A DNA stretch of 64,000 bases from assembly GCA_950106755.1 (NCBI GenBank), contig OX467083.1, positions 285,501 through 349,500 of the forward strand. The letters are read 5' to 3'. The notes below the pieces were generated by a model that made no database searches, was not told the origin of the DNA, and saw only the letters and a list, made by a program, of their open reading frames with translations. This document shows, one piece after another, positions 1 to 64,000 of the stretch; the stretch's first letter is position 1; each line of letters starts with the position of its first letter. This stretch comes from Climacium dendroides (lineage: Eukaryota > Streptophyta > Bryopsida > Hypnales > Climaciaceae). A program made the position numbers and the translations under genes.

Positions 1-82
1 AAACTATGTTACCATCTTTCACCAAAAAAACGAATGTAGGAACAACAGTTCGAGAGTATATACAGAATACGTCAATAGTAAC

Positions 83-742
83 CTGCCTTTGTACTACGGA
101 AGGTTTAATTCTTGCAAAGGCAACAAGCTCTTGAAGCTCCACTTTGTTGAAGTTGCTGACCTGCAACATTATAAAGTTCTTCAGCAAGTCTAAACTGCAA
201 AAGGATGTTGGCTCAGATTGATATTACATATTAAAAGTACATCCAAGAAGTCTCTAAGAGCTTGGTGCTGAATTAAGTCTCCAGTAAGATACGTATCATC
301 AACAAGTTTTGACGGTTAACGGCTTGGGTTTTAGGACGCAAGACGATTCGCAGACATAGTCCTTACACCAATTGCCCGTATTTTGAGCTCATCATGCAAC
401 TCTTCCAAAGCCTTCCACCTGCAGATAGGCCATAAGTTAGTATTACTGCACAAGTTGGACACAAGAACTAGCGTTCTACCCTAAAAACTATACCCTAAAA
501 CCCACACTTCGATCGTAGCTTGAAGCTGACAGTTGCAACTACAGATTACAATTAAGCAGAAGGCACATTAAGTAGGCACACCTTTCCTGCCATGATCCAG
601 CATGCTTCATGTCATGACAGACGGCCGAAAAGCATCGAGGATAGTGAAGTAAAAAGAGGTCGACGTACAAGGTTCCCAAGTCCTGTAAGGACGTGCTGAA
701 TTGCTGCTTTGTGACCTCATACCCCAAGTGCCTTGGATGCAG
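83..742 (-). CDS. Aldo-keto reductase, partial (three internal exons)
   Basis: Three minus-strand exons with canonical splice sites can be joined in frame: 582-742, 367-418 and 83-160. The first encodes LHPRHLGYEV and DLFLLHYP; the His in the latter is the catalytic-tetrad His position of aldo-keto reductases (family knowledge). The second encodes WKALEELHDELKIRAIG and the third VSNFNKVELQELVAFARIKP, together giving the conserved AIGVSNF block. Acceptors read AG before CTGCATCC, GTGG and GTCAGC; donors read GTGTGC, GTAAGG and GTTACT. The family reduces aldehydes and ketones with NADPH; the substrate cannot be told. The C-terminal exons lie left of the window, and the N-terminal exon, expected above 742, was not recognised. 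The piece may therefore be a real gene with a distant first exon or a gene fragment. The exons show no stops. Confidence 0.75.
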
Positions 743-806
743 CTGATTATTTAACACAATTCTTTTGTTGGTTTCTCTCCAAAAACCATATATCAAGCTT
801 TACACA

Positions 807-822
807 AAACCCTAAACCCTAA
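807..822. promoter_or_regulatory. Telobox-like motif
   Basis: Two telomere-type units, AAACCCTAAACCCTAA, lie just upstream of the recognised aldo-keto reductase exons on the minus strand. Teloboxes are common in plant promoters and 5' leaders. With only two units this is not an interstitial telomere array. A function here is inference. Confidence 0.25.
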
Positions 823-842
823 GCCCTTAACCTCAGAAAAAT

Positions 843-2740
843 GCAAAACTCTATGCTAAACCATCGGGACCAAAAGAATGCACATCGATATAGAATGACA
901 GAAAAAGAGGAAACAAGTTCAGGTGAAGCGGACAACCGAGTTTAGGGCTACGGATGCAATTGCATGAAAAATTGTTGCAGCAAAAGGAAAGAGATGAAAG
1001 CAAGGCATCCGAGCAAGGAGGAGATGCGTGGTTGGACCAAACCCCGGAGATGCCATCGCCAATGCGCACCGTTCTTCCTGATCAGCATCTTCCGTCGCTG
1101 CTGGAGACGCTCAATCTGCAACAAGGAGCCAGGTTGCAAGAAGGAAATCGCAAGGCCAAAGCTGGCCTGCGGAAATCCCACAATCCCCACTTAAAATCAG
1201 TCCCTTCGGATCTAATATTCTTAAAAATGCCTTTGTACCATTCCAAAAAATTTGCATCACACAAGGTAAACTAGCCCATTGTGGTCAGAATGAGGAGTTT
1301 GACATCATCTCGTTGCTGAAATTCTTCAATTTTTGAGTGGACATTAAGTACTTGAAGTATATAAAGTACCTTGGTAGAAGTACCATTAGAACTTAAATAA
1401 ACTTTAAATGGATGCTTGTAGATTCTTGCCATTACAAAGTAACATACTTATATACAAGAATTTCTTAATGAACATCTTCATTTGAACTTGAATTTATTGG
1501 AAGTGCATTTTAGTGTGTTAACACAATTTCTAGTTATTCATGTCACTTCCAACCTTAAGAAACTTATATGCAAATTCTACTTCCTACAATAATCTCACTA
1601 TTGGGATTAGTGCAATTGACAGCTATCTTAGAGGTATTAATAATGTAAACTTGCCTTGTATCTTGATCCTTCTTCTATTTAAGATTTTTTTGAAAATGAG
1701 AATGAAGTATTGGGAATTTTTTCCCTTAGATTCTCAACTCAATTTTCCAACATAAAGATTTAAAGTTCATAACTCTGTAGTACCCAAATTTGAGATTAAG
1801 ATTAATATTCAAAGTCAAATATTCTAACTCTAGAATACATTAAAAGATATTCGAAGGCAAAAAAACCCCACAAGTTCCTTGAAGTTCCTAGATTGTGGGA
1901 ATTCGCCACATTAGCATTTTATGCAAACCATGCCACAGTACATAATATTAATTCATAATTTTTTTAAAATAAAATTATAATTTTTAAAAAGTTTTTAAAA
2001 TTTTTAATTATAAGAAAGTAATTAAAATTATTTGACAGCAGTGGCTAATTCAAAATTCTTAGGTAGCAAAGGGAAATTAAACAACCTTGAAATGCCCCTC
2101 CCTTGCCTTCAGAAATCTTTAGTAGTGTTGAAGAACTTGTGTTTTAAAATTTGAAAACGAAGAGTAGAGATGAAGTTGAAAGTTTAAAACTACCCTAAAC
2201 CATAAGTAATTCTTCACGAATAGAAGCAAGGAAAAAAGTCAAACAAATATTCAAAATTTTGGAGATTTAAGCAGTAGCCATGCTACAGTATGTGAATGTA
2301 GTGCTTTACTCATCAAAAAATGAACGTAAATATTATTTTTTGTGTCTTTTTTCCTCCGCAAAAGATAATGCCCATCTGTCTTCCACATTCCAATAGATAT
2401 TGTAATTATAGTTCTACTATCACCAAGAAGCCCTTGCATAGTATATATATTCTATCTTTGTACAAACTATTGTGCTTTTTTGATCATTCATTTGGCTTGT
2501 ACAAAGTCATTTGTAATTATTTTGCAAACCTAACACGCTTTTGTTGTTGGTAAAGTACTTTGTAGAGGATGGATGAAACACTAAATTGGATTAGAATGTG
2601 GTAGAATACCTTCTCTACATAAGTACCTACCAATTGGATCAATTGAAAAGTGAAAATAATGTTTTTTTCATCTAAAAAAAAGTACGTTATATTAATACAT
2701 CTTGAAAAAGTACTTTTCTAACGTACTTTGTAGGGGGGCG
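843..2740. other. Intergenic region, no firm gene
   Basis: The stretch is mostly AT-rich and stop-dense. The only block with higher GC and open frames is about 930-1270, where a 106-codon plus-strand frame (954-1274) encodes a Gln/Glu-rich peptide and the minus strand is also partly open. I recognise no domain in either. It could be an exon of an unknown gene or an upstream exon of the reductase. Nothing else was seen. Confidence 0.3.
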
Positions 2741-2757
2741 TAATGTGCTTTCACCCT

Positions 2758-3235
2758 ATGGAGACTGCAAGTCACTCCCAAATTGTTTGGGCCATCCCTA
2801 AACCCAGGTGGGAAAGCACTTTCTGGCACTTCCCACACGACCATTCACCCCAATTTTTTGGGGGGAACCCCCGAGCCCCAACCCAATGGAATGAACTTGG
2901 CCATAACCCCCCCATGTTTTCACCATTTAAATTTTTTTCCCAACTCTCTAAATCCAAAAAGCACTGGGAAGAATTCACTGTGGGGACTTCAAATTACTCC
3001 CAAATTGTTTGAGCCATCCACGAACCCCCAATGGAAAGCACTTCTTCGCACTCCCCGTACTACCATTCACCCCCATATTGGGGGGGACCCCCAAGCCCCA
3101 TCCCAATGGAATGAATTTGAATTGGACACCCCCTATATTCTCCCCATTTAATTTTCTCCCCATTTAATTTTATCCCAACTCCGTAAATCCAAAAAACATT
3201 GGAAGGAATTCACTATGGGGACTGCAAGTCACTCT
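2758..3235. repeat. Tandem repeat, ~225-bp unit, about two copies
   Basis: The phrase GGRGACTGCAAGTCACT starts near 2758, a diverged form starts near 2979, and a third start is near 3215, giving spacings of about 222 and 236 bp. Each unit carries CCCAAATTGTTT, a GGAAAGCACTT block, ACCATTCACCCC, a G-run followed by a C-run, and CCCAATGGAATGAA. The third copy is cut off soon after its start. Open frames inside it are low-complexity by-products of the repeat, not genes. Confidence 0.75.
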
Positions 3236-3640
3236 CCATTTTATGGGGCCTAATTTGCAATTTCAAAGCCAATGGAATAATGTCACATTGATCCCAACAC
3301 TCCCAAGTAATCCCCATTTTCTGTTCTCAAAACCCGTCTCCAAATAATATTGCGTAACTTCACCTCTATGATAAGGTTATCCCAATGAGTCTCCATTTTT
3401 ATTTCCCATCTTTCATGTTTTAGGACCTAAAATATTTAATTCTGTACATCCTTTTTATTTTGGCATATCCTAGACTTGTAACACCAAAACACATTTGTGG
3501 AGTCATTACATGTGTCTATATCACTTTAATCCTACCTTGTACCCATGACTTCACATCCTCCCAGAAAGCTTGAATTTAACACCCTCAAGCTCTTTCCTAT
3601 ACTAATCAGGTGTTTTCCCTATAGGGTAGCACCCCCCCTG
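3236..3640. other. Intergenic, nothing recognised
   Basis: Unique-looking AT-rich sequence without open frames, RNA-gene features or terminal motifs. It ends in a short C-rich stretch near 3630. Confidence 0.4.
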
Positions 3641-3934
3641 CCCTCTTAGTGACAGCAGTGCACCTGCCCGCAGTGAAAGACGCACCAGTGGTTGATGTGG
3701 CCGATTCGTGTTTTTTTGGACGTCATCTGAAACGTCCTTTATTTTTTTTGACATAGTGAAAAACACGTCCGTTCAAAGTGACATCCCTATATTTCCTGAC
3801 GTCTATTATGACGTTTCAGATGACATCACAAAAAATTGTCCCTGATCTGCGCGTTCATCCAAAAACGTAGTGACGTCAAAAATAACGGTGATGTCACAAC
3901 GTAACGCAGTAAAAAACATGGGTTTCTTATAGTG
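3641..3934. mobile_element. CACTA-type element, right terminal region
   Basis: The block ends at 3934 in GGGTTTCTTATAGTG, the reverse complement of a CACTATAAGAAACCC terminus, where the gypsy gag frame on the minus strand stops abruptly. Inside is an inverted repeat, GACGTCATCTGAAACGTC (3719-3736) against its near-complement at 3810-3827, plus several further GACGT motifs, which fits a CACTA subterminal region. The terminus matches the foldback MITE at 16400-20300. No matching left terminus was found, so the left boundary given is only where the GACGT motifs begin. No transposase is visible. Confidence 0.5.
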
Positions 3935-5815
3935 TGAAGGGTGGACGGTCAGGATTGTCTGATTTGGAATCCCATTTCTTCTAGAAATCCTGCCACATAC
4001 CATTCAATTTGCACACTCTGGGCTACCCCGGGGGTTAGTTTAGCAATCAAGCCTTTCACTCTTTGTCCATACTTCCGGACAGACTCTCTGGATTTCATCG
4101 CGATTTTACTGAGCCGTCCGAGTGCTCTGGCTTCCCCTTTAGCTTCCCTAAACGTCAATACAAATTCATCCGTCAATTGATTCCAGTTTGTCCAGATGTT
4201 GTTTGGCAGATCGTTATACTACTTTAAGGCTTTGGCATTAAGTAGTCCATGTAGAATCCGAAGTCTCGTTCCATCATCCTCCTGATTGGCTCGACCAATG
4301 GAGTTGAATTCCACCAACTAATCGTCTACATCCTAACCGCCATCACCATAAAACGTTGAATACTTCAATCGAGTGACTTGCCTGGCCATTTCGTCCAGCT
4401 GGGCCTCCAAGTCTTCCGATGGCGGTCCGGATGAGCTGGGATTGTTCGTATTGTCCGTAAGATCCTCCGGACTAGGAGTTGCTTCGAATCCTAGGTCTGA
4501 AACTGAAACGTCCTCCGGTGGACTAGGTATAACGATGCTATTGTCGCAACCTAACTTTTTTATTTTTCTCTCTATCGTATTTGAAAACATGGAATCCGGA
4601 TTAAGTATACCCGGATTGGTACAGAAAGGAAGGAAAAGCTAAGAGTTAGGAAGACTATGATAGTAAGCCCTGAATGAACCGGAACATGGAGCGGTACGGA
4701 TATCGGAAACGAATCCGGTCTAGTCCCATAGCCGGAGGAATGGATCCGGGATTTACGTCCAGAAAATCGGAAAAAAGTAATGATTAGGTTTCTAGGGTAC
4801 AAAAGAGACTGCTTTAGGGTTTGGGTTGTCATTTGCACCTGGGAGCGCTAGCGTATGTGGCACGCTCTCAGTACTTTGTGTTTGTGTTTGAGAAGTGAGT
4901 GTGTCTTAGAATTCTTGTGAGTTGTGCGAAGTTGTGTGTGAGTGTGTTTGCTCCCTGTACGCTAATCAGAGATTAGAGAAGAATTGGTTGCGTGTATCTG
5001 AGTGTGGCCGGTTGAGATTGGGTGAGCGCTGCGAGAGTCTGTGTGAGATTGGCGCTTTAGGCGACTCGGTTGAGACCAAGGAGTGAGAAAATGGGACGTG
5101 CGGCTAGAAGAGGAGTGAGGTAGTGATTTGAAGAAACAACGGATGCCACAGTTAAAGCGCGGAAGAAATCACGGACAAACAAGTGCACACAAGATAGAAA
5201 TCAGGGTGAGAAAGGTGGCGCCTTTAGAGCCCAGTAGTGAGTAGGAGAGAGCGCAGTTAATGGAAGACCTCTCCGCCATGGGGTGCGCGGGTTTCTTGGG
5301 AAAACCTTGGGGCTTCCAGAGTGAGGCCATAATTAGGGAGCTCATAGAAAGAGCCCCTAACGAGTTTGATAACTCCCTTCGACCGGCTCCGCCCATGTGG
5401 ACGCGAGAGATTTGGAGGAGAGTTTATGACTTAGAGGAAGGCGGCACAGCGTAGGCCAGCCGGAAGGGAGACTTCGTACGTGGAAAGTTCAAGGGAACGG
5501 CCAACCCCAAGGACGGACTCGCCATCAAAGATTGTGTCAATGCGCGACACCGGCGGCTGCTCAAATTCTTAGTACCCATCCTACATCCGGAAAAACCCAC
5601 TCGGGTGACTTCCACAATCGAAAATGCTATTTTTGGAGCCCTGAGCGGAAAAAAGAGGATGAATTGGGCGGGCTACATTCACACGTTGATGAATGTCTTG
5701 GTCTCAAATGTGGAAAAGAATAGGGCTACTCCGGTATGCCCCTACCTTCTCCACCTGTACAAGAATCAGAGTCTCCTGACTTCAGAGGAGAAGAAGGAGT
5801 GGAGAGCTCAAATGG

Positions 5816-8800
5816 TGTGGGAATGTGATCCCACATGCTAGGCCCAGAATACTAGCATATGACGGAAAAATTCAAAAATTGTTCCCTTAAAAAGGAAAGT
5901 TTTTGAGTTCTCCTAGGAAGTTAGGTTAATTTAGGAAAAACCGGATTTCCGGATCCGGGAAAATTTCATTAGGTCTAAAAGAACCTAATTCCGGAACCCT
6001 AGAAAGTTCCGGAAATTGGATGACGGCGTCGGCCCTAAAAACCAGACACCGGATCCGTACTAGGGATAGGGTTTTGCCACCAAAACCTGTCCCGTACATT
6101 CATCCGACTAACCGACTATCTGGCCAGTATAAGAGGAGGACTGTAGCCAGCAGTGGGCACGAGTACTTCCTTGTTTTTTGTTCCACTGTTGATTTCCGTC
6201 TTCCTAGCTTTGTGAGAATTCTGGTAGATTGAGGGACTATGTGAGTTGCGATCGTGCAAGGGTTACCGGAGTGAAATTTTGTGAGTAGGAAAGTTAGGGA
6301 GAGGTTGTGTGAGGCTTTCTTGTGAGCACGATGTCTTCTAGGGCAAGCCGGCGCAAATTGAAGGATCTTCTCGAGGACTCAGACGAAGAGATGCCGCCAC
6401 CGCTGCCCTGGCCGAGGACCATTCCGGTGATGAAGGTAGTTCCGGAGGTTCCTACCGAGGAGGACTGGTTGGTGCGCTTGCGGGAGAACCTCAACAACAT
6501 GGGGTGTGATGGGCTCCTGGAGGTGCCGTAGGGGATCCGAGAGGAGAGTCTGGTGTTTGACATACTTCGTCTGGAAAGTGGCATCTTGGATACCACCCTC
6601 CGGACGAAGCCAGACCTATGGATGGTTAACACATGGAGGGCCGTCTACAAGTTCCGGGAGGCGTCGGACAAGGTCATGAAGAAGAATCAGGAGGTGATGG
6701 AGGGCGAATTTTGGGCGCCCGCCAATCTGAATGAAGGTCACCAAGTTTCTGACCTGGTGAATCCGGAGTACCGGGATGTGATAGCATTCTTTAATCCTAT
6801 CTCCATCCGACTAAGCCGCGGCGAGTGGTAGCGAAGGTAGCCTCCGCCATCTTGGGGAGCCTCCAGGGTAAAATGATGATGGATTGAGTAACCATCATCC
6901 ATGAGTTAATCGGGGACCTTGTGCGTTCCCTCCGGTCGGGGAAGAAGGGTTAGAGTCCCCTTCCAGCGTATTTGTCCCATCTGTATGCTCATCACTCCCT
7001 ACTTAAGGCAAACGAGGAGAGCGCCTACTAGGAGCTAGTTCAGCTCCAGTAGTACGGGGGAGAAGAACGCTCTCCTCCAGACGGACCGGACGATGAGGAG
7101 ATGGAGGACGAGGAGCCACTCACTCCTCTAAAGAAGAAGCAACGACGGACTAGGACGTCGCCGGTGAATCCGACAGAAGATCCTCCCGCACCGGAGCCAC
7201 GGGAAGAAGAAGTTTAGGAGCAGAAGACGGAGACCAGGCCGGCCCCAGAAGAAGTCCGACCTTCTACGCAATAGGTTGGGCCGGTACAACCGCAAGCTGG
7301 TACCACTCAGGCCGAGGCCGGACCCTCTCGGTCCAAGATGATGGAGGTAGAGGAGGGAGATAGGACCCACATGCAACTAGGAGGGACGCCATTAGAGGAC
7401 ATCCAGGAGATGGCTTAGCACCTAGTATGGCGGGCAGATGACCTCACTAAGCTTTGCAAGAATTACGATGGGGCTCTCAAACGGGTGTGCCGGAAGATAG
7501 CACTAATTGATCGGAACGCCATCTTCCGGAGGACGGATGCGTTGATGGCGGCGGAGCAGCAAAACGGTCTCCTAATAGAGGAACAGAAGAAGCTGGTGAC
7601 GGAGTTGGGAACGTTACGCGTGGAGAACCGGACGTTGCGGGACCAAGTCCGAGATTCAGAATCCAAGTGTGTGGGATTAGAGAGGACTCTCCGCACAGCC
7701 CAAGAAATGGCCCGGCTCATAGAAGGGGGCCACCGCCGACAGATAGTGACATTATGTCAAGGTATAGTCTGGCTCCGGAGCTCTTTGGAAGTACCGACGG
7801 ATTGTATCAATAAAGCCCGGCTGTTTGAAGCCAACCTCAACGCAGCCACCAGTTGGAGTCGGGTTCACATCATCAAGTGCTTATTAGAGCAAGCAAGACG
7901 GATGGACGCATCCCGGGCAGATATGTGGGAGATGATGGAGTATTTGGCTCCCACTGAGTCGGATCCGGTAACTCTTTCTTCCCCCTCCGCGCAAACTTTG
8001 GTGGTTACGGAAGGCAATAATCCGGAACCCATGGTTACTAAAGTAGCACCGGTGGTACCGGTGGATCCGGAACTTTCACCACCACCTGGAAGGCCAGAAG
8101 GAGTGGACTGGGGAGCTGTGGTACCCCAAGGAAGCGAAGATCTACTTCTGGTGACCCCGACCATCAACTTCACGGATACTTCTCCGGAAGCTCACAGTGG
8201 TCGGACGGTACAGTCCTCTCCTCGTCATAAGAAGACCCAAAAGGATTCCAGGGGAAGTCCGGACGTTCTGATAGTCGGGACCTGGAGTGTAGACCGGGAC
8301 CCCAACATCGTGGAGGTCCAAAGATGGGGACAAAGGAGTCCAAGTCTGTTTCCTCCGAGGAGTAGCCGGAAGGAGGTGAAGTTGGATTTGCTGAAGGACT
8401 ATGTTCTTCTCGAGGATCCGGATTCCAAAGAATAGTGTGCAGTAGTGTAGTATAGCGGCAATACCGGAGTCCAGCAATCAAAAGCCGAAAAAATAGGATT
8501 TGAGATTTACTGGAAATCTAGCGGACTAGTATGAATGTTTTGTAGGATTTTTAGGATGATGTTAGTCTTAGTATAAGTAGGGGTTTTGATGGCCTTTCTG
8601 GTCATTCGCATCCATCCCATAGTTCCAGCATTGTACCTTTTTGAGCTTAATTCCAAGTGTTTGGAGTATCCATTTTCTTATCTTTTTGTATGTGGTACAT
8701 GTTTGTGGGAGGTGTGGGTCCATTCTTGCTTTTCCGGAGACTGAGAACTTACCTTGAGTAGCAAGAGTCGATTTCGTGAGCGATTTCCGGATGTATTAAC

Positions 8801-9519
8801 TTGATGGGGAGATCAACCGGATGGTTTCGGCAATAGTATTAGTGTAGTACTGCTCGGATGCAGGTATAGCCTGCGTGTAAGATACAGCCTTAGGTGAAAG
8901 GGGTATCTGAGAGGCTGCTAGCAACTTTTGTGTACGAAAGTATTGCAAGATGTGCCCGAATTCCGGATTGCCGGAATTCCCGTAGAACAGAGTCAAAGCC
9001 CCAGCGCAAGCCCAAGAGAGTACAAGGAAACCCACCCAGTCGACAAGAGGCTCAATGCTCGGTTAAGGTTAGAATGTCGTTGTAGTCCTTGACCGTCCTT
9101 ATGTGACCTAATCCGAAAAGCCTTTCGGATTTGTGAGGAGACAGAACAGGAGGACACTTCCGATCCCTGAAGAGTTAGGATAGTGCTAGTATTAGAGAGA
9201 GAGAAAGAGAGCATGTTTCCGGACACGGTAAGCATCCAGACGGTGGATCTGGCCACTCGTCACCCAAACCCAGGGATCCCGGAAGGGGCACTGAACGGTT
9301 TCCGGATTCTTCCGGAACCCATCTGGCACTAGTGGCCGGATCGGACCTATAGTCCGGAGTAGTCTGACGGAGAGAAAGCGATTGCTTAGATTAGGTTATC
9401 CTATAGATCTGTAAACCTCAAGTCCTCGTGGGAACGATTCCAGAGCGGTTTACTCTAAGTGGGCCTTTGGTGTGAATTAAGGACTAATTGGAGGAATACT
9501 GGTCCGACTAATCGCTACA
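5816..9519 (+). mobile_element. A1: solo-LTR-like A unit inserted in C1
   Basis: The unit begins TGTGGGAATGTGATCCCACA and ends CCGACTAATCGCTACA, flanked by perfect AATGG copies at 5811-5815 and 9520-9524; length is 3704 bp. The interrupted C gene reads through exactly when A1 and one AATGG are removed, confirmed by the uninterrupted sequence at 13918-13960 in C2. There are no direct terminal repeats. TATAAG sites lie at 6129 (upstream of the gene) and 8572 (downstream). Confidence 0.95.
6331..8435 (+). pseudogene. A1 LTR gene, several stops
   Basis: ATG 6331 opens MSSRASRRKLKDLLEDSDEE, then MKVVPEVPTEEDW, NNMGCDGLLEVP and a stop at 6529 where A2 has Trp. The N-terminal domain continues with ILDTTLRTKPDLW and GHQVSDLVNPEYRDV. 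More stops and a frameshift lie between 6790 and 7410; one at about 7414 is CAG in A2. From 7485 to the stop at 8433 it is open for 316 codons: RNAIFRRTDALMAAEQQN, a long coiled coil, INKARLFEANLNAATSWS and a Pro-rich tail ending DPDSKE. Only this downstream part is intact. An independent start there is possible but more likely reflects chance survival. Confidence 0.75.
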
Positions 9520-10996
9520 AATGGCTCTCTGGACGTGTGGTGGATCAGATGAAGAATCCGAAATGGAACTGGATAGCCTGGAACTGGAAGATAAAGGTGA
9601 AAACCCTAGGAAGAGGTCTTTAAAAGAGGAAGAAGAAGAAGAGGAAGAAGAGAAGGTTCCTCTCAACCGAAGGAGGACCAAGCGAACGTCTAGTTTAAGG
9701 GGCTCTCCTTCAATACCTCGCAAGGACAAAGGACTGGAACCAATGGAGCTAGTCGTTCCGAAGAAGCAAGAGCCAGTGGAGGTGGTTAAGCAAAGACCCA
9801 CTCCGCCATCTTAGTTGATGGACCTGACGAGCCCATACAACGACCTAATCCAGATTTTTAGTGCAGTGAGAGTGGATTGGGAGGTGAAGACCACTACGCT
9901 TCGTGAAGTGGCGAACTTGGTGGGAAGTATTGTTGTAGCACAAGAAAGCAAAATCCTTCTCTAAGACTCAATATTTCTTAAAAGAGGCCTTAAAGTGACT
10001 CGAGTATCGTTCCCACAAAGATCGAATTCCTAGGTTCACAATTACCGGAAAATGGTAGAGTGATGGTCACGAAACACAAAACCCCAAGCAAAACAATAGA
10101 CCGGAACTCTACTTGGTATCATTGTTTTCTTGGACAAACACGACCGGATCCCTCCGGTCCAACAATTACTAATACACGTTAGACCGGATCTTCCCGATCT
10201 AACAACACTGACCGGATCTAATCCGGTTTAACACCCACTTGTTTAGCACGCAGATTCTCTAACTGGTTGGTTTCCTACCCCACATCTTTATACTACCCCA
10301 TAATCCTCCCAACACTTCTATTCACATACCTCTAGTAGTTTCCCATATTTATGTTTTACAGACCGTAATCGGGATCCGCGTTTCCACAGATCTAACCTTA
10401 ACCTCTAGTATTCACATCCGGTCCAGATCTCTACTTGTAACCATGTCGAGTTTAACCTCTGAACGAAGAGGGATCTACTAATTGGGATTTAGGAAGGAAG
10501 CTTAACTCCTACCCTCCAATTTTAAAGTGTCAGAAGTTTCACTATGTGATCAAACTTTCAAAAATAAACTTTCAAATCCTACAAATGAGAAAACAAACCG
10601 TCCTCACAACTGGAAAGGAAACGCAGTCGTGTCCAGCAGGTCACGCAAGCCAGTCTAGTTCCTCCTAACCAATGCTACAATGACAGCCTACTGAGTTAGT
10701 CCTAAATCCGGTCTGAACTAGCGGGGAAGAGAAGGGAAACGTGCGCTGCGGAGGCATGCTAATCCTTACTCTTTCCGGAGAGTGGTCCTCAATCCGTACT
10801 CCTTCTGAGTCCATTCCTAGTCCACACTAGAGATTCCTTCTGCCTCCATCCACACGCACTAATTCAATATTGGACCGGATAAACTCAACATCCGAGCACA
10901 CCTTGTATCCATTTACACTCACTTTCTAGTCTGGACTTCCAAAACATGGACAAGTGCCAAGTACACACAACTATGATTTGTTCAATCACTCCAAGA

Positions 10997-11123
10997 CACT
11001 ACAAGAAAATGGGATGTTTCGTGATTGGGCAATTTGACTTCCTCGTGACTAAAATTTGGTCATAAATTAGTTTCGCAACTATAATGTGACTACTGTAGTG
11101 TTTTGGCTGTTTCAGTTATAGTG
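10997..11123. mobile_element. Small CACTA MITE inside D2
   Basis: A 127-bp block starts CACTACAAGAAAATGGG and ends TTTCAGTTATAGTG. The left terminus matches the common plant CACTA end and resembles the other CACTA-type ends at 3934 and 16400. A clear 3-bp duplication was not found, so exact limits are uncertain. No coding capacity. Confidence 0.5.
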
Positions 11124-11549
11124 GACAAGTTGCATTTAAGTCACGGCGCAGTTAAGGGTGATATTAGCGATGAGAACGAAATGGACTTGGAAACCCTCAG
11201 GTACTCATGAATATAAGAAAATAAGATAAAGATGCACACTGGGACCAAGCAAGTTCCGAATTTAAATACTAAACTACTCCCTCAAAATCCTATCCTAAAA
11301 GTATCCTACCAGCCAATCAAGGCCAAACACGTTTCATTCCCTTACTACTTTCTAGCCTTGTTGACTTTCATTTAAATTCCCACTACTTCCGCTAAAAATG
11401 GATCTCAGATCCTATAATTACGGACCCAGTCACTTTCCAACTGCTAGTGGCCGTGTTACTCAAAAAGTAAACATCCTAATTATGTACAACTATCCAAAAA
11501 TTTTAGGCTTTCACTACCCTATCTTCAAAAATTTACCCTAAGTAACTTC

Positions 11550-12311
11550 CTAAGTTCTAAACTTCTTCGCGGCCGGCTTGTTTACGGTTCTGGTCTTCTG
11601 TCCCTGGCGTGTCTTACCCCGGGCGGCGAGCTTCTTCTTCTTGGTTACTGCAGCCTTGGTTGCCCGAGTCTCTGCTAGTGCTTGATCCGGGTCAGAATAC
11701 GGCTCCGAGTCTTCCTCAGTTCCGGATTCTTCATCCTTGTCCTCTTCTTCTTCTTCTTCCTCCTCGTCATCGTCCTCTTGAATCGGCCTCTTCTTTTGTG
11801 TTGACATAATTGGCAGCTTCTTCTTCTACGTGGTTGGTGTGGGCGGAACCTTGGCCCTAGCACTCTGAGGAGTGGTTTCTTCAATTGTTCCACCTTTCCC
11901 GGATCCTCATCCCTGAGATTCGGTCTTCCTTTCCACCCTCAACCCGGATTCACTTTTCAAAGCTAACTTAAGTGGGGTGGAGGGAAATACCTTCTCCTTC
12001 TTTGTTGGAGGGGTTGGAGAAACTGGAGATGATTCACTTAGGTCGATAAACTTGTTGCTCAGCCCTGGTTTGGACACGTTCTTCTTCTCGGGCGGTTCCG
12101 GTCCATATTTCGTCTTTTCTTCATCTGCGGCCTTCACCTCCTCCAATGGTTTCTTCGTCTCGCCTGTTGTCTCCACTTCTCCGGTCTTCTCCTCCTCAGC
12201 AGCCTTCACTGCTTCTGTTGCATTGAGAGCAATATCCGTTACTTCCCCTAATAGGGAAGTCATTTCTCTCTTAGGCTCAGGCCGAATGGGAGAGCTTGGT
12301 ACGTCCTCCAC
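11550..12311 (-). pseudogene. D2 LTR gene, C-terminal part only
   Basis: Open frames at 12311-11907 and 11807-11550, interrupted by a stop, encode a Lys/Glu/Pro/Thr-rich segment (SSPVSPTPPTKKEKV) and then a poly-acid stretch and SEPYSDPDQALAETRA, followed by a Lys/Arg-rich end. The last part matches D1, which has SEPYSYLDQELA and a basic tail. The N-terminal domain and the KARLF region are absent. Either a deletion removed them or this is a shortened sub-family. Confidence 0.65.
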
Positions 12312-14182
12312 CTTGTCCTTCGCTTGAACTTCTTCTGCGGATACCGGAAGGGGTGCTGGTGCGAGTTCCGTTTCTGTTTCCGATTTCTGATAAAATTCAC
12401 TCCGTCCTACTCTGATCTAACTGTTCCATTTCCGGGTTTTCGGTTTTCGGTTTCTGATTACTTTTGTTAACACTATTATCTATTCTAGAGTAACCCTATT
12501 CCGGTATCCGGTTCCTAACTACTTACAGTCTATTTTTCTAAAGAAAAACGAAAAAAAATAGGAAATAAGGAGTTCTAATCCCCTTATTTTCCTTCTAAAC
12601 CTAAAAACCGGATTTCCGTGCTCCCACAAGTACTCCAACTAGCGCACTATCGGAAGCCTTGGCGAACTGCATCAGCAATCCTATCGCAACCTAACTTTTT
12701 GATTTTTCTCTCTATCGTGTTTTGAAACACGGAATCCGGATTAAGTAGACCCGGATTGGCACGGAAAGGAAAGGAAAAAACAGGAGTTAGGAAGACTAGA
12801 ACCATAGGCCCTGAATGAACCGGATCATGGAGCGGAACGGATATTGGAAACGAATCTGGTCTAGTCCCATAACCGGAGGAACGGATCCAGGATTTGCGTC
12901 CAAAAAATCAGAAAAAGTAATGATTAGGTTTTCAAGGTACTAAAAAGACTGCTTTAGGTTTTGGCTGTCATTTGCACCTGGGAGCACCATCGTACTTGGC
13001 GCGCTCTCAGTACTTCGTATTTGTGTCTGCAAATTGAGTGTGTTTGTGCAAAATTGTGCAAGGTCTGAGAGTTGTGTAAAGTTGGGTATAAGTGTGTTTG
13101 TTTCCTTTACACGGGCTTAGGGATTAGAGAGGAATTGGTTGCGTGAGCGTGGTTGAGATTGAGAGAGTACCGCGAGAATTGTGTGAGGTTGGCGCATTGA
13201 GCGACTCGGTTGAGACCGAGGAGTGAGTGTGAGGAAACGGGACGTGCGGCTAGAAGAGAAGAGAGGTAGCAATCTAAAATAGAGACGAATGCCGTAGTTA
13301 AAGCGTGGACGAAATCAGGTACAGACAAATGCACACAGGATAGAAATCAGAGTGAAAAAGGTGGCTCCCTTAGAGCCCAGTAGTGAGCGGGAGAGAGTAG
13401 AATTGATGCGCGGGATTCCTGGGGAAACCCTCGGGCTTTCGGAGCGAGGCAATAGTTAGGGAGCTCATCGAAGGAGCCTCTAACCAGTTCGACAACTCTA
13501 TCTGACCGGCTCCGCCTATGTGGACATGAGAGATTTGGAGGAAAGTTTACGACTTGGAGGAAGGTGGCGCGGAACAAGCCAGCCGGAAGGGAGACTTCGT
13601 GCGCGGGAAGTTCAAGGGAGCGGCTAACCCCAAGGACGGATACGCCATCGAAGACTGTGTCAATGCGCGACACCGGCGGCTGCTCGAATTCTTGGTACCG
13701 ATCCTACATCCGAAAAAACCCACCCGGGTGACTTCCACAATCGGAAATGCGACCTTTGGAGCCCTGAGCGGAGAGAAGCGGATGGATTGGGCAGCCTACA
13801 TTCAAACGTTGGTGAATGTTTTGGTCTCGAATGTAGAAAAGAGTAGGGCTACTCCGATATGCCCCTACCTTTTCCACCTGTACAAGAATCAGAGTCTCCT
13901 GACTTCAAAGGAAAACAAGGAATGGAGAGCTTAAATGGCCCTCCGGACGTGTGGTGAATCGGATGAAGAATTCGAGACGGAACCGGATAGCCCGGAACCG
14001 GAGGATAAGGGTGAAAACCCTAAAAAGAGGAAGTGAACAGAGGAGGAAGAGGAGGAAGAAGACACTCCTCTCAACCGAAGGAGGATCAAAAGGACGCCTA
14101 GTCTAAGGGGTTCTCCTTCAGGGCTTTGGAAGGACAAGGGAACGGAACCAGTGGAGCCGGTCGTCCCAAAGAAGCAGGAGCT

Positions 14183-15843
14183 TGTGAGTGAATTTCACTG
14201 TGAGGCAAAATGCATCCACAAGGTTGGGCCAGGAGGAGTGTATGGGACCTCTAACTAACGCCTCCAAACAATGGATTTTATCAAGTTTTTTATCCAGTTT
14301 TCATGTGTATGAGGTTAGGTGGGAAAAAGGTAGCTTGACCAACTCCCTCAAAGGTCCAATGACACTCTCTAAATATTCTAAAACATCACCTAAGAAGTTG
14401 TAGCATCCTCCTAGGTCAAAATGGCACTTAAAAACCTCCACTTAGGGCTCAAAATGGGTAAAATTGGCATCTCAAATTTATTCCAGCACATCTTCTTCTA
14501 CCCAATTGCCTTAAAACCTCCTTAGATTCTTTCCCTCACCAACCTTGTGAATTAGGGTATGTTCCTAGATGAAAGTTGAGCTCAAAAGTGCAATTGAGAG
14601 CTCCAAGGGCTAGATTTGAGCCCTAATTGAGAAATTCCAGCACACATTAATCCCATCCAAAACCTTCAACCCCACTCTCTTTCCACCTTCTCTTCTTTTA
14701 TATGTCTCTTAAATCTTAAGTGAGTGCTTCTACATTCACCCCAATATGTCCATAAAGCTCACCACCCACATAATCCAAAAACAACAACCAATTCCATAAA
14801 ATTTGCAATCAAAATTGCACTTCAACCAAGTACAAACATTGAGTGAACATCACCTCAGTCCCATAGCAGACCAGCGGCCACTAAAACGGCCATTGCCATC
14901 TCTATACTTGTCCAATTGGCTTGAGAATAGTCTCCCTGGAAAGCTACCTTGACCCTTCACTTCCCCTCCAAAATTCAGCTTCATACTTGCTGTAGAACTC
15001 TCGCTAGATGCCTACAAAGTTGGTGCTCTCCTTTCGCCGCGGCAGCAGACCTCCTCGCACTAAATCGGTTGCCATGATCTCGTCCAAGCTCCGTTGGGGA
15101 CGAGCCATAGCTTGTTGGAAAGCAAACTTCCACGCGCTTCATCCCTCCAAATTTCAGCCTCAAATTCGTTGTAGAACTCCCGCTGGAGGCCCGCAAAGTT
15201 GGAGCTCTTCCCTAGCCGCGGCAGCATACTTCATCTCCCCCATTTCTCCTCAATCTTCACTTTCCCCCCCCAAGGTGGAAATCTACTCGACAAATTGGCT
15301 CTAATCCTATCCTAACTCCTTGCCATCACTTCCTAACATCCTTCTTTTCAAAATCTCACACACACAAGAGAGAGAGAGAGAGAGAAAAAAAAACTCCTAA
15401 CCCTAATTCGACCTTTACCTACTTTCCAACTAATTCACACTCCTAATTACCTTCATCCATCCTTAATTTACTAAAAAATACCTTTTAATTATTATTTTTA
15501 CCTAAAATAGTACTCTTATCACTATGTTAGTGCCTTCCTAGTAGTTATATGTTTGATGGCTTCTTTTGTGCATTTCATATTTCTTCTTTTTTGTTGGTTT
15601 TCAATTTATATTTAGCTCTATTTTCAACTTCTAATCTTGGTTTTCAATTCCCTTTTTGTATTTCTTATCTTTTAAATATTTTTAGTTTGTAATGTTGAAA
15701 TAGATTCCTATCTAATGTATTAAAAGCCTTTTAACTAATGGTTATAGTTTAATCTAATGAACTAACACTTTTGAACTTGAAATCTCACACATAATTTTTA
15801 TATTTTCCATCATCTTAGAGGTGAACCAATACAGTGGTTCACA
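14183..15843. mobile_element. H: non-coding solo-LTR-like insertion
   Basis: The block starts TGTGAGTGAATTTCAC and ends GTGGTTCACA, with GAGCT (14178-14182) and GAGCC (15844-15848) as a 5-bp duplication with one change. Its removal restores the C gene. It has no LTR gene and a base composition unlike units A to D. Inside are a diverged ~176-bp duplication (CCGCGGCAGCA at about 15037 and 15214), a (GA)n tract at 15367-15384 and a perfect terminal hairpin at 15821-15842. Orientation is unknown. A solo LTR of another family is the best fit. Confidence 0.6.
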
Positions 15844-16859
15844 GAGCCGGTGGAAGTGGTCAAGCCAAGACCCGTTCCATCGTCTCAGTTGATGGACCTG
15901 ACGGGCCCATACAACGACCTAATCCGGATTCTCAGTGTAGTGAGAGCAAATTGGGAGGTAAAGACCACGACACTTCGAGAGGTGGTGGATTTGGTGGGAA
16001 TCGCTCTAACGAGTTCCCTACCAGAAGCCGTGGCGAACTGCATCAGCAATCTGGACGAAGTTAAGGAGTTGGAAGATAGATTGTTGAAGCAGAACATCGA
16101 CCAGTGAGAGACAGATGAGCAGGTGGTCCGATTGAGAGGAGAGATCCAAAGTTACCGAAAGGACTTGGATTCTAGTCGCGACCAAGTGAAGGCCGCAATG
16201 TCTCTGCAAGAGGAGACCAGAGCTGCGATCAACCGGATGACAGCAATGGTAGGGGCATCCAGTGACATAATGGCGAAGGCCAAGTTCTTTGATGAGGGGG
16301 TACATAAGGATCAGAAACCTTCAGGTACCCGCATCACTCGCATCTTGGCTGACTTTGTCAGAGAATTAGAAGAGGCCATGAAGGAATTCTGGATGGACGC
16401 ACTAGAAGAAACCCGCGTTTTAGGTGACGTTTTGTAATTTTTTCAGACGGATTTTAAGTGACGTCGGAAAAAACAACTTGTGTTTTTCTGTGTCTAATAT
16501 AACATCCAGAGGTTATATTAGACACAAAAAAACACAAGTTGTTTTTTCCGACGTCACCTAAAATCCGTCTGAAAATGTGGGAATGCGATCCTACATGCTA
16601 GACCCATAATACTAGCATAGGACTGAAAAAATTCAAAAATTGTCTCCTTCAGAGGAAAAGTTTTTGAGTTCTCCTAGGAAGTTAGGGCAAATTAGGAAAA
16701 CCGGATTTCCGGATCCGGAAAAATTTCATTAGGGCTAAAAACCTAAAATCCGGAACCCTAGAAAGTTCCGGAAATCGGATGACGGCGCCGGCCCTAAAAA
16801 CCGGATCCGTACTAGGGATAGGGTTTTGCCGCCAAAACTTGTCCCGTACATCGGGCCAA

Positions 16860-16865
16860 TATAAG
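16860..16865 (+). promoter_or_regulatory. TATA box for the A2 LTR gene
   Basis: TATAAG followed by AGGGG lies about 200 bp upstream of the A2 start codon. The same TATAAGAGG element is at 6129 in A1, and TATAAGAAA variants occur in A5 and A7. The distance leaves a ~170-nt leader. Confidence 0.5.
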
Positions 16866-17062
16866 AGGGGAACTGTAGCCGGCCGCGGGCACACTTATCT
16901 TCTTTCTTTTGTTCTTCCGTCGACGTATTCCGTTTTCCTCGCTTTGTTAGAATTCCGGTAGACTGAGGGACTGTATGAGTTGCAATCGTGCAGGGGTTAC
17001 CGGAGTGAAAGTTGTAAGCAGAGATTTAGGGAGAGATTGTGTGAGGATTGTTCGTGAACACA

Positions 17063-19160
17063 ATGGCTTCTAGGGCAAGCCGGCGGAAGTTGAAGGACTT
17101 GCTTGAGGATTCGGAGGACGAGGCACCAGCACCGGCACCTCGACCAAGGACCATCCCGGTGATGAAGGTGGTTCCGGAGGTTCCGACGGAAGAGGACCGG
17201 TTGGCGCACCTACGGGAGCATTTCTACAACATGGGGTGTGACGGACTCCTAGAAGTGCCGTGGGGGATTCGAGAGGAGAGTCTGGTCTCGGACATACTTC
17301 GTCCGGAAGGTGGTATCTTGGATACCACCATTCGGGCGAAGCCAGACCTGTGGACGGTAAACACTTGGAGGGTCGTCTACAAGTTCCGGGAGGCGCTGGA
17401 CAAGGTCATGGAGAAGAACCAAGAGGTGATGGAGGGCGAATTCCGGGCGCCCGCCAACCCGAAGGAAGGTCACCAGGTTTCCGACTTGGTGAATCCGGAG
17501 TACCGGGATGTGATAGCGTTTCTCAACCCTATCCTCCATCCCACCAAGCCGCGGCGAGTAGTAGCGAAAGTGGCCTCCACCATCTTGGGGAGCCTCCAGG
17601 GAAAGATGATGATGGACTAAGCAGCCATCATACATGAGTTAGTCGGAGACCTGGTACGTGCCCTCCGGTCCGGAAAGAAGAGTCAGAGTCCTCTTCCGGC
17701 ATATTTGTCTCATTTGTACGCCCACCACTCTCTGCTCAAGGCGAACGAGGAGAGTGCGTATCAAGACCTAGTCCAACTCTAGCAGTACAGAGGAGAGGAG
17801 CCCTCGCCTTGAGACGGACTGAATGAGGAAGACACAAAAGAACAGGGTCTCTCCGCTAAAGAAGAGGAAAAGGCGGAATAGGACGCCGCCGGTAAGTCCG
17901 TCAGAGGAACCTCCCACACCGGAACCACAAGAGGAGGTTTAGGAGGTAAAGACGGAGACCGAACCTGTTCCGAAGGAAGTCCAACCATCCATGCAACTGG
18001 TTGGGCCGGTACGTCCGCACACCGTCGCCACTCAGGCCGAGGCCGGACCCTCCCGGACCCGGATGATAGAGGTGGAGGAGAGGGACCGGACCACCATGCG
18101 ATTGGGAGGGTCACCCCTAGAAGACATCCAGGAGATGGCTCAGCATCTAGTGTGGCGGGCAGACGATCTCACCCAGATCTGCAAGAACTATGATGGAGCC
18201 CTCAAACGAGTGTGCTGGAAGATGGCGCTAACCGACCGGAACGCCATTTTCCGGAGGACGGATGCATTGGTGGCAGCGGAGCAGCAGAACGGCCTCCTCA
18301 TAAAAGAACGGAAGAATTTGGTGACGGAGCTGGGGACGTTGCGCATAGAAAACCGGACGTTGCGAGACCAAGTCCGGAACTCGGAATCCCGCTGTGTGAA
18401 TTTAGAGAGCACCCTCCGCACAGCTCAGGAGACGGCCCGGCTTACAGAAGAAGACCATCGCCGACAGATAGCGCCATTGTGCCAAAGTGTAGTTCAGCTC
18501 CGGAGCTCTCTGGATGTGCCGGCGGATTATATCAACAAGGCCCAGCTGTTTGAAACTAACCTCGATGCAGCCGCCAGCTCAAGCCGGGTTCCTATCGTCA
18601 AATGCTTACTAGAGCAGGCAAGACGAATGGATACATCCTGGGCCGCGATGAGGGAGATGATGGAGTACTTTATTTCCACGGAGTCGGATCCGGCACCTCA
18701 ATCTCCCCCGTCAACACAGACTTTGGTGGTTCCGGAAAGCAACAATTCGGAACCTATGGTTACGGAGGTCTCACTGGTGGTACTGGTGAATCCGGAACTT
18801 TCACCACCAGCCGGAAGGCCAGAAGGAGTGGACTGGGGAGCAGTGGTACCTCCGGGAAGTGAAGACCTACTGCCGGTGACTCCGACCATTGACCTGACAA
18901 GTGCTTCTCCGGAAGTTCACGCCGAATGAACGGTGCAGTCTTCTCCGCATCATAAGAAGATCTAGAAGGATGCTCGGGGGAGTCCAGACATTCAGGTAGT
19001 CGGGACCCGGAGTGTAGACAGGGACACCAATATTGTGGAAGTCCAAAGATGGGGCCAAAGGGGTCCGAATCTGTTTTCTCCGGAGAGTAGCCGGAAAGAG
19101 ATAAAGCTGGATCTTCTAAAGGACTATGTTCTTCCCAAAGATCCGGATTCCAAAGAATAG
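17063..19160 (+). pseudogene. A2 LTR gene, best A-family copy
   Basis: ATG 17063 gives MASRASRRKLKDLLEDSEDE. The frame is open to 17618 (186 codons): MKVVPEVPTEEDRLAHL, NMGCDGLLEVPWGIREE, ILDTTIRAKPDLWTVNTWRV, EGHQVSDLVNPEYRDVIAFL and ILGSLQGKMMMD, then a stop where relatives have Trp. SPLPAYLSHLYAHHSLL follows, with two further stops in the linker, one TAG being CAG in A1. From 17991 it is open for 312 codons: RNAIFRRTDALVAAEQQN, a long coiled coil and INKAQLFETNLDAAASSS. One stop at 18927 precedes the conserved end DPDSKE at 19160. Full length is near 700 codons. No enzymatic motif recognised. Confidence 0.8.
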
Positions 19161-19296
19161 TATGCAGTAGTGTAGTATAGCGGCAATACCGGAGTCCGGT
19201 AGTCAAAGTCGAAAAAATAGGATCTGGGATTTTCCGGAAATCTAGCGGACTAATAGGAATGTTTTTGTAGGATTTTTAAGATGACATTAGTCTTAG

Positions 19297-19302
19297 TATA
19301 AG
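19297..19302 (+). promoter_or_regulatory. Second TATA-like site in the A2 LTR
   Basis: TATAAG within CTTAGTATAAGTAGG, 137 bp after the LTR gene, is conserved in A1 (8572) and in inverted form in A3 and A4 (near 25430 and 23005). Such conservation in otherwise drifting sequence fits a core promoter for the genomic RNA. Confidence 0.4.
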
Positions 19303-22027
19303 TAGGACTTTTAATGGCCTTTCTGGTCATTTACAGCCATCTCATAGTTTCAGCATTGTATCTTTTTCTGAGCTTAATTCTAAAGTGTTTGGAGTATCCA
19401 ATCTCTTATCTTTATTATGTACGGTATATGTTTGTAAGAGGTGTGGGTCCGTTCTTGCGTTTCCGGAACTAAGAACTTACCTTGTGTGGCAAGAGTTGAT
19501 TTTGTGAGAATATCCGAATGTATTAACTTCAGGGGGAGATCAACCGGATGGTTCCGGCAGTAGAGTTAGTGTAGTACTGCTCGGATGCCGGTATAGCCTG
19601 CATGTAGGATACAGCCTTAGGTGAAAGGGGTATATGAGAGACTGCTAGCAACTTTCGTGTGCGGAAGTATTGCCGGACGTGCCCGAATTCCGGATTGCCA
19701 GAATTCCCCGTAGAACAGAGTCAAGCCTCGGCACAAGCCCAAGAAAGTACAGGAAAAAACACCCGGTCGACAGGAGGCTCAGTGTTCGGTTAAAGGTTAG
19801 AATGTCGTTGTAGTTCTTGATCATCCCTGTGTGACCTAATCCGGATCTTTCCGGATTTGTGAGGCGACGGAACAGGAGGACACTTCTGGTCCCTGAAGAG
19901 TTAGGTTCGTGTTAGTGTAAGAGAGAGAGAGAGAGTGAAAGAGAGCGTGTTTCCGGACACGGTAAGTATCCGGACGGTGGATCTGGCCACTCGTCATCCA
20001 AACCCAGGGATCCCGGAAGGGACACTGAACGGTTTCCGGATTCTTCCGGAACCCATCCAGCACTAGAGTCCGGACCGGACCTAAAGTCCGGAATAGTCTA
20101 ACGGAGAGAAAAGTGAATGTTTAGATTAGAATAAGCCTATAAAACTGTAATCCACAAGTCCTCGTGGGAACGATTTCGGAGCGGTTTACTCTAAGAAGGC
20201 CTTTGGTGTGAATTAAGGGCTAACTGGAGGAATACTGGTCCGACTAATCGCTACAAAAAAAATTACAAAACGTCACCTAAAATGCGGGTTTCTTCTAGTG
20301 ACACAAAGAGATTGGAGGACACCGTCTGGAAGTTCCAGAGTGGGTTAGTCTCTTTATCCGGGATTTCGATCCCGAATGAGTTCGATGAGGTAGAGATATT
20401 GGAGGGGAAGTTTGAAATCCCAATATTAAAGGAGAAGGAAGGCGGAAGGACTTCCACTTCAGAGGCCGCATGGACGATGATAGAGGTGACTTCCCCTATA
20501 GAACTGGAACGAGTTCCGGAAGGGGGAGATAAGAGCAGGAATTTGAGTGAACTCTCCCCCATAGCTACTCCAGATAGTGGTGGACCCCCTCAGGAGGGAT
20601 AGATAGTTAGGAGTTAGAAGGTAGGAAATTTTGTTAGACCGGACCTTATTCCGGAAAGTTAGGAAAAGTTCAGATCCGAAAATCTCGGCAGGATCAGTGC
20701 CGGATTTCTGGGGAGACCTTTTTGTAAATTCTGTATATAATTTGAGTTTCAAGACTGAGACGAGGAGTTTTTCCTTCTTGCATATGCTTTCTCTTGTGTG
20801 TTGTCTATTGTTTTCCTTGTCTTCCCAAAGATTGGCCGGATAAGGGAGGGAGAGATTGAGTATAGATGAGCAGATTGTGAGAGGAGCTTCTCTCCTTGTT
20901 GTCTTCTTGTGATTGCAGGTGCATGTGGACAGGTTGTAAGTATTGGGAGTGAGTCAAGACACCTTAGTAGATTTAGAGTTCATTATTCCAGGTGAGATAG
21001 CTAGTGCTAGGCTAGATAGCAAGAGAAAGGATTCTCAAACTATGCTAGAGCTACCAGATGGAATGTCTGGGTTAGCCTTCGAACACTTGAGAGGTCTCAC
21101 TATCTGAAGAAGTAAATGGAAGAACGCTAGACTGTGTTGGCACGGGCAGACGCACTTGTAGTCACTTTAGTTTCGCACGGATTTTAGAAGATAGTAAGGT
21201 CGTTGTAGTTGGTGAGGATCGTACGAGGGTTTTTTGTGTGACTTACAGACTGGGATTACTTCTAGTTTGCTGTGAAAAATCAAACCAGATCCTGTTAGAA
21301 TAGGAGGATAGATTAGCTAAGTGAAGCTTCCATCACTATAAAGATCGGAAGGAGAGGAGCGCCTACCTTTTTGAGAACAAGTGACAGACCCCTCTAAAGT
21401 GCCAACAGAGGTTAAGCAAAACTAGAATAGAAACCGAGGAAAGGGAGTGCTCGGATAAAGTAGTACAAGATCCGGTCGGGAGTGTGAGTTCCGATTTGGT
21501 TCTTGTGGTTGTCAATCGATTTTGATTCGGGTAAGTATTAGTCTGGACCGGATCCATCTATAGAAAGAGGAGGAGATTATCCAGTATTTGGAGAAAAGGA
21601 TGAAGAGTGATAAAGAAGAGTAATTGAATTGAGAAACTTTCCTCAAATCATCTAGTAACATGAAACACTTCACAGAGTCTCTTGGGTTCGATCTTTAGAG
21701 TCACTTTGTTATGCTTTAAAGAGGTTTTTGTGAGCATAATAGGGAATTTCACTTACCCTATGCTGCGATAGCTATCTTCTAATTACTCTATGCTAGGAAG
21801 GCAAACACCCGGAGTTCTTCTTAACGCACTTTGATTCCGTCTTTCCCAAGCTACAACACTCCGGGTTGTGATTCTTTCCTTCTTGCTCTCACTAGTTCCT
21901 CACCTCATACAGAAACGAGTTTCTACTTCTTCTATTCCACTTCTGGACTGAATAGACTCTTCTCTGTCACCCTGGTTGTGTGACCAGTTCAGACCTTGAG
22001 TTATCTTATACTTCCACGATTATCAAG

Positions 22028-22045
22028 TCCCCGGCAGCAGCACCA
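22028..22045 (-). other. Primer-binding site, tRNA-Asp type
   Basis: On the minus strand this reads TGGTGCTGCTGCCGGGGA, which matches 15 of 18 positions of the tRNA-Asp primer-binding site used by many plant Ty3/gypsy elements; two differences are C-to-T. It lies 13 nt (22046-22058) downstream of the ACA end of unit A4 and upstream of the gag start. Its position shows that A4 is the 5' LTR of this retrotransposon. Confidence 0.8.
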
Positions 22046-25000
22046 GAAATCTTCCTTATGTAGTGATTAATCGGATCAGTATTCCTCCAGTTAGCCCTTA
22101 ATTCCTACTAAAGACCAACTTAGAATAAACCGCTTTGGAATCGTTCCCACGAGGACTCAAGGCTCACGGATCTAGGCTAACTTGGTCTAAGCGTTTCTTT
22201 TCTCTCCTATTTCCAATCCAGACCAAAGGTCCGATTCGGCTATTAGTGCCGGATGGGTTCTGGATGGGTTCCGAAAAAGTTCGGAAACCGTTCAGTTGCC
22301 CATTCTAGGATCCCTGGGTTTAAATGACAAGTGGCCAGATCCACCGTCCGGATATTTACCGTGTCCGGAAACACTGACTCTCTCTCCCACTTAACCTCTA
22401 ATACTATTGCTAACCTAACTTCAGGGACCAGAAATATCCTACTATTCCGTCACCTCATAAATCCGGAAGGCTTACCGGACCAAGTCACGTAGGGACGGTC
22501 AAGGACTACAACGACATTCTAGTACTAACCCAACATTGAGCCTCCCGTCAACCCGATGGACATCCTCGCACTTTCTTGGGTGTTACACCGAGGCTTTGAC
22601 TCCGTCTATGGGGTGAATCCCGGTATTCCAGTATTTAGATTACGTCTTACAAAACTCCCGTACCTGGAAGCTATTCCGACGTTCACACATCCTTGTACAT
22701 GAGATGGTATCCTCCCCTCAAGCTATACCGGCATCCAACGAGGTAGGACACTAACACTACCTCTGGAATAATCTGTCCGATCTCCTCATCAATCTAGTGC
22801 AAAAAGTAACCATACACACCTCGACACTTGCTAACCAAGGTAAGTTCTCAGCATCCGGAAATACACGAATGGACTTCCACATATGACATGATGCACCAAG
22901 TAGATAAGGGAATGGAATGCCTCCAAACACTTTGTATTAAGCTCAGAGGTACAACTTGAAAATCATGGTGTAAAGGACCACAATGGTCCATCAAAATCCA
23001 ACTTATACAAAACCTATCATCATCTCAAAATCACACGAAACACTCCTACTGCCCCGCTAGATTTCCGGTAATCCTCAGATCCTACATTTCCGGAGTAGTG
23101 AACGGACTCCAGCACCATTACAAGAATATACAAAACTACATCTCATTCTTTGGAGGAATTACCTCCTCTAATAAACTCTGGTAACTCCTCTTCCGGCTGC
23201 TCCCCAGAGGAAAAACACCAAAGACTCCAGCTACCAGAATAGCCCCTCCAAGACTTGGACCTATAGCGGTACCGGCATCCCTGTCTACACCCGGGGATCC
23301 GGCTACTAGCGTTCCCGGACTTCTCCATGAGTCTCTCCGAGTAAATTTTAGGCGGGGAGAGTACTGAAGGGGTTGAGTTATCCATCTGTCTGGAGGGGTT
23401 CTCGTAAGGTCTATGATTAGGTTCTCCTGGAGTAGATCCTCATTCCCCCAGGTACAATGGTACCCCAATCCAATCTTGATCCCTCGAGTGGAGGTGATAG
23501 CTCCGGAATAGGAGGTACCACCGGTGAAACCTCTGCAACAGCTGTTTCCAGAGCCACTTCTGGAACAACCTCCAGAACCTGCAATGTTTAGGTGGGAGAG
23601 GAACGAGAAGGGTCTACCAGATTCAGCTCTGCGGGTGCCAAACGCACCACTAAGTCCCGCATCTCTGCTCGCGAAGCGTCCATCCTCCTCGCCTACTGGA
23701 GCAAATATTTCACGATCGGCACCCGGTTTGAGCTTAAGGATACGTCGAAGTTGGCTTCAAATAGTTGCGCCTTGTTGATGCAATCCGCCGGTACCTCCAG
23801 GGATTTCTGGAGTTGGATAACACCTCGACTCAATGCCTCGGTCTACCGGCAGTGTTCTTTCTCCGCAATTTTGGCCTTCTCTTAGGCCATCCATAGCTTG
23901 TTCTCCAGCCGAGCGCACGTAGACTCCAACCCTTCGGCCCGTTCTCGTATACCTCAGTTCTCTATCCAGAGTGCGCCTAGCTTTATCACCATCTTCTTCT
24001 GGTCTTGAATTAGCAAATCGTTCTACTTTTCCGCCGTTACCAAAGCGTCCGTCCTCCGGAAAATGGCGTTCCGGTCGATTAGCGCCATCTTTCGGCACAC
24101 CCGTCTGAAGGTCTCCTCATAATTGTAGAGAATCTTCATGATATCGTTAGCCCGCCACACGATGTGCTGGGCCATCTTTGTAATATCCTCGTAGGGCGAC
24201 CCCCCCAACCTTTCTTCCTCCTCTTCCTCCGGTGGATTGGCCCGAGGGTGACCGGCTTCTGTCCGATTTGGCACGTTCTCCGGATTTCTCGCCTGGTTGG
24301 TCCATTCCAGAGCTTCTCTTGTCTAGTGCGCCTCTTCAATTCGCTCCGGAACGGAAGAAATCCCCGTCCCCGATGATCTCGCCATTCGCCTCGTCCGTCT
24401 CTTTAGAGGAATAGATTGCTCCTCTTCTTCCGTCTCCTCGTCATCCGGTCCGTCCCGATGAGAGGGTTCCTCCCCACCATACTATAGTGATTAGTCGGAC
24501 TAATATTCCTCTAGTTAGCCCTTAATTCTCACTAAAGGCCCACTTAGAGTAAACCGCTCCAGAATCGTTCCCACGAGGACTTGAGGCTTACAGATTCATA
24601 GGCTAACTCAATCTAAGCTTTCACTTTCTCTCCTACTTACTAATCCGGACTAGAGGTCCGCTTCCAACCACTAGTGCCGGATGGCTTCTGGACAAATCCG
24701 GAAACCGTTCAGTTGCCCCTTTCGAGATCCCTAGATTTAGGTGACGAGTGGCCAGATCCACCGTCCGGATGTTTACCATGTCCGGAAACACACACACTCT
24801 CTCTCTCTATCTCTCAACCTCTAATACTAGTGCTAAATTAACTCTTTAGGGACCGGAAGTATCCTACTATTCCGTCACCTCACAGATCCGGAATGCTTAC
24901 CGGACCAGGTCACGCAAGGATGGTCAAGGACTACAACGACATTCTAGCATTACCCTAACACCGAGCCTCCCGTCGACCGGATGGATCTCCTCGCACTCTC

Positions 25001-27160
25001 TTGGGCGTTGCGTCGGGGCTTTGACTCCGTCTATGGGGAATTCCGGCATGCGGAATTCGAGCACATCTTGCAAACTCTCGTTCACAGAAGCCTCTCAAAT
25101 ACCCTTACACCTAAGGCCGTATCCTACCCTCAAGCTATACCGACATCCAGGCGGTAGTACACTAACACTACTGTCGGAACAATCCGGCCAATCTCTCCAT
25201 CAAGCCAGTGACGTCTGAGAACCACTCACAAAGTCAACTCTTGCTACTCAAGGTAAGTTCTCAGCATCCGAAAAAGGCACGAATGGACCCACACACCCCA
25301 CAAGCATGCACCGAATACAAAAAGTAAGAGAATGGAAACCTCCAAACACTTGAATTAAGCTCAAAAAGATACAAGCTGAAAATAATGGAACGGATGTAAA
25401 TGACCACAAAGGTCCATCAAAACCTAACTTATACTAAAACTAACATCATCCTAAAAATCCCACAAAACATTCCTACTAGTCCACTAGATTTCTAGTAATC
25501 TACTAGATATTATTTTTCTGGCTTTGACGGCCGAACTCCGGTACTATCATAAAACTGCCCACTATTCCTCTGCATCCTTATCCGTGGGAGGAGTAAGGTC
25601 TTTCAACAAGTCGAGGTTAATCTGCTTCCAGCTACTCCCTGGAGAAAACAAATCAGGGCCCCTTGCTCCCCATCTTGGGACTCCCATGATATTGGTGTCC
25701 CTGTCTACACTTCGGATTCCGATTATCGGAACTTCCGGACTTCCTCGAGAATCCTTCTGGGTCTGTTTGTGACGGGAAGAAGACTGTACCGACTGGATTC
25801 CTCGAGTCTCCGGAGGAGTACTTGTAAGGTCAATGATTGAGGTCATCGGAAGGAGGTCCTCACTACCTTTGGGTACCACAGCACTCCAATCCATTCCTTC
25901 TGGTCTCCCCGGCGGTGGTGAAAGTTCCGGAATAGACGGTACCACTAGTAACACTCTTGTAACAACAGGTTCCGGAACATCACCTTTCGGAATCGTCAAG
26001 GTTTGTCTGGAAAAGGGAGGAGGAGTTACCAGATCTGACTCTGCGGGGGCCAAATACTCCATCATATCCCGCATCTCAGCCCGAGAGGGGTCCATCCATC
26101 TTGCTTGCTTCAGTAAACACTTGACAATGGGCACCCAACTCGAGCTGGCGGTTGCGTCGAAGTTAGCCTCGAACAACCGGGCTTTGTTGATATGGTCCGT
26201 CGGCACTTCCAAGGAACTCCGGAGTCGGATCACACCCTGGCACAGTGCCTCTATCTGCTGGCGGTGATCCTCTCCTATGACCCTGGCTATCTCTTAGGCT
26301 GTGTGTAGATCACTCTCCAATCTAATGCACTTAGATTCTAACTCTTGGACTCGTTCCATCAAGGTCCGTTTCTCCACTCGTAAAGCGCCCAACTCCGTCA
26401 CCAACTGCTTTTGTTCCTCTATCAAAAAGGCGTTTTGTTTCTCCGCCGCCACCAATGCGTCCATCCTCCAGAAGATGGCTTTCCGGTCGGTCAGTGCCAT
26501 CTTCCGACACACCCGCTTAAGGGTCTCCTCATAGTTGTAGAGAACCTTCATGAGATCGTCCGCCCGCCATACGATGTGTTGGGCCATTTCTGCAATATCT
26601 TCTATAGGCAATCCTCCTAATTGGAGTTTAGTTCTCTCTCCCTCCTCTGCCTCCGTAAGTCTGGTCCAGAAGGGTCCGGCCTCGGTCTGAGTGGGACCAA
26701 CTTGCGGCTGCACAGGTCCGACTTCTTGTGGAAAAGATCTGGCTTCTTGCAGAGCAGATCCGGTTTCTTCCTTCCAGTCCAGAACTTCCTCCTTTAGTGA
26801 CTCCGGCGCAGGAGGATCCTCCGTTGGCCTTGCCAGTGGAGTCCTCTGCCGCCGGGCCTTTTTCGCCAGAGGAGTGGTGTGACAACTCATACTTTTGATT
26901 TTTTTTCGATTACCTTTTCAGTGGAACGGAAACTAGAAATAGGTATCCGGATCCAGCTAAAGGGAGGAAGATAAATCAAAAATAGTCACAAGAGAACCTT
27001 ACAGAATTAATCCGGTTCTAGGTAGAAGCGGACCGGATTGGATTTCCAACCGGAAGGGAATTCTAACCGGATTCTCCTTGACCGGATTGGAGAGAACCGG
27101 ATGACAAGGACCGGACCAGATGTCCGACCTGTCATAATGACCAGTCTAGGGCATCAGGAC

Positions 27161-27168
27161 TATATAAG
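27161..27168 (+). promoter_or_regulatory. TATA box for the B1 LTR gene
   Basis: TATATAAG lies about 315 bp upstream of the B1 start codon and is conserved at 61283-61290 in B2. A roughly 300-nt leader would follow. Its position fits a core promoter for the LTR gene. Confidence 0.5.
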
Positions 27169-27475
27169 GCCTGACCCTATCCATTTTCAGGTCTCTGGTT
27201 TTCACGTGTTGTCGTTTCCTGTCTTAGCGCCTGAGCTTTTCCGTTTACGGCGGCGAGGAGCGGAGAGTACGAGAGGGCCAGGTAGTGAGTAAGAGGTGTG
27301 AGACGGAGAGATCGCCTCCGAGCACGTGTGGGTGAGACTTGAGCGCGAGCGGATACGGAACGGTGAGAGGCTCAGAGTGTGAGAGCGTAAGGAGGTTGGT
27401 TTGCAGGTGGAGCGTAAAATCAGAGTGTGAGCGCTCCCTCGTTAAAAGAGAGTGAATGCGAGTAGAGCCGCCCTC

Positions 27476-29072
27476 ATGCCGCAGCTGAACCGGAAGAGAC
27501 CAGGCTCTAGCACCCCACCCCCGAGTGAAGTGAAGTTGAAAAAGGTAGTTTCGGTCATGCCAACCAAGGAACCGGAACAGGGAGGACTTAGCATCCATGG
27601 GTTGTCAGGGATTAGCCTTGAAACCTTGGGGTTTCAAGGATGAGAGGATGATTAGGGAGCTTCTGGGTGGCGTATCGAACGAGTTCGATAACACCCTGAG
27701 AGGGAATCCGGTTCAGTGGACCGAGGATTTGTAGCGAGCCATCTACAGATTTTGGACGGGAGGACTCGGGCTTGCCAACCGGAAGGATGATTACATCCAG
27801 GGCAAGTTCGGAAGTGTCGTGAATTCGAAGGATGGCTACACAGTAGAAGACTGTATCAATGATCGGGAGCGTCGCTTGCTACAGTTCCTCGTTCCGGTCT
27901 TACATCCGGAAAAGCCGCCTAGGGTAACCATCACCTTGGATAACACAATCTTCAAAGCGCTGTGCGGAAACCGGAAAGTAGACTGGGGCCGGGTCTTCTT
28001 CGATCTGGTGTCCCAGCTTACTACAAGAGTGGGGAAAAGTAGGGCTACCCCACTGTGCCCTTACGTGTACCACCTCTACCAGCAACAGGAACTGCTGATG
28101 GAAGTGGAGATGAAGGTTTGGAAGGCCCAGGAGCGGACCATGAAGTATGGTGAATCCGAGTCTGACCAGGAAGCGGATTCCGGGAACGAAACCGAGGAGG
28201 AGGAGGAAGAAGAGGAAGAGGAGGAACCGCAGTTCACCTCCAAGAGGCAGAAGACCACACCGACCCGGAATCGAAGAACGCCTCCGGTTCAAGCCCGGCT
28301 GCGCAAGAAGGAGGCTCCAACCAGACCGGATATGCCATCCGGATCGGGAACCAGAGATCCATTCGACGAGTTGGTTGGGATACTCTGCGGAATCCGGGCG
28401 GATTGGGAAATCAAGAAGCGGACGATCGGGGAGATCGCGGAATTGATTGGAGCGGATCCGGACAATCAGCTACCACTCCGGGTAGCTGAGAGTGTCATCA
28501 ATCCGGATGAGCTCCGGAAGATGAAGGCAGAAAGCAAGCGGCAGCACGATGAGGTTGACACCCTCAAAGCCGAGCTTTTTGCCTTGCTCGAGAACGCCAC
28601 CGCGACAAGAGAGATGGCAGAGGAAATGAAGAAGCTAGCCGCGGAGGTGAAGGATGTGCTTGGAGGACCCGAAGCCGCGATCACCAAGGCGCGCCTATTT
28701 GAAGAGGAGGTGCACAAGGAAAAGAAGATATCCGGAACAAGGGTGGTGCACATCCTCACCGATTTTGAGGAGCAGATGGAGAAGCTCTTGTCCAAGGCAC
28801 AGGAGTCAGCGGACCGGATCGTGGAGAGCAGCCAGAAGTTGATAGAGATTCCAGTCCAACTCTCTGAACTTTCACTTCCGGACTTGTTTCCGGAAGAGGA
28901 AGCTCAGGAACCGGGGAAGAACAAGACACTCCAATCCAACAGGGCACATAAGAAGACGCCCTCGACCGGACCGCAGTCGATCGACTTAGACTCCCCGGAA
29001 ACTGATGAAGATCGCCCGGCTCCACCTCCGGATGGGGAATGGAACCGGAATCTAACTGAAGTGTTCGAGTAG
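27476..29072 (+). pseudogene. B1 LTR gene, near-intact
   Basis: The start is ATG 27476 (MPQLNRKRPGSSTPPPSE). Compared with B2, B1 has a 10-bp deletion near 27577 that shifts the frame, and one TGG-to-TAG stop near 27731; from 27819 to 29069 it is open for 417 codons. That part shows GYTVEDCINDRERRLLQFLV, the TLDNTIFKAL block, VDWGRVFFDL, PLCPYVYHLYQQQ, an acidic run at about 28190-28230, a basic patch, then a helical region with ITKARLFEEEVHKEKKISG and a Pro/Ser-rich end. The final TAG is CAG in B2, where the frame runs about 50 codons further. Layout equals the A, C and D genes. I see no enzyme motif; a gag-like or RNA-binding structural role is possible. Confidence 0.75.
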
Positions 29073-29278
29073 TTGGAGAGACTTGACGAGAGTCCTACCA
29101 TCGGATCTCAAGTATACGAGGCAGAATAGGAAGTGTTGTAGAAGTAGGAGTTATAAAGCAGGAACCGGATTGATAGAATATGAACCGGAATAGAATCCGG
29201 TTAGGATAAGGTAGAACCGGATTGTTAGCGCCTTCAGAAGCGGAAATCGTGTATTCACTTTTTGCTTTTTGCTTTTTG

Positions 29279-29286
29279 TATATAAA
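29279..29286 (+). promoter_or_regulatory. Second TATA box in the B1 LTR
   Basis: TATATAAA lies about 200 bp after the LTR gene, conserved in B2 at 63385-63392. It could start the full-length retrotransposon RNA, leaving the upstream TATA for the LTR gene. Inferred from position and conservation only. Confidence 0.45.
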
Positions 29287-32200
29287 ACAGTCTCTGAGCT
29301 GGAGATTGGGAGAGTTCTTTTGGCACTTCTTTGTGTACTTTCCATTTATCCGGCTTTTGTGTGTTTTTCCCGAGTGTTGGCAGGAGTACACGGAGTTGGA
29401 GTAAGGGGGTATGTACGGGTGTGTTGGTAGAGTTCTTACTTTGATGTGTCTTTTCAGTTCTAAGTACATGTGAGTGGGTCATAAAGAGTTAGGAGTGGAT
29501 TCCAGATCCTCAGCATCTGCAGAAGCTTTGCATTCCGAGTAAGAAAGTCGTTGATTAGACTAGGCGGATAGGGAGGGATTCCTTAACTGCGCTAGAACTC
29601 CTGGGTGGAAAATCCAGTTGAGTGTCCTGACTCCTGTGAGGTCTTGCCACTATTGTTGGTGAACGGAAGAACTTTGTAGAGGTTGGAACGGACGGGTGCA
29701 CTTGTAGCCACCTAACTTTGTACGGAACGGATTCAGCATCAAGGTCGTTGTAGTATGAGAGAATCGTACGGGAGGTCTTTGTGTGACCTGTGATCCGGAT
29801 TGCTGTGAAGGACCAAACCGGATTCGGATTAGTTAGGGAATTAGCGGATAGGAGAGTGGGTCTTCAGCCACTATAAGTCACGGAAGGAGTGGTGGGCCTA
29901 CCACTTTCAAAAGCAAGTGGCGAACCCTTTGATGGTAAAACAGAGGCAAAACTAAACCGGGTTTAGGAAGGCTGGACCGGAACGGATCCCCCCAGGAGGA
30001 CATTTAGGACCGGAAGTTGGAGGGTCCAGAATTGGGAAGTTAGTCAATAAACCGGAAAACTAGTGAAATCGGAATTAGTATAAAAGCTAGTCGTAGTCTT
30101 CCGGTGGGTTTTTGGATGTTCCGGTTTCAGAGGTAGAACCGGAAGTTAGAATTTAAGGGTTAATTGGGTGTAGCTCCTTGTTAGGGTTAGCTACTTCACA
30201 GGATCTCGTGGGTTCGATTTGTAGGGTCATTTTGTTATGCTCTAGAGTGATTTTTGTGAGTATAATAGGAAAATTGCTTCCTCTGTGCTGCGACAAGTGG
30301 GCGGCTCCTCATTATCCGTCTCCTCATCATCCGATCCTTCCCAGGGAGAAGGTTCTTCTCCTCCGTACTTTTGGAGCTGAACCAACTCCTAATAGGCAAT
30401 CTCCTCGTTTGTCTTGAATAGAGAGTGGTAGAAATACAGGTGGGAGATATAAGCCGGAAGAGGGCTCCCACCCTTCTTCCCTTGCCGGAAGGAATGCACA
30501 CGGTCTCTTATCAATTCGTGGATGACGGATGCCCAATCCATCATCAGTTTACCTTGAAGACTCCCTAGGATGGCGGAAGCCACCTTGGCTACCACTCGCC
30601 TTGGCTTGGTCGGGTGAAGGATAGGGTTGAGAAACGCTACCACATCCCGAGACTCCGAATTCACCAAGTTGGAAACCTGGTGACCATCCTTCAGGTTGGC
30701 CTCCACCCGAAATTCGCCCTCCATGCACTCTCCATGACCTTGTCCGGCGCCATCCAGAACTTGTAGACAGCCCTCCACTCGTTGGTCGTCCACAGTTCTA
30801 GCTTTGTCCGGAGAGTGGTATCCAAAATACCGCTTTCCGGACGAAGCAAGTCTGACACTAAACTCTCCTCTCGGATGCCCTAGGGAACATCCATCAAACC
30901 CTCACACCCCATGTTGGTGAGGTTCTGTCGTAGGCGCTCCAACCGGACCTCATCGGTTGGAATTTTTGGCACCACTCGCATTACTGGAATTGTCCTCGGC
31001 CAGGGCGGTGGCGGTGGCATGGCATCGTCTGAGTCCTCTGGCTCCTCCCTCAGTTTACGCTGGCTCGCCCTAGAAGACATCACGCTCACAAGAAAACCTC
31101 GCACAATCTCTCCCTACCCCTCTTGCTCACAAAGATTCACTCCGGAATCCCCTACACGATCGCAACTCACACAGTCCCTCAGTCTACCGAAAATTTGTAA
31201 GAGCTGGAAAGGCGGAAAACGCAGATGTAAGAGAATAAGAAAGCAATCGTGCCTTCCGTCGGCTACAATTCTCTTTTTATACTGGACGGACGGACGGTCG
31301 GATGAAAGTACGGGATAGGTTTTGGCGGCAAAAACCTAACCCTAGTACGGATCCAGTTTCCAGCTTTTAGGGCCGGCACCGTCATCCGATTTTCAAAACT
31401 TTCTAAGGATCCAGAATTAGTTTTTTTTTTACACCTAATGGAATTTTTCCGGATCCGGAGATCCGGTATAACTGCATTTTTCTAATTTCCTATGAGAACT
31501 CAAAAACTTTCTTCTTTAAGGGAATAGTTTTTGAGATTTCCCGTCAAATGCTAGTGTTTTGGGTCTAGCATGTGGGATCACATTCCCACACATACTGCTG
31601 GAGCTGAACCAGCTTCGCATAGGTCGTCTCCTCATTTTCCTTGAGCAAGGAATGGTAGGCGTACAAGTGGGAGACATAAGCCGGAAGGGGGCTCCCACCT
31701 TTCTTCCCCTTCCGGAGAGAATGTACAAGGTCCTCCACCACATCGAAGATAATGAACGCCCAGTCCACCATCATCTTCCCTTGGAGGCTTCCCAAGATGA
31801 TGGAGGTTATCTTGGCCACCACCCGCTTCGGCTTGGTTGGGTGGAAGATAGGATTAAGAAATGCTACCACATCCCGGGATTCTTGTCTTATTAGATCCGA
31901 AACCTGGTAACCCTCCTTTGGATTTGCTGCTATTTGGAACTCATCCTCCATGTACTCCGGTTTCTTCTCCATCACTTTGACCGCCGCCACCCAGAACCGA
32001 TAGACGGCTCCCCACTCGTCCACTGTCTATTGCTCCAGCTTCGCACGAAGGGTGGTATCCAAAATACCGCTCTCTGGCCGCAGTAGATCTGCCACCAAGC
32101 TCTCCTCCCGGATGCCCCAAGGGACATCCATTAATCCCATGCACCCCATGTTAGTGAGATTCTTTTGGAGGCGATCCATCCGGACCTCGTCAGTCAGGAT

Positions 32201-32864
32201 TTCCGGCACCACTCGCAGCACTGGAATCGCCTTCATCCGCGGTGGCGGCGCCGGAGCTGGTTCCTCCAACTCCTCCGGTTCCTCTCTCAACCTGCGCCGC
32301 ATCGCCCTGGAAGTCATGGCGCACACAAGGAACCTCGCACAATCTCTCCCTAGCTCTCTTACTCACAGAAGATCACTCTAGAGCCCACCTGCACGATCGC
32401 AACTCACACAGTCTTTCAATCTACCGGAAGTTCCAAGAGTTGGAAAGAAGAGAACGGAAAGCAAGGTAAATGCAAAGAAGCAAGAAAGCAACTGTGCCAT
32501 CTACCGGCTACAGTCCCTTTTTTATATTGGTCCAGACAAATGGATGATCGGACGGATGGATGGAAGTCCGGGAGAGATTTCGGCAGAAAGCCTAACCCTT
32601 GTACGGCTTGCAGCTCCGATTTTTAGGGCCGACGCCGTCATCCGGTTTTTGGAACTTTTTAGGGTTCCAGAATTAAGTTTTTTTACGCCTAATAGGATAT
32701 CTCCGGATCCAGAGTTCCGGTATTTCCTAAATCCTCCTAATCCCCTATTAGACTTCAAAACTTTCCTATTTAAAGGAATAAATTTTAAATTTTCCCAACT
32801 AATGCTAGTTTCTTGTGTCTAACATGTGGAATCACACTCCCACAACAAAGCTTTAAATAAAAAG

Positions 32865-33653
32865 CTATATAATACAAACTAAATTTTTTTCTATAAGTTT
32901 GTGATTTAGAGAACATACTTGCATTGCATGCCACCAATTTCCTGTTGTAGGAGTTGAATATATTTTTTCCCTTGAACCTTCTTGTTGTGGTATTATTAAT
33001 GGTCGTAGAATAAAATTTTCGGCCACAACAGGAGTTTCCAATGCAATAATTGGATCCCGATAATTTAAAACATTTCCTTCGATTTCTTCTTTTTTCCATC
33101 CATCTCCTTCATTGTAGAAAGCTTTTTCGTAGTTTTGAACATCGTTAGGTGATTTCACTATAACATCTTCTAATTTGAATGATGGGTGGAACAACACTTG
33201 TTTGAACAACCTATCTATGTCATTGTTAGATAAGCCCCCTCCTTTTTACATGTTCTAATCCAATTGACAAGACTAAAAGTTGAATCATATGCAGACAAAG
33301 TAGATTCACTTTGATCAAAATAAATGAAATCATCTATTTCTATGTCATCATCAATTAGCTCATCCAAATTTAATTCTAAAGGATCATTTGGTCCATGTGT
33401 TGCATTCATTTCTAAAGGTACATCATTTTCAGAGGTTTGACTTGAATGCGGAGGTTCACGTAATTATTGGTTCTCTAATTTCTGCAACATGATTCATTGT
33501 TGTTGATGGATACATAGGAATCTGGAGTTGTTGTACAGGATGTTTTAAGTTTCCTATGCATATTAGTTTATGTGTAGATATAGATCTTTTATGTTTGAAT
33601 GGACCAGCACCACATCCATCACACCAAAAAGATTCCATTATGCTATCTAACAA
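32865..33653 (-). pseudogene. Plavaka-like CACTA transposase, N-terminal fragment
   Basis: Minus-strand pieces (33653-33456, 33409-33215, 33209-32865), joined by frameshifts, give a zinc-finger-like start (FWCDGCGAGPFKHKRSISTH), an acidic stretch (LIDDDIEIDDFIYFDQSES), then NNDIDRLFKQVLFHPSFKLE, a spacer with GWKKEEIEG, LNYRDPIIALETP, ENFILRPLI, and a GNWWHAMQ block. The order finger, acidic, YRDP, WW-MQ is how I remember Plavaka-type proteins, a CACTA-related group best known from fungi; this is from memory, not a search. The gypsy/A4 element inserted right after the last segment, so the catalytic core is missing. Alternative: another DNA-transposon family with a similar lead domain. Confidence 0.45.
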
Positions 33654-34719
33654 TCACAAATAAAAAATTTAAAATAATATTTAACAATGAATGACTATGA
33701 TATACTACAAGAGTATTTATGTTATAAAAAAATAACTTTATTTTTTCTATTTCCAATGTTAGCTTCTAGTTCTTCTGTCACTATATTATTAATATTCTAT
33801 TGTCTCCTTTTCTTTTAGCAACTAATATATTTTTCAAATTGGGTTTGTACTTTGTAAAGTATTTTAACTATTTTTATAGTGATCCTATTCATTACTTTTA
33901 CTTCTTTATTGTAATTCTATTTATTGCTTTTACTTTTTCTTACCATCTAATTTTAATCCTTGTCTCTACTATGGAATTCATCTAAATCCCTTTAGTTTTG
34001 AAAAGATTAAAGGCCCAAGCAAATTGCAAGGTTGGTTGGATTATCTTTCAATCTTCATTTTCACCCTAGTTCAACACTTTAATTATAGATTATGCAAAGT
34101 GTTGAAGTTGAATTCTATGGCCAAATTCCCAATTCATCATTCTAGTTGCAATCAATGTATAGTGTTGAGGCCTAATTCTAGGGCACAATTTTTGATTAAT
34201 GTGCTTTTGGATTTTTATAATCTTCCATTTACAAAAATACAAAACTTACACCTTATTGTTTTTCTTCTTATTCTTTTATTTTAAAAATAAAAAAGAGGTT
34301 TTTCATTTCTCTAAATCTTTTTTTTTTCTTTTTATTCCCATTTTTTTCCAATAAAGCTTGCAAATTCCTAAATTTTAGGAAAAATTTCACATTACATGTT
34401 CAAGATTTTGTTGTTGGCATACCTATAATAACTTACCAACATTCAATTTAGAATTCGAGCACTGTAAAATCTAATCAATTGAATCTATTTTTCTAGAATG
34501 AACTAAGGAGCTAAATTTAGAAAATAAATTTGATTAAAGACCTTAATGAAGTGAAAAAATTAATTGAAAAGCTAAATTAAATATAAAAACTAATCAACCC
34601 AAGAACTAATATTTGCCTTGGTAGTCTAAAAGCTTTTAGGTCTTCAAAGGACTTGCTCAATCAAACATCATCTCACAATATAGTTTTGCCTTCTAAATTC
34701 TATTCAAACAATAATTTTA

Positions 34720-35990
34720 TATTTCCATCACTTGAAACTTTGAATTGTATATCACTAAGAAAAAATAGAAGTGTTATCATTTTTGTTACAAAAATTGAAC
34801 ATAAATGAGTGAGAATAGTGAAAACAATTCAAATTATTTGAAATTAATAGATGGATATACAAGTTGCTATATAGATTAGTGTAAAAAAGTTTCAATTGTT
34901 TATTTTATTCTATACACCATAAATAATCTTGAAGTCAAATTCAACTATGAAACCAAATTCATCCCTTTATTTAATTGCTTTCTAAAATATTGTAGTTTCA
35001 ATTTGAATTTCACCTTAAATAAATAAAATATGAATGAAAAACACATAATACTGTGTAATTTGAATCCTGACACATTTAACTTTCAATCGAAATAACTCTT
35101 TTAGTTTTTGACATTTTCCAAATTTTAAAATGGAACTACAAATAAAACTTATGTAGCTTCATTTTCTTATTTTAAATTCAATTCTAAATAAGTTATTTTG
35201 AATTTGCAATTGAAGTTGATCAAGGTGCATCCACTTTTAGGATGTGTGGATATTTAGAGACTTCTAAATTGTGGTCAAACAACAATCTTATGTTTTTTTC
35301 ACTTAAAACTATGATTCATATATCTCTATGAGAAATTTTAATTTGTCTTATGAAAATTTATAATTGTTATCATTATTGTTGTGAAAATTGAACTTAAATA
35401 AGTAAAAATAGCAAAAACATTCCAAATATTTGATTTTTTAAAGAGGTATAAGTAGCTATGGAGATTAATGTGAACAAAGTTCAATTGTTTATTTTATGTT
35501 TACACCCAAAATAACCACAACAAAGAATTTGAAGTCAAATTCAACTATTAAACCAAACTTATCTTCTTATTTACTTGATGTATAAAATTTTGATATTTTC
35601 TACTAGTAAGAATTTTCATTTTTTTTTTGTGATATTATTTTCAATAATTATGATTACAGTCTGTAGTTTTTTCAATAAATGGAGGGTACAATGAGAAACA
35701 TAATTTTATAGTTTAAATCTGAAATCCATTTTAAGAAAAGAAAATATGAATGAAAAACACTCCGTAATGCGTTATTTGGATTCTAATATATTTATCTTTC
35801 AATTGGAATAATTCTTTTAGTTTTTGTCATTTTTCAAAATTTAAGAATCAAATAGAAAAAAAATTTGTCAAGCTTCATTTCCTTAGTTTGCATCAAATTT
35901 GAAACATAGTTATTTTGAAAGTTACAATTGAGGTTGACCAAGTGCATTGACTTTTTGTATGCATGGATGTTTAGGGGTTCATATGTGAGG
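34720..35990. repeat. Diverged direct duplication, ~0.6-kb unit
   Basis: Blocks in the same order occur in both halves: ATTGAACWTAAATRAGT (about 34796 and 35387), TTCAATTGTTTATTTTAT (34890 and 35480), GAAGTCAAATTCAACTAT (34932 and 35530), AATATGAATGAAAAACAC (35028 and 35744) and TTTTAGTTTTTG (35099 and 35815). Offsets grow from about 590 to 716 bp because of insertions in the second copy. It is an old local duplication or two copies of an unknown AT-rich element. Confidence 0.65.
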
Positions 35991-37444
35991 TTTATTAATA
36001 ATATTAATTTCTACTAAATTATTTATTATTTACCAATATGAATTATTTTTTAATTTAACTTATAAACTTTAGTAATTTAAATTTGAACATTTTATGTTTA
36101 GACCAAGTGAACGGCTCATGTTTAAAATGTACAAATATAACTTTATACTTGTTTGGCCGTATAATCTCATATTCTATTGGTGACCCAATTATTAAATTTT
36201 ACATGCCAAAAGAAGAGTGAAAGACTTCAAATCACTTTGGCATTTTCAACACCCTCATTGTGAAACATTATAATCTTTCAATCCATAAGTAATATTGTTG
36301 TGTATATTTTACTATGTGGTTTTCAACAATTGAAGTTTGAATTTGTACAATTGCAAATTAAAAAATTTGATTCAACTTATCAAAATATTGATTTTTTGTT
36401 CAATTTATAGCAAATTCCTAGAAACACCAAAAAGGCTTGTGGTATTTAAGGATTGTTCAATCTTTCACTTTGAAAAATTCATAGGAATTCCAAAAATTCT
36501 CCAACAACTAAGGGCAAAGCTTTTAAATATGCTAAAGCTATAAAATTAACCAACTCCTTGAATGTACACTATTTGTACATGTTTCTTTTTATTAGCTTGT
36601 AATAATGTATACACAATGCAAATTTTAGGGGTGACCTATTTTAAATCCCTATTCCATTTCAACATCAAATTATATTTAACCAATTTCATATAGTTCTAAA
36701 AAATATAGAAGAACTTGGGTTATATGTGAATTCTTACTGTCTTTCAAAGAAAATTTAATGAAAAATATTTCAAGATTTATCACCTCTTTAAAATTCAATT
36801 CCAACCCTTAAAGTAGGTGGCTCAAATCTTGACCCTCTTCTTCAGACTGTCTTGTAGGTAGTTGAAGAATGGATGCCAAGTGATCCTTGAATGGACTTCT
36901 TTGGTCTGTTAATGAATTTAAGAAAAAATTTTAATTTTTAATTGTAAGAGCCAATCATTGTCTTCGGTTTTTGCACATTTCTTTATAAGTCACAAGGGGA
37001 CGGATTGTGGGACACCTAACATGGTCACAAATAGGTACCTATGACTTGAATCTTTAAAAATTCACAAGTCTTTCAAAAATGCTTGGAAAAATACGAAACT
37101 ACTTGTATTGTGTTCCACATCTATTTTTCTTTCTCTGAAAAATGAACTAAAAATCATTTTGTCCATGGGAACCTGTGGAAATGGAGAATTAGCCCAATCA
37201 GCCCTTAAAGGGTGGGTGTATGAGCCCACTACCTTACATAAGTTTGATGGCTAAGTTTGCAATTCTGAATTCAACTGAGTCAATCTTCAGCTGGATCTGT
37301 TGGACACATGCCGGTGGTCTACAGATTAAGTTTCTTATCATGATCTCCTATGTGGCTCTTTGGTGGGTCGTGCCTATAAGTTGGCTGAGTGGGGTAAGCC
37401 CAAGGGTGATCTTCTTTTTGTGGTTCGGCTGATCTTGAGGCGGG

Positions 37445-37598
37445 GTTTGTGTCCATGTGTTGTTGTTGTCGCTCCAGCAAGGTATGTGAGTCGTCCACCG
37501 TAGCATAGGAACACCCTAAGGGTTTGTGTCCATGTGCTGTTGTTGTCGCTCTAGTAAGGTAAGTGAGTCGTCCACCGTAGCACAGGAATACCCTGCAT
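37445..37598. repeat. 77-bp tandem duplication
   Basis: GTTTGTGTCCATGTG starts at 37445 and again at 37522. The two 77-bp units share the TGTTGTTGTCGCTC, AAGGTA and GTGAGTCGTCCACCGTAGCA blocks with few changes. The block is GC-richer than its surroundings. Function unknown. Confidence 0.8.
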
Positions 37599-38892
37599 GT
37601 ACAGCTTTGTTGCGCAACAACAAGACTTACAATTGGTTACACAACACAAATACAAGAACACGATGTTTTTTGCTTTGAATGATGCCTCAGTGTGCGTAAA
37701 CTAATTCGCATGTGACTAGTAGCTTTGTCTCTTAGACGTCAACTTTCATCATCCCCGTTTGGTTGTATAGTGGAGTCTACATCATCAAGTAAGCAATTGG
37801 CCTCGTTTTTGAAGTAAGGGTTTAACTGAATACCTTGTTTTGAGAATGAAGCATGTTTTAAAAGATTTGTACTTTTGTTCTTGAATTTATAGGTACTTGT
37901 TTTGTGATATAGAATGTGCAACCAACCCCTTCTCTAATGGATTGTCTAATGTCCTCTATATGAATCCAGTATAGAAGCAGGTCCTAATACCTTCAATGAA
38001 AACACTCTTTAACACCTTTTCCTTTGAAGCAAATTTCCTAAAGTACTTATAGCAATTTTTTTTAAATGAAATTTTGGAGTTCTTTTATAGAATACTTATT
38101 ATTGAAAGCCACTTGTTACTGACTTGTAAACTAAAATGTAGTATTGTTTGCTTGGAAAGGGATCCACAAGCTTTGAGAGGGTTTGGAACAAATTTAGATA
38201 CACTTTTGAATCAAATTTTCATTCCACACAACACTTCTAACAACAAGTGGGAATGAACCTTCAATTATATGTATTTCCATAGTTTTTTTTATTTTATTTT
38301 GTCTCCAATGAATGAACATTATATCTGTTCCCACAATGTTTATTTTGTCTCCACTGAGAGTAAGTGATAACTCCTTTGATAGTTTGTTTGTACTGAGTAT
38401 CAATGAGGATAAGTCACTTAGAGTGGAGCTTTTGAAACTAAAGTGCAATTGGATTAAATGGCAGAAGGGATCTAAAGTTACCGAGGGCACAAGGACTCCG
38501 ACTAAGTTTTAGGGTTTCAAGGCTTGTTCGTCATAAGTACTACTACCGGTCTTCCCCTTCGCACCTACTTAGTCCTCTAGTTTTTATTGTTGTGGAGAAT
38601 TTAAGGTATTTTTTGTTTCTCCATTGAAGATTTTGTGATATGGCAATGAGTGCATGCTTTCTTTTTTGTCTGTGAGGGTTTAAGTTGCATTGCAGCAGTG
38701 AAGGATTTCAAAGGAGCTTCTTGATTTTTTGAGCTTGGAATTTGTCATGACCATTTCAGATTTCCAGATATATATTATTGAAGTGTCAACTTCTAATGTG
38801 GGAAGTGGCATGGTAGTTATTTTTTGGGTAGTCATATACAAGATGGCCAATTTTGAGTAAACAACCGTTTACTACAAGGCTTGGTAAACAGT

Positions 38893-39766
38893 CAGTTGAA
38901 TGAAAGTCCTACACCAGATGTAGCGAAATGGGAGCTTGTGAAACCCCATTTGAAGAAAATTGCAAAAAAATGAATGTTGAGTGTAGATGCAATCAAATGT
39001 AGAATGTTTCCTCATGAAGATCATGTGAAACAAGATATTTTGACTGTATTTAATATTGGAGAGGGAGACGTTTATAAACGCTCAGCATTTGAGAGGGTTT
39101 GGGAAGAAGGTATGAAAACAAAAGTAAAAACAACTATTATTAATAGGCGGGGTAGATTTGCCTCTGCTGCACGGTTAGAGATGTGGCGACTGTTGGGTGT
39201 GCCAAAACCTATTAACGGAAGCGAAGCATATTGGAAAACTTGGAAAACTAACTTTGAAGCACTGTTTTTACACAACAATTGGCGGTGGAAAGATGACGAC
39301 CCATTTGGATTGAATGCCATATTTGGTGCCATTGCATGCATAATGAATGGGAAGAACTACTCCATGCGGACCCCCATTTCGATGCTTCCAGACCAATTGG
39401 CTTGATTTGATTATGTGGTAAGTTTTATACCTTCTTTTTCTCAATTGTAGTTTTTTTTTTGAATTTTATGTCATTGAACTTTTTATTATTGAAACTAATA
39501 TTTTGCATTTGTAGTTGGGTTTGGCTATGGATGAAGACAAGAACATGAAGCATTTAGAAATTAGATTTCACAAAGCAGGTATAAAGGGCTACAAAGCATT
39601 TATATTGCAGAGACTTGACTCAATCAAGCGGATTAATGTGATACATGAGGTTGAGAATATTGGTGATGCCCTACATGATGTGTTGGGGACGGATCTGGGA
39701 TCCTCTTCTTCTTCTTCTTCTTCTTCTTTAGCCTTTGAACTATTTATTTTTAGTTCAGTATTTTAG
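38893..39766 (+). pseudogene. Unrecognised two-exon gene, probably transposon-derived
   Basis: Exon 1 (about 38893-39417) has the frame SPTPDVAKWELVKPHLKKIA, a stop at 38969, then MLSVDAIKCRMFPHEDHVKQ, RRGRFASAARLEMWRLLGVP, DDDPFGLNAIFGAIACIMNG and a second stop near 39403 where Trp is likely. A donor GTAAGT at 39418 and an acceptor TTTGTAG before 39515 join it to exon 2, LGLAMDEDKNMKHLEIRFHK, which ends in a Ser run from a (TCT)n tract. The splice sites keep the frame. I do not recognise the family; two stops in otherwise good coding sequence suggest a decayed transposon gene. Confidence 0.5.
39702..39728 (+). repeat. (TCT)n microsatellite
   Basis: About nine TCT/CTT units coding for a Ser run at the end of the unrecognised two-exon gene. 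Confidence 0.85.
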
Positions 39767-42060
39767 GCTAAATTAACCTAAAGTAGTCCCTTTGACCATT
39801 TCACATTTTCTAAAGGGCCAGGAAAAATTCTCAATTTATTGATTAATTTTTACCATTATGATGCCCTAGTTTTGTTATTTTTCAAATTTGTCTACTTTTG
39901 CACTCATAGTATGAGAGTCCCACATGATATGTTTGTAAATCCAGTGAGATAAGAAAACTTAGGCACCAAAAATTTAAAATTTTGGTAACCGCAAGTAATT
40001 TTTTGTTGTTACATGTGTTAATCCCACTACACCTTATTGTAACCTATTTGGTAAACTTTGGGAACCTAATTTTACAATAGCCTGACTAGTGAGGTGTACC
40101 ACCCACCCACCCACTAAGGGTGAGATGTCATTAAGCTGCAATGACCACTACATGTGGTTCATTTACCTATTGGGAAACGTCATAGGACTTCTTTATGACC
40201 ACTTTCGTGTGTTTTCCCTCCCAAATTCAAACTAGTGAGCTTGTGTAAAAGCGGCCGCCTTGCCATAGTTTGCGCCTCTCACTGTGACGATTGAAGTTTG
40301 GCAACTTAGAGTGTTTGTGTGGGCGACTCTTCATCTTCTAGTGCTTACATCTCACAAGAATGGCAAAGGTTTTTGGAGTGATTTTGGATTGTTTTTGGAA
40401 TTTTGCTTACCTTTTTATTCATTGTTTTGACACATTTGGCTCCTTTTTGGTTTTTGCAGATCTGTGACATAGATAGCAATTGGCTTGAGCTGTAGACACC
40501 TGGTGCATCCTCACTAACATCACATTGGTTTGTGTTTGTGATTGGGACGGGCACAGGTGAGGCTCAGCCTTCAGATCTAAAATTTCCACTTTTGGAGTAC
40601 ATGGAGCAAAGTTTTTTCTAGCACATGGGATATCTTACCATCCTCTTATGTGTTTGAACAAGGATTATTCTATTTCACTTGGATTACACTTGAGTTTACA
40701 ATGTAGATGTGACTGTATCAACACCATGGTGTACCACAGTGATACTTTTTGACACTTATGATGCTATTGGGATTGCCTGAGATTACTTTGTACTATTCTA
40801 CATTTTACTAGAGATATGTTGTGATTCTCGTTTGGCCAAAAAGTGAGGTTTTGAAAAGATGGAGCCCTGTTAAGGGATGTCCTGTCTTAGTCTTCTTCTT
40901 CTTCTTCAGAGGATTAAATATTTCTAGAAGTTGGATGGAAAGATCGATCAATCGAGTTTCAATTAAGAAATTAGGGAACTTTCTCTTTAGTATATTTTTT
41001 TTATTGAGGTTTTAACCATGTAGTGGAGCAGTTGATTTTTATGTTTTTTGTATTTGTCTTATGACTTCTCTTAAAGCTTACTTCTTTTGTTTTGAAATGT
41101 ATGAGAGTGTTGGAATTATCATTTGATCATGTGTTTGAAGCTAAAGATTCTAGGAGTTTTCAAACATAAATGAAGTTTAAAGGTTAGTATTGTAGAAGAA
41201 ACAGTACTAGTACTTCAACATAGGATTAGTGGTTACATCTTGAAGGATTGGAATATTGGTTACATTTGTAGATGGTTAGAGGCCTATAAGATGCTACTAA
41301 ATGCAAATGTTGTTTTTGTAATATGAAAATATAATTTTTCTATCTCATCAAATCCTTTATATGGTGAATGCATCTTGTTATATGTATTGATTGATATATT
41401 TTATTGAATTTTTATTAAAATAATGAATAATAAAAGATATTGAAATGTCACAATAAGATTGGAAGTTTCAATTATTGCAATATTGCATTAGTATTGTTAT
41501 GCAACTATTCTTATGTTGTTTTTGTATCAAAGATGATTACAAATATTATATTTTTACAACCAATTTATTTTATTTTAGCAATACTGCAAATGAGTATATC
41601 TGAAATAACTAAATTATTTAATTAATGTACAAAAATGCAAGGACTTATTAATATAATAATCTTAATTATTTTGTATGAAATATTTTATTTTATTTAAGTG
41701 TAATATAATATTATATATATATATATATATATATACTTACTGTAAATTTAGTTGATAATATTAGTATTGTATTTTAGTAATATCAGTGTATTATATTATG
41801 ATAAATGTTGTACTGTTAAAATACATATCTTTATAGGTACTATACTATAATATAAAATAGGTACTATACTGCTACGCTATTTCTATTGATGCAGTACTAC
41901 AAAAATGCTGAAAAAGTGGATGCCATTTTCGTCATGTACACAAACCACCCAACTTTTCCCTTCATCTTTCTGGTGGTGGGCGACTGGGCGAAACGGAGAG
42001 CATACACGAAAAATGGCGGGACGGGAGACACACGTGGCCTGCGCTTAAACTCAGCTGGGT
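39767..42060. other. Intergenic, AT-rich
   Basis: No gene recognised. It contains an (AT)n microsatellite at about 41712-41735, a short (TTC)n run near 40897-40910 and a small GC-rich patch at 41960-42060 just downstream of the ethylene receptor gene. No element ends could be fixed. Confidence 0.4.
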
Positions 42061-42766
42061 AAGCTCAGCATGTCCAATGTAACTCATGCATTATTACTTG
42101 GGTATACCCAGAACAACAGAAAACAAATAAAATACAATAACTATGAACAAAAAGTATCTACTTTTCCAACAGATACAAATAACAAGAGTTCCCGACAATA
42201 ATAAATTAGTTTGCAAGTTTCCAACTCCTACGAAAAGTGATTATGATACAATTAATCTCCAACCACTGGAGACCATCTAACAACGGTTGTCGTAAAGTGC
42301 TCCAGCTCTTTCAACTGTGAGCCTAACACTTCTAACAAAGCACTGACAGGCAGGCACTCGAAGGACCTGACACAAATACCACCGGATTTTACAAATTGAT
42401 CACATCTAAACAGACAGATGACCAGTCCCAGACGGACAATCATGTAATGCTCATGCTAACAGACTTCTGGATCATTGCTTTAACAAGCTGAACCTCTCAA
42501 CCTCACAGAGAGTAACCGCTAGTGGTCAAACTCCCTCACTGAAACCTGCACAAACCTACCATATCTTAATAGAATCTTCACAAGTGCTCAATAATCCCCT
42601 TCAATTAAACTCCAGAATACTAGCAGTCTTTGAAAGGGTTTAAAGCCCGATGCTGCGATCACTTTGGTTGGAAGAAGCAGAGTATGCTCAAGATTGCAAT
42701 AAAGGACCCCACGAGGAGAGCTGCAAGATACTGATCGATATTTAATAGTAGTAACTTGGACCTTAC

Positions 42767-45700
42767 TCATGTTTTTCGTCGTGTTTCAGGCGTCAGCGAG
42801 CCCCGCTCCAAAAGCTCTGACAAATTCATCCGCATCTTCTCCAATGAAATAGGCTTCATGATCACACCATCCATGCCTAAGTCCAGGCATTTTTTCTCGG
42901 TCTCCTTGTCAGTATTTGCTGTTAGAGCTACCATTAAAGGCCGCTCATGTCGAGCAAATTTCTGTTGAATGCGAATACATACTTCGTAGCCATCCATTTC
43001 AGGCATGAGGACATCCAGTAGCAGCACTTGGAAATTTTGTCCTGGTTGAGACATCTCTTGCAGGCATTCACTGCCAGAGCTGACGACAGTGACGTCACAA
43101 CCAAGCCTCGTAAGCAACCCTCGGGTAACCATTCGATTTACTCTGTACAGCAAATTTGAAGTTATTGTCTACGAGTCAAAATGAAATATCAGCAAATGCA
43201 TTACCCACAGGTAAGCTACGTACCCCATTCAACAACGTGAAGTTGTACGAAACTTCAAAAGAAAACCGAAAGTATTGGCACACAACGTAGTTATTTAATA
43301 CTATGAACAGTCAACACCACTTAGCAAACCCAATAACAAAAGGAACGCATGTGAGATGCCATTCGTGCGACCTACAAAATTGAAAGCCGAAAACATGGTA
43401 CAGAAAACATACCCATTATCATCCGTCACAAGGACCTTCACCCCACTAAAATCAGTTCGAGATTGAACTGATGCTGGTGATGGTGTGCTTTGCCTGTCTT
43501 GTTCACTAGGTTTTTCAGGTAGGCCAAGTTTCACAATAAATGTAACAGTGGATCCCTTTCCAAGACCTTCACTCTCAACCCATATTTCTCCACCCATGAG
43601 GTTCACAAACCTGTAGCATCACATAGTTTTTACACTTTTTCAGAAGCTCCACACTCTGCAGTGAGTCGAGAACCATCGATATATACGCGCATAAGCTGAC
43701 TACAAAACATCACACTCGGTCAAGGCAGTTCATTCATTTTGGAAACAGAAGGTTCCCCAGCTATCACATAGCATAGGTGTTGGCTAGCCACATAATTATT
43801 AGAGCAGAGCCTGTGACTCCAGATCACCAGATCACAATATCATGGAAGAAGACCTAGGAAACTTGACTCGAATGTGGCCACGATAAGGAGATGCACAAAG
43901 TGTCCGATTGAGTTACCTTTTACAAATAGCTAAGCCCAAGCCTGTTCCTCCGTAATTTCTGGTAGAGGATGAGTCAGCATCCAGGAACTTGTTAAATAGA
44001 TTGGGGATGTCTAAGGGATTCAGACCCACGCCAGTATCAACTACCTGTCATGCCACAAATCAGTCAGCACAGTTGAAACTCGTATCAATAAACTGAACAT
44101 CCTAACTAGCTCAATAGAATATTCTATCCAACAAAATAGAACAATTTTCACAACCCGCTGAACTTCAGCGCCAATTAAATCTGCGCTACTAAGCCTTTCG
44201 GCCATGCCTAAAATTGCTAACTGGTATAGCGACAAAATAAATCTCTGTACCTCAACCCTAATGTAGCAATTTTGCTCTCCCGGTGATAGGTTGAAGTCTC
44301 TCTGTGACTGAAAATCCCTTTGAGAACGTAGATCTGCTTGCGAGCGCGGCTCCCGAAAAGAGTGAGGCTCTCTTTGATAATCAGTCCTATCTCTCTCTAG
44401 CAGGACACGGATACTGACGCTCCCCTCTTTCGTGAACTTGATGGCATTTCCAACCACAATGAGAACAGATTGCATGAGCCGTTTCTCATCGCCCACCACA
44501 TACTCAGGTAGGTCATTAGCCAAAGAAATTTCAGTCTTAAGTCTCTTCACTGAGGTTATCGGTGCAACCAATTTCATAACCTGCACATCCATTCGCAGAA
44601 CATTCATGCCAACGTTAGTTACATTCAGTTCCGTCTTGTCTTAAAGTCGTAGATATCGACGACGTGAATCTTGACTTTCAGTAGAGTCAACCAGGTATCT
44701 GCATGCCCATCCTGTAAACTGGACCAGACGTAATTGGCACCAACAGACCTGTAATACAGATGATTAAAGGTTGACATGACAAACCTCCTTAAAGACTTTT
44801 GAAAGAACAAATGTTCTTCCTTCCAGCTCCAAGCTCCCATCTTCCAAGCGAGAGAGATCGAGCACGTCGTTGATTAAGGTTGCTAATAAGTTGCTGCTTT
44901 TCAGGATAGTATCTACCATTGAACGTTGCTCAGGCGTCAACTGTGTCTCCTGGAGAAGACAAGACAAAGCAATAACGGCATGCAGAGGAGTGCGCATCTC
45001 ATGGTTCATAACAGCTAGAAAATCGTTCCTGGCACAGATGGCTGTCTCAGCGTCACGCCTTGCCACGTCTAAGGCCACATTCTGTTCCACAAGCTGACTC
45101 CGGGCTCTCATAGAATCTTCCAAGATTGCTGCATGTGATAAAGCAACAGCCACCTGCATGGAGAAAACTTGTCAGATTATTATGAAGTCATGGAATTTAG
45201 GAATTTCGAAAGATAGCCAAACCTGCCATTAGACGTCAGGGACCAAATAAAAAGATAGAAAAAGGAGAAACCACAAACCTGGTCTGCCACATTCTCCACG
45301 AGCTGTAGCTCATGAACATGCCACCTACGTGCACTATCACAAGGCAGCATGAGGACCATCAACGCGTAAGCCCGCTTTGAGTGACTCTCAGGCCATTCAT
45401 TGTGGAAGTTCTTCAGAGGGATAAGGGGCACCCGCACAGCTACACAATCTCCCATCGTGTATTTAACTTGGCGGGATCTGATTAAGCACACAGGACTATT
45501 CGGAGCAATCATAACGGCTCGATTACTACTAAAGACCTGCTTTACTACAGTGTGATGCGTGGGAACTGTAATACGCCCTGGCTCAAGTTGCCGTAATGAA
45601 TGCGTGAGCATTAAGTCTTGACCATTCCTGGTTGGCATCCACAAAGTACACTCTTCCAGATCCAGGGCCTTTCCCAACTCTGCCAGGGTAATCTTCAGGA

Positions 45701-46184
45701 TTGTCTGTCTGTCAAGTGTACTCCGAATTTCATGGGTCAGCATGCGAACATGACGTCCGGTCTGCTCTTGAGTTCTTATTAGCCCCATCTCCCTGTCTAA
45801 CTCTGCAGCCTTATTCTTCAAGAAAAGCTCCCGAGTTTTTGCACTAAGAAGATCTGGGATGATGTGAATGAGCATCAGTGCGGTAGCGCAAGACACTATG
45901 GCGGTAAAAATCTTTGCTACAGTCAACACTACAGCCACAGTCCGTGTATGGGGACTGAAAGTCCACAGGTTAATAAGATGCGTCGCCCCACAGAGGACGA
46001 TGAAAGCCCCAAACTGTACAAGCACCCATCGATATGGAAATATGGAAGACTTCTTCACAAAATATATTAGCTCCAGAGGAATCGAAAAGTATGCCAAAGC
46101 GATGAAAAAATCCGAAACGTATTGATACCGCATCAGAAGATCGTCTGAAGGCCATTGCGGCTCAACACAATTGCATGTATCCAT
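42767..46184 (-). CDS. ETR1-like: Ethylene receptor, ETR1-type (subfamily I, with receiver domain)
   Basis: Six coding exons on the minus strand join to 768 codons: 46184-45279, 45153-44785, 44580-44251, 44044-43917, 43610-43413 and 43142-42767, all with GT/AG borders. The start is chosen because [15 protein letters not shown] aligns with the receptor N-terminus (disulphide Cys4 and Cys6). Three membrane helices follow, with Cys65 and His69 in [11 protein letters not shown], the copper/ethylene site. Then come a GAF domain (about 160-305), a kinase H-box with His353 in [14 protein letters not shown]-box ([10 protein letters not shown]), G1 (DTGVG) and G2 (GTGLGLAI), and a receiver domain with VTDDNG, Asp in [15 protein letters not shown] and Lys in MKPIS. 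These receptors sit in the ER membrane and activate CTR1 until ethylene binds. Length is close to Arabidopsis ETR1 (738). All key residues are present; the gene looks functional. Coding introns are only about 125-306 bp. Confidence 0.95.
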
Positions 46185-47400
46185 CTCTACAACCAAATCC
46201 AAGATAGCTCCAAAATCACCCCGCAGCAGAGTGCGCGTTATCACCTCCTAGATACTTTAAACAATTACACCACAAATGTCTCGATCTCCTGCAAGAGAAA
46301 CCAAGAGGTAATTTCAGTAACGTGTAGCTCCCGAGCAAACTCCTACATAACCTAATCTGAGACTATTTTGATTATGGGAAGGACATGACCATATGAAACA
46401 ACGAAATGGGCTGTAAAAGTAAAGAAATCCCAAGTCTCCAGTCCCTTGTTCATTGTTCACAACCACTTCACCCTAAATGTAAAAATAGACCCCCCTGTAT
46501 TGCACCACATTCCAAACTTCACATCCTATACTTTGCCAGCTTGCTATCATACACACGTCCACAGCGACACACCTTAAATTGATTGAAAACCTAGAAAATG
46601 CCGAAACTGTACCGTAAATTAGTTCACATGCTACCACTTCTTTCACAAATACCTCCCTCCCAATAAAAACCAAACCTTCCATCAAACCCCAGACACAGTT
46701 GAACAGCATAGTCAATGAAAATCAGAACTTCTTCTACTTGCAAGAAAATTCCTTCGAGATTAAAGGTGCCCCCTATCCAACTCTGCATTCCCTGGTCATC
46801 ATCGTAATCCCCCCAGCTAAACCTAATTTATATCAAGTTCTCAAACTCCTCTGCAAGCAAATACCCTACCAGCTAAGAAGGAAACGAAACCCTAAAAGTG
46901 AACTTATAACTCCAAAATTCAGCCAGTTGACATGTGCTCCTATAGACTCTCCCTCAGTCAGGCTACCCCATTTCGGAACCAAGCCCACTCCATTCGTGCG
47001 CAACTCCCGATTGACTATTCTCCCTCCCTCCCTCCCTCCCTCCCTCCCTCCATTGAGCGAAACTGAACCATATCCCAGAATCGCAATCTCCGTCGCACTC
47101 ACCACCAGCGGCTCTTGACGAGCGTCGTCGTGGTACTCCAGCTTGCCCCCATAGAGCCCCAGCCTTTGCCTCCCGTGACGATATGGAAGCCACCGCGACG
47201 TCAGCCAAAGCCGTTGCCACAAGCCCAGGCGTTGCTGACGATTCCTGCGCGAGCGCAAAGCATGGTAGGGACGGGAAGAGTGGACGGCGCCGAAGCGGGA
47301 ACGAGAAGGACGAAGCTACTCCACTACGGCGTTGCGACTAGGACCTTGGGCCACCCCCGAGAACATAACCAGCCACAACTGGGAATGGCGTGGATGAATA
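46185..47400 (-). promoter_or_regulatory. 5' leader and likely promoter of the ethylene receptor gene
   Basis: Upstream of the ATG there is a good acceptor (TTTCTCTTGCAG, about 46294-46305 on the minus strand), and further up a donor GTGAGTG whose GT is at 47101-47102. Together they suggest a leader intron of about 0.8 kb with a non-coding first exon beginning above 47103. ETR1 genes of other plants also have an intron in the leader. GC content rises sharply from about 46900, as expected near a transcription start. A CCCT repeat lies in the proposed intron next to the donor. Confidence 0.45.
47021..47051. repeat. (CCCT)n microsatellite
   Basis: Seven to eight CCCT units; on the receptor's coding strand this reads GGGA repeats, within the predicted leader intron about 50 bp from its donor site. 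Confidence 0.9.
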
Positions 47401-47870
47401 CTGATGCCGATAGCTAGCTGGCTGGCTCAGTCAGTCGCTCGCTCGGGCGCGAAACGAACTTATGACGACGAGCAGGCAGCCCCGCGCGGGCCGGAGCGAA
47501 GCTCCCCTTCACTTGTCGTGAACCCTGATTGCCCCACCTCCGACGGACGGACGTCGCTGGCTGGAAAACTCTCGTCGGTCCCACTAGCCTACCAGCCAGT
47601 GAGTCCGCAACAAATACCCGGACCACTCATTCCCTGCCACGACAGGTCTTCGGTGGCTCGGACGGACGAAGCCAGCAACGAACTGCATGGGAACGGCGCC
47701 AAACTCAAACCAAAGGCGGTCTGTCAGCCTTCCGGGAACGGAAAGGAACGCAGCGACGCTGCGTTCAGATCGGCCGGGGACATCCTGGGCAACATTCGAT
47801 GGCTGCAAGTGGCACCACCAGCCGTTGGCAAAGCCGGGACGGGCCGAGGAATAACCCTTAAGGTCATTCA
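47401..47870. other. GC-rich upstream region, no gene accepted
   Basis: The GC-rich block continues with many CG dinucleotides and open frames on both strands, including a 201-codon plus-strand frame from 47404. The predicted peptides are low in hydrophobic structure and overlap one another, as is usual for GC-rich promoter DNA. A divergent gene on the plus strand cannot be excluded. Confidence 0.35.
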
Positions 47871-50532
47871 TTTATTCTTGTGGAAAATCAGTTTTTTCAC
47901 TATTCACGAGAGTCTATGGTTGGTTACCCTGAATCCTATTTTCAATGCTTTGAAAATTTGTCATTTATTGAAACAGAGTGTTCAAAACATGCTTACGAAG
48001 ACAATTTAAATCTTAGCTTGACTTCAAACAAAACCCCACAAAAAAAAATTTAACCCTTAAAAAACAATGGGGTGACTTTGGAAATCATTAGCTGGTATGA
48101 TTGCATGAAGCATTGGCTTAAAAAACTATAAAAGCACTCATTGCAAGACAAACTACTGTAGAAGACCTCCCCTTTTCTTGCAAAATTCCAAGGATGAATA
48201 GTTGTGCTTCTGTTCTACATAGAGAGACCCTCAGTCATCTATCAGACACAAAACATTTGCCTCAATATTTAAGAGTTAATAGAATAATGAGAACCATGAT
48301 GAATTACTTGTATTGTGCAGTGTTAGGTGTTGTTACCTTAATCTCTCAATGCCCAAGGCTTTTTTGTGAGCTCCTTGGAGTTTGTTCAAAATTAAACAAA
48401 TAAATAAAATTTTGATTAGTTTTATCAAAAAAATTAAAATTATAACCACATGAATTCAAATCAAATTTGTTATAGATCATGTAGAAAAAGGATACACAAC
48501 AATGTCATTTATGGATTGAAAGATTAAAATGTATGATCAAGATTGAAGATGCTGGAATTGTTAAGCTAATTTGAAGTCTTTCAATCCACTTTTTATTTGT
48601 GAAATCTAAAATTGAGGTCATGAAAAAAAATATGAAGCTAAAAGACATATCATGCATAACCCTAGTCAGTTTTCAAATTCTCAAACTCTAACCTAAATTT
48701 TTTTAATTGAATTTTAAATGTAATTTTCCCTTGGAGATCCAATATATATAAAACTCTTCTTCATAAGCTTCTAACACTAAAATTCAAAATTTTCAATGGA
48801 CACCTTTGCACAAACTCTTCAATAGGAAAATTACAAACATTATTATTCAAAAGAGCATTTTGATGCTTAAATTAGATTTTGAAGAGTATCCAACTTTAAA
48901 AAAATAATAATAATAATACTTTGGTAAGATTTTATTTAACTTAAAGGTTTAATTGACATCAAAAAATTGTGACTCAGACATTTAGGAATAAGACAACAAC
49001 ATTCATTTGCCTAGAGGATAGTCCAAAGGGGAATAAAAAAATACATACCTTAAGTTGTTTTGTTTTGTTTGTTTGTTATATTGAGATATTCTAGACCATA
49101 AGTCCTCTATTTGTGTTCTTAGTGCCATTAGAAAGCTCTATGCAAGGAGGGGTGCATAGACTTTGTTTTATGGTGTTTGGACCTATAGTGTAAAAGATAC
49201 TGAATTTCAAAGTTTTTATAAATTAATAAATTGTTTTGACTTTTATTTTGGTTGCAACAATGGCATAGGGTACATTATTTTCCTTAAAGTAAAGTATACG
49301 TCTCATTACATATCCATGTACTCTTTGTTTCAAACCTTCATAATTTAGGTCATAGTTGTACATGTTCAAGATAAGACAAGATAATACTTGCTAAGTAACA
49401 TTAGATGTTCCTTGTGAATGGTAAATAAATGTTTTTTTACTTATCACTAGCAGTTGGTGCTCGCTTTGCTACGCATGAACTATATTATTTTCATCAATTT
49501 TTCATATGATAGAATATAAATTAATGAAGTATGTGTAATCTTTAAATGAAAATATTGAAATCTTCATACAATATTATTTGAAAATACATATATTATGCAA
49601 TAGAAAATAATTTAAAAAAAATCTTTATATCATAATTTTTACAAATGAATTCTTTACAAATATGAAAACGTTGCAATAAAAAGAAATTAATCAAGTGAAA
49701 AATGTAAATAGAATCTTCATATTTGAATATGTAGAGCAATAGTTTCAATTTCAAGAAAATCTTCAATTAAGAAATTATTAACCTTCATATAATAATTTAC
49801 AAATATACATACAATGAAATGTAGAGTAATTCTAATATTTTCAAATCAAAATCTTTATAATTAAAGAATATGCAAAATCTTCACCTATTAAAATGTAGAA
49901 TAACGAATCTAATTTCAATAAAAGATCCAAATAATGAATTATAAAAATCTTCATAATGAATATATTGCAATTTAGAATAAAAGAATATATATATATATAA
50001 ATTAAAATTTATACATTAATTTTTTTGCATATTTGCATATTCTAAAAAAAAGTAATAAATTTTTTAATTTGATTGCATCCAAAAAAGCATGCATTGGAAT
50101 ATCTTTCCATTGATTATAAAAGAATATAACAAAATGGCTACAAATATCATCCTACCATATTTATTAGTATGGTAGATTGTCTCAATTGAGACAATGAAAT
50201 AATGATAGATACCAAAAAAAATGCAGTTGGATGGAAGGGGATATTGTTGAAGCGTGCATGAACCCTAAACAAGCAAATTTTGAAACAAATTCTTAATTTT
50301 TTCATCCACCTAATTTAAGTGTAAATATATGTAGGAATTTTCATAACAATGTTATGCAAAAATCTCATGGTAAACCATATGTCAGAATTCAATAAAACAA
50401 AATCCCTCTATTATGTTAAGGTGGCAAGTCTTGGCCAAATTTGACATTGACATAGCCACATGAAATTGACTATGGCTAAATACTTCATTTTGAAAATAAA
50501 TGCTAACTCGATCATATGATTAGCTTTGCAAT
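47871..50532. other. AT-rich intergenic region with degenerate repeats
   Basis: No gene recognised. Between about 49540 and 50000 short phrases such as AAATCTTCAT, AATGTAGAGTAAT and AATATGTAGAG recur at irregular spacing, the remains of an old AT-rich tandem array. The lower end of the Helitron should lie here, but no convincing terminal hairpin and CTRR could be assigned. Confidence 0.4.
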
Positions 50533-52206
50533 TTATTGATTGTCATAGCAAAAACACCAATAATAGGAAATTGTCTTCGACAAAGTATAAATGGTAAAGC
50601 GGCTATCCTTGCAATGATCTGTGATTCTTGGAATCAACACTTCTTGACCATGATGGCACCCTTTTACAATTTCATACAATAATACAGTGAAAGACACTTG
50701 CAAAACACACAAGCAACTATTATTGCATAAACCCTTTGTCGGATTTAAGTTCCTTAGCAACATGATATATTGATCACATTTTAAATTTAATTGGTGAGGA
50801 GGCAAATTACTAAGTTGTCGAAAGACATCAACTAGATTACATTGAATTTCAATTTTGTAGAAACTTCCATCAGCATAATAAAACTCATGTATGATTTAGT
50901 AGGTGAATACTTTTAATGATTATTGTGTTTTAACATCAAAAAATTTATAACTAAAATATACATTGATGCACATCACCGAGCATGTGATCAGTGATTTTTT
51001 GATTGATTTCTTAAACACACTTAAAGAAATCAACCGGATAATAAAAAAAATGGCATTAATGAGACCATCTAAAGAGTTTCCAACTGCAACCATCCCTAAT
51101 GATAAATCCACCTTTGAACCAATTTTGCTCTCATCAATATCTAACAAAAATTGTTGAAAGTTCGTTTGATTTTGCAAATGCATATTTGTAGTCAAAATGA
51201 AAATGTTGCATCAATAGAAACAAATATAAACATCACAAGCAAGCTTCAACAGTTTGTTGGTGGCCTCTATGTATAACAACGAGCAAAGTTTGGCAAAAAT
51301 CACTACCATATAAAACTATAAGTTCATCATTTGGACAATCTAAACTACAAATATCTTGCAAAAATTTATCTATAGTTTCTATTATAAATCGATGCCCAAC
51401 ACAAACTTCATTGAGTACAATCAATTGAACTTTATGCAAATTTTGAACCAATAATGATTGAACACTAATATTATAAGTTGAAGCCTCATGCAATTGTAAT
51501 GAAATGGCAAAAGAAAAATGTACCGTTTGTCTTTCATGCAAAAGGTAAGCAACTATTCCACTTGTTTTCATTGTCATACATTTGACACCATGACCACGAA
51601 GATAATTTAATATGGTATTGTACACAAAAGTCTTATTAGTCCCACCAGGTCTATTCATAAAAAAAAACTATTTGGAAGATGGAGTTGTAAAACTTCAAAA
51701 GTCATTGTATTGAAAATAATGCATTGTTTTTCATTGAGTTTACCCACACTTTTCTCTACAAAATGAATGTTTTGATTATTTAAATCATTATTGTCATTGT
51801 CATTACCACCAATATCAACAATATTTGGATAACCAAACTCATTCAAATCTTAAATGTTAAAAAAATCTACAATATGTTTATTTGAAGATGACAAATATTT
51901 GCTAATAGATAAAATAGCGATTTGGATCATCACGCCAATCATTTAACATAGCATCAAAATGTTTTTTAAGTAAATTAAAAGGATTCAACGATTGTCTAAA
52001 CACAAGAAGCGTAGCAAACAACCATCAAATTTGTTTAAGTAAGGCAATAATGAATGCTTCTTGGAGACAATTGTCTCATTCAATATCATCTTGAAAAACC
52101 TTCTTGCAATACAAGTGACTTTAGACGTTGATTGAAGTAAATTTTGAAAAGAAAATAGGTCATCAAATGAAGTTGGTGCCTCAACATGGGTCAACAACAA
52201 ACGCAA
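50533..52206 (-). pseudogene. Helitron PIF1-type helicase, broken
   Basis: Minus-strand fragments in the right order match the helicase part of Helitron RepHel proteins: LRLLLTHVEAPTSFDDL (the MRLLLTHVEAPTSF frame, 52206-51985), LNEKQCIIFNT (51846-51655), a P-loop region RPGGTNKTFVYNTILNYLRG with GIVAYLLHERQTVHFSF and an altered DE box LIVLNEVCVGHRF (51658-51233), NMHLQNQTNFQQFLLDI (51195-50920) and PPHQLNLKCDQYIMLLRNLN (50805-50533). The Walker A reads GGTNKT for the usual GGTGKT, and the frames are separated by stops and shifts. The Rep part was not found; G begins at 52286 just upstream. Helitrons move by rolling-circle replication; this copy is inactive. Confidence 0.8.
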
Positions 52207-52461
52207 GAAAAAATAATTCAGTATCTATAGGAATTACATTTATCCTATCAAAATTTTTTACTTTACATTGTCTTCTTTTCTATACTGTCACGCTCTTATC
52301 TACTTGGGGTGCCCAATGAACCTTAGTGCGCAAGGAGGGACCTTGGGGGTGACTTCCCAAACCTTGCAATAGACTAGGTAGGGAGAATGTAGAGACTCCC
52401 GATCAAACAGGGTACAATGGCGCCCTAGTTTTGAAGTGAATGAAAGAGTGTCATACATAGT

Positions 52462-55400
52462 TGTGGGAGTCCTAAATAGGACCTTAGAATTTTTTAGGAG
52501 GAATTGAGGACATAGTGGGTTCATCTAGATAAATTTTTTGTCTTTTTGTTATAAAAATAGAGCAGGGAGAGAGAAGAACCGGAATCGGAAAATCGGAAAA
52601 CCTTAACTCCATAATAGAATTAATGGTTACTCTTGAAAACCGAAACCGGAAAATCAATAACCGGAAACGGGATTGATTTCAGTTGGTATTCCAAAAGACA
52701 TGGCTTAGTAGAAACCAGAAACCGGAAGTTAACGGTCATCCCCGGATAATGATGAGCAAAGTAGTAGTTCGGAGGATTTTACGGCGAACCTCCAACAGTC
52801 ATTTTAATAGTCCAGTGACCGGAAACGTCAAAACCAATGGTTGGAAACGGGAAGTAGGAAGAATTCAATGTTAGACCTTTTTCCAGTTTCTTCGGCAAGT
52901 TATAACTTGGGAATTGTTTCCGTTAGGGTTCATAGTTGATTGGAGAGTTTCCAATTTTTCTTAACAATTTGAGTTTCCGAGTAAGCCAGTGCTGTAGTGC
53001 GAGCGATTGCTATGAGGGTTAGTTGGAGAAGAAAAAGCGAGAGCACTGCAACCATGTCTGGGAGTGAGGTTGAGGAAGAGACCCCCACCATGAAGATATC
53101 ACTTAGAAACATCGTTCCGGTTATTCCGGAAGATGTGGAAGAGAGAGCAGATCTGGTGGAGGATCTTAGTCAGATGGGCTGTGCAGGGCTGATAGAAAGG
53201 CTATGGAGTTTCAAAGACGAAATGATGGTGCGGGAGGTATTGCATCCGCAGTCGAACGAATGGAGGAAGACCTTGAGGGCGCTTCCGGACAAGTGGACAG
53301 CAAGAGAATATGGCGGGAGGTTTACGGTTTTTCCCGGAACGGAGAAGGGCTGGCGTCCCGAACAGACAAATCTACGGTGGGTAAGTTTCGGAACGCCCCT
53401 CATACAAAAGATGGATACACAGTGAGTGACTGCAAGGATGAACAAGAGAAGAGGTTGCTAGAGTTTCTAGTTCTGATTCTCAGTCCGGATAGAGGAAACC
53501 GGATGACCATCACTTTGAGAAATACGATCTTTGGTGCACTGTCTAGAGATAGGAAGGTAGATTGGGGGCTAGTCTTGAGAGATTATGTCGCCAAACTATG
53601 CAAGGGAGTGGGAAAGATTAAACTATCTAGCTTTTCTCCATTTCTTTTTCATTTGTATCATGCCCAAGATTGTATGAGGGCGCAAGAGAGACAGGAATAC
53701 ACAGTCCAGGAGGTCAAACTGACCAACGGAATGAAACCTGACTCCGATGATGAGATGGAAGAGATAGAGGTTAAGAGAGAGGCTTCCGGTTCGTCGGGAA
53801 AATCGGAAAAGAGGAAAGGGAAAGAGGTCTAGAAAGAGAAAGAGAAGGATTCAATCTGGAACAACGATTCTTTAGGATCGATTATAAGGGAGATCACGAA
53901 AGTCCGGGAAGAACATGAAAAAAAGAGAAGTACTTTGAAAAAGGTATGTAAGTTGTTGGGGGATATTCCTAGGATAGAGTGTGTAGAGCAAATCCAGAAT
54001 CTAATAGAGGATGCCGAGGGAAGACCCGGAAAGGCGAAGTATCAGAATTTAGCGGATGAATTGTTGTCCTTGAAAGAAGAATTGAGTAGACAGAAACAGG
54101 AAAGTGAGCGTAACCGGAAATATTCAGTTCAAACTGTAGAGACAATTGACCGGATTAGAGAGTTCATCGCCCTTCCGGCAGAAGCATTAAACAAAGCTAG
54201 GTTATTTGATGAGAAGGTTTTGGAAGGGGTAGGAAAGCTAGGGGAGAAAGTCATTCATGTCCTAGTATCCTTCAACTCCAAGACGGAGAAGCTACTTGTT
54301 CAATTGAGAGAAGTCATGGGGGAGGTCAGTCCACCTCCCCAACCGAAATCAAAACCGGAAATGGTTGTTACAACAAAGGCGACTCCATCCAAGCCACCGT
54401 GGTCAGAGACCAAGCAGACATCTCTAATGACACGGGAGAAATACGGACATTCATCCGAAGATGTGGTGATAGTCACTCCTGCTAAGGAGATGGTTACCCC
54501 AGAAACCGGAACTGCGCGCACACCAACACCCGGATCAGTATTGCGGGGAAAGGCGAAAGTGGAAGAGGTAGATTTAGGGACGCCGCAAAGCAAGATTTTG
54601 AAGGCCTCTCCCACTCCTAGCTAGGTGAAGATGAAGACTCCAAGGCCTCCATCAGCAAGGAAATCAATCTGGGTGAAGTCAAAGGAAGAAGAAGAAGATG
54701 AGGGTTTAGAAGAAGAAGAGGAAAAAGAGAATTCCAATTCTGAATCCGGAAAGGAGTCCGAACCATACTCTTATCTGGATCAGGAACTGGCTGCACCGAA
54801 GAAGAAGAGAGCCAAGACCAAAGCTCAGTCCTCCAAGGCCAAGAAACGAAAGACAGTTTCCGGTTCCGTCCGGAAACAACCAGCGCGGAAGGGCACCCCA
54901 AAACCAAGTGCAACACCAGGGAAGCGGCAGAAAAGTTAGAGTAGGACAGGTAGGTAGGTTAGAATCTCGGCTGAAAACCCAAGTTTTTGGTAGAAAGTAT
55001 TTTGTAAATCACTTTTAGCTGGAAATGTAGAATTGACTTCTTGGATTTGGATTTATCGGAACGGGAATTTTAACGGCTAGTTCCAGGACTATAGTAAGTC
55101 AACGTCATTTTTGTAGATGAGGAGGAGGGCACGTGTTGATTCAGGAAAGGTAGATTTTGACTCCCATGGACTGAGGAGTCCTATGGATTATTTAATATTT
55201 AGTTAGCTGGTTATTGTTAATCTGGTGTGCATTTCCATACTTTGATTTCCTAGCATTGTGCAATCCAAATCAGCCTTCTGATTCACAATTTGAAGTGGCG
55301 GCGTGTGCTTTGGTGTTGGATAACCATTAATGTATGTTCTGTAGAGATTGCAGGAATAGGTAAGGAGGGAGTGTGCCCGGATATTAAGATTATCCGAATT

Positions 55401-56184
55401 CTTGAAGAGAGACTGCAAGCGAGGGTGTTGTCTGGACCCAAGTGTGACCGGTTTGTGTTTCTAGTTGAATTTTGATAGTCCTGGATGCGTGTGGAGTATA
55501 ACTGTTGACTGTTCCAAAGCAGCTCCCGTTTTCCGGTCGATAGGTTCAGACTTAACTGGAATCCCGAAGGGGAGGTAACTACTCCCTAACTCAACCATCC
55601 CGGTTTTTGCCAGGAATCCAGATTAACTAATAGGCCGCCGTTATAGTCTAAGTTAGCATTCTAGCCAATTATACCTTGCATAATCTGTTGAGCCCGATAG
55701 CTATCCGGTTCAGCTGTGAAGGAGAGTTCGGCCAGAATTAGGCTTTGTCGTGTTGTGTTTTTATTTATTTTTTATAGTAGATCTCTTGTCACTCTAAAAC
55801 TTAGAGGGTAGGTTTTAAGCTTCCTGCCTTAAGCCTAATACGCGGATCCCTCTTGATTCAGAGGTTAAACTCGATTCCGGTTACCAAGAACGAGAAAGTC
55901 GGACTAGCTACCCCTTTGCAGTTCCGGTTTGATTGTAAATAGATTGTACATAATATGTGAATAGGAGAAGTTAAAGGGTGAGTATGGTAATAGAATAGAA
56001 TAGTTAGAATTGGGACTTAACCGGATTAGAGTAGGTGTTCTTGGGTTTGTTGTGGCAAGGCAAATCCATCTCTTCCGGACAAACAAGGATTCCTCCAACT
56101 AAATCTCTATGGGAACGATAAACGGGTCACTTTAGGATCATTTCCGGTCCTAGAGAAGCAACCTGATTTTCTTGTGCTACGACA
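52462..56184 (+). mobile_element. D1: complete solo-LTR-like D unit
   Basis: The unit starts TGTGGGAGTCCTAAATAGGAC and ends TTTTCTTGTGCTACGACA, flanked by perfect ATAGT copies (52457-52461 and 56185-56189); length is 3723 bp. There are no terminal direct repeats. A short palindrome (GTCCTA/TAGGAC) sits at the 5' end. The LTR gene occupies 53012-54939, followed by a 1.2-kb 3' region. Confidence 0.92.
53012..54939 (+). pseudogene. D1 LTR gene, nearly full length
   Basis: The start at 53012 (MRVSWRRKSESTATMSGSE) leads into LRNIVPVIPEDVEERADL and QMGCAGLIERLWSFKDEMMV. A frameshift between about 53230 and 53340 moves to the next frame, which holds SKRIWREVYGFSRNGEGLAS, KDGYTVSDCKDEQEKRLLEF, TIFGALSRDRKVDWGLVL and SFSPFLFHLYHAQDCM, then an acidic and basic linker. 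A stop at 53830, a coiled-coil region (LADELLSLKEELSRQKQ), LNKARLFDEKVLEGVGKLG, a Thr/Pro-rich part, a stop at 54622, an acidic run and SEPYSYLDQELA with a Lys/Arg-rich end follow. About 640 codons in all. It shows that the diverged D family keeps the A/B/C layout. Function unknown. Confidence 0.8.
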
Positions 56185-56851
56185 ATAGTTGAAAAGCTCT
56201 TGACAATACGCTTCTAATGGCACAAAGAATGCGCAATTTGGAGTGGTGAGCTAAAAGTTATGGCCGTTCAAAGTTGACTGGGTCCCAAGGGTGCCATGAC
56301 ACTTGAGGGCTAGGTGTGAGGGGTTCTCAATGAATCCCACAAGAAAGTATGACATGTGGCATTAGAAAGCTATGAAAACAAGGAACCTAAAATGACAAGC
56401 ATTACGAGGTTTTAAGACATGAGTCAAAAGTTATGGCCAAAAGAAGAGCCGTGGTGAAGTTGTGACGTCTCCTCGGTGAATCTGAATCTTTGGAGGTCCA
56501 TAACTTTGCAAGAACTTGTCCAAATGGGACAAGTGAGTAGTCTATCGGCATTTACTCGTTGAGTAGATGTCTGAAATGGGCTTGCATGTTGGATTTGGTG
56601 CTCTGAGCGCAAAGTTACGCCGGTTGGAAGTTCAGGAGTCCAAACAGTGACGTAACTTGGTGATTTGGGTTGGAAGTGGGTGGTCTTCCACAACCCAAAG
56701 TTACCCAAGGACATCCTTCGACCTAGGACGGGGAGGTCTGCTGAATACCACAAAGAGTACTATAGGAGAGGTTGGTCTCCTTCCTCACTCCCTCTTGAAG
56801 TCTTGGTGAGTCCCGGTGGCTCATGGTTGTTGGTGGTGACTTCACCACTAC

Positions 56852-57441
56852 TGTCGCAGTACAAGGTAAGTAATTTTCCCGTTATACTTCCAAAAACCGC
56901 TCTAGAGTATAACTAAGTGACTTTAAAGGTCGAACCCACGAGATTCTGTGAAGTATCTAGCTTCATTAAACGTTTTAGGCTAGGTTAGTACACAAACCTA
57001 CTTTCTGGTTTTATATCTAATACCGGAAACACTATAATATCCAGAAAGTTGAGGGATGGCTTTCTACCGCCATTTCGGTCCTACTAACTATCCAGTCCGT
57101 ATAACATCAACACCCCAGAATCCTACAAAATCCGATCCTGATTACCTCTGTAGACCAATTCGCTTCAATCTACCTACATACCTCTTTAATCGGATCCGGT
57201 TTAATTTAGCCTCTGTTTTACCATCAGAGGAGTCGCCTCTTGATTTTCAGAGTGGTAGGCCCACCACTCCTTCCGTACTTATAGTGGCTAAAGACCCACT
57301 ATCCTATCTTCTAATCTTCTATTTACTATGGATTCGGTTTGGTCCTTTACAACAACTCGGGCAGTAGTCCGGATTGCAGGTCACGCAAAGACCCCCCCCG
57401 TATGATCCTCTAATACTACAACAAACTTGGGCACTCGTTCT
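56852..57441 (-). mobile_element. E: 3' end of a B/C-like LTR
   Basis: The sequence beginning TGTCGCAGTACAAGG is the reverse complement of a B/C-type LTR end; GTTATACTTCC, CTCTAGAGTATAAC and GAACCCACGAGATTCTGTGAAG match the B1 end in inverted order. It is cut at 57442 by A5. ACTAC (56847-56851) should be repeated at its far end, right of the window. No coding part is included. Confidence 0.65.
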
Positions 57442-58743
57442 TGTAGGAGTGTGATCCCATGTGTTAGACATAGAAGACTAGCATTAGACGAAAAAATTTA
57501 AAATTTATTTCTTTAAATAGGAAAGTTTTGAACTCCAATAGGGGATTACGAGGATTTGGGAAATACCGGAACTCCGGATCCGGAGATATCCTATTAGGTG
57601 TAAAAAACCTAATTCTGGAACCCTAAAAAGTTCCGGAAGTCGGATGACGGCGTCGGCCCTAAAAGCTGGAAATCGGATCTGTAAGCCGTACGAGGGTTAG
57701 GCTTTCCGCCGAAATCTCTCCCGGACTTCCATCCATCCGTCCATCCGTCTGGACCAATATAAGAAAGGGACTATAGCCGGTAGACGGCATAGTTGCTTTC
57801 TTGCTTCTTTGCATTCACCTTGCTTTTCGTTCTCTTCTTTCCAACTCTTGGAACTTCCGGTAGATCGAGAGACTGTATAAGTTGCAATCGCGCAGGTGGG
57901 CTCTAGAGTGATCTTCTGTAAATAAGAGAGCTAGGGAGAGATTGTGCGAGGTTCCTTGTGTATGCCATGACTTCTAAGGCGGTGCGGCGCAAGCTGAGAG
58001 AGGAATTGGAGGAATTGGAGGAACCAGCTCCGGTGCCACAACCACGGATGAAGGCGATTCTGGTGTTGCGAGTGGTACCAAAAATCCCGACTAACGAGGT
58101 TCGGATGGATCGTCTCCAGAAGAACCTCATTAACATGGGCTGCGCGGGCTTAATAGATGTCCCTTGGGGCATTCAAGAGGAGAGCTTAGTAGCGGATCTG
58201 CTACGGTCGGAGAGGGGTATTTTGGATACCATCCTCTGTGCAAAACTTGAATAGTGGATGGTGGATGAGTGGAGAGCCGTCTACAGGTTCCGGGTGGCGT
58301 TGGACAAAGTGATAGAGAAGAATTCGAAGTACATGGAGGGTGTGTTCCGGACGGCGGCACACCCAAAGGAGGGTTACCAAGTTTCGGATCTGGTAAGACA
58401 AGAATCCCGGGATGTGGTGGCGTTTCTTAACCTTATCCTCCACTCAACCAAGCCGAAGCGGGTGGTGGCCAAGGTAGCCTCCACCATCCTAGGAAGCCTC
58501 CAAGGGAAGATGGTGGTGGACTAGGCGTTCATCATCTTCAAAGTGGTGGAGGATCTCGTACATTCTCTCTGGAAGGGGAAGAAAGGTAGGAGCCCCCTTT
58601 CGGCTTATGTCTCCCACTTGTACGCCCACCATTCCTTGCTCAAGGAAAATGAAGAGACGACCTACGCAGAGCTGGTTGAGCTCCAACAGTATGACGGGGA
58701 GGAATTCTCTCACCGGGATGGACCGGATGACGAGGAGACAGAA
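57442..58743 (+). mobile_element. A5: 5' part of an A LTR, interrupted by A6
   Basis: It starts TGTAGGAGTGTGATCCCATG (one change breaks the usual palindrome) after GTTCT (57437-57441), has an A-type 5' region with a TATA-like box near 57760, and runs into the LTR gene until A6 begins at 58744. The 3' part should lie right of the window if this is a nested insertion. Confidence 0.75.
57967..58743 (+). pseudogene. A5 LTR gene, N-terminal domain
   Basis: ATG 57967 gives MTSKAVRRKLREELEELEEP, closely like A4. Motifs: LRVVPKIPTNEVRMDRL, NMGCAGLIDVPWGIQEE, a stop at 58252, VDEWRAVYRFRVALDKV, EGYQVSDLVRQESRDVVAFL, ILGSLQGKMVVD, a stop at 58522 where A4 has Trp, and SPLSAYVSHLYAHHSLL. The frame runs into the acidic linker (DGPDDEETE) and is cut there by A6. 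Only two stops in about 259 codons; it appears young. Confidence 0.75.
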
Positions 58744-60004
58744 TGTGGGAGTGTGATCCCACATGCTAGACACAGAAGACTAGCATTAGACAGGAAATTT
58801 TAAAATTTATTCCTTTAAATAGAAAAGTTTTGAGTTCCAATAGAAGATTAGTAGGATTTGGGAAATACCAGAACTCCACATTCGGAGAAATCCTATTAGG
58901 TGTAAAAAAACCTAATTCTGAAACCCTAAAAAGTTCTGGAAAACGAATGACGACGCCGGCCCTAAAAGCCGGAAACTGGATCCATACAAGGGTTAGGCTT
59001 TGCTGCCGAAATTTCTTCTGGACTTTCGTTCATCCATCCGACCGTCCATCCGTTTGGACCAGTATAAAAAAAAGACTATAGCCAGTAGAAGGCACAGTTG
59101 CTTTCTTGCTGCCTTACATCTTTGTTTTCCAACCTCCTCAGCTCTTAGAACTTCCAATAGATTGAGGGACTGTCTGAATTGCGATCGTGCAGGTTTGTTC
59201 CGAAGTGACCTTTTGTGAGCAAAGAGAGTTAGGAAGAGGGTGTGAGAGGCTCCTAGCGTGTGCGTGATGACTTCTAGGGCAAGCCGGCACAGACTGAGGG
59301 AGGAGCCAGAGGAATCAGATGAGCCGACTCCAACGCCGCAACCACGGATGAAAATGATTCCGGTGCTGCGGGTGGTGTTGGAAATCCCAACCAATGAAGT
59401 ACGGATGGAGCGTCTCCGGAGGAACCTCACCAATATGAGGTGCGTAGGATTGATGGATGTCCCTTAGGGCATTTGGGAGGAGAGTTTGGTGGCGGACCTG
59501 CTGTGATCAGAGAGTGGTATCTTGGATACCACCCTTTGGACAAAACCTGAGTAGTGGACGGTGGGCGAATGGAGAGCTATCTCAGGGTTCCGGGTGGCGC
59601 CGGACAAGGTGATGGAAAAGAACCAAGAATGCATGGAGGGTGAGTTCTAGACGGCGGCGAATCCAAAAGAGGGTTACTAGGTCTCAGACCTGGTAAACTC
59701 AAAATACCGGGATGTGGTAGCGTTTTTTAACCCTATCCTCCACCCGACCAAGTCGAGGTGAGTGGTGGCCAAGGTAACCTCCACCATCTTGGGAAACCTC
59801 TAGGGGAAGATGATGATGGACTGGGCGTTCATCATCTTTGAGTTGGTAGGGGATCTCGTGCGTTCTCTCCAGCAGGGGAAGAAAGGTGGGAGCCCTCTTC
59901 CGGCTTATCTCTCCCACCTATATTCCCACCATTCTTTACTCAAAGAAAATGAGGAGGAAGCCTATCTGGAGTTGATTCAGCTACAAAAGTATGGAGGAGA
60001 AGAA
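58744..60004 (+). mobile_element. A6: 5' part of an A LTR, interrupted by A7
   Basis: It starts TGTGGGAGTGTGATCCCACA after CAGAA (58739-58743) in the acidic linker of the A5 gene. A full A-type 5' region and the N-terminal part of a second LTR gene follow until A7 at 60005. Confidence 0.75.
59267..60004 (+). pseudogene. A6 LTR gene, N-terminal domain, heavily decayed
   Basis: ATG 59267 gives MTSRASRHRLREEPEESDEP. About eight in-frame stops follow, at 59465 and onward, mostly TAG or TGA where A4/A5 have Trp, Gln or Arg. Later motifs SPLPAYLSHLYSHHSLL and LQKYGGEEL are clear. It is cut in the linker by A7. It is much more decayed than A5, the element it sits in, which is unexpected because the inserted copy should be younger; heavier deamination may explain this. 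Confidence 0.7.
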
Positions 60005-60454
60005 CTATGGGAGTGTGATCCCACATGCTAGACACAGAAAACTAGCATTAGACAAGAAATTTTAAAATTTAGTCCTTTAAATAGGAAAGTTTTGAAGTTC
60101 CAATAGAAGATTAGTAAGATTTGGGAAATACCAGAACTCCGATTCTGGAGAAATCCAATTAGGTATATGAAACCTTATTCTAGAACCCTAAAAAGTTCTG
60201 GAAAATAGATGACGGCGCTAGCCCTAAAAGCCGAAAACCGGATCCGTACAAGGGTTAGGTTTTGCCGTCAAAATCTCTCCCGGACTTTCGTTCATCCGTC
60301 TGACCATCCATCCGTCTGGACCAGTATAAGAAAAGAACTGTAGCTGGTAGAAGGCATAGTTGCTTTTTTGCTGCCTTACATCTTTAATTTCCTGCCTCCC
60401 CATCTCTTAGAACTTTCGGTAGATTGGGGAACTGTGTGAGTTGCGATCGTATAG
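60005..60454 (+). mobile_element. A7: 5' region of an A LTR, interrupted by F
   Basis: It starts TATGGGAGTGTGATCCCACA (TG decayed to TA) after AGAAC (60000-60004). It holds the A-type 5' region with a TATAAG box near 60326 and stops in the leader at TTGCGATCGT, before the gene start, where F begins. Confidence 0.65.
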
Positions 60455-60998
60455 TGTCGTACGCATAGTTAGCCGTAAGTATCCTCACAACGACGAATTG
60501 TTGCAAGATGACACGAATTATCGTTTCTGGGAACTCTAGTATGATATCGTTTGAAATAGGGGTATCCGGATTGTGACTACTCCTTTAATTCCCTTTGTTT
60601 CACTTCCCTACCTTGTTCTGGAAACTAAGTACATTCCGGATTTTGTTCTGGATCCGGACCACATCCGGAATCTAGTTCCGTCTCTTCTAGTTTACGGTTT
60701 TTGTTACCTCTGTTTTACCCTCAGAGGGTCCGCTCTTGGTCTAGAAAGGGGTGGGGACTCACCACTTGTGTAACTAACCTCTCTACACTTTAAATCTCAT
60801 CAACAACATATCCTAGACAACGCAGTTGTATGAGGAGGGAGGAGTATTCTCTCATAGCTTCCGGATTGGCCGATCTGGAAACAGGTCACACAAAGAAACT
60901 CTTACACCTCTCTTACTACAACGACGGATCCGAACTTTTAAATTCAAGGGAGTAGATTTCCAAAGGAAAGATAACGTACTGATATGGAGGTTGGTAGA
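60455..60998 (-). mobile_element. F: 3' region of a B/C-like LTR
   Basis: It starts TGTCGTACGCATAG after TATAG (60450-60454). Inverted B/C-type phrases such as GGTCACACAAAG and CTTACTACAACGACG identify it as the 3' part of a related minus-strand LTR. It is interrupted by B2 at 60999. The terminus differs enough from B and C that a separate sub-family is likely. Confidence 0.5.
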
Positions 60999-63900
60999 TG
61001 TGACGACTCATATTTTTGATTTTTTTTCGTTTACCTTTTTGAGTGGAACGGAAATTAGAAATAGGTATCCGGATCCAGCTAAAAGGAGGGAGATAAATCA
61101 AAAATAGTCACAAGAGAACCTTACGGAGCTAATCCGGTTCTAGGTAGAAGCAGACCAGATTGGATTTCCAACTGGAATGGAATTCCAACCGGATTCTCCT
61201 TGACCGGATTGGAGAGAACCGGATGACAAGGACCGGACCGGATGTCCGACTTGTCATAATGACCAGTCCAGGGCGTCAGGACTATATAAGGCCTAACCTT
61301 GCCCATTTTCAGGTCTTTGGTTTTTGCGTTATCTTCGTGTTGTCGTTTTCTGTCTTAGCACTTGATCCTTTCTGTTACAGTGACGAGGAGTTGAGAGTGT
61401 GCGAGAGTCCGGTAGTGAGTGAGAGGGGTGACGGGTGAGACGGAGAGATCCCCTCCGGGCGCGAGTGGGTGAGATTTGAGCGCGAGCGGATACGGAACAG
61501 TGAGAGGCTGAGAATGTGAGCGCTCCTTTGTTAGGTTAGAAGAGAGTGAATCCGGGTAGGGCTGCCCTCATGCCACGGTTGAACCGGAAGAGAACAGATT
61601 CTAGCACCCCACCCCCGAGTGAAGTGAAGTTAAGGAAAGTGGTTCTGGTCATGCCGACTAAGGAACCGAAAAAGGGAGAACTCAGGGATGACTTAGCATC
61701 CATAGGTTGTCAAGGATTAGTCTTGAAACCTTGGGGTTTCAAGGATGAGAGGATGATTAGGGAGCTCATGGGTGGCGTATCAAACGAGTTTGATAACACC
61801 CTGAGAGGGAATCCGGTCTAGTGGACCGAGGATTTGTGGCGAGCCGTCTACGGATTCCGGACGAGAGAACTCGGGCTTGCCAGCCGGAAGGATGATTTCA
61901 TCTAGGACAAGTTCGGAAGTGCCGTGAATCTGAAGGATGGCTACGCGGTAGAGGACTGTATCGATGACCGGGAGTGTCGCCTGCTGCAGTTGCTTGTTCC
62001 GGTTTTGCATCCGAAAAAGCCCACCAGGGTGACCATCACCTTGGGTAACACAATCTTCGGAGCCCTGTGCGGAAACCGGAGAGTAGACTGGGGCCGGATC
62101 TTCTTCAATCTAGTGTCCCAGCTCACTACAAGAGTAGGGAAAAGTAGGACCACCCCACTGTGCCCTTACGTGTACCACCTCTACCAACAACAAAAATTGC
62201 TGACGGAAGTGGAGACGAAGGTTTGGAAGGCCCAGGAACGGACCATGAAGTATGGTGAATCCGAGTCCGACCGGGAAGTGAATTCCAGGAACGAAAACAA
62301 GGAGGAGGAAGAAGAAGAAGAGGAAGAGGAGGACCTGCAGTTCATCTCCAAGAGGCAGAAGACCACGCCAACCAGAAATCGAGGAACGCCTCCGGTTCAA
62401 CCCCGGTCGTCCAAGATGGAGGCTCTAGTTGGACCGGATATGCCATCCGGATCGGGAACCGGAGATCCATTCGACAAGTTGGTTGGGATCTTCTGCGGAA
62501 TCCGGGCGGATTGGGAAATCAAGAAGCGGACGATTGGGGAGATCGCGCACTTGATTGGAGCGGAACCGGATAGTCGGCTGCCACACCAGGTAGCTGAGAG
62601 TATCATCAATCCGGATGAGCTCCGGAAGATGAAGGCGGAAAGCAAGCGAGTGCATGATGAGGTTGACACTTTCAAAGCCGAGGTATTCGCCTTCAACGAG
62701 AACGCCACCGCGACAAGGGAGATGGCGGAGGAGATGATGAGGCTAGCCGCGGAGGTGAAGGACGTGCTCGGAGGACCCGGAGCCGCGATCACTAAGGCGC
62801 GCCTGTTCGAAGAGGAGGTGCACAAGGAAAAGAAGATATCCGGAACAAGGGTGATGCACATCCTCACCGATTTTGAGGAATAGATGGAGAAGCTCCTGTC
62901 CAAAGCACGGAAGTCAGCGGACCGGATCATGGAGAGCAGCTAGAAGCTGACAGAGATTCCGGTCCGGCTCTCTGAACTTTCACTTCCGGACTTGTTTTCG
63001 GAAGAGGCAGTTCAGGAACCAGGGAAGGACAAGATGCCCTAGTCGAGCAGGGTACAGAAGAAGACGCCCACGACCGGACCGCAGCCGATCGACTTAGACT
63101 CCCCGGAAACTGATGAAGATCACCCGGTTCCACCTCCGGATGGGGAACGGAACCGGAAACTAACTGAGGTGTTCGAGCAGTTAGAGAGATCTACCGAGAG
63201 TCCTACCATCGGATCTCGAGTATGCGAGGCAGAATAGGAAGTTTTGTAGAAGTAGGAGTTAGAAACAGGAACCGGATTGGTAGAGTATGAACCGGAATAG
63301 AATCTGGTTAGGATTAGATAGAACCAGATTGTCAGCGCCTTCAGAGGCGGAAATCGTGTATTCACTTTTTGCTTTTGCTTTTTGTATATAAAACAGTCTC
63401 TGAGTTGGAGACTAGGAGAGTTCTTTTGGCATTTCTTTGCGTGCTTTCCATTGATCTGGCTTTGTGTGTTTTTCTCGAGTGTTGGCAGGAGAGCACGGAG
63501 TTGGAGTAAGAGAGTATATACGGGTGTGTTGGCAAAGTTCTCCCTTTGATGTGTCTTTCCGGTTCTAAGTACATGTGAGTAGGTTATGAAGAGTTAGGAG
63601 TGGATTCCAGATCCTCAGCATCTGCAGAAGTTTTGCATTCCGGGTGAGAAAGCCGTTGATTAGGCTAGGCGGATAGGGAGGTATTCCTTAGCTGCGCTAG
63701 AATTCCTAGGTGGAAAATCCGGTTGAGTGTCCTGACTCCTGTGAGGTCTTGCCACTATTGTTGGTGAACGGAAGAGCTTTGTAGAGGTTGGAACGGACGG
63801 GTGCACTTGTAGCCACCTAACTTCGTACGGAATGGATTCAACATCAAGGTCGTTGTAGTATGAGAGAATCGTACGGGGGGTCTTTGTGTGATCTATGATC

Positions 63901-64000
63901 CGGATTGCCATCCGGATTGCTGTGAAGGACCAAACTAGATTCGGGTTAGTTAGGGGATTAGCGGATAGGAGAGTGGGTCTTCAGTCACTATAAGTCACGG
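60999..64000 (+). mobile_element. B2: B LTR, runs off the window
   Basis: It starts TGTGACGACTCATAT after GTAGA (60994-60998) and follows B1 closely, including the 5' foldback, TATATAAG at 61283, the LTR gene and the second TATATAAA at 63385. By comparison with B1 about 420 bp are missing beyond the right edge. Confidence 0.9.
61570..63237 (+). pseudogene. B2 LTR gene, several CAG-to-TAG stops
   Basis: ATG 61570 gives MPRLNRKRTDSSTPPPSEVK and lacks the 10-bp deletion of B1, so it shows the proper N-terminus: LRDDLASIGCQGLVLKPWGF and ELMGGVSNEFDNTLRG. Stops at 61819, 61903, 62881 and 62941 are all TAG where B1 has CAG. Between 61924 and 62880 it is open: GYAVEDCIDDRECRLLQLLV, NTIFGALCGNRRVDWGRIFF, PLCPYVYHLYQQQKLL, a Glu run, IRADWEIKKRTIGEIAHLIG and ITKARLFEEEVHKEKKISG. 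It ends at 63237. Together B1 and B2 define a gene of about 550 codons. No enzyme motif. Confidence 0.8.

Follow-up and report, generated by a model that had tools for sequence, protein, structure and literature searches.

The sag gene of the retrovirus mouse mammary tumour virus (MMTV) sits in U3, and Ogre-type plant elements carry an extra ORF upstream of gag. MMTV sag and its endogenous copies encode their protein in the long terminal repeat (LTR) and, in the available part of the source, are described as under purifying selection apart from some sites with positive selection (PMC11998498). The extra ORFs of the plant Ogre/Tat/Athila (OTA) superclade are characterised by where they lie and how they are oriented with respect to gag-pol, and none is placed in the LTR in the sections available (PMC6317226). 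ORF0 of the rice elements Retrosat2, RIRE3 and RIRE8, compared here by description, resembles the ORF treated below in accompanying LTRs over 3 kb and lying upstream of gag-pol, but in the accessible part of the account it is put upstream of the gag-pol ORF and not assigned to the LTR (PMC3485330). The aORFs of Grande, RIRE2, Retand, SIRE and others are conserved and of unknown function; according to the available excerpt they are internal ORFs, most of them located between pol and the 3′ LTR, in contrast to the LTR position of the present ORF (PMC7264820). Among the papers listed by a full-text literature search, with subscription papers mostly outside its scope, MMTV is the example of a gene encoded in an LTR, and none is from a plant.

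Family A of Climacium dendroides (Bryopsida) includes units of ∼3.7 kb with TG..CA ends that carry a sense ORF, as established by self-comparison and end inspection of the window, i.e. the whole 64,000-nt stretch of DNA analysed here (Table 1). The TATA box of the LTR lies 200-225 nt ahead of the ORF start, which by inference puts the ORF in R/U5 rather than in U3, and the MMTV-type layout, with the gene in U3 and expression from the 3′ LTR, does not apply. The parallel with MMTV drawn in an earlier, sequence-only reading of this DNA is therefore valid for a gene within an LTR but not for its layout. What this plant Ty3/gypsy family shares with the retroviral gene is an accessory gene in a retroelement LTR, hence present in each LTR copy (PMC11998498, available part). 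With OTA elements it shares the tRNA-Asp-type primer-binding site (PBS), long LTRs, frequent extra ORFs and a 5-bp target-site duplication (TSD), as listed in the available sections of PMC6317226. The PBS type and the lack of room for a chromodomain make OTA a candidate placement: at locus L072 the pol frame stops ∼40 nt before the 3′ LTR, and the 94-residue pol end of this one element gives no chromodomain match at E ≤ 0.1. These ∼40 nt also leave no room for an env-like ORF between pol and the polypurine tract (PPT); in Athila, part of the members have an extra ORF (ORF-1) between pol and the 3′ LTR. For the additional RNaseH (aRH) that Ogre/Retand elements of the Tat clade have between RH and IN, the frame spacing was considered: in the element at C38:13.19 Mb, the last position of the RT-RH frame is L039:8560, and IN opens at 8728.

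Table 1. Features of the 64,000-nt window (positions from the first letter of the window)
Feature	Position	Strand	Remarks
Family A solo LTR (TGTGGG...GCTACA)	5816..9519	+	TSD AATGG/AATGG
TATA box TATAAG of solo LTR 5816-9519	6128..6133	+	
LTR gene of solo LTR 5816-9519, ATG to TAG	6331..8435	+	several stops and one frameshift
Second plain A-type LTR copy	16576..20255	+	flanks GAAAA/AAAAA, 4/5 bases alike
LTR gene of copy 16576-20255	17063..19160	+	open pieces 17063-17617, 17943-18926, 18966-19157
5′ LTR of A4 element	22059..32844	-	two parts, 32844-31593 and 24484-22059, nested units between
LTR gene, first part, A4 5′ LTR	31593..32317	-	ATG at 32317; continues 24484-about 23139
Solo A-type LTR inside ORF of A4 5′ LTR	24485..31590	-	TSD GTATG/GTATG
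Family B LTR-like unit	26879..30296	+	TGTGACAACTC...GCTGCGACA (end reads GCGACA), flanks AGTGG/AGTGG; related sense ORF
ORF of family B unit 26879-30296	27735..29072	+	445 codons open stop to stop; coding-type substitution pattern
Second family B unit	61000..64000	+	cut by window end; ORF 61906-62880
Family C unit, third related ORF	12684..21768	+	interrupted by LTR 16576-20255; sits in leader of A4 element
Second family C copy	4542..9928, as far as traced	+	host of solo LTR insertion 5816-9519
PBS, tRNA-Asp type, TGGTGCTGCTGCCGGGGA	22028..22045 (22045-22028)	-	3 mismatches, all transitions
gag remnant, A4 strand	3799..4458	-	tblastn to gag of related elements: 4458-4222 (82%), 4182-3799 (59%)

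The sequence-only reading had described solo LTRs flanked by 5-bp duplications and, in A4, a 5′ LTR of ∼3.7 kb mostly occupied by a sense gene of ∼700 codons. The duplications are exact for AATGG and GTATG in the window, as for CCATC in an element elsewhere, while the flanks of the copy 16576-20255 agree in just four of five bases. The insertion at 5816-9519 has an empty-site paralogue within the window, 4544-5815 resembling 12684-13938 at 82% and 9519-9773 resembling 13933-14181 at 80%. A4 is indeed a 5′ LTR, not one plain unit but a nest that holds a solo LTR and a family B unit. The nested solo LTR, whose final bases are TATA instead of TACA, is itself split by the 3.4-kb family B unit, and its ORF lies in the pieces 31080-30296 and 26876-about 25562 (minus strand). 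The gene is in sense orientation, with a length of ∼680 codons, but fills about 55% of the unit, and all its copies in the window carry stops or frameshifts. Several of these stops (6529, 6829 and others) correspond, by eye, to TGG tryptophan codons in other copies, as decay through C-to-T changes would produce.

A-type LTR starts (TGTGGGA) are also seen within ORFs of other A-type LTRs, in the window (31590, 58744 and 60008, clustering near A 1239-1290) and at L054 and L063, so that a preference of family A LTRs for insertion into their own family is possible. ORFs that belong to this protein family but are more distant occur at L041:7425-9077, L041:4279-4827 (minus strand), L057:3-590 (minus strand) and window 53170-53829; the genome holds at least three types of this LTR-ORF protein family, perhaps four or more. 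A separate frame at 45180-46241 (minus strand) is ethylene-receptor-like, with ETR1_N and GAF above the Pfam cut-off, and is probably a host gene or a fragment of one; it marks the host as a plant.

The junction on which the reading of A4 was built has been confirmed. On the minus strand the LTR ends in ...ATTAATCACTACA (CACTACA), with its last base at 22059, and 13 nt separate it from the PBS, scored against an 18-nt tRNA-Asp-type sequence as reference. In a chance control at one locus, a match with at most 4 mismatches (best in 75 nt) arose in 0.05% of 2000 shuffles. The gypsy gag frame reported on the same strand is also present, although broken and ∼17.6 kb from the LTR and PBS because other elements intervene.

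Genome-wide, the idea of a retrotransposon group with an LTR gene upstream of gag gains support, and the opposite possibility, that A units never flank gag-pol, is contradicted, by junctions at both ends of the internal region. A search with the LTR end, PBS and leader gave 42 rows from 40 scored among 863 candidates; 8 of these rows match the LTR end alone. The tRNA-Asp-type PBS (18 nt, at most 4 mismatches) is found in 32 of 32 junction loci (30 plus two later ones), as retrieved by a query that itself includes the LTR-end/PBS junction; the gap between LTR end and PBS is 8-15 nt in the 30 loci that this figure covers. In a search with the pol end, PPT and LTR start, all 40 scored matches cross the border into the first base of family A. 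After the PBS of the C38:13.19 Mb element follow gag, PR, RT-RNaseH and IN, with IN after RT. Its RVT_1 and RT_RNaseH matches exceed the Pfam cut-off, rve is slightly under it, gag pieces match Ty3_capsid and zf-CCHC weakly and under the cut-off, and PR gives no match in the Pfam scan; gag and PR are assigned here by motif. The internal region measures about 5.3-6 kb: 5,313 bp in C16:552027-562556, of which the ends alone were read, and about 5,970 bp at C38:13.19 Mb, excluding a nested antisense A unit (L039:2589-6139). The C16 element has the TSD CCATC at its outer ends with PBS and PPT inside; it is inserted into the RT of another copy. The A unit is thus very probably the LTR of a plant Ty3/gypsy element that carries an accessory gene, as first cistron in R/U5, copied into both LTRs.

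The ORF is common on both sides of the internal region. Among 20 loci at 3′ junctions, 15 match A unbroken from base 1 to at least 1187, including the ORF start (∼515); the ORF body is missing in two (L047, L049), A 327-1914 and with it the first part of the ORF in one (L065), another is cut at 778 by a new nested LTR start (L063), and the last matches A in pieces (L062). Among 30 loci at 5′ junctions, which include A4 of the window (L009) and 12 unclassifiable ones, 15 match back to A 2324 or beyond, so that the final 290 nt or more of the ORF run without a break into the LTR end, and two are without the ORF (L022, L017). A-type LTRs on both flanks, the arrangement to be searched for according to the sequence-only reading, are seen at C40:1.881 Mb. 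There, a full ORF-bearing 5′ LTR (C40:1881118-1884825) is followed by PBS, gag, PR and IN, the RT stretch being outside the sequence read. A CACTA-like insert interrupts its pol end, with L073 matching query bases 1-150 at 97%; the match picks up at C40:1911489 from query base 147 and runs through the PPT into the start of an ORF-bearing 3′ LTR. This is one element with the ORF on both flanks of gag, PR and IN. Its two ORF starts are 92% alike and up to 94% like other copies; being no closer to each other than to these, they make LTR exchange between elements conceivable. A second candidate, from coordinates alone, pairs C40:2273188-2277165 with 2300938-2302479. CACTA-like inserts (CACTATAAGAAA...) are observed within family A elements at C40:1897709-1911488 (nearly 14 kb), L017 and L019.

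Short ORF-less LTRs of about 1.6-1.7 kb exist as well, as both LTRs of C38:13.19 Mb and as the 5′ LTR of C16:0.55 Mb; at C38:28.88 Mb the ORF is absent from both LTRs within the stretch read. The ORF is therefore common in the family A LTR, not universal. In C16:552027-562556, a 5′ LTR of 1584 bp without the ORF is paired with a 3′ LTR of 3633 bp with it; the two are 96.1% alike over 1081 columns after the ORF and 84.8% over 283 columns of U3, and the expectation of alike LTRs fails in this element, the sole one compared end to end. Textbook reverse transcription does not yield an ORF-less 5′ LTR and an ORF-bearing 3′ LTR in one insertion, and the pair could be due to a switch between co-packaged templates or to gene conversion at a later time. 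At C4:3.03 Mb the 3′ LTR is whole and the outer flanks differ, while the 5′ LTR lacks the same part as that of C16, A 334 to A 2648, which spans approximately the expected transcription start to just past the ORF stop. In its place both have a separate middle section, and these two sections agree at 80% of 171 columns, so that the ORF-less LTRs are at least partly a lineage of their own. In the two C38 elements, each deletion is common to both LTRs, which suggests copying after loss of the ORF and fits a supply of the protein in trans.

These copies give substance to a different reading, in which the true LTR is short (∼1.6 kb, made up of U3 with its TATA box and the segment that follows the ORF). 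Some copies would have picked up the ORF as a cassette and spread mostly as solo or 3′ LTRs, and the ORF-bearing form would be secondary or a non-autonomous subfamily. The ORF-less LTRs of both C38 elements and the 5′ LTRs of C16 and C4 do stand with PBS, PPT and gag-pol, and the gap shared by C16 and C4 ends near the ORF boundaries, with related middles. Weighing against it are the ORF sequence in three-quarters of the 3′ LTRs and half of the 5′ loci, the ORF-bearing 5′ LTR before PBS, gag, PR and IN at C40:1.881 Mb, and the differing breakpoints of the two C38 elements, which resemble deletions and not an original form. The sequence-only reading would have given way to short true LTRs inside the A unit; short LTRs are real, so that this outcome is borne out in part. 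The A unit in its full length, however, also forms a terminal repeat, bounded by TG..CA and a TSD. We consider a short original LTR rather unlikely.

At L072, 681 codons lie in one frame, with stops between two open pieces; an unbroken ORF is absent among the copies read, the best having 450 open codons and then a separate open piece of 177. Across 35 A-unit pieces compared with L072, mismatch at codon positions 1/2/3 is.198/.125/.394 in the ORF and flat (.175/.189/.181) in the rest of the LTR. Five pieces of family B give.107/.086/.165 in the ORF versus.107/.108/.105 outside it; comparison values are.097/.065/.249 for IN and.083/.080/.163 for gag. A TATAA[AG] box is present in 31 of 31 aligned LTR starts, and the ATG is kept in all 29 ORF-bearing aligned copies at the distance given above. 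In a public protein set, 144 related proteins are found at E ≤ 0.001, with 28-38% identity among the best 120 of the 144. Judged by its substitution pattern, the LTR ORF is a real gene, changing like coding sequence. The fold model predicts a globular domain (residues 41-200, for the most part with pLDDT above 90), an acidic linker of low confidence and then a long coiled coil. The protein most likely helps the life cycle of the element in trans, for example as a particle- or RNA-associated helper.

The same protein might instead be distantly derived from one of the extra proteins known in this superclade (Ogre plant mobile domain, Athila ORF-1 or Retand Transposase_28), moved into the LTR. 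The order along the RNA would be as for the extra ORF of Ogre, upstream of gag. These proteins are named in the available part of PMC6317226. Yet the 17 members scanned give no match to the corresponding Pfam families at E ≤ 1, Athila included, and the model, with a query not confined to the globular part, matches no fold or solved structure. A very distant kinship is compatible with these results; the origin from a known extra protein is unlikely.

Two other readings fare far worse. That the A units are separate elements or a spread host gene, beside gypsy sequence by accident, is very improbable: most of the best 40 matches do stop at the LTR end or a few bases from it, with the internal region absent, but this reading is contradicted by the PBS at its short spacing and the pol-end/PPT immediately before the first base at many separate loci, by the 5-bp TSDs, and by the C16 insertion with PBS and PPT inside its outer TSD. 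A chance or relic frame in a long LTR, suggested by the stops or frameshifts in all copies read, is hardly credible, being contradicted by the third-position excess in the ORFs of families A and B, which the rest of the LTRs lacks, the conserved ATG and the related proteins.

For the LTR gene as we read it, a mechanism can be outlined. Transcription would start ∼30 nt after the TATA box, and the ORF, lying in R/U5 after the cap and before the PBS, would thus be the first cistron of the genomic RNA. The minus-strand strong-stop DNA copied from the PBS back to the cap would cover ∼3.3 kb, the ORF among them, so that reverse transcription would put the gene into both LTRs. For gag to be translated, reinitiation, splicing or a different start would be required. 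Every 3′ LTR and solo LTR would retain promoter and ORF, allowing the protein to be made without gag-pol, and ORF-less elements could be supplied with it in trans. A likely origin would be that the PBS and the border of the LTR moved beyond an ORF once located upstream of gag, as in Ogre. We propose tentatively, and as a possibility somewhat short of even, that in a whole group of plant Ty3/gypsy elements, at least families A and B and probably C, a pre-gag accessory gene crossed the PBS into R/U5 and has since been copied twice per insertion and preserved when elements recombine to solo LTRs, these solo LTRs acting as promoter-driven genes that supply ORF-less partners in trans.

LTRs generally count as regulatory sequence. 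A protein gene that selection maintains within the LTRs of two or more families widens what a solo LTR can be, a surviving gene and not a scar, and in family A a single repeat left behind still has the layout of a small gene, promoter box included. The suggestion that this group is possibly undescribed agrees with the literature search, which is not proof of it. The finding raises the questions of how gag is translated behind a first cistron of 680 codons, how strong-stop DNA is made over 3 kb, whether ORF-less elements live on solo-LTR protein, and how one TSD-flanked insertion comes to have two different LTRs. LTR genes would be overlooked or wrongly named by annotation pipelines that take LTRs as non-coding or enter ORFs of this kind as host genes.
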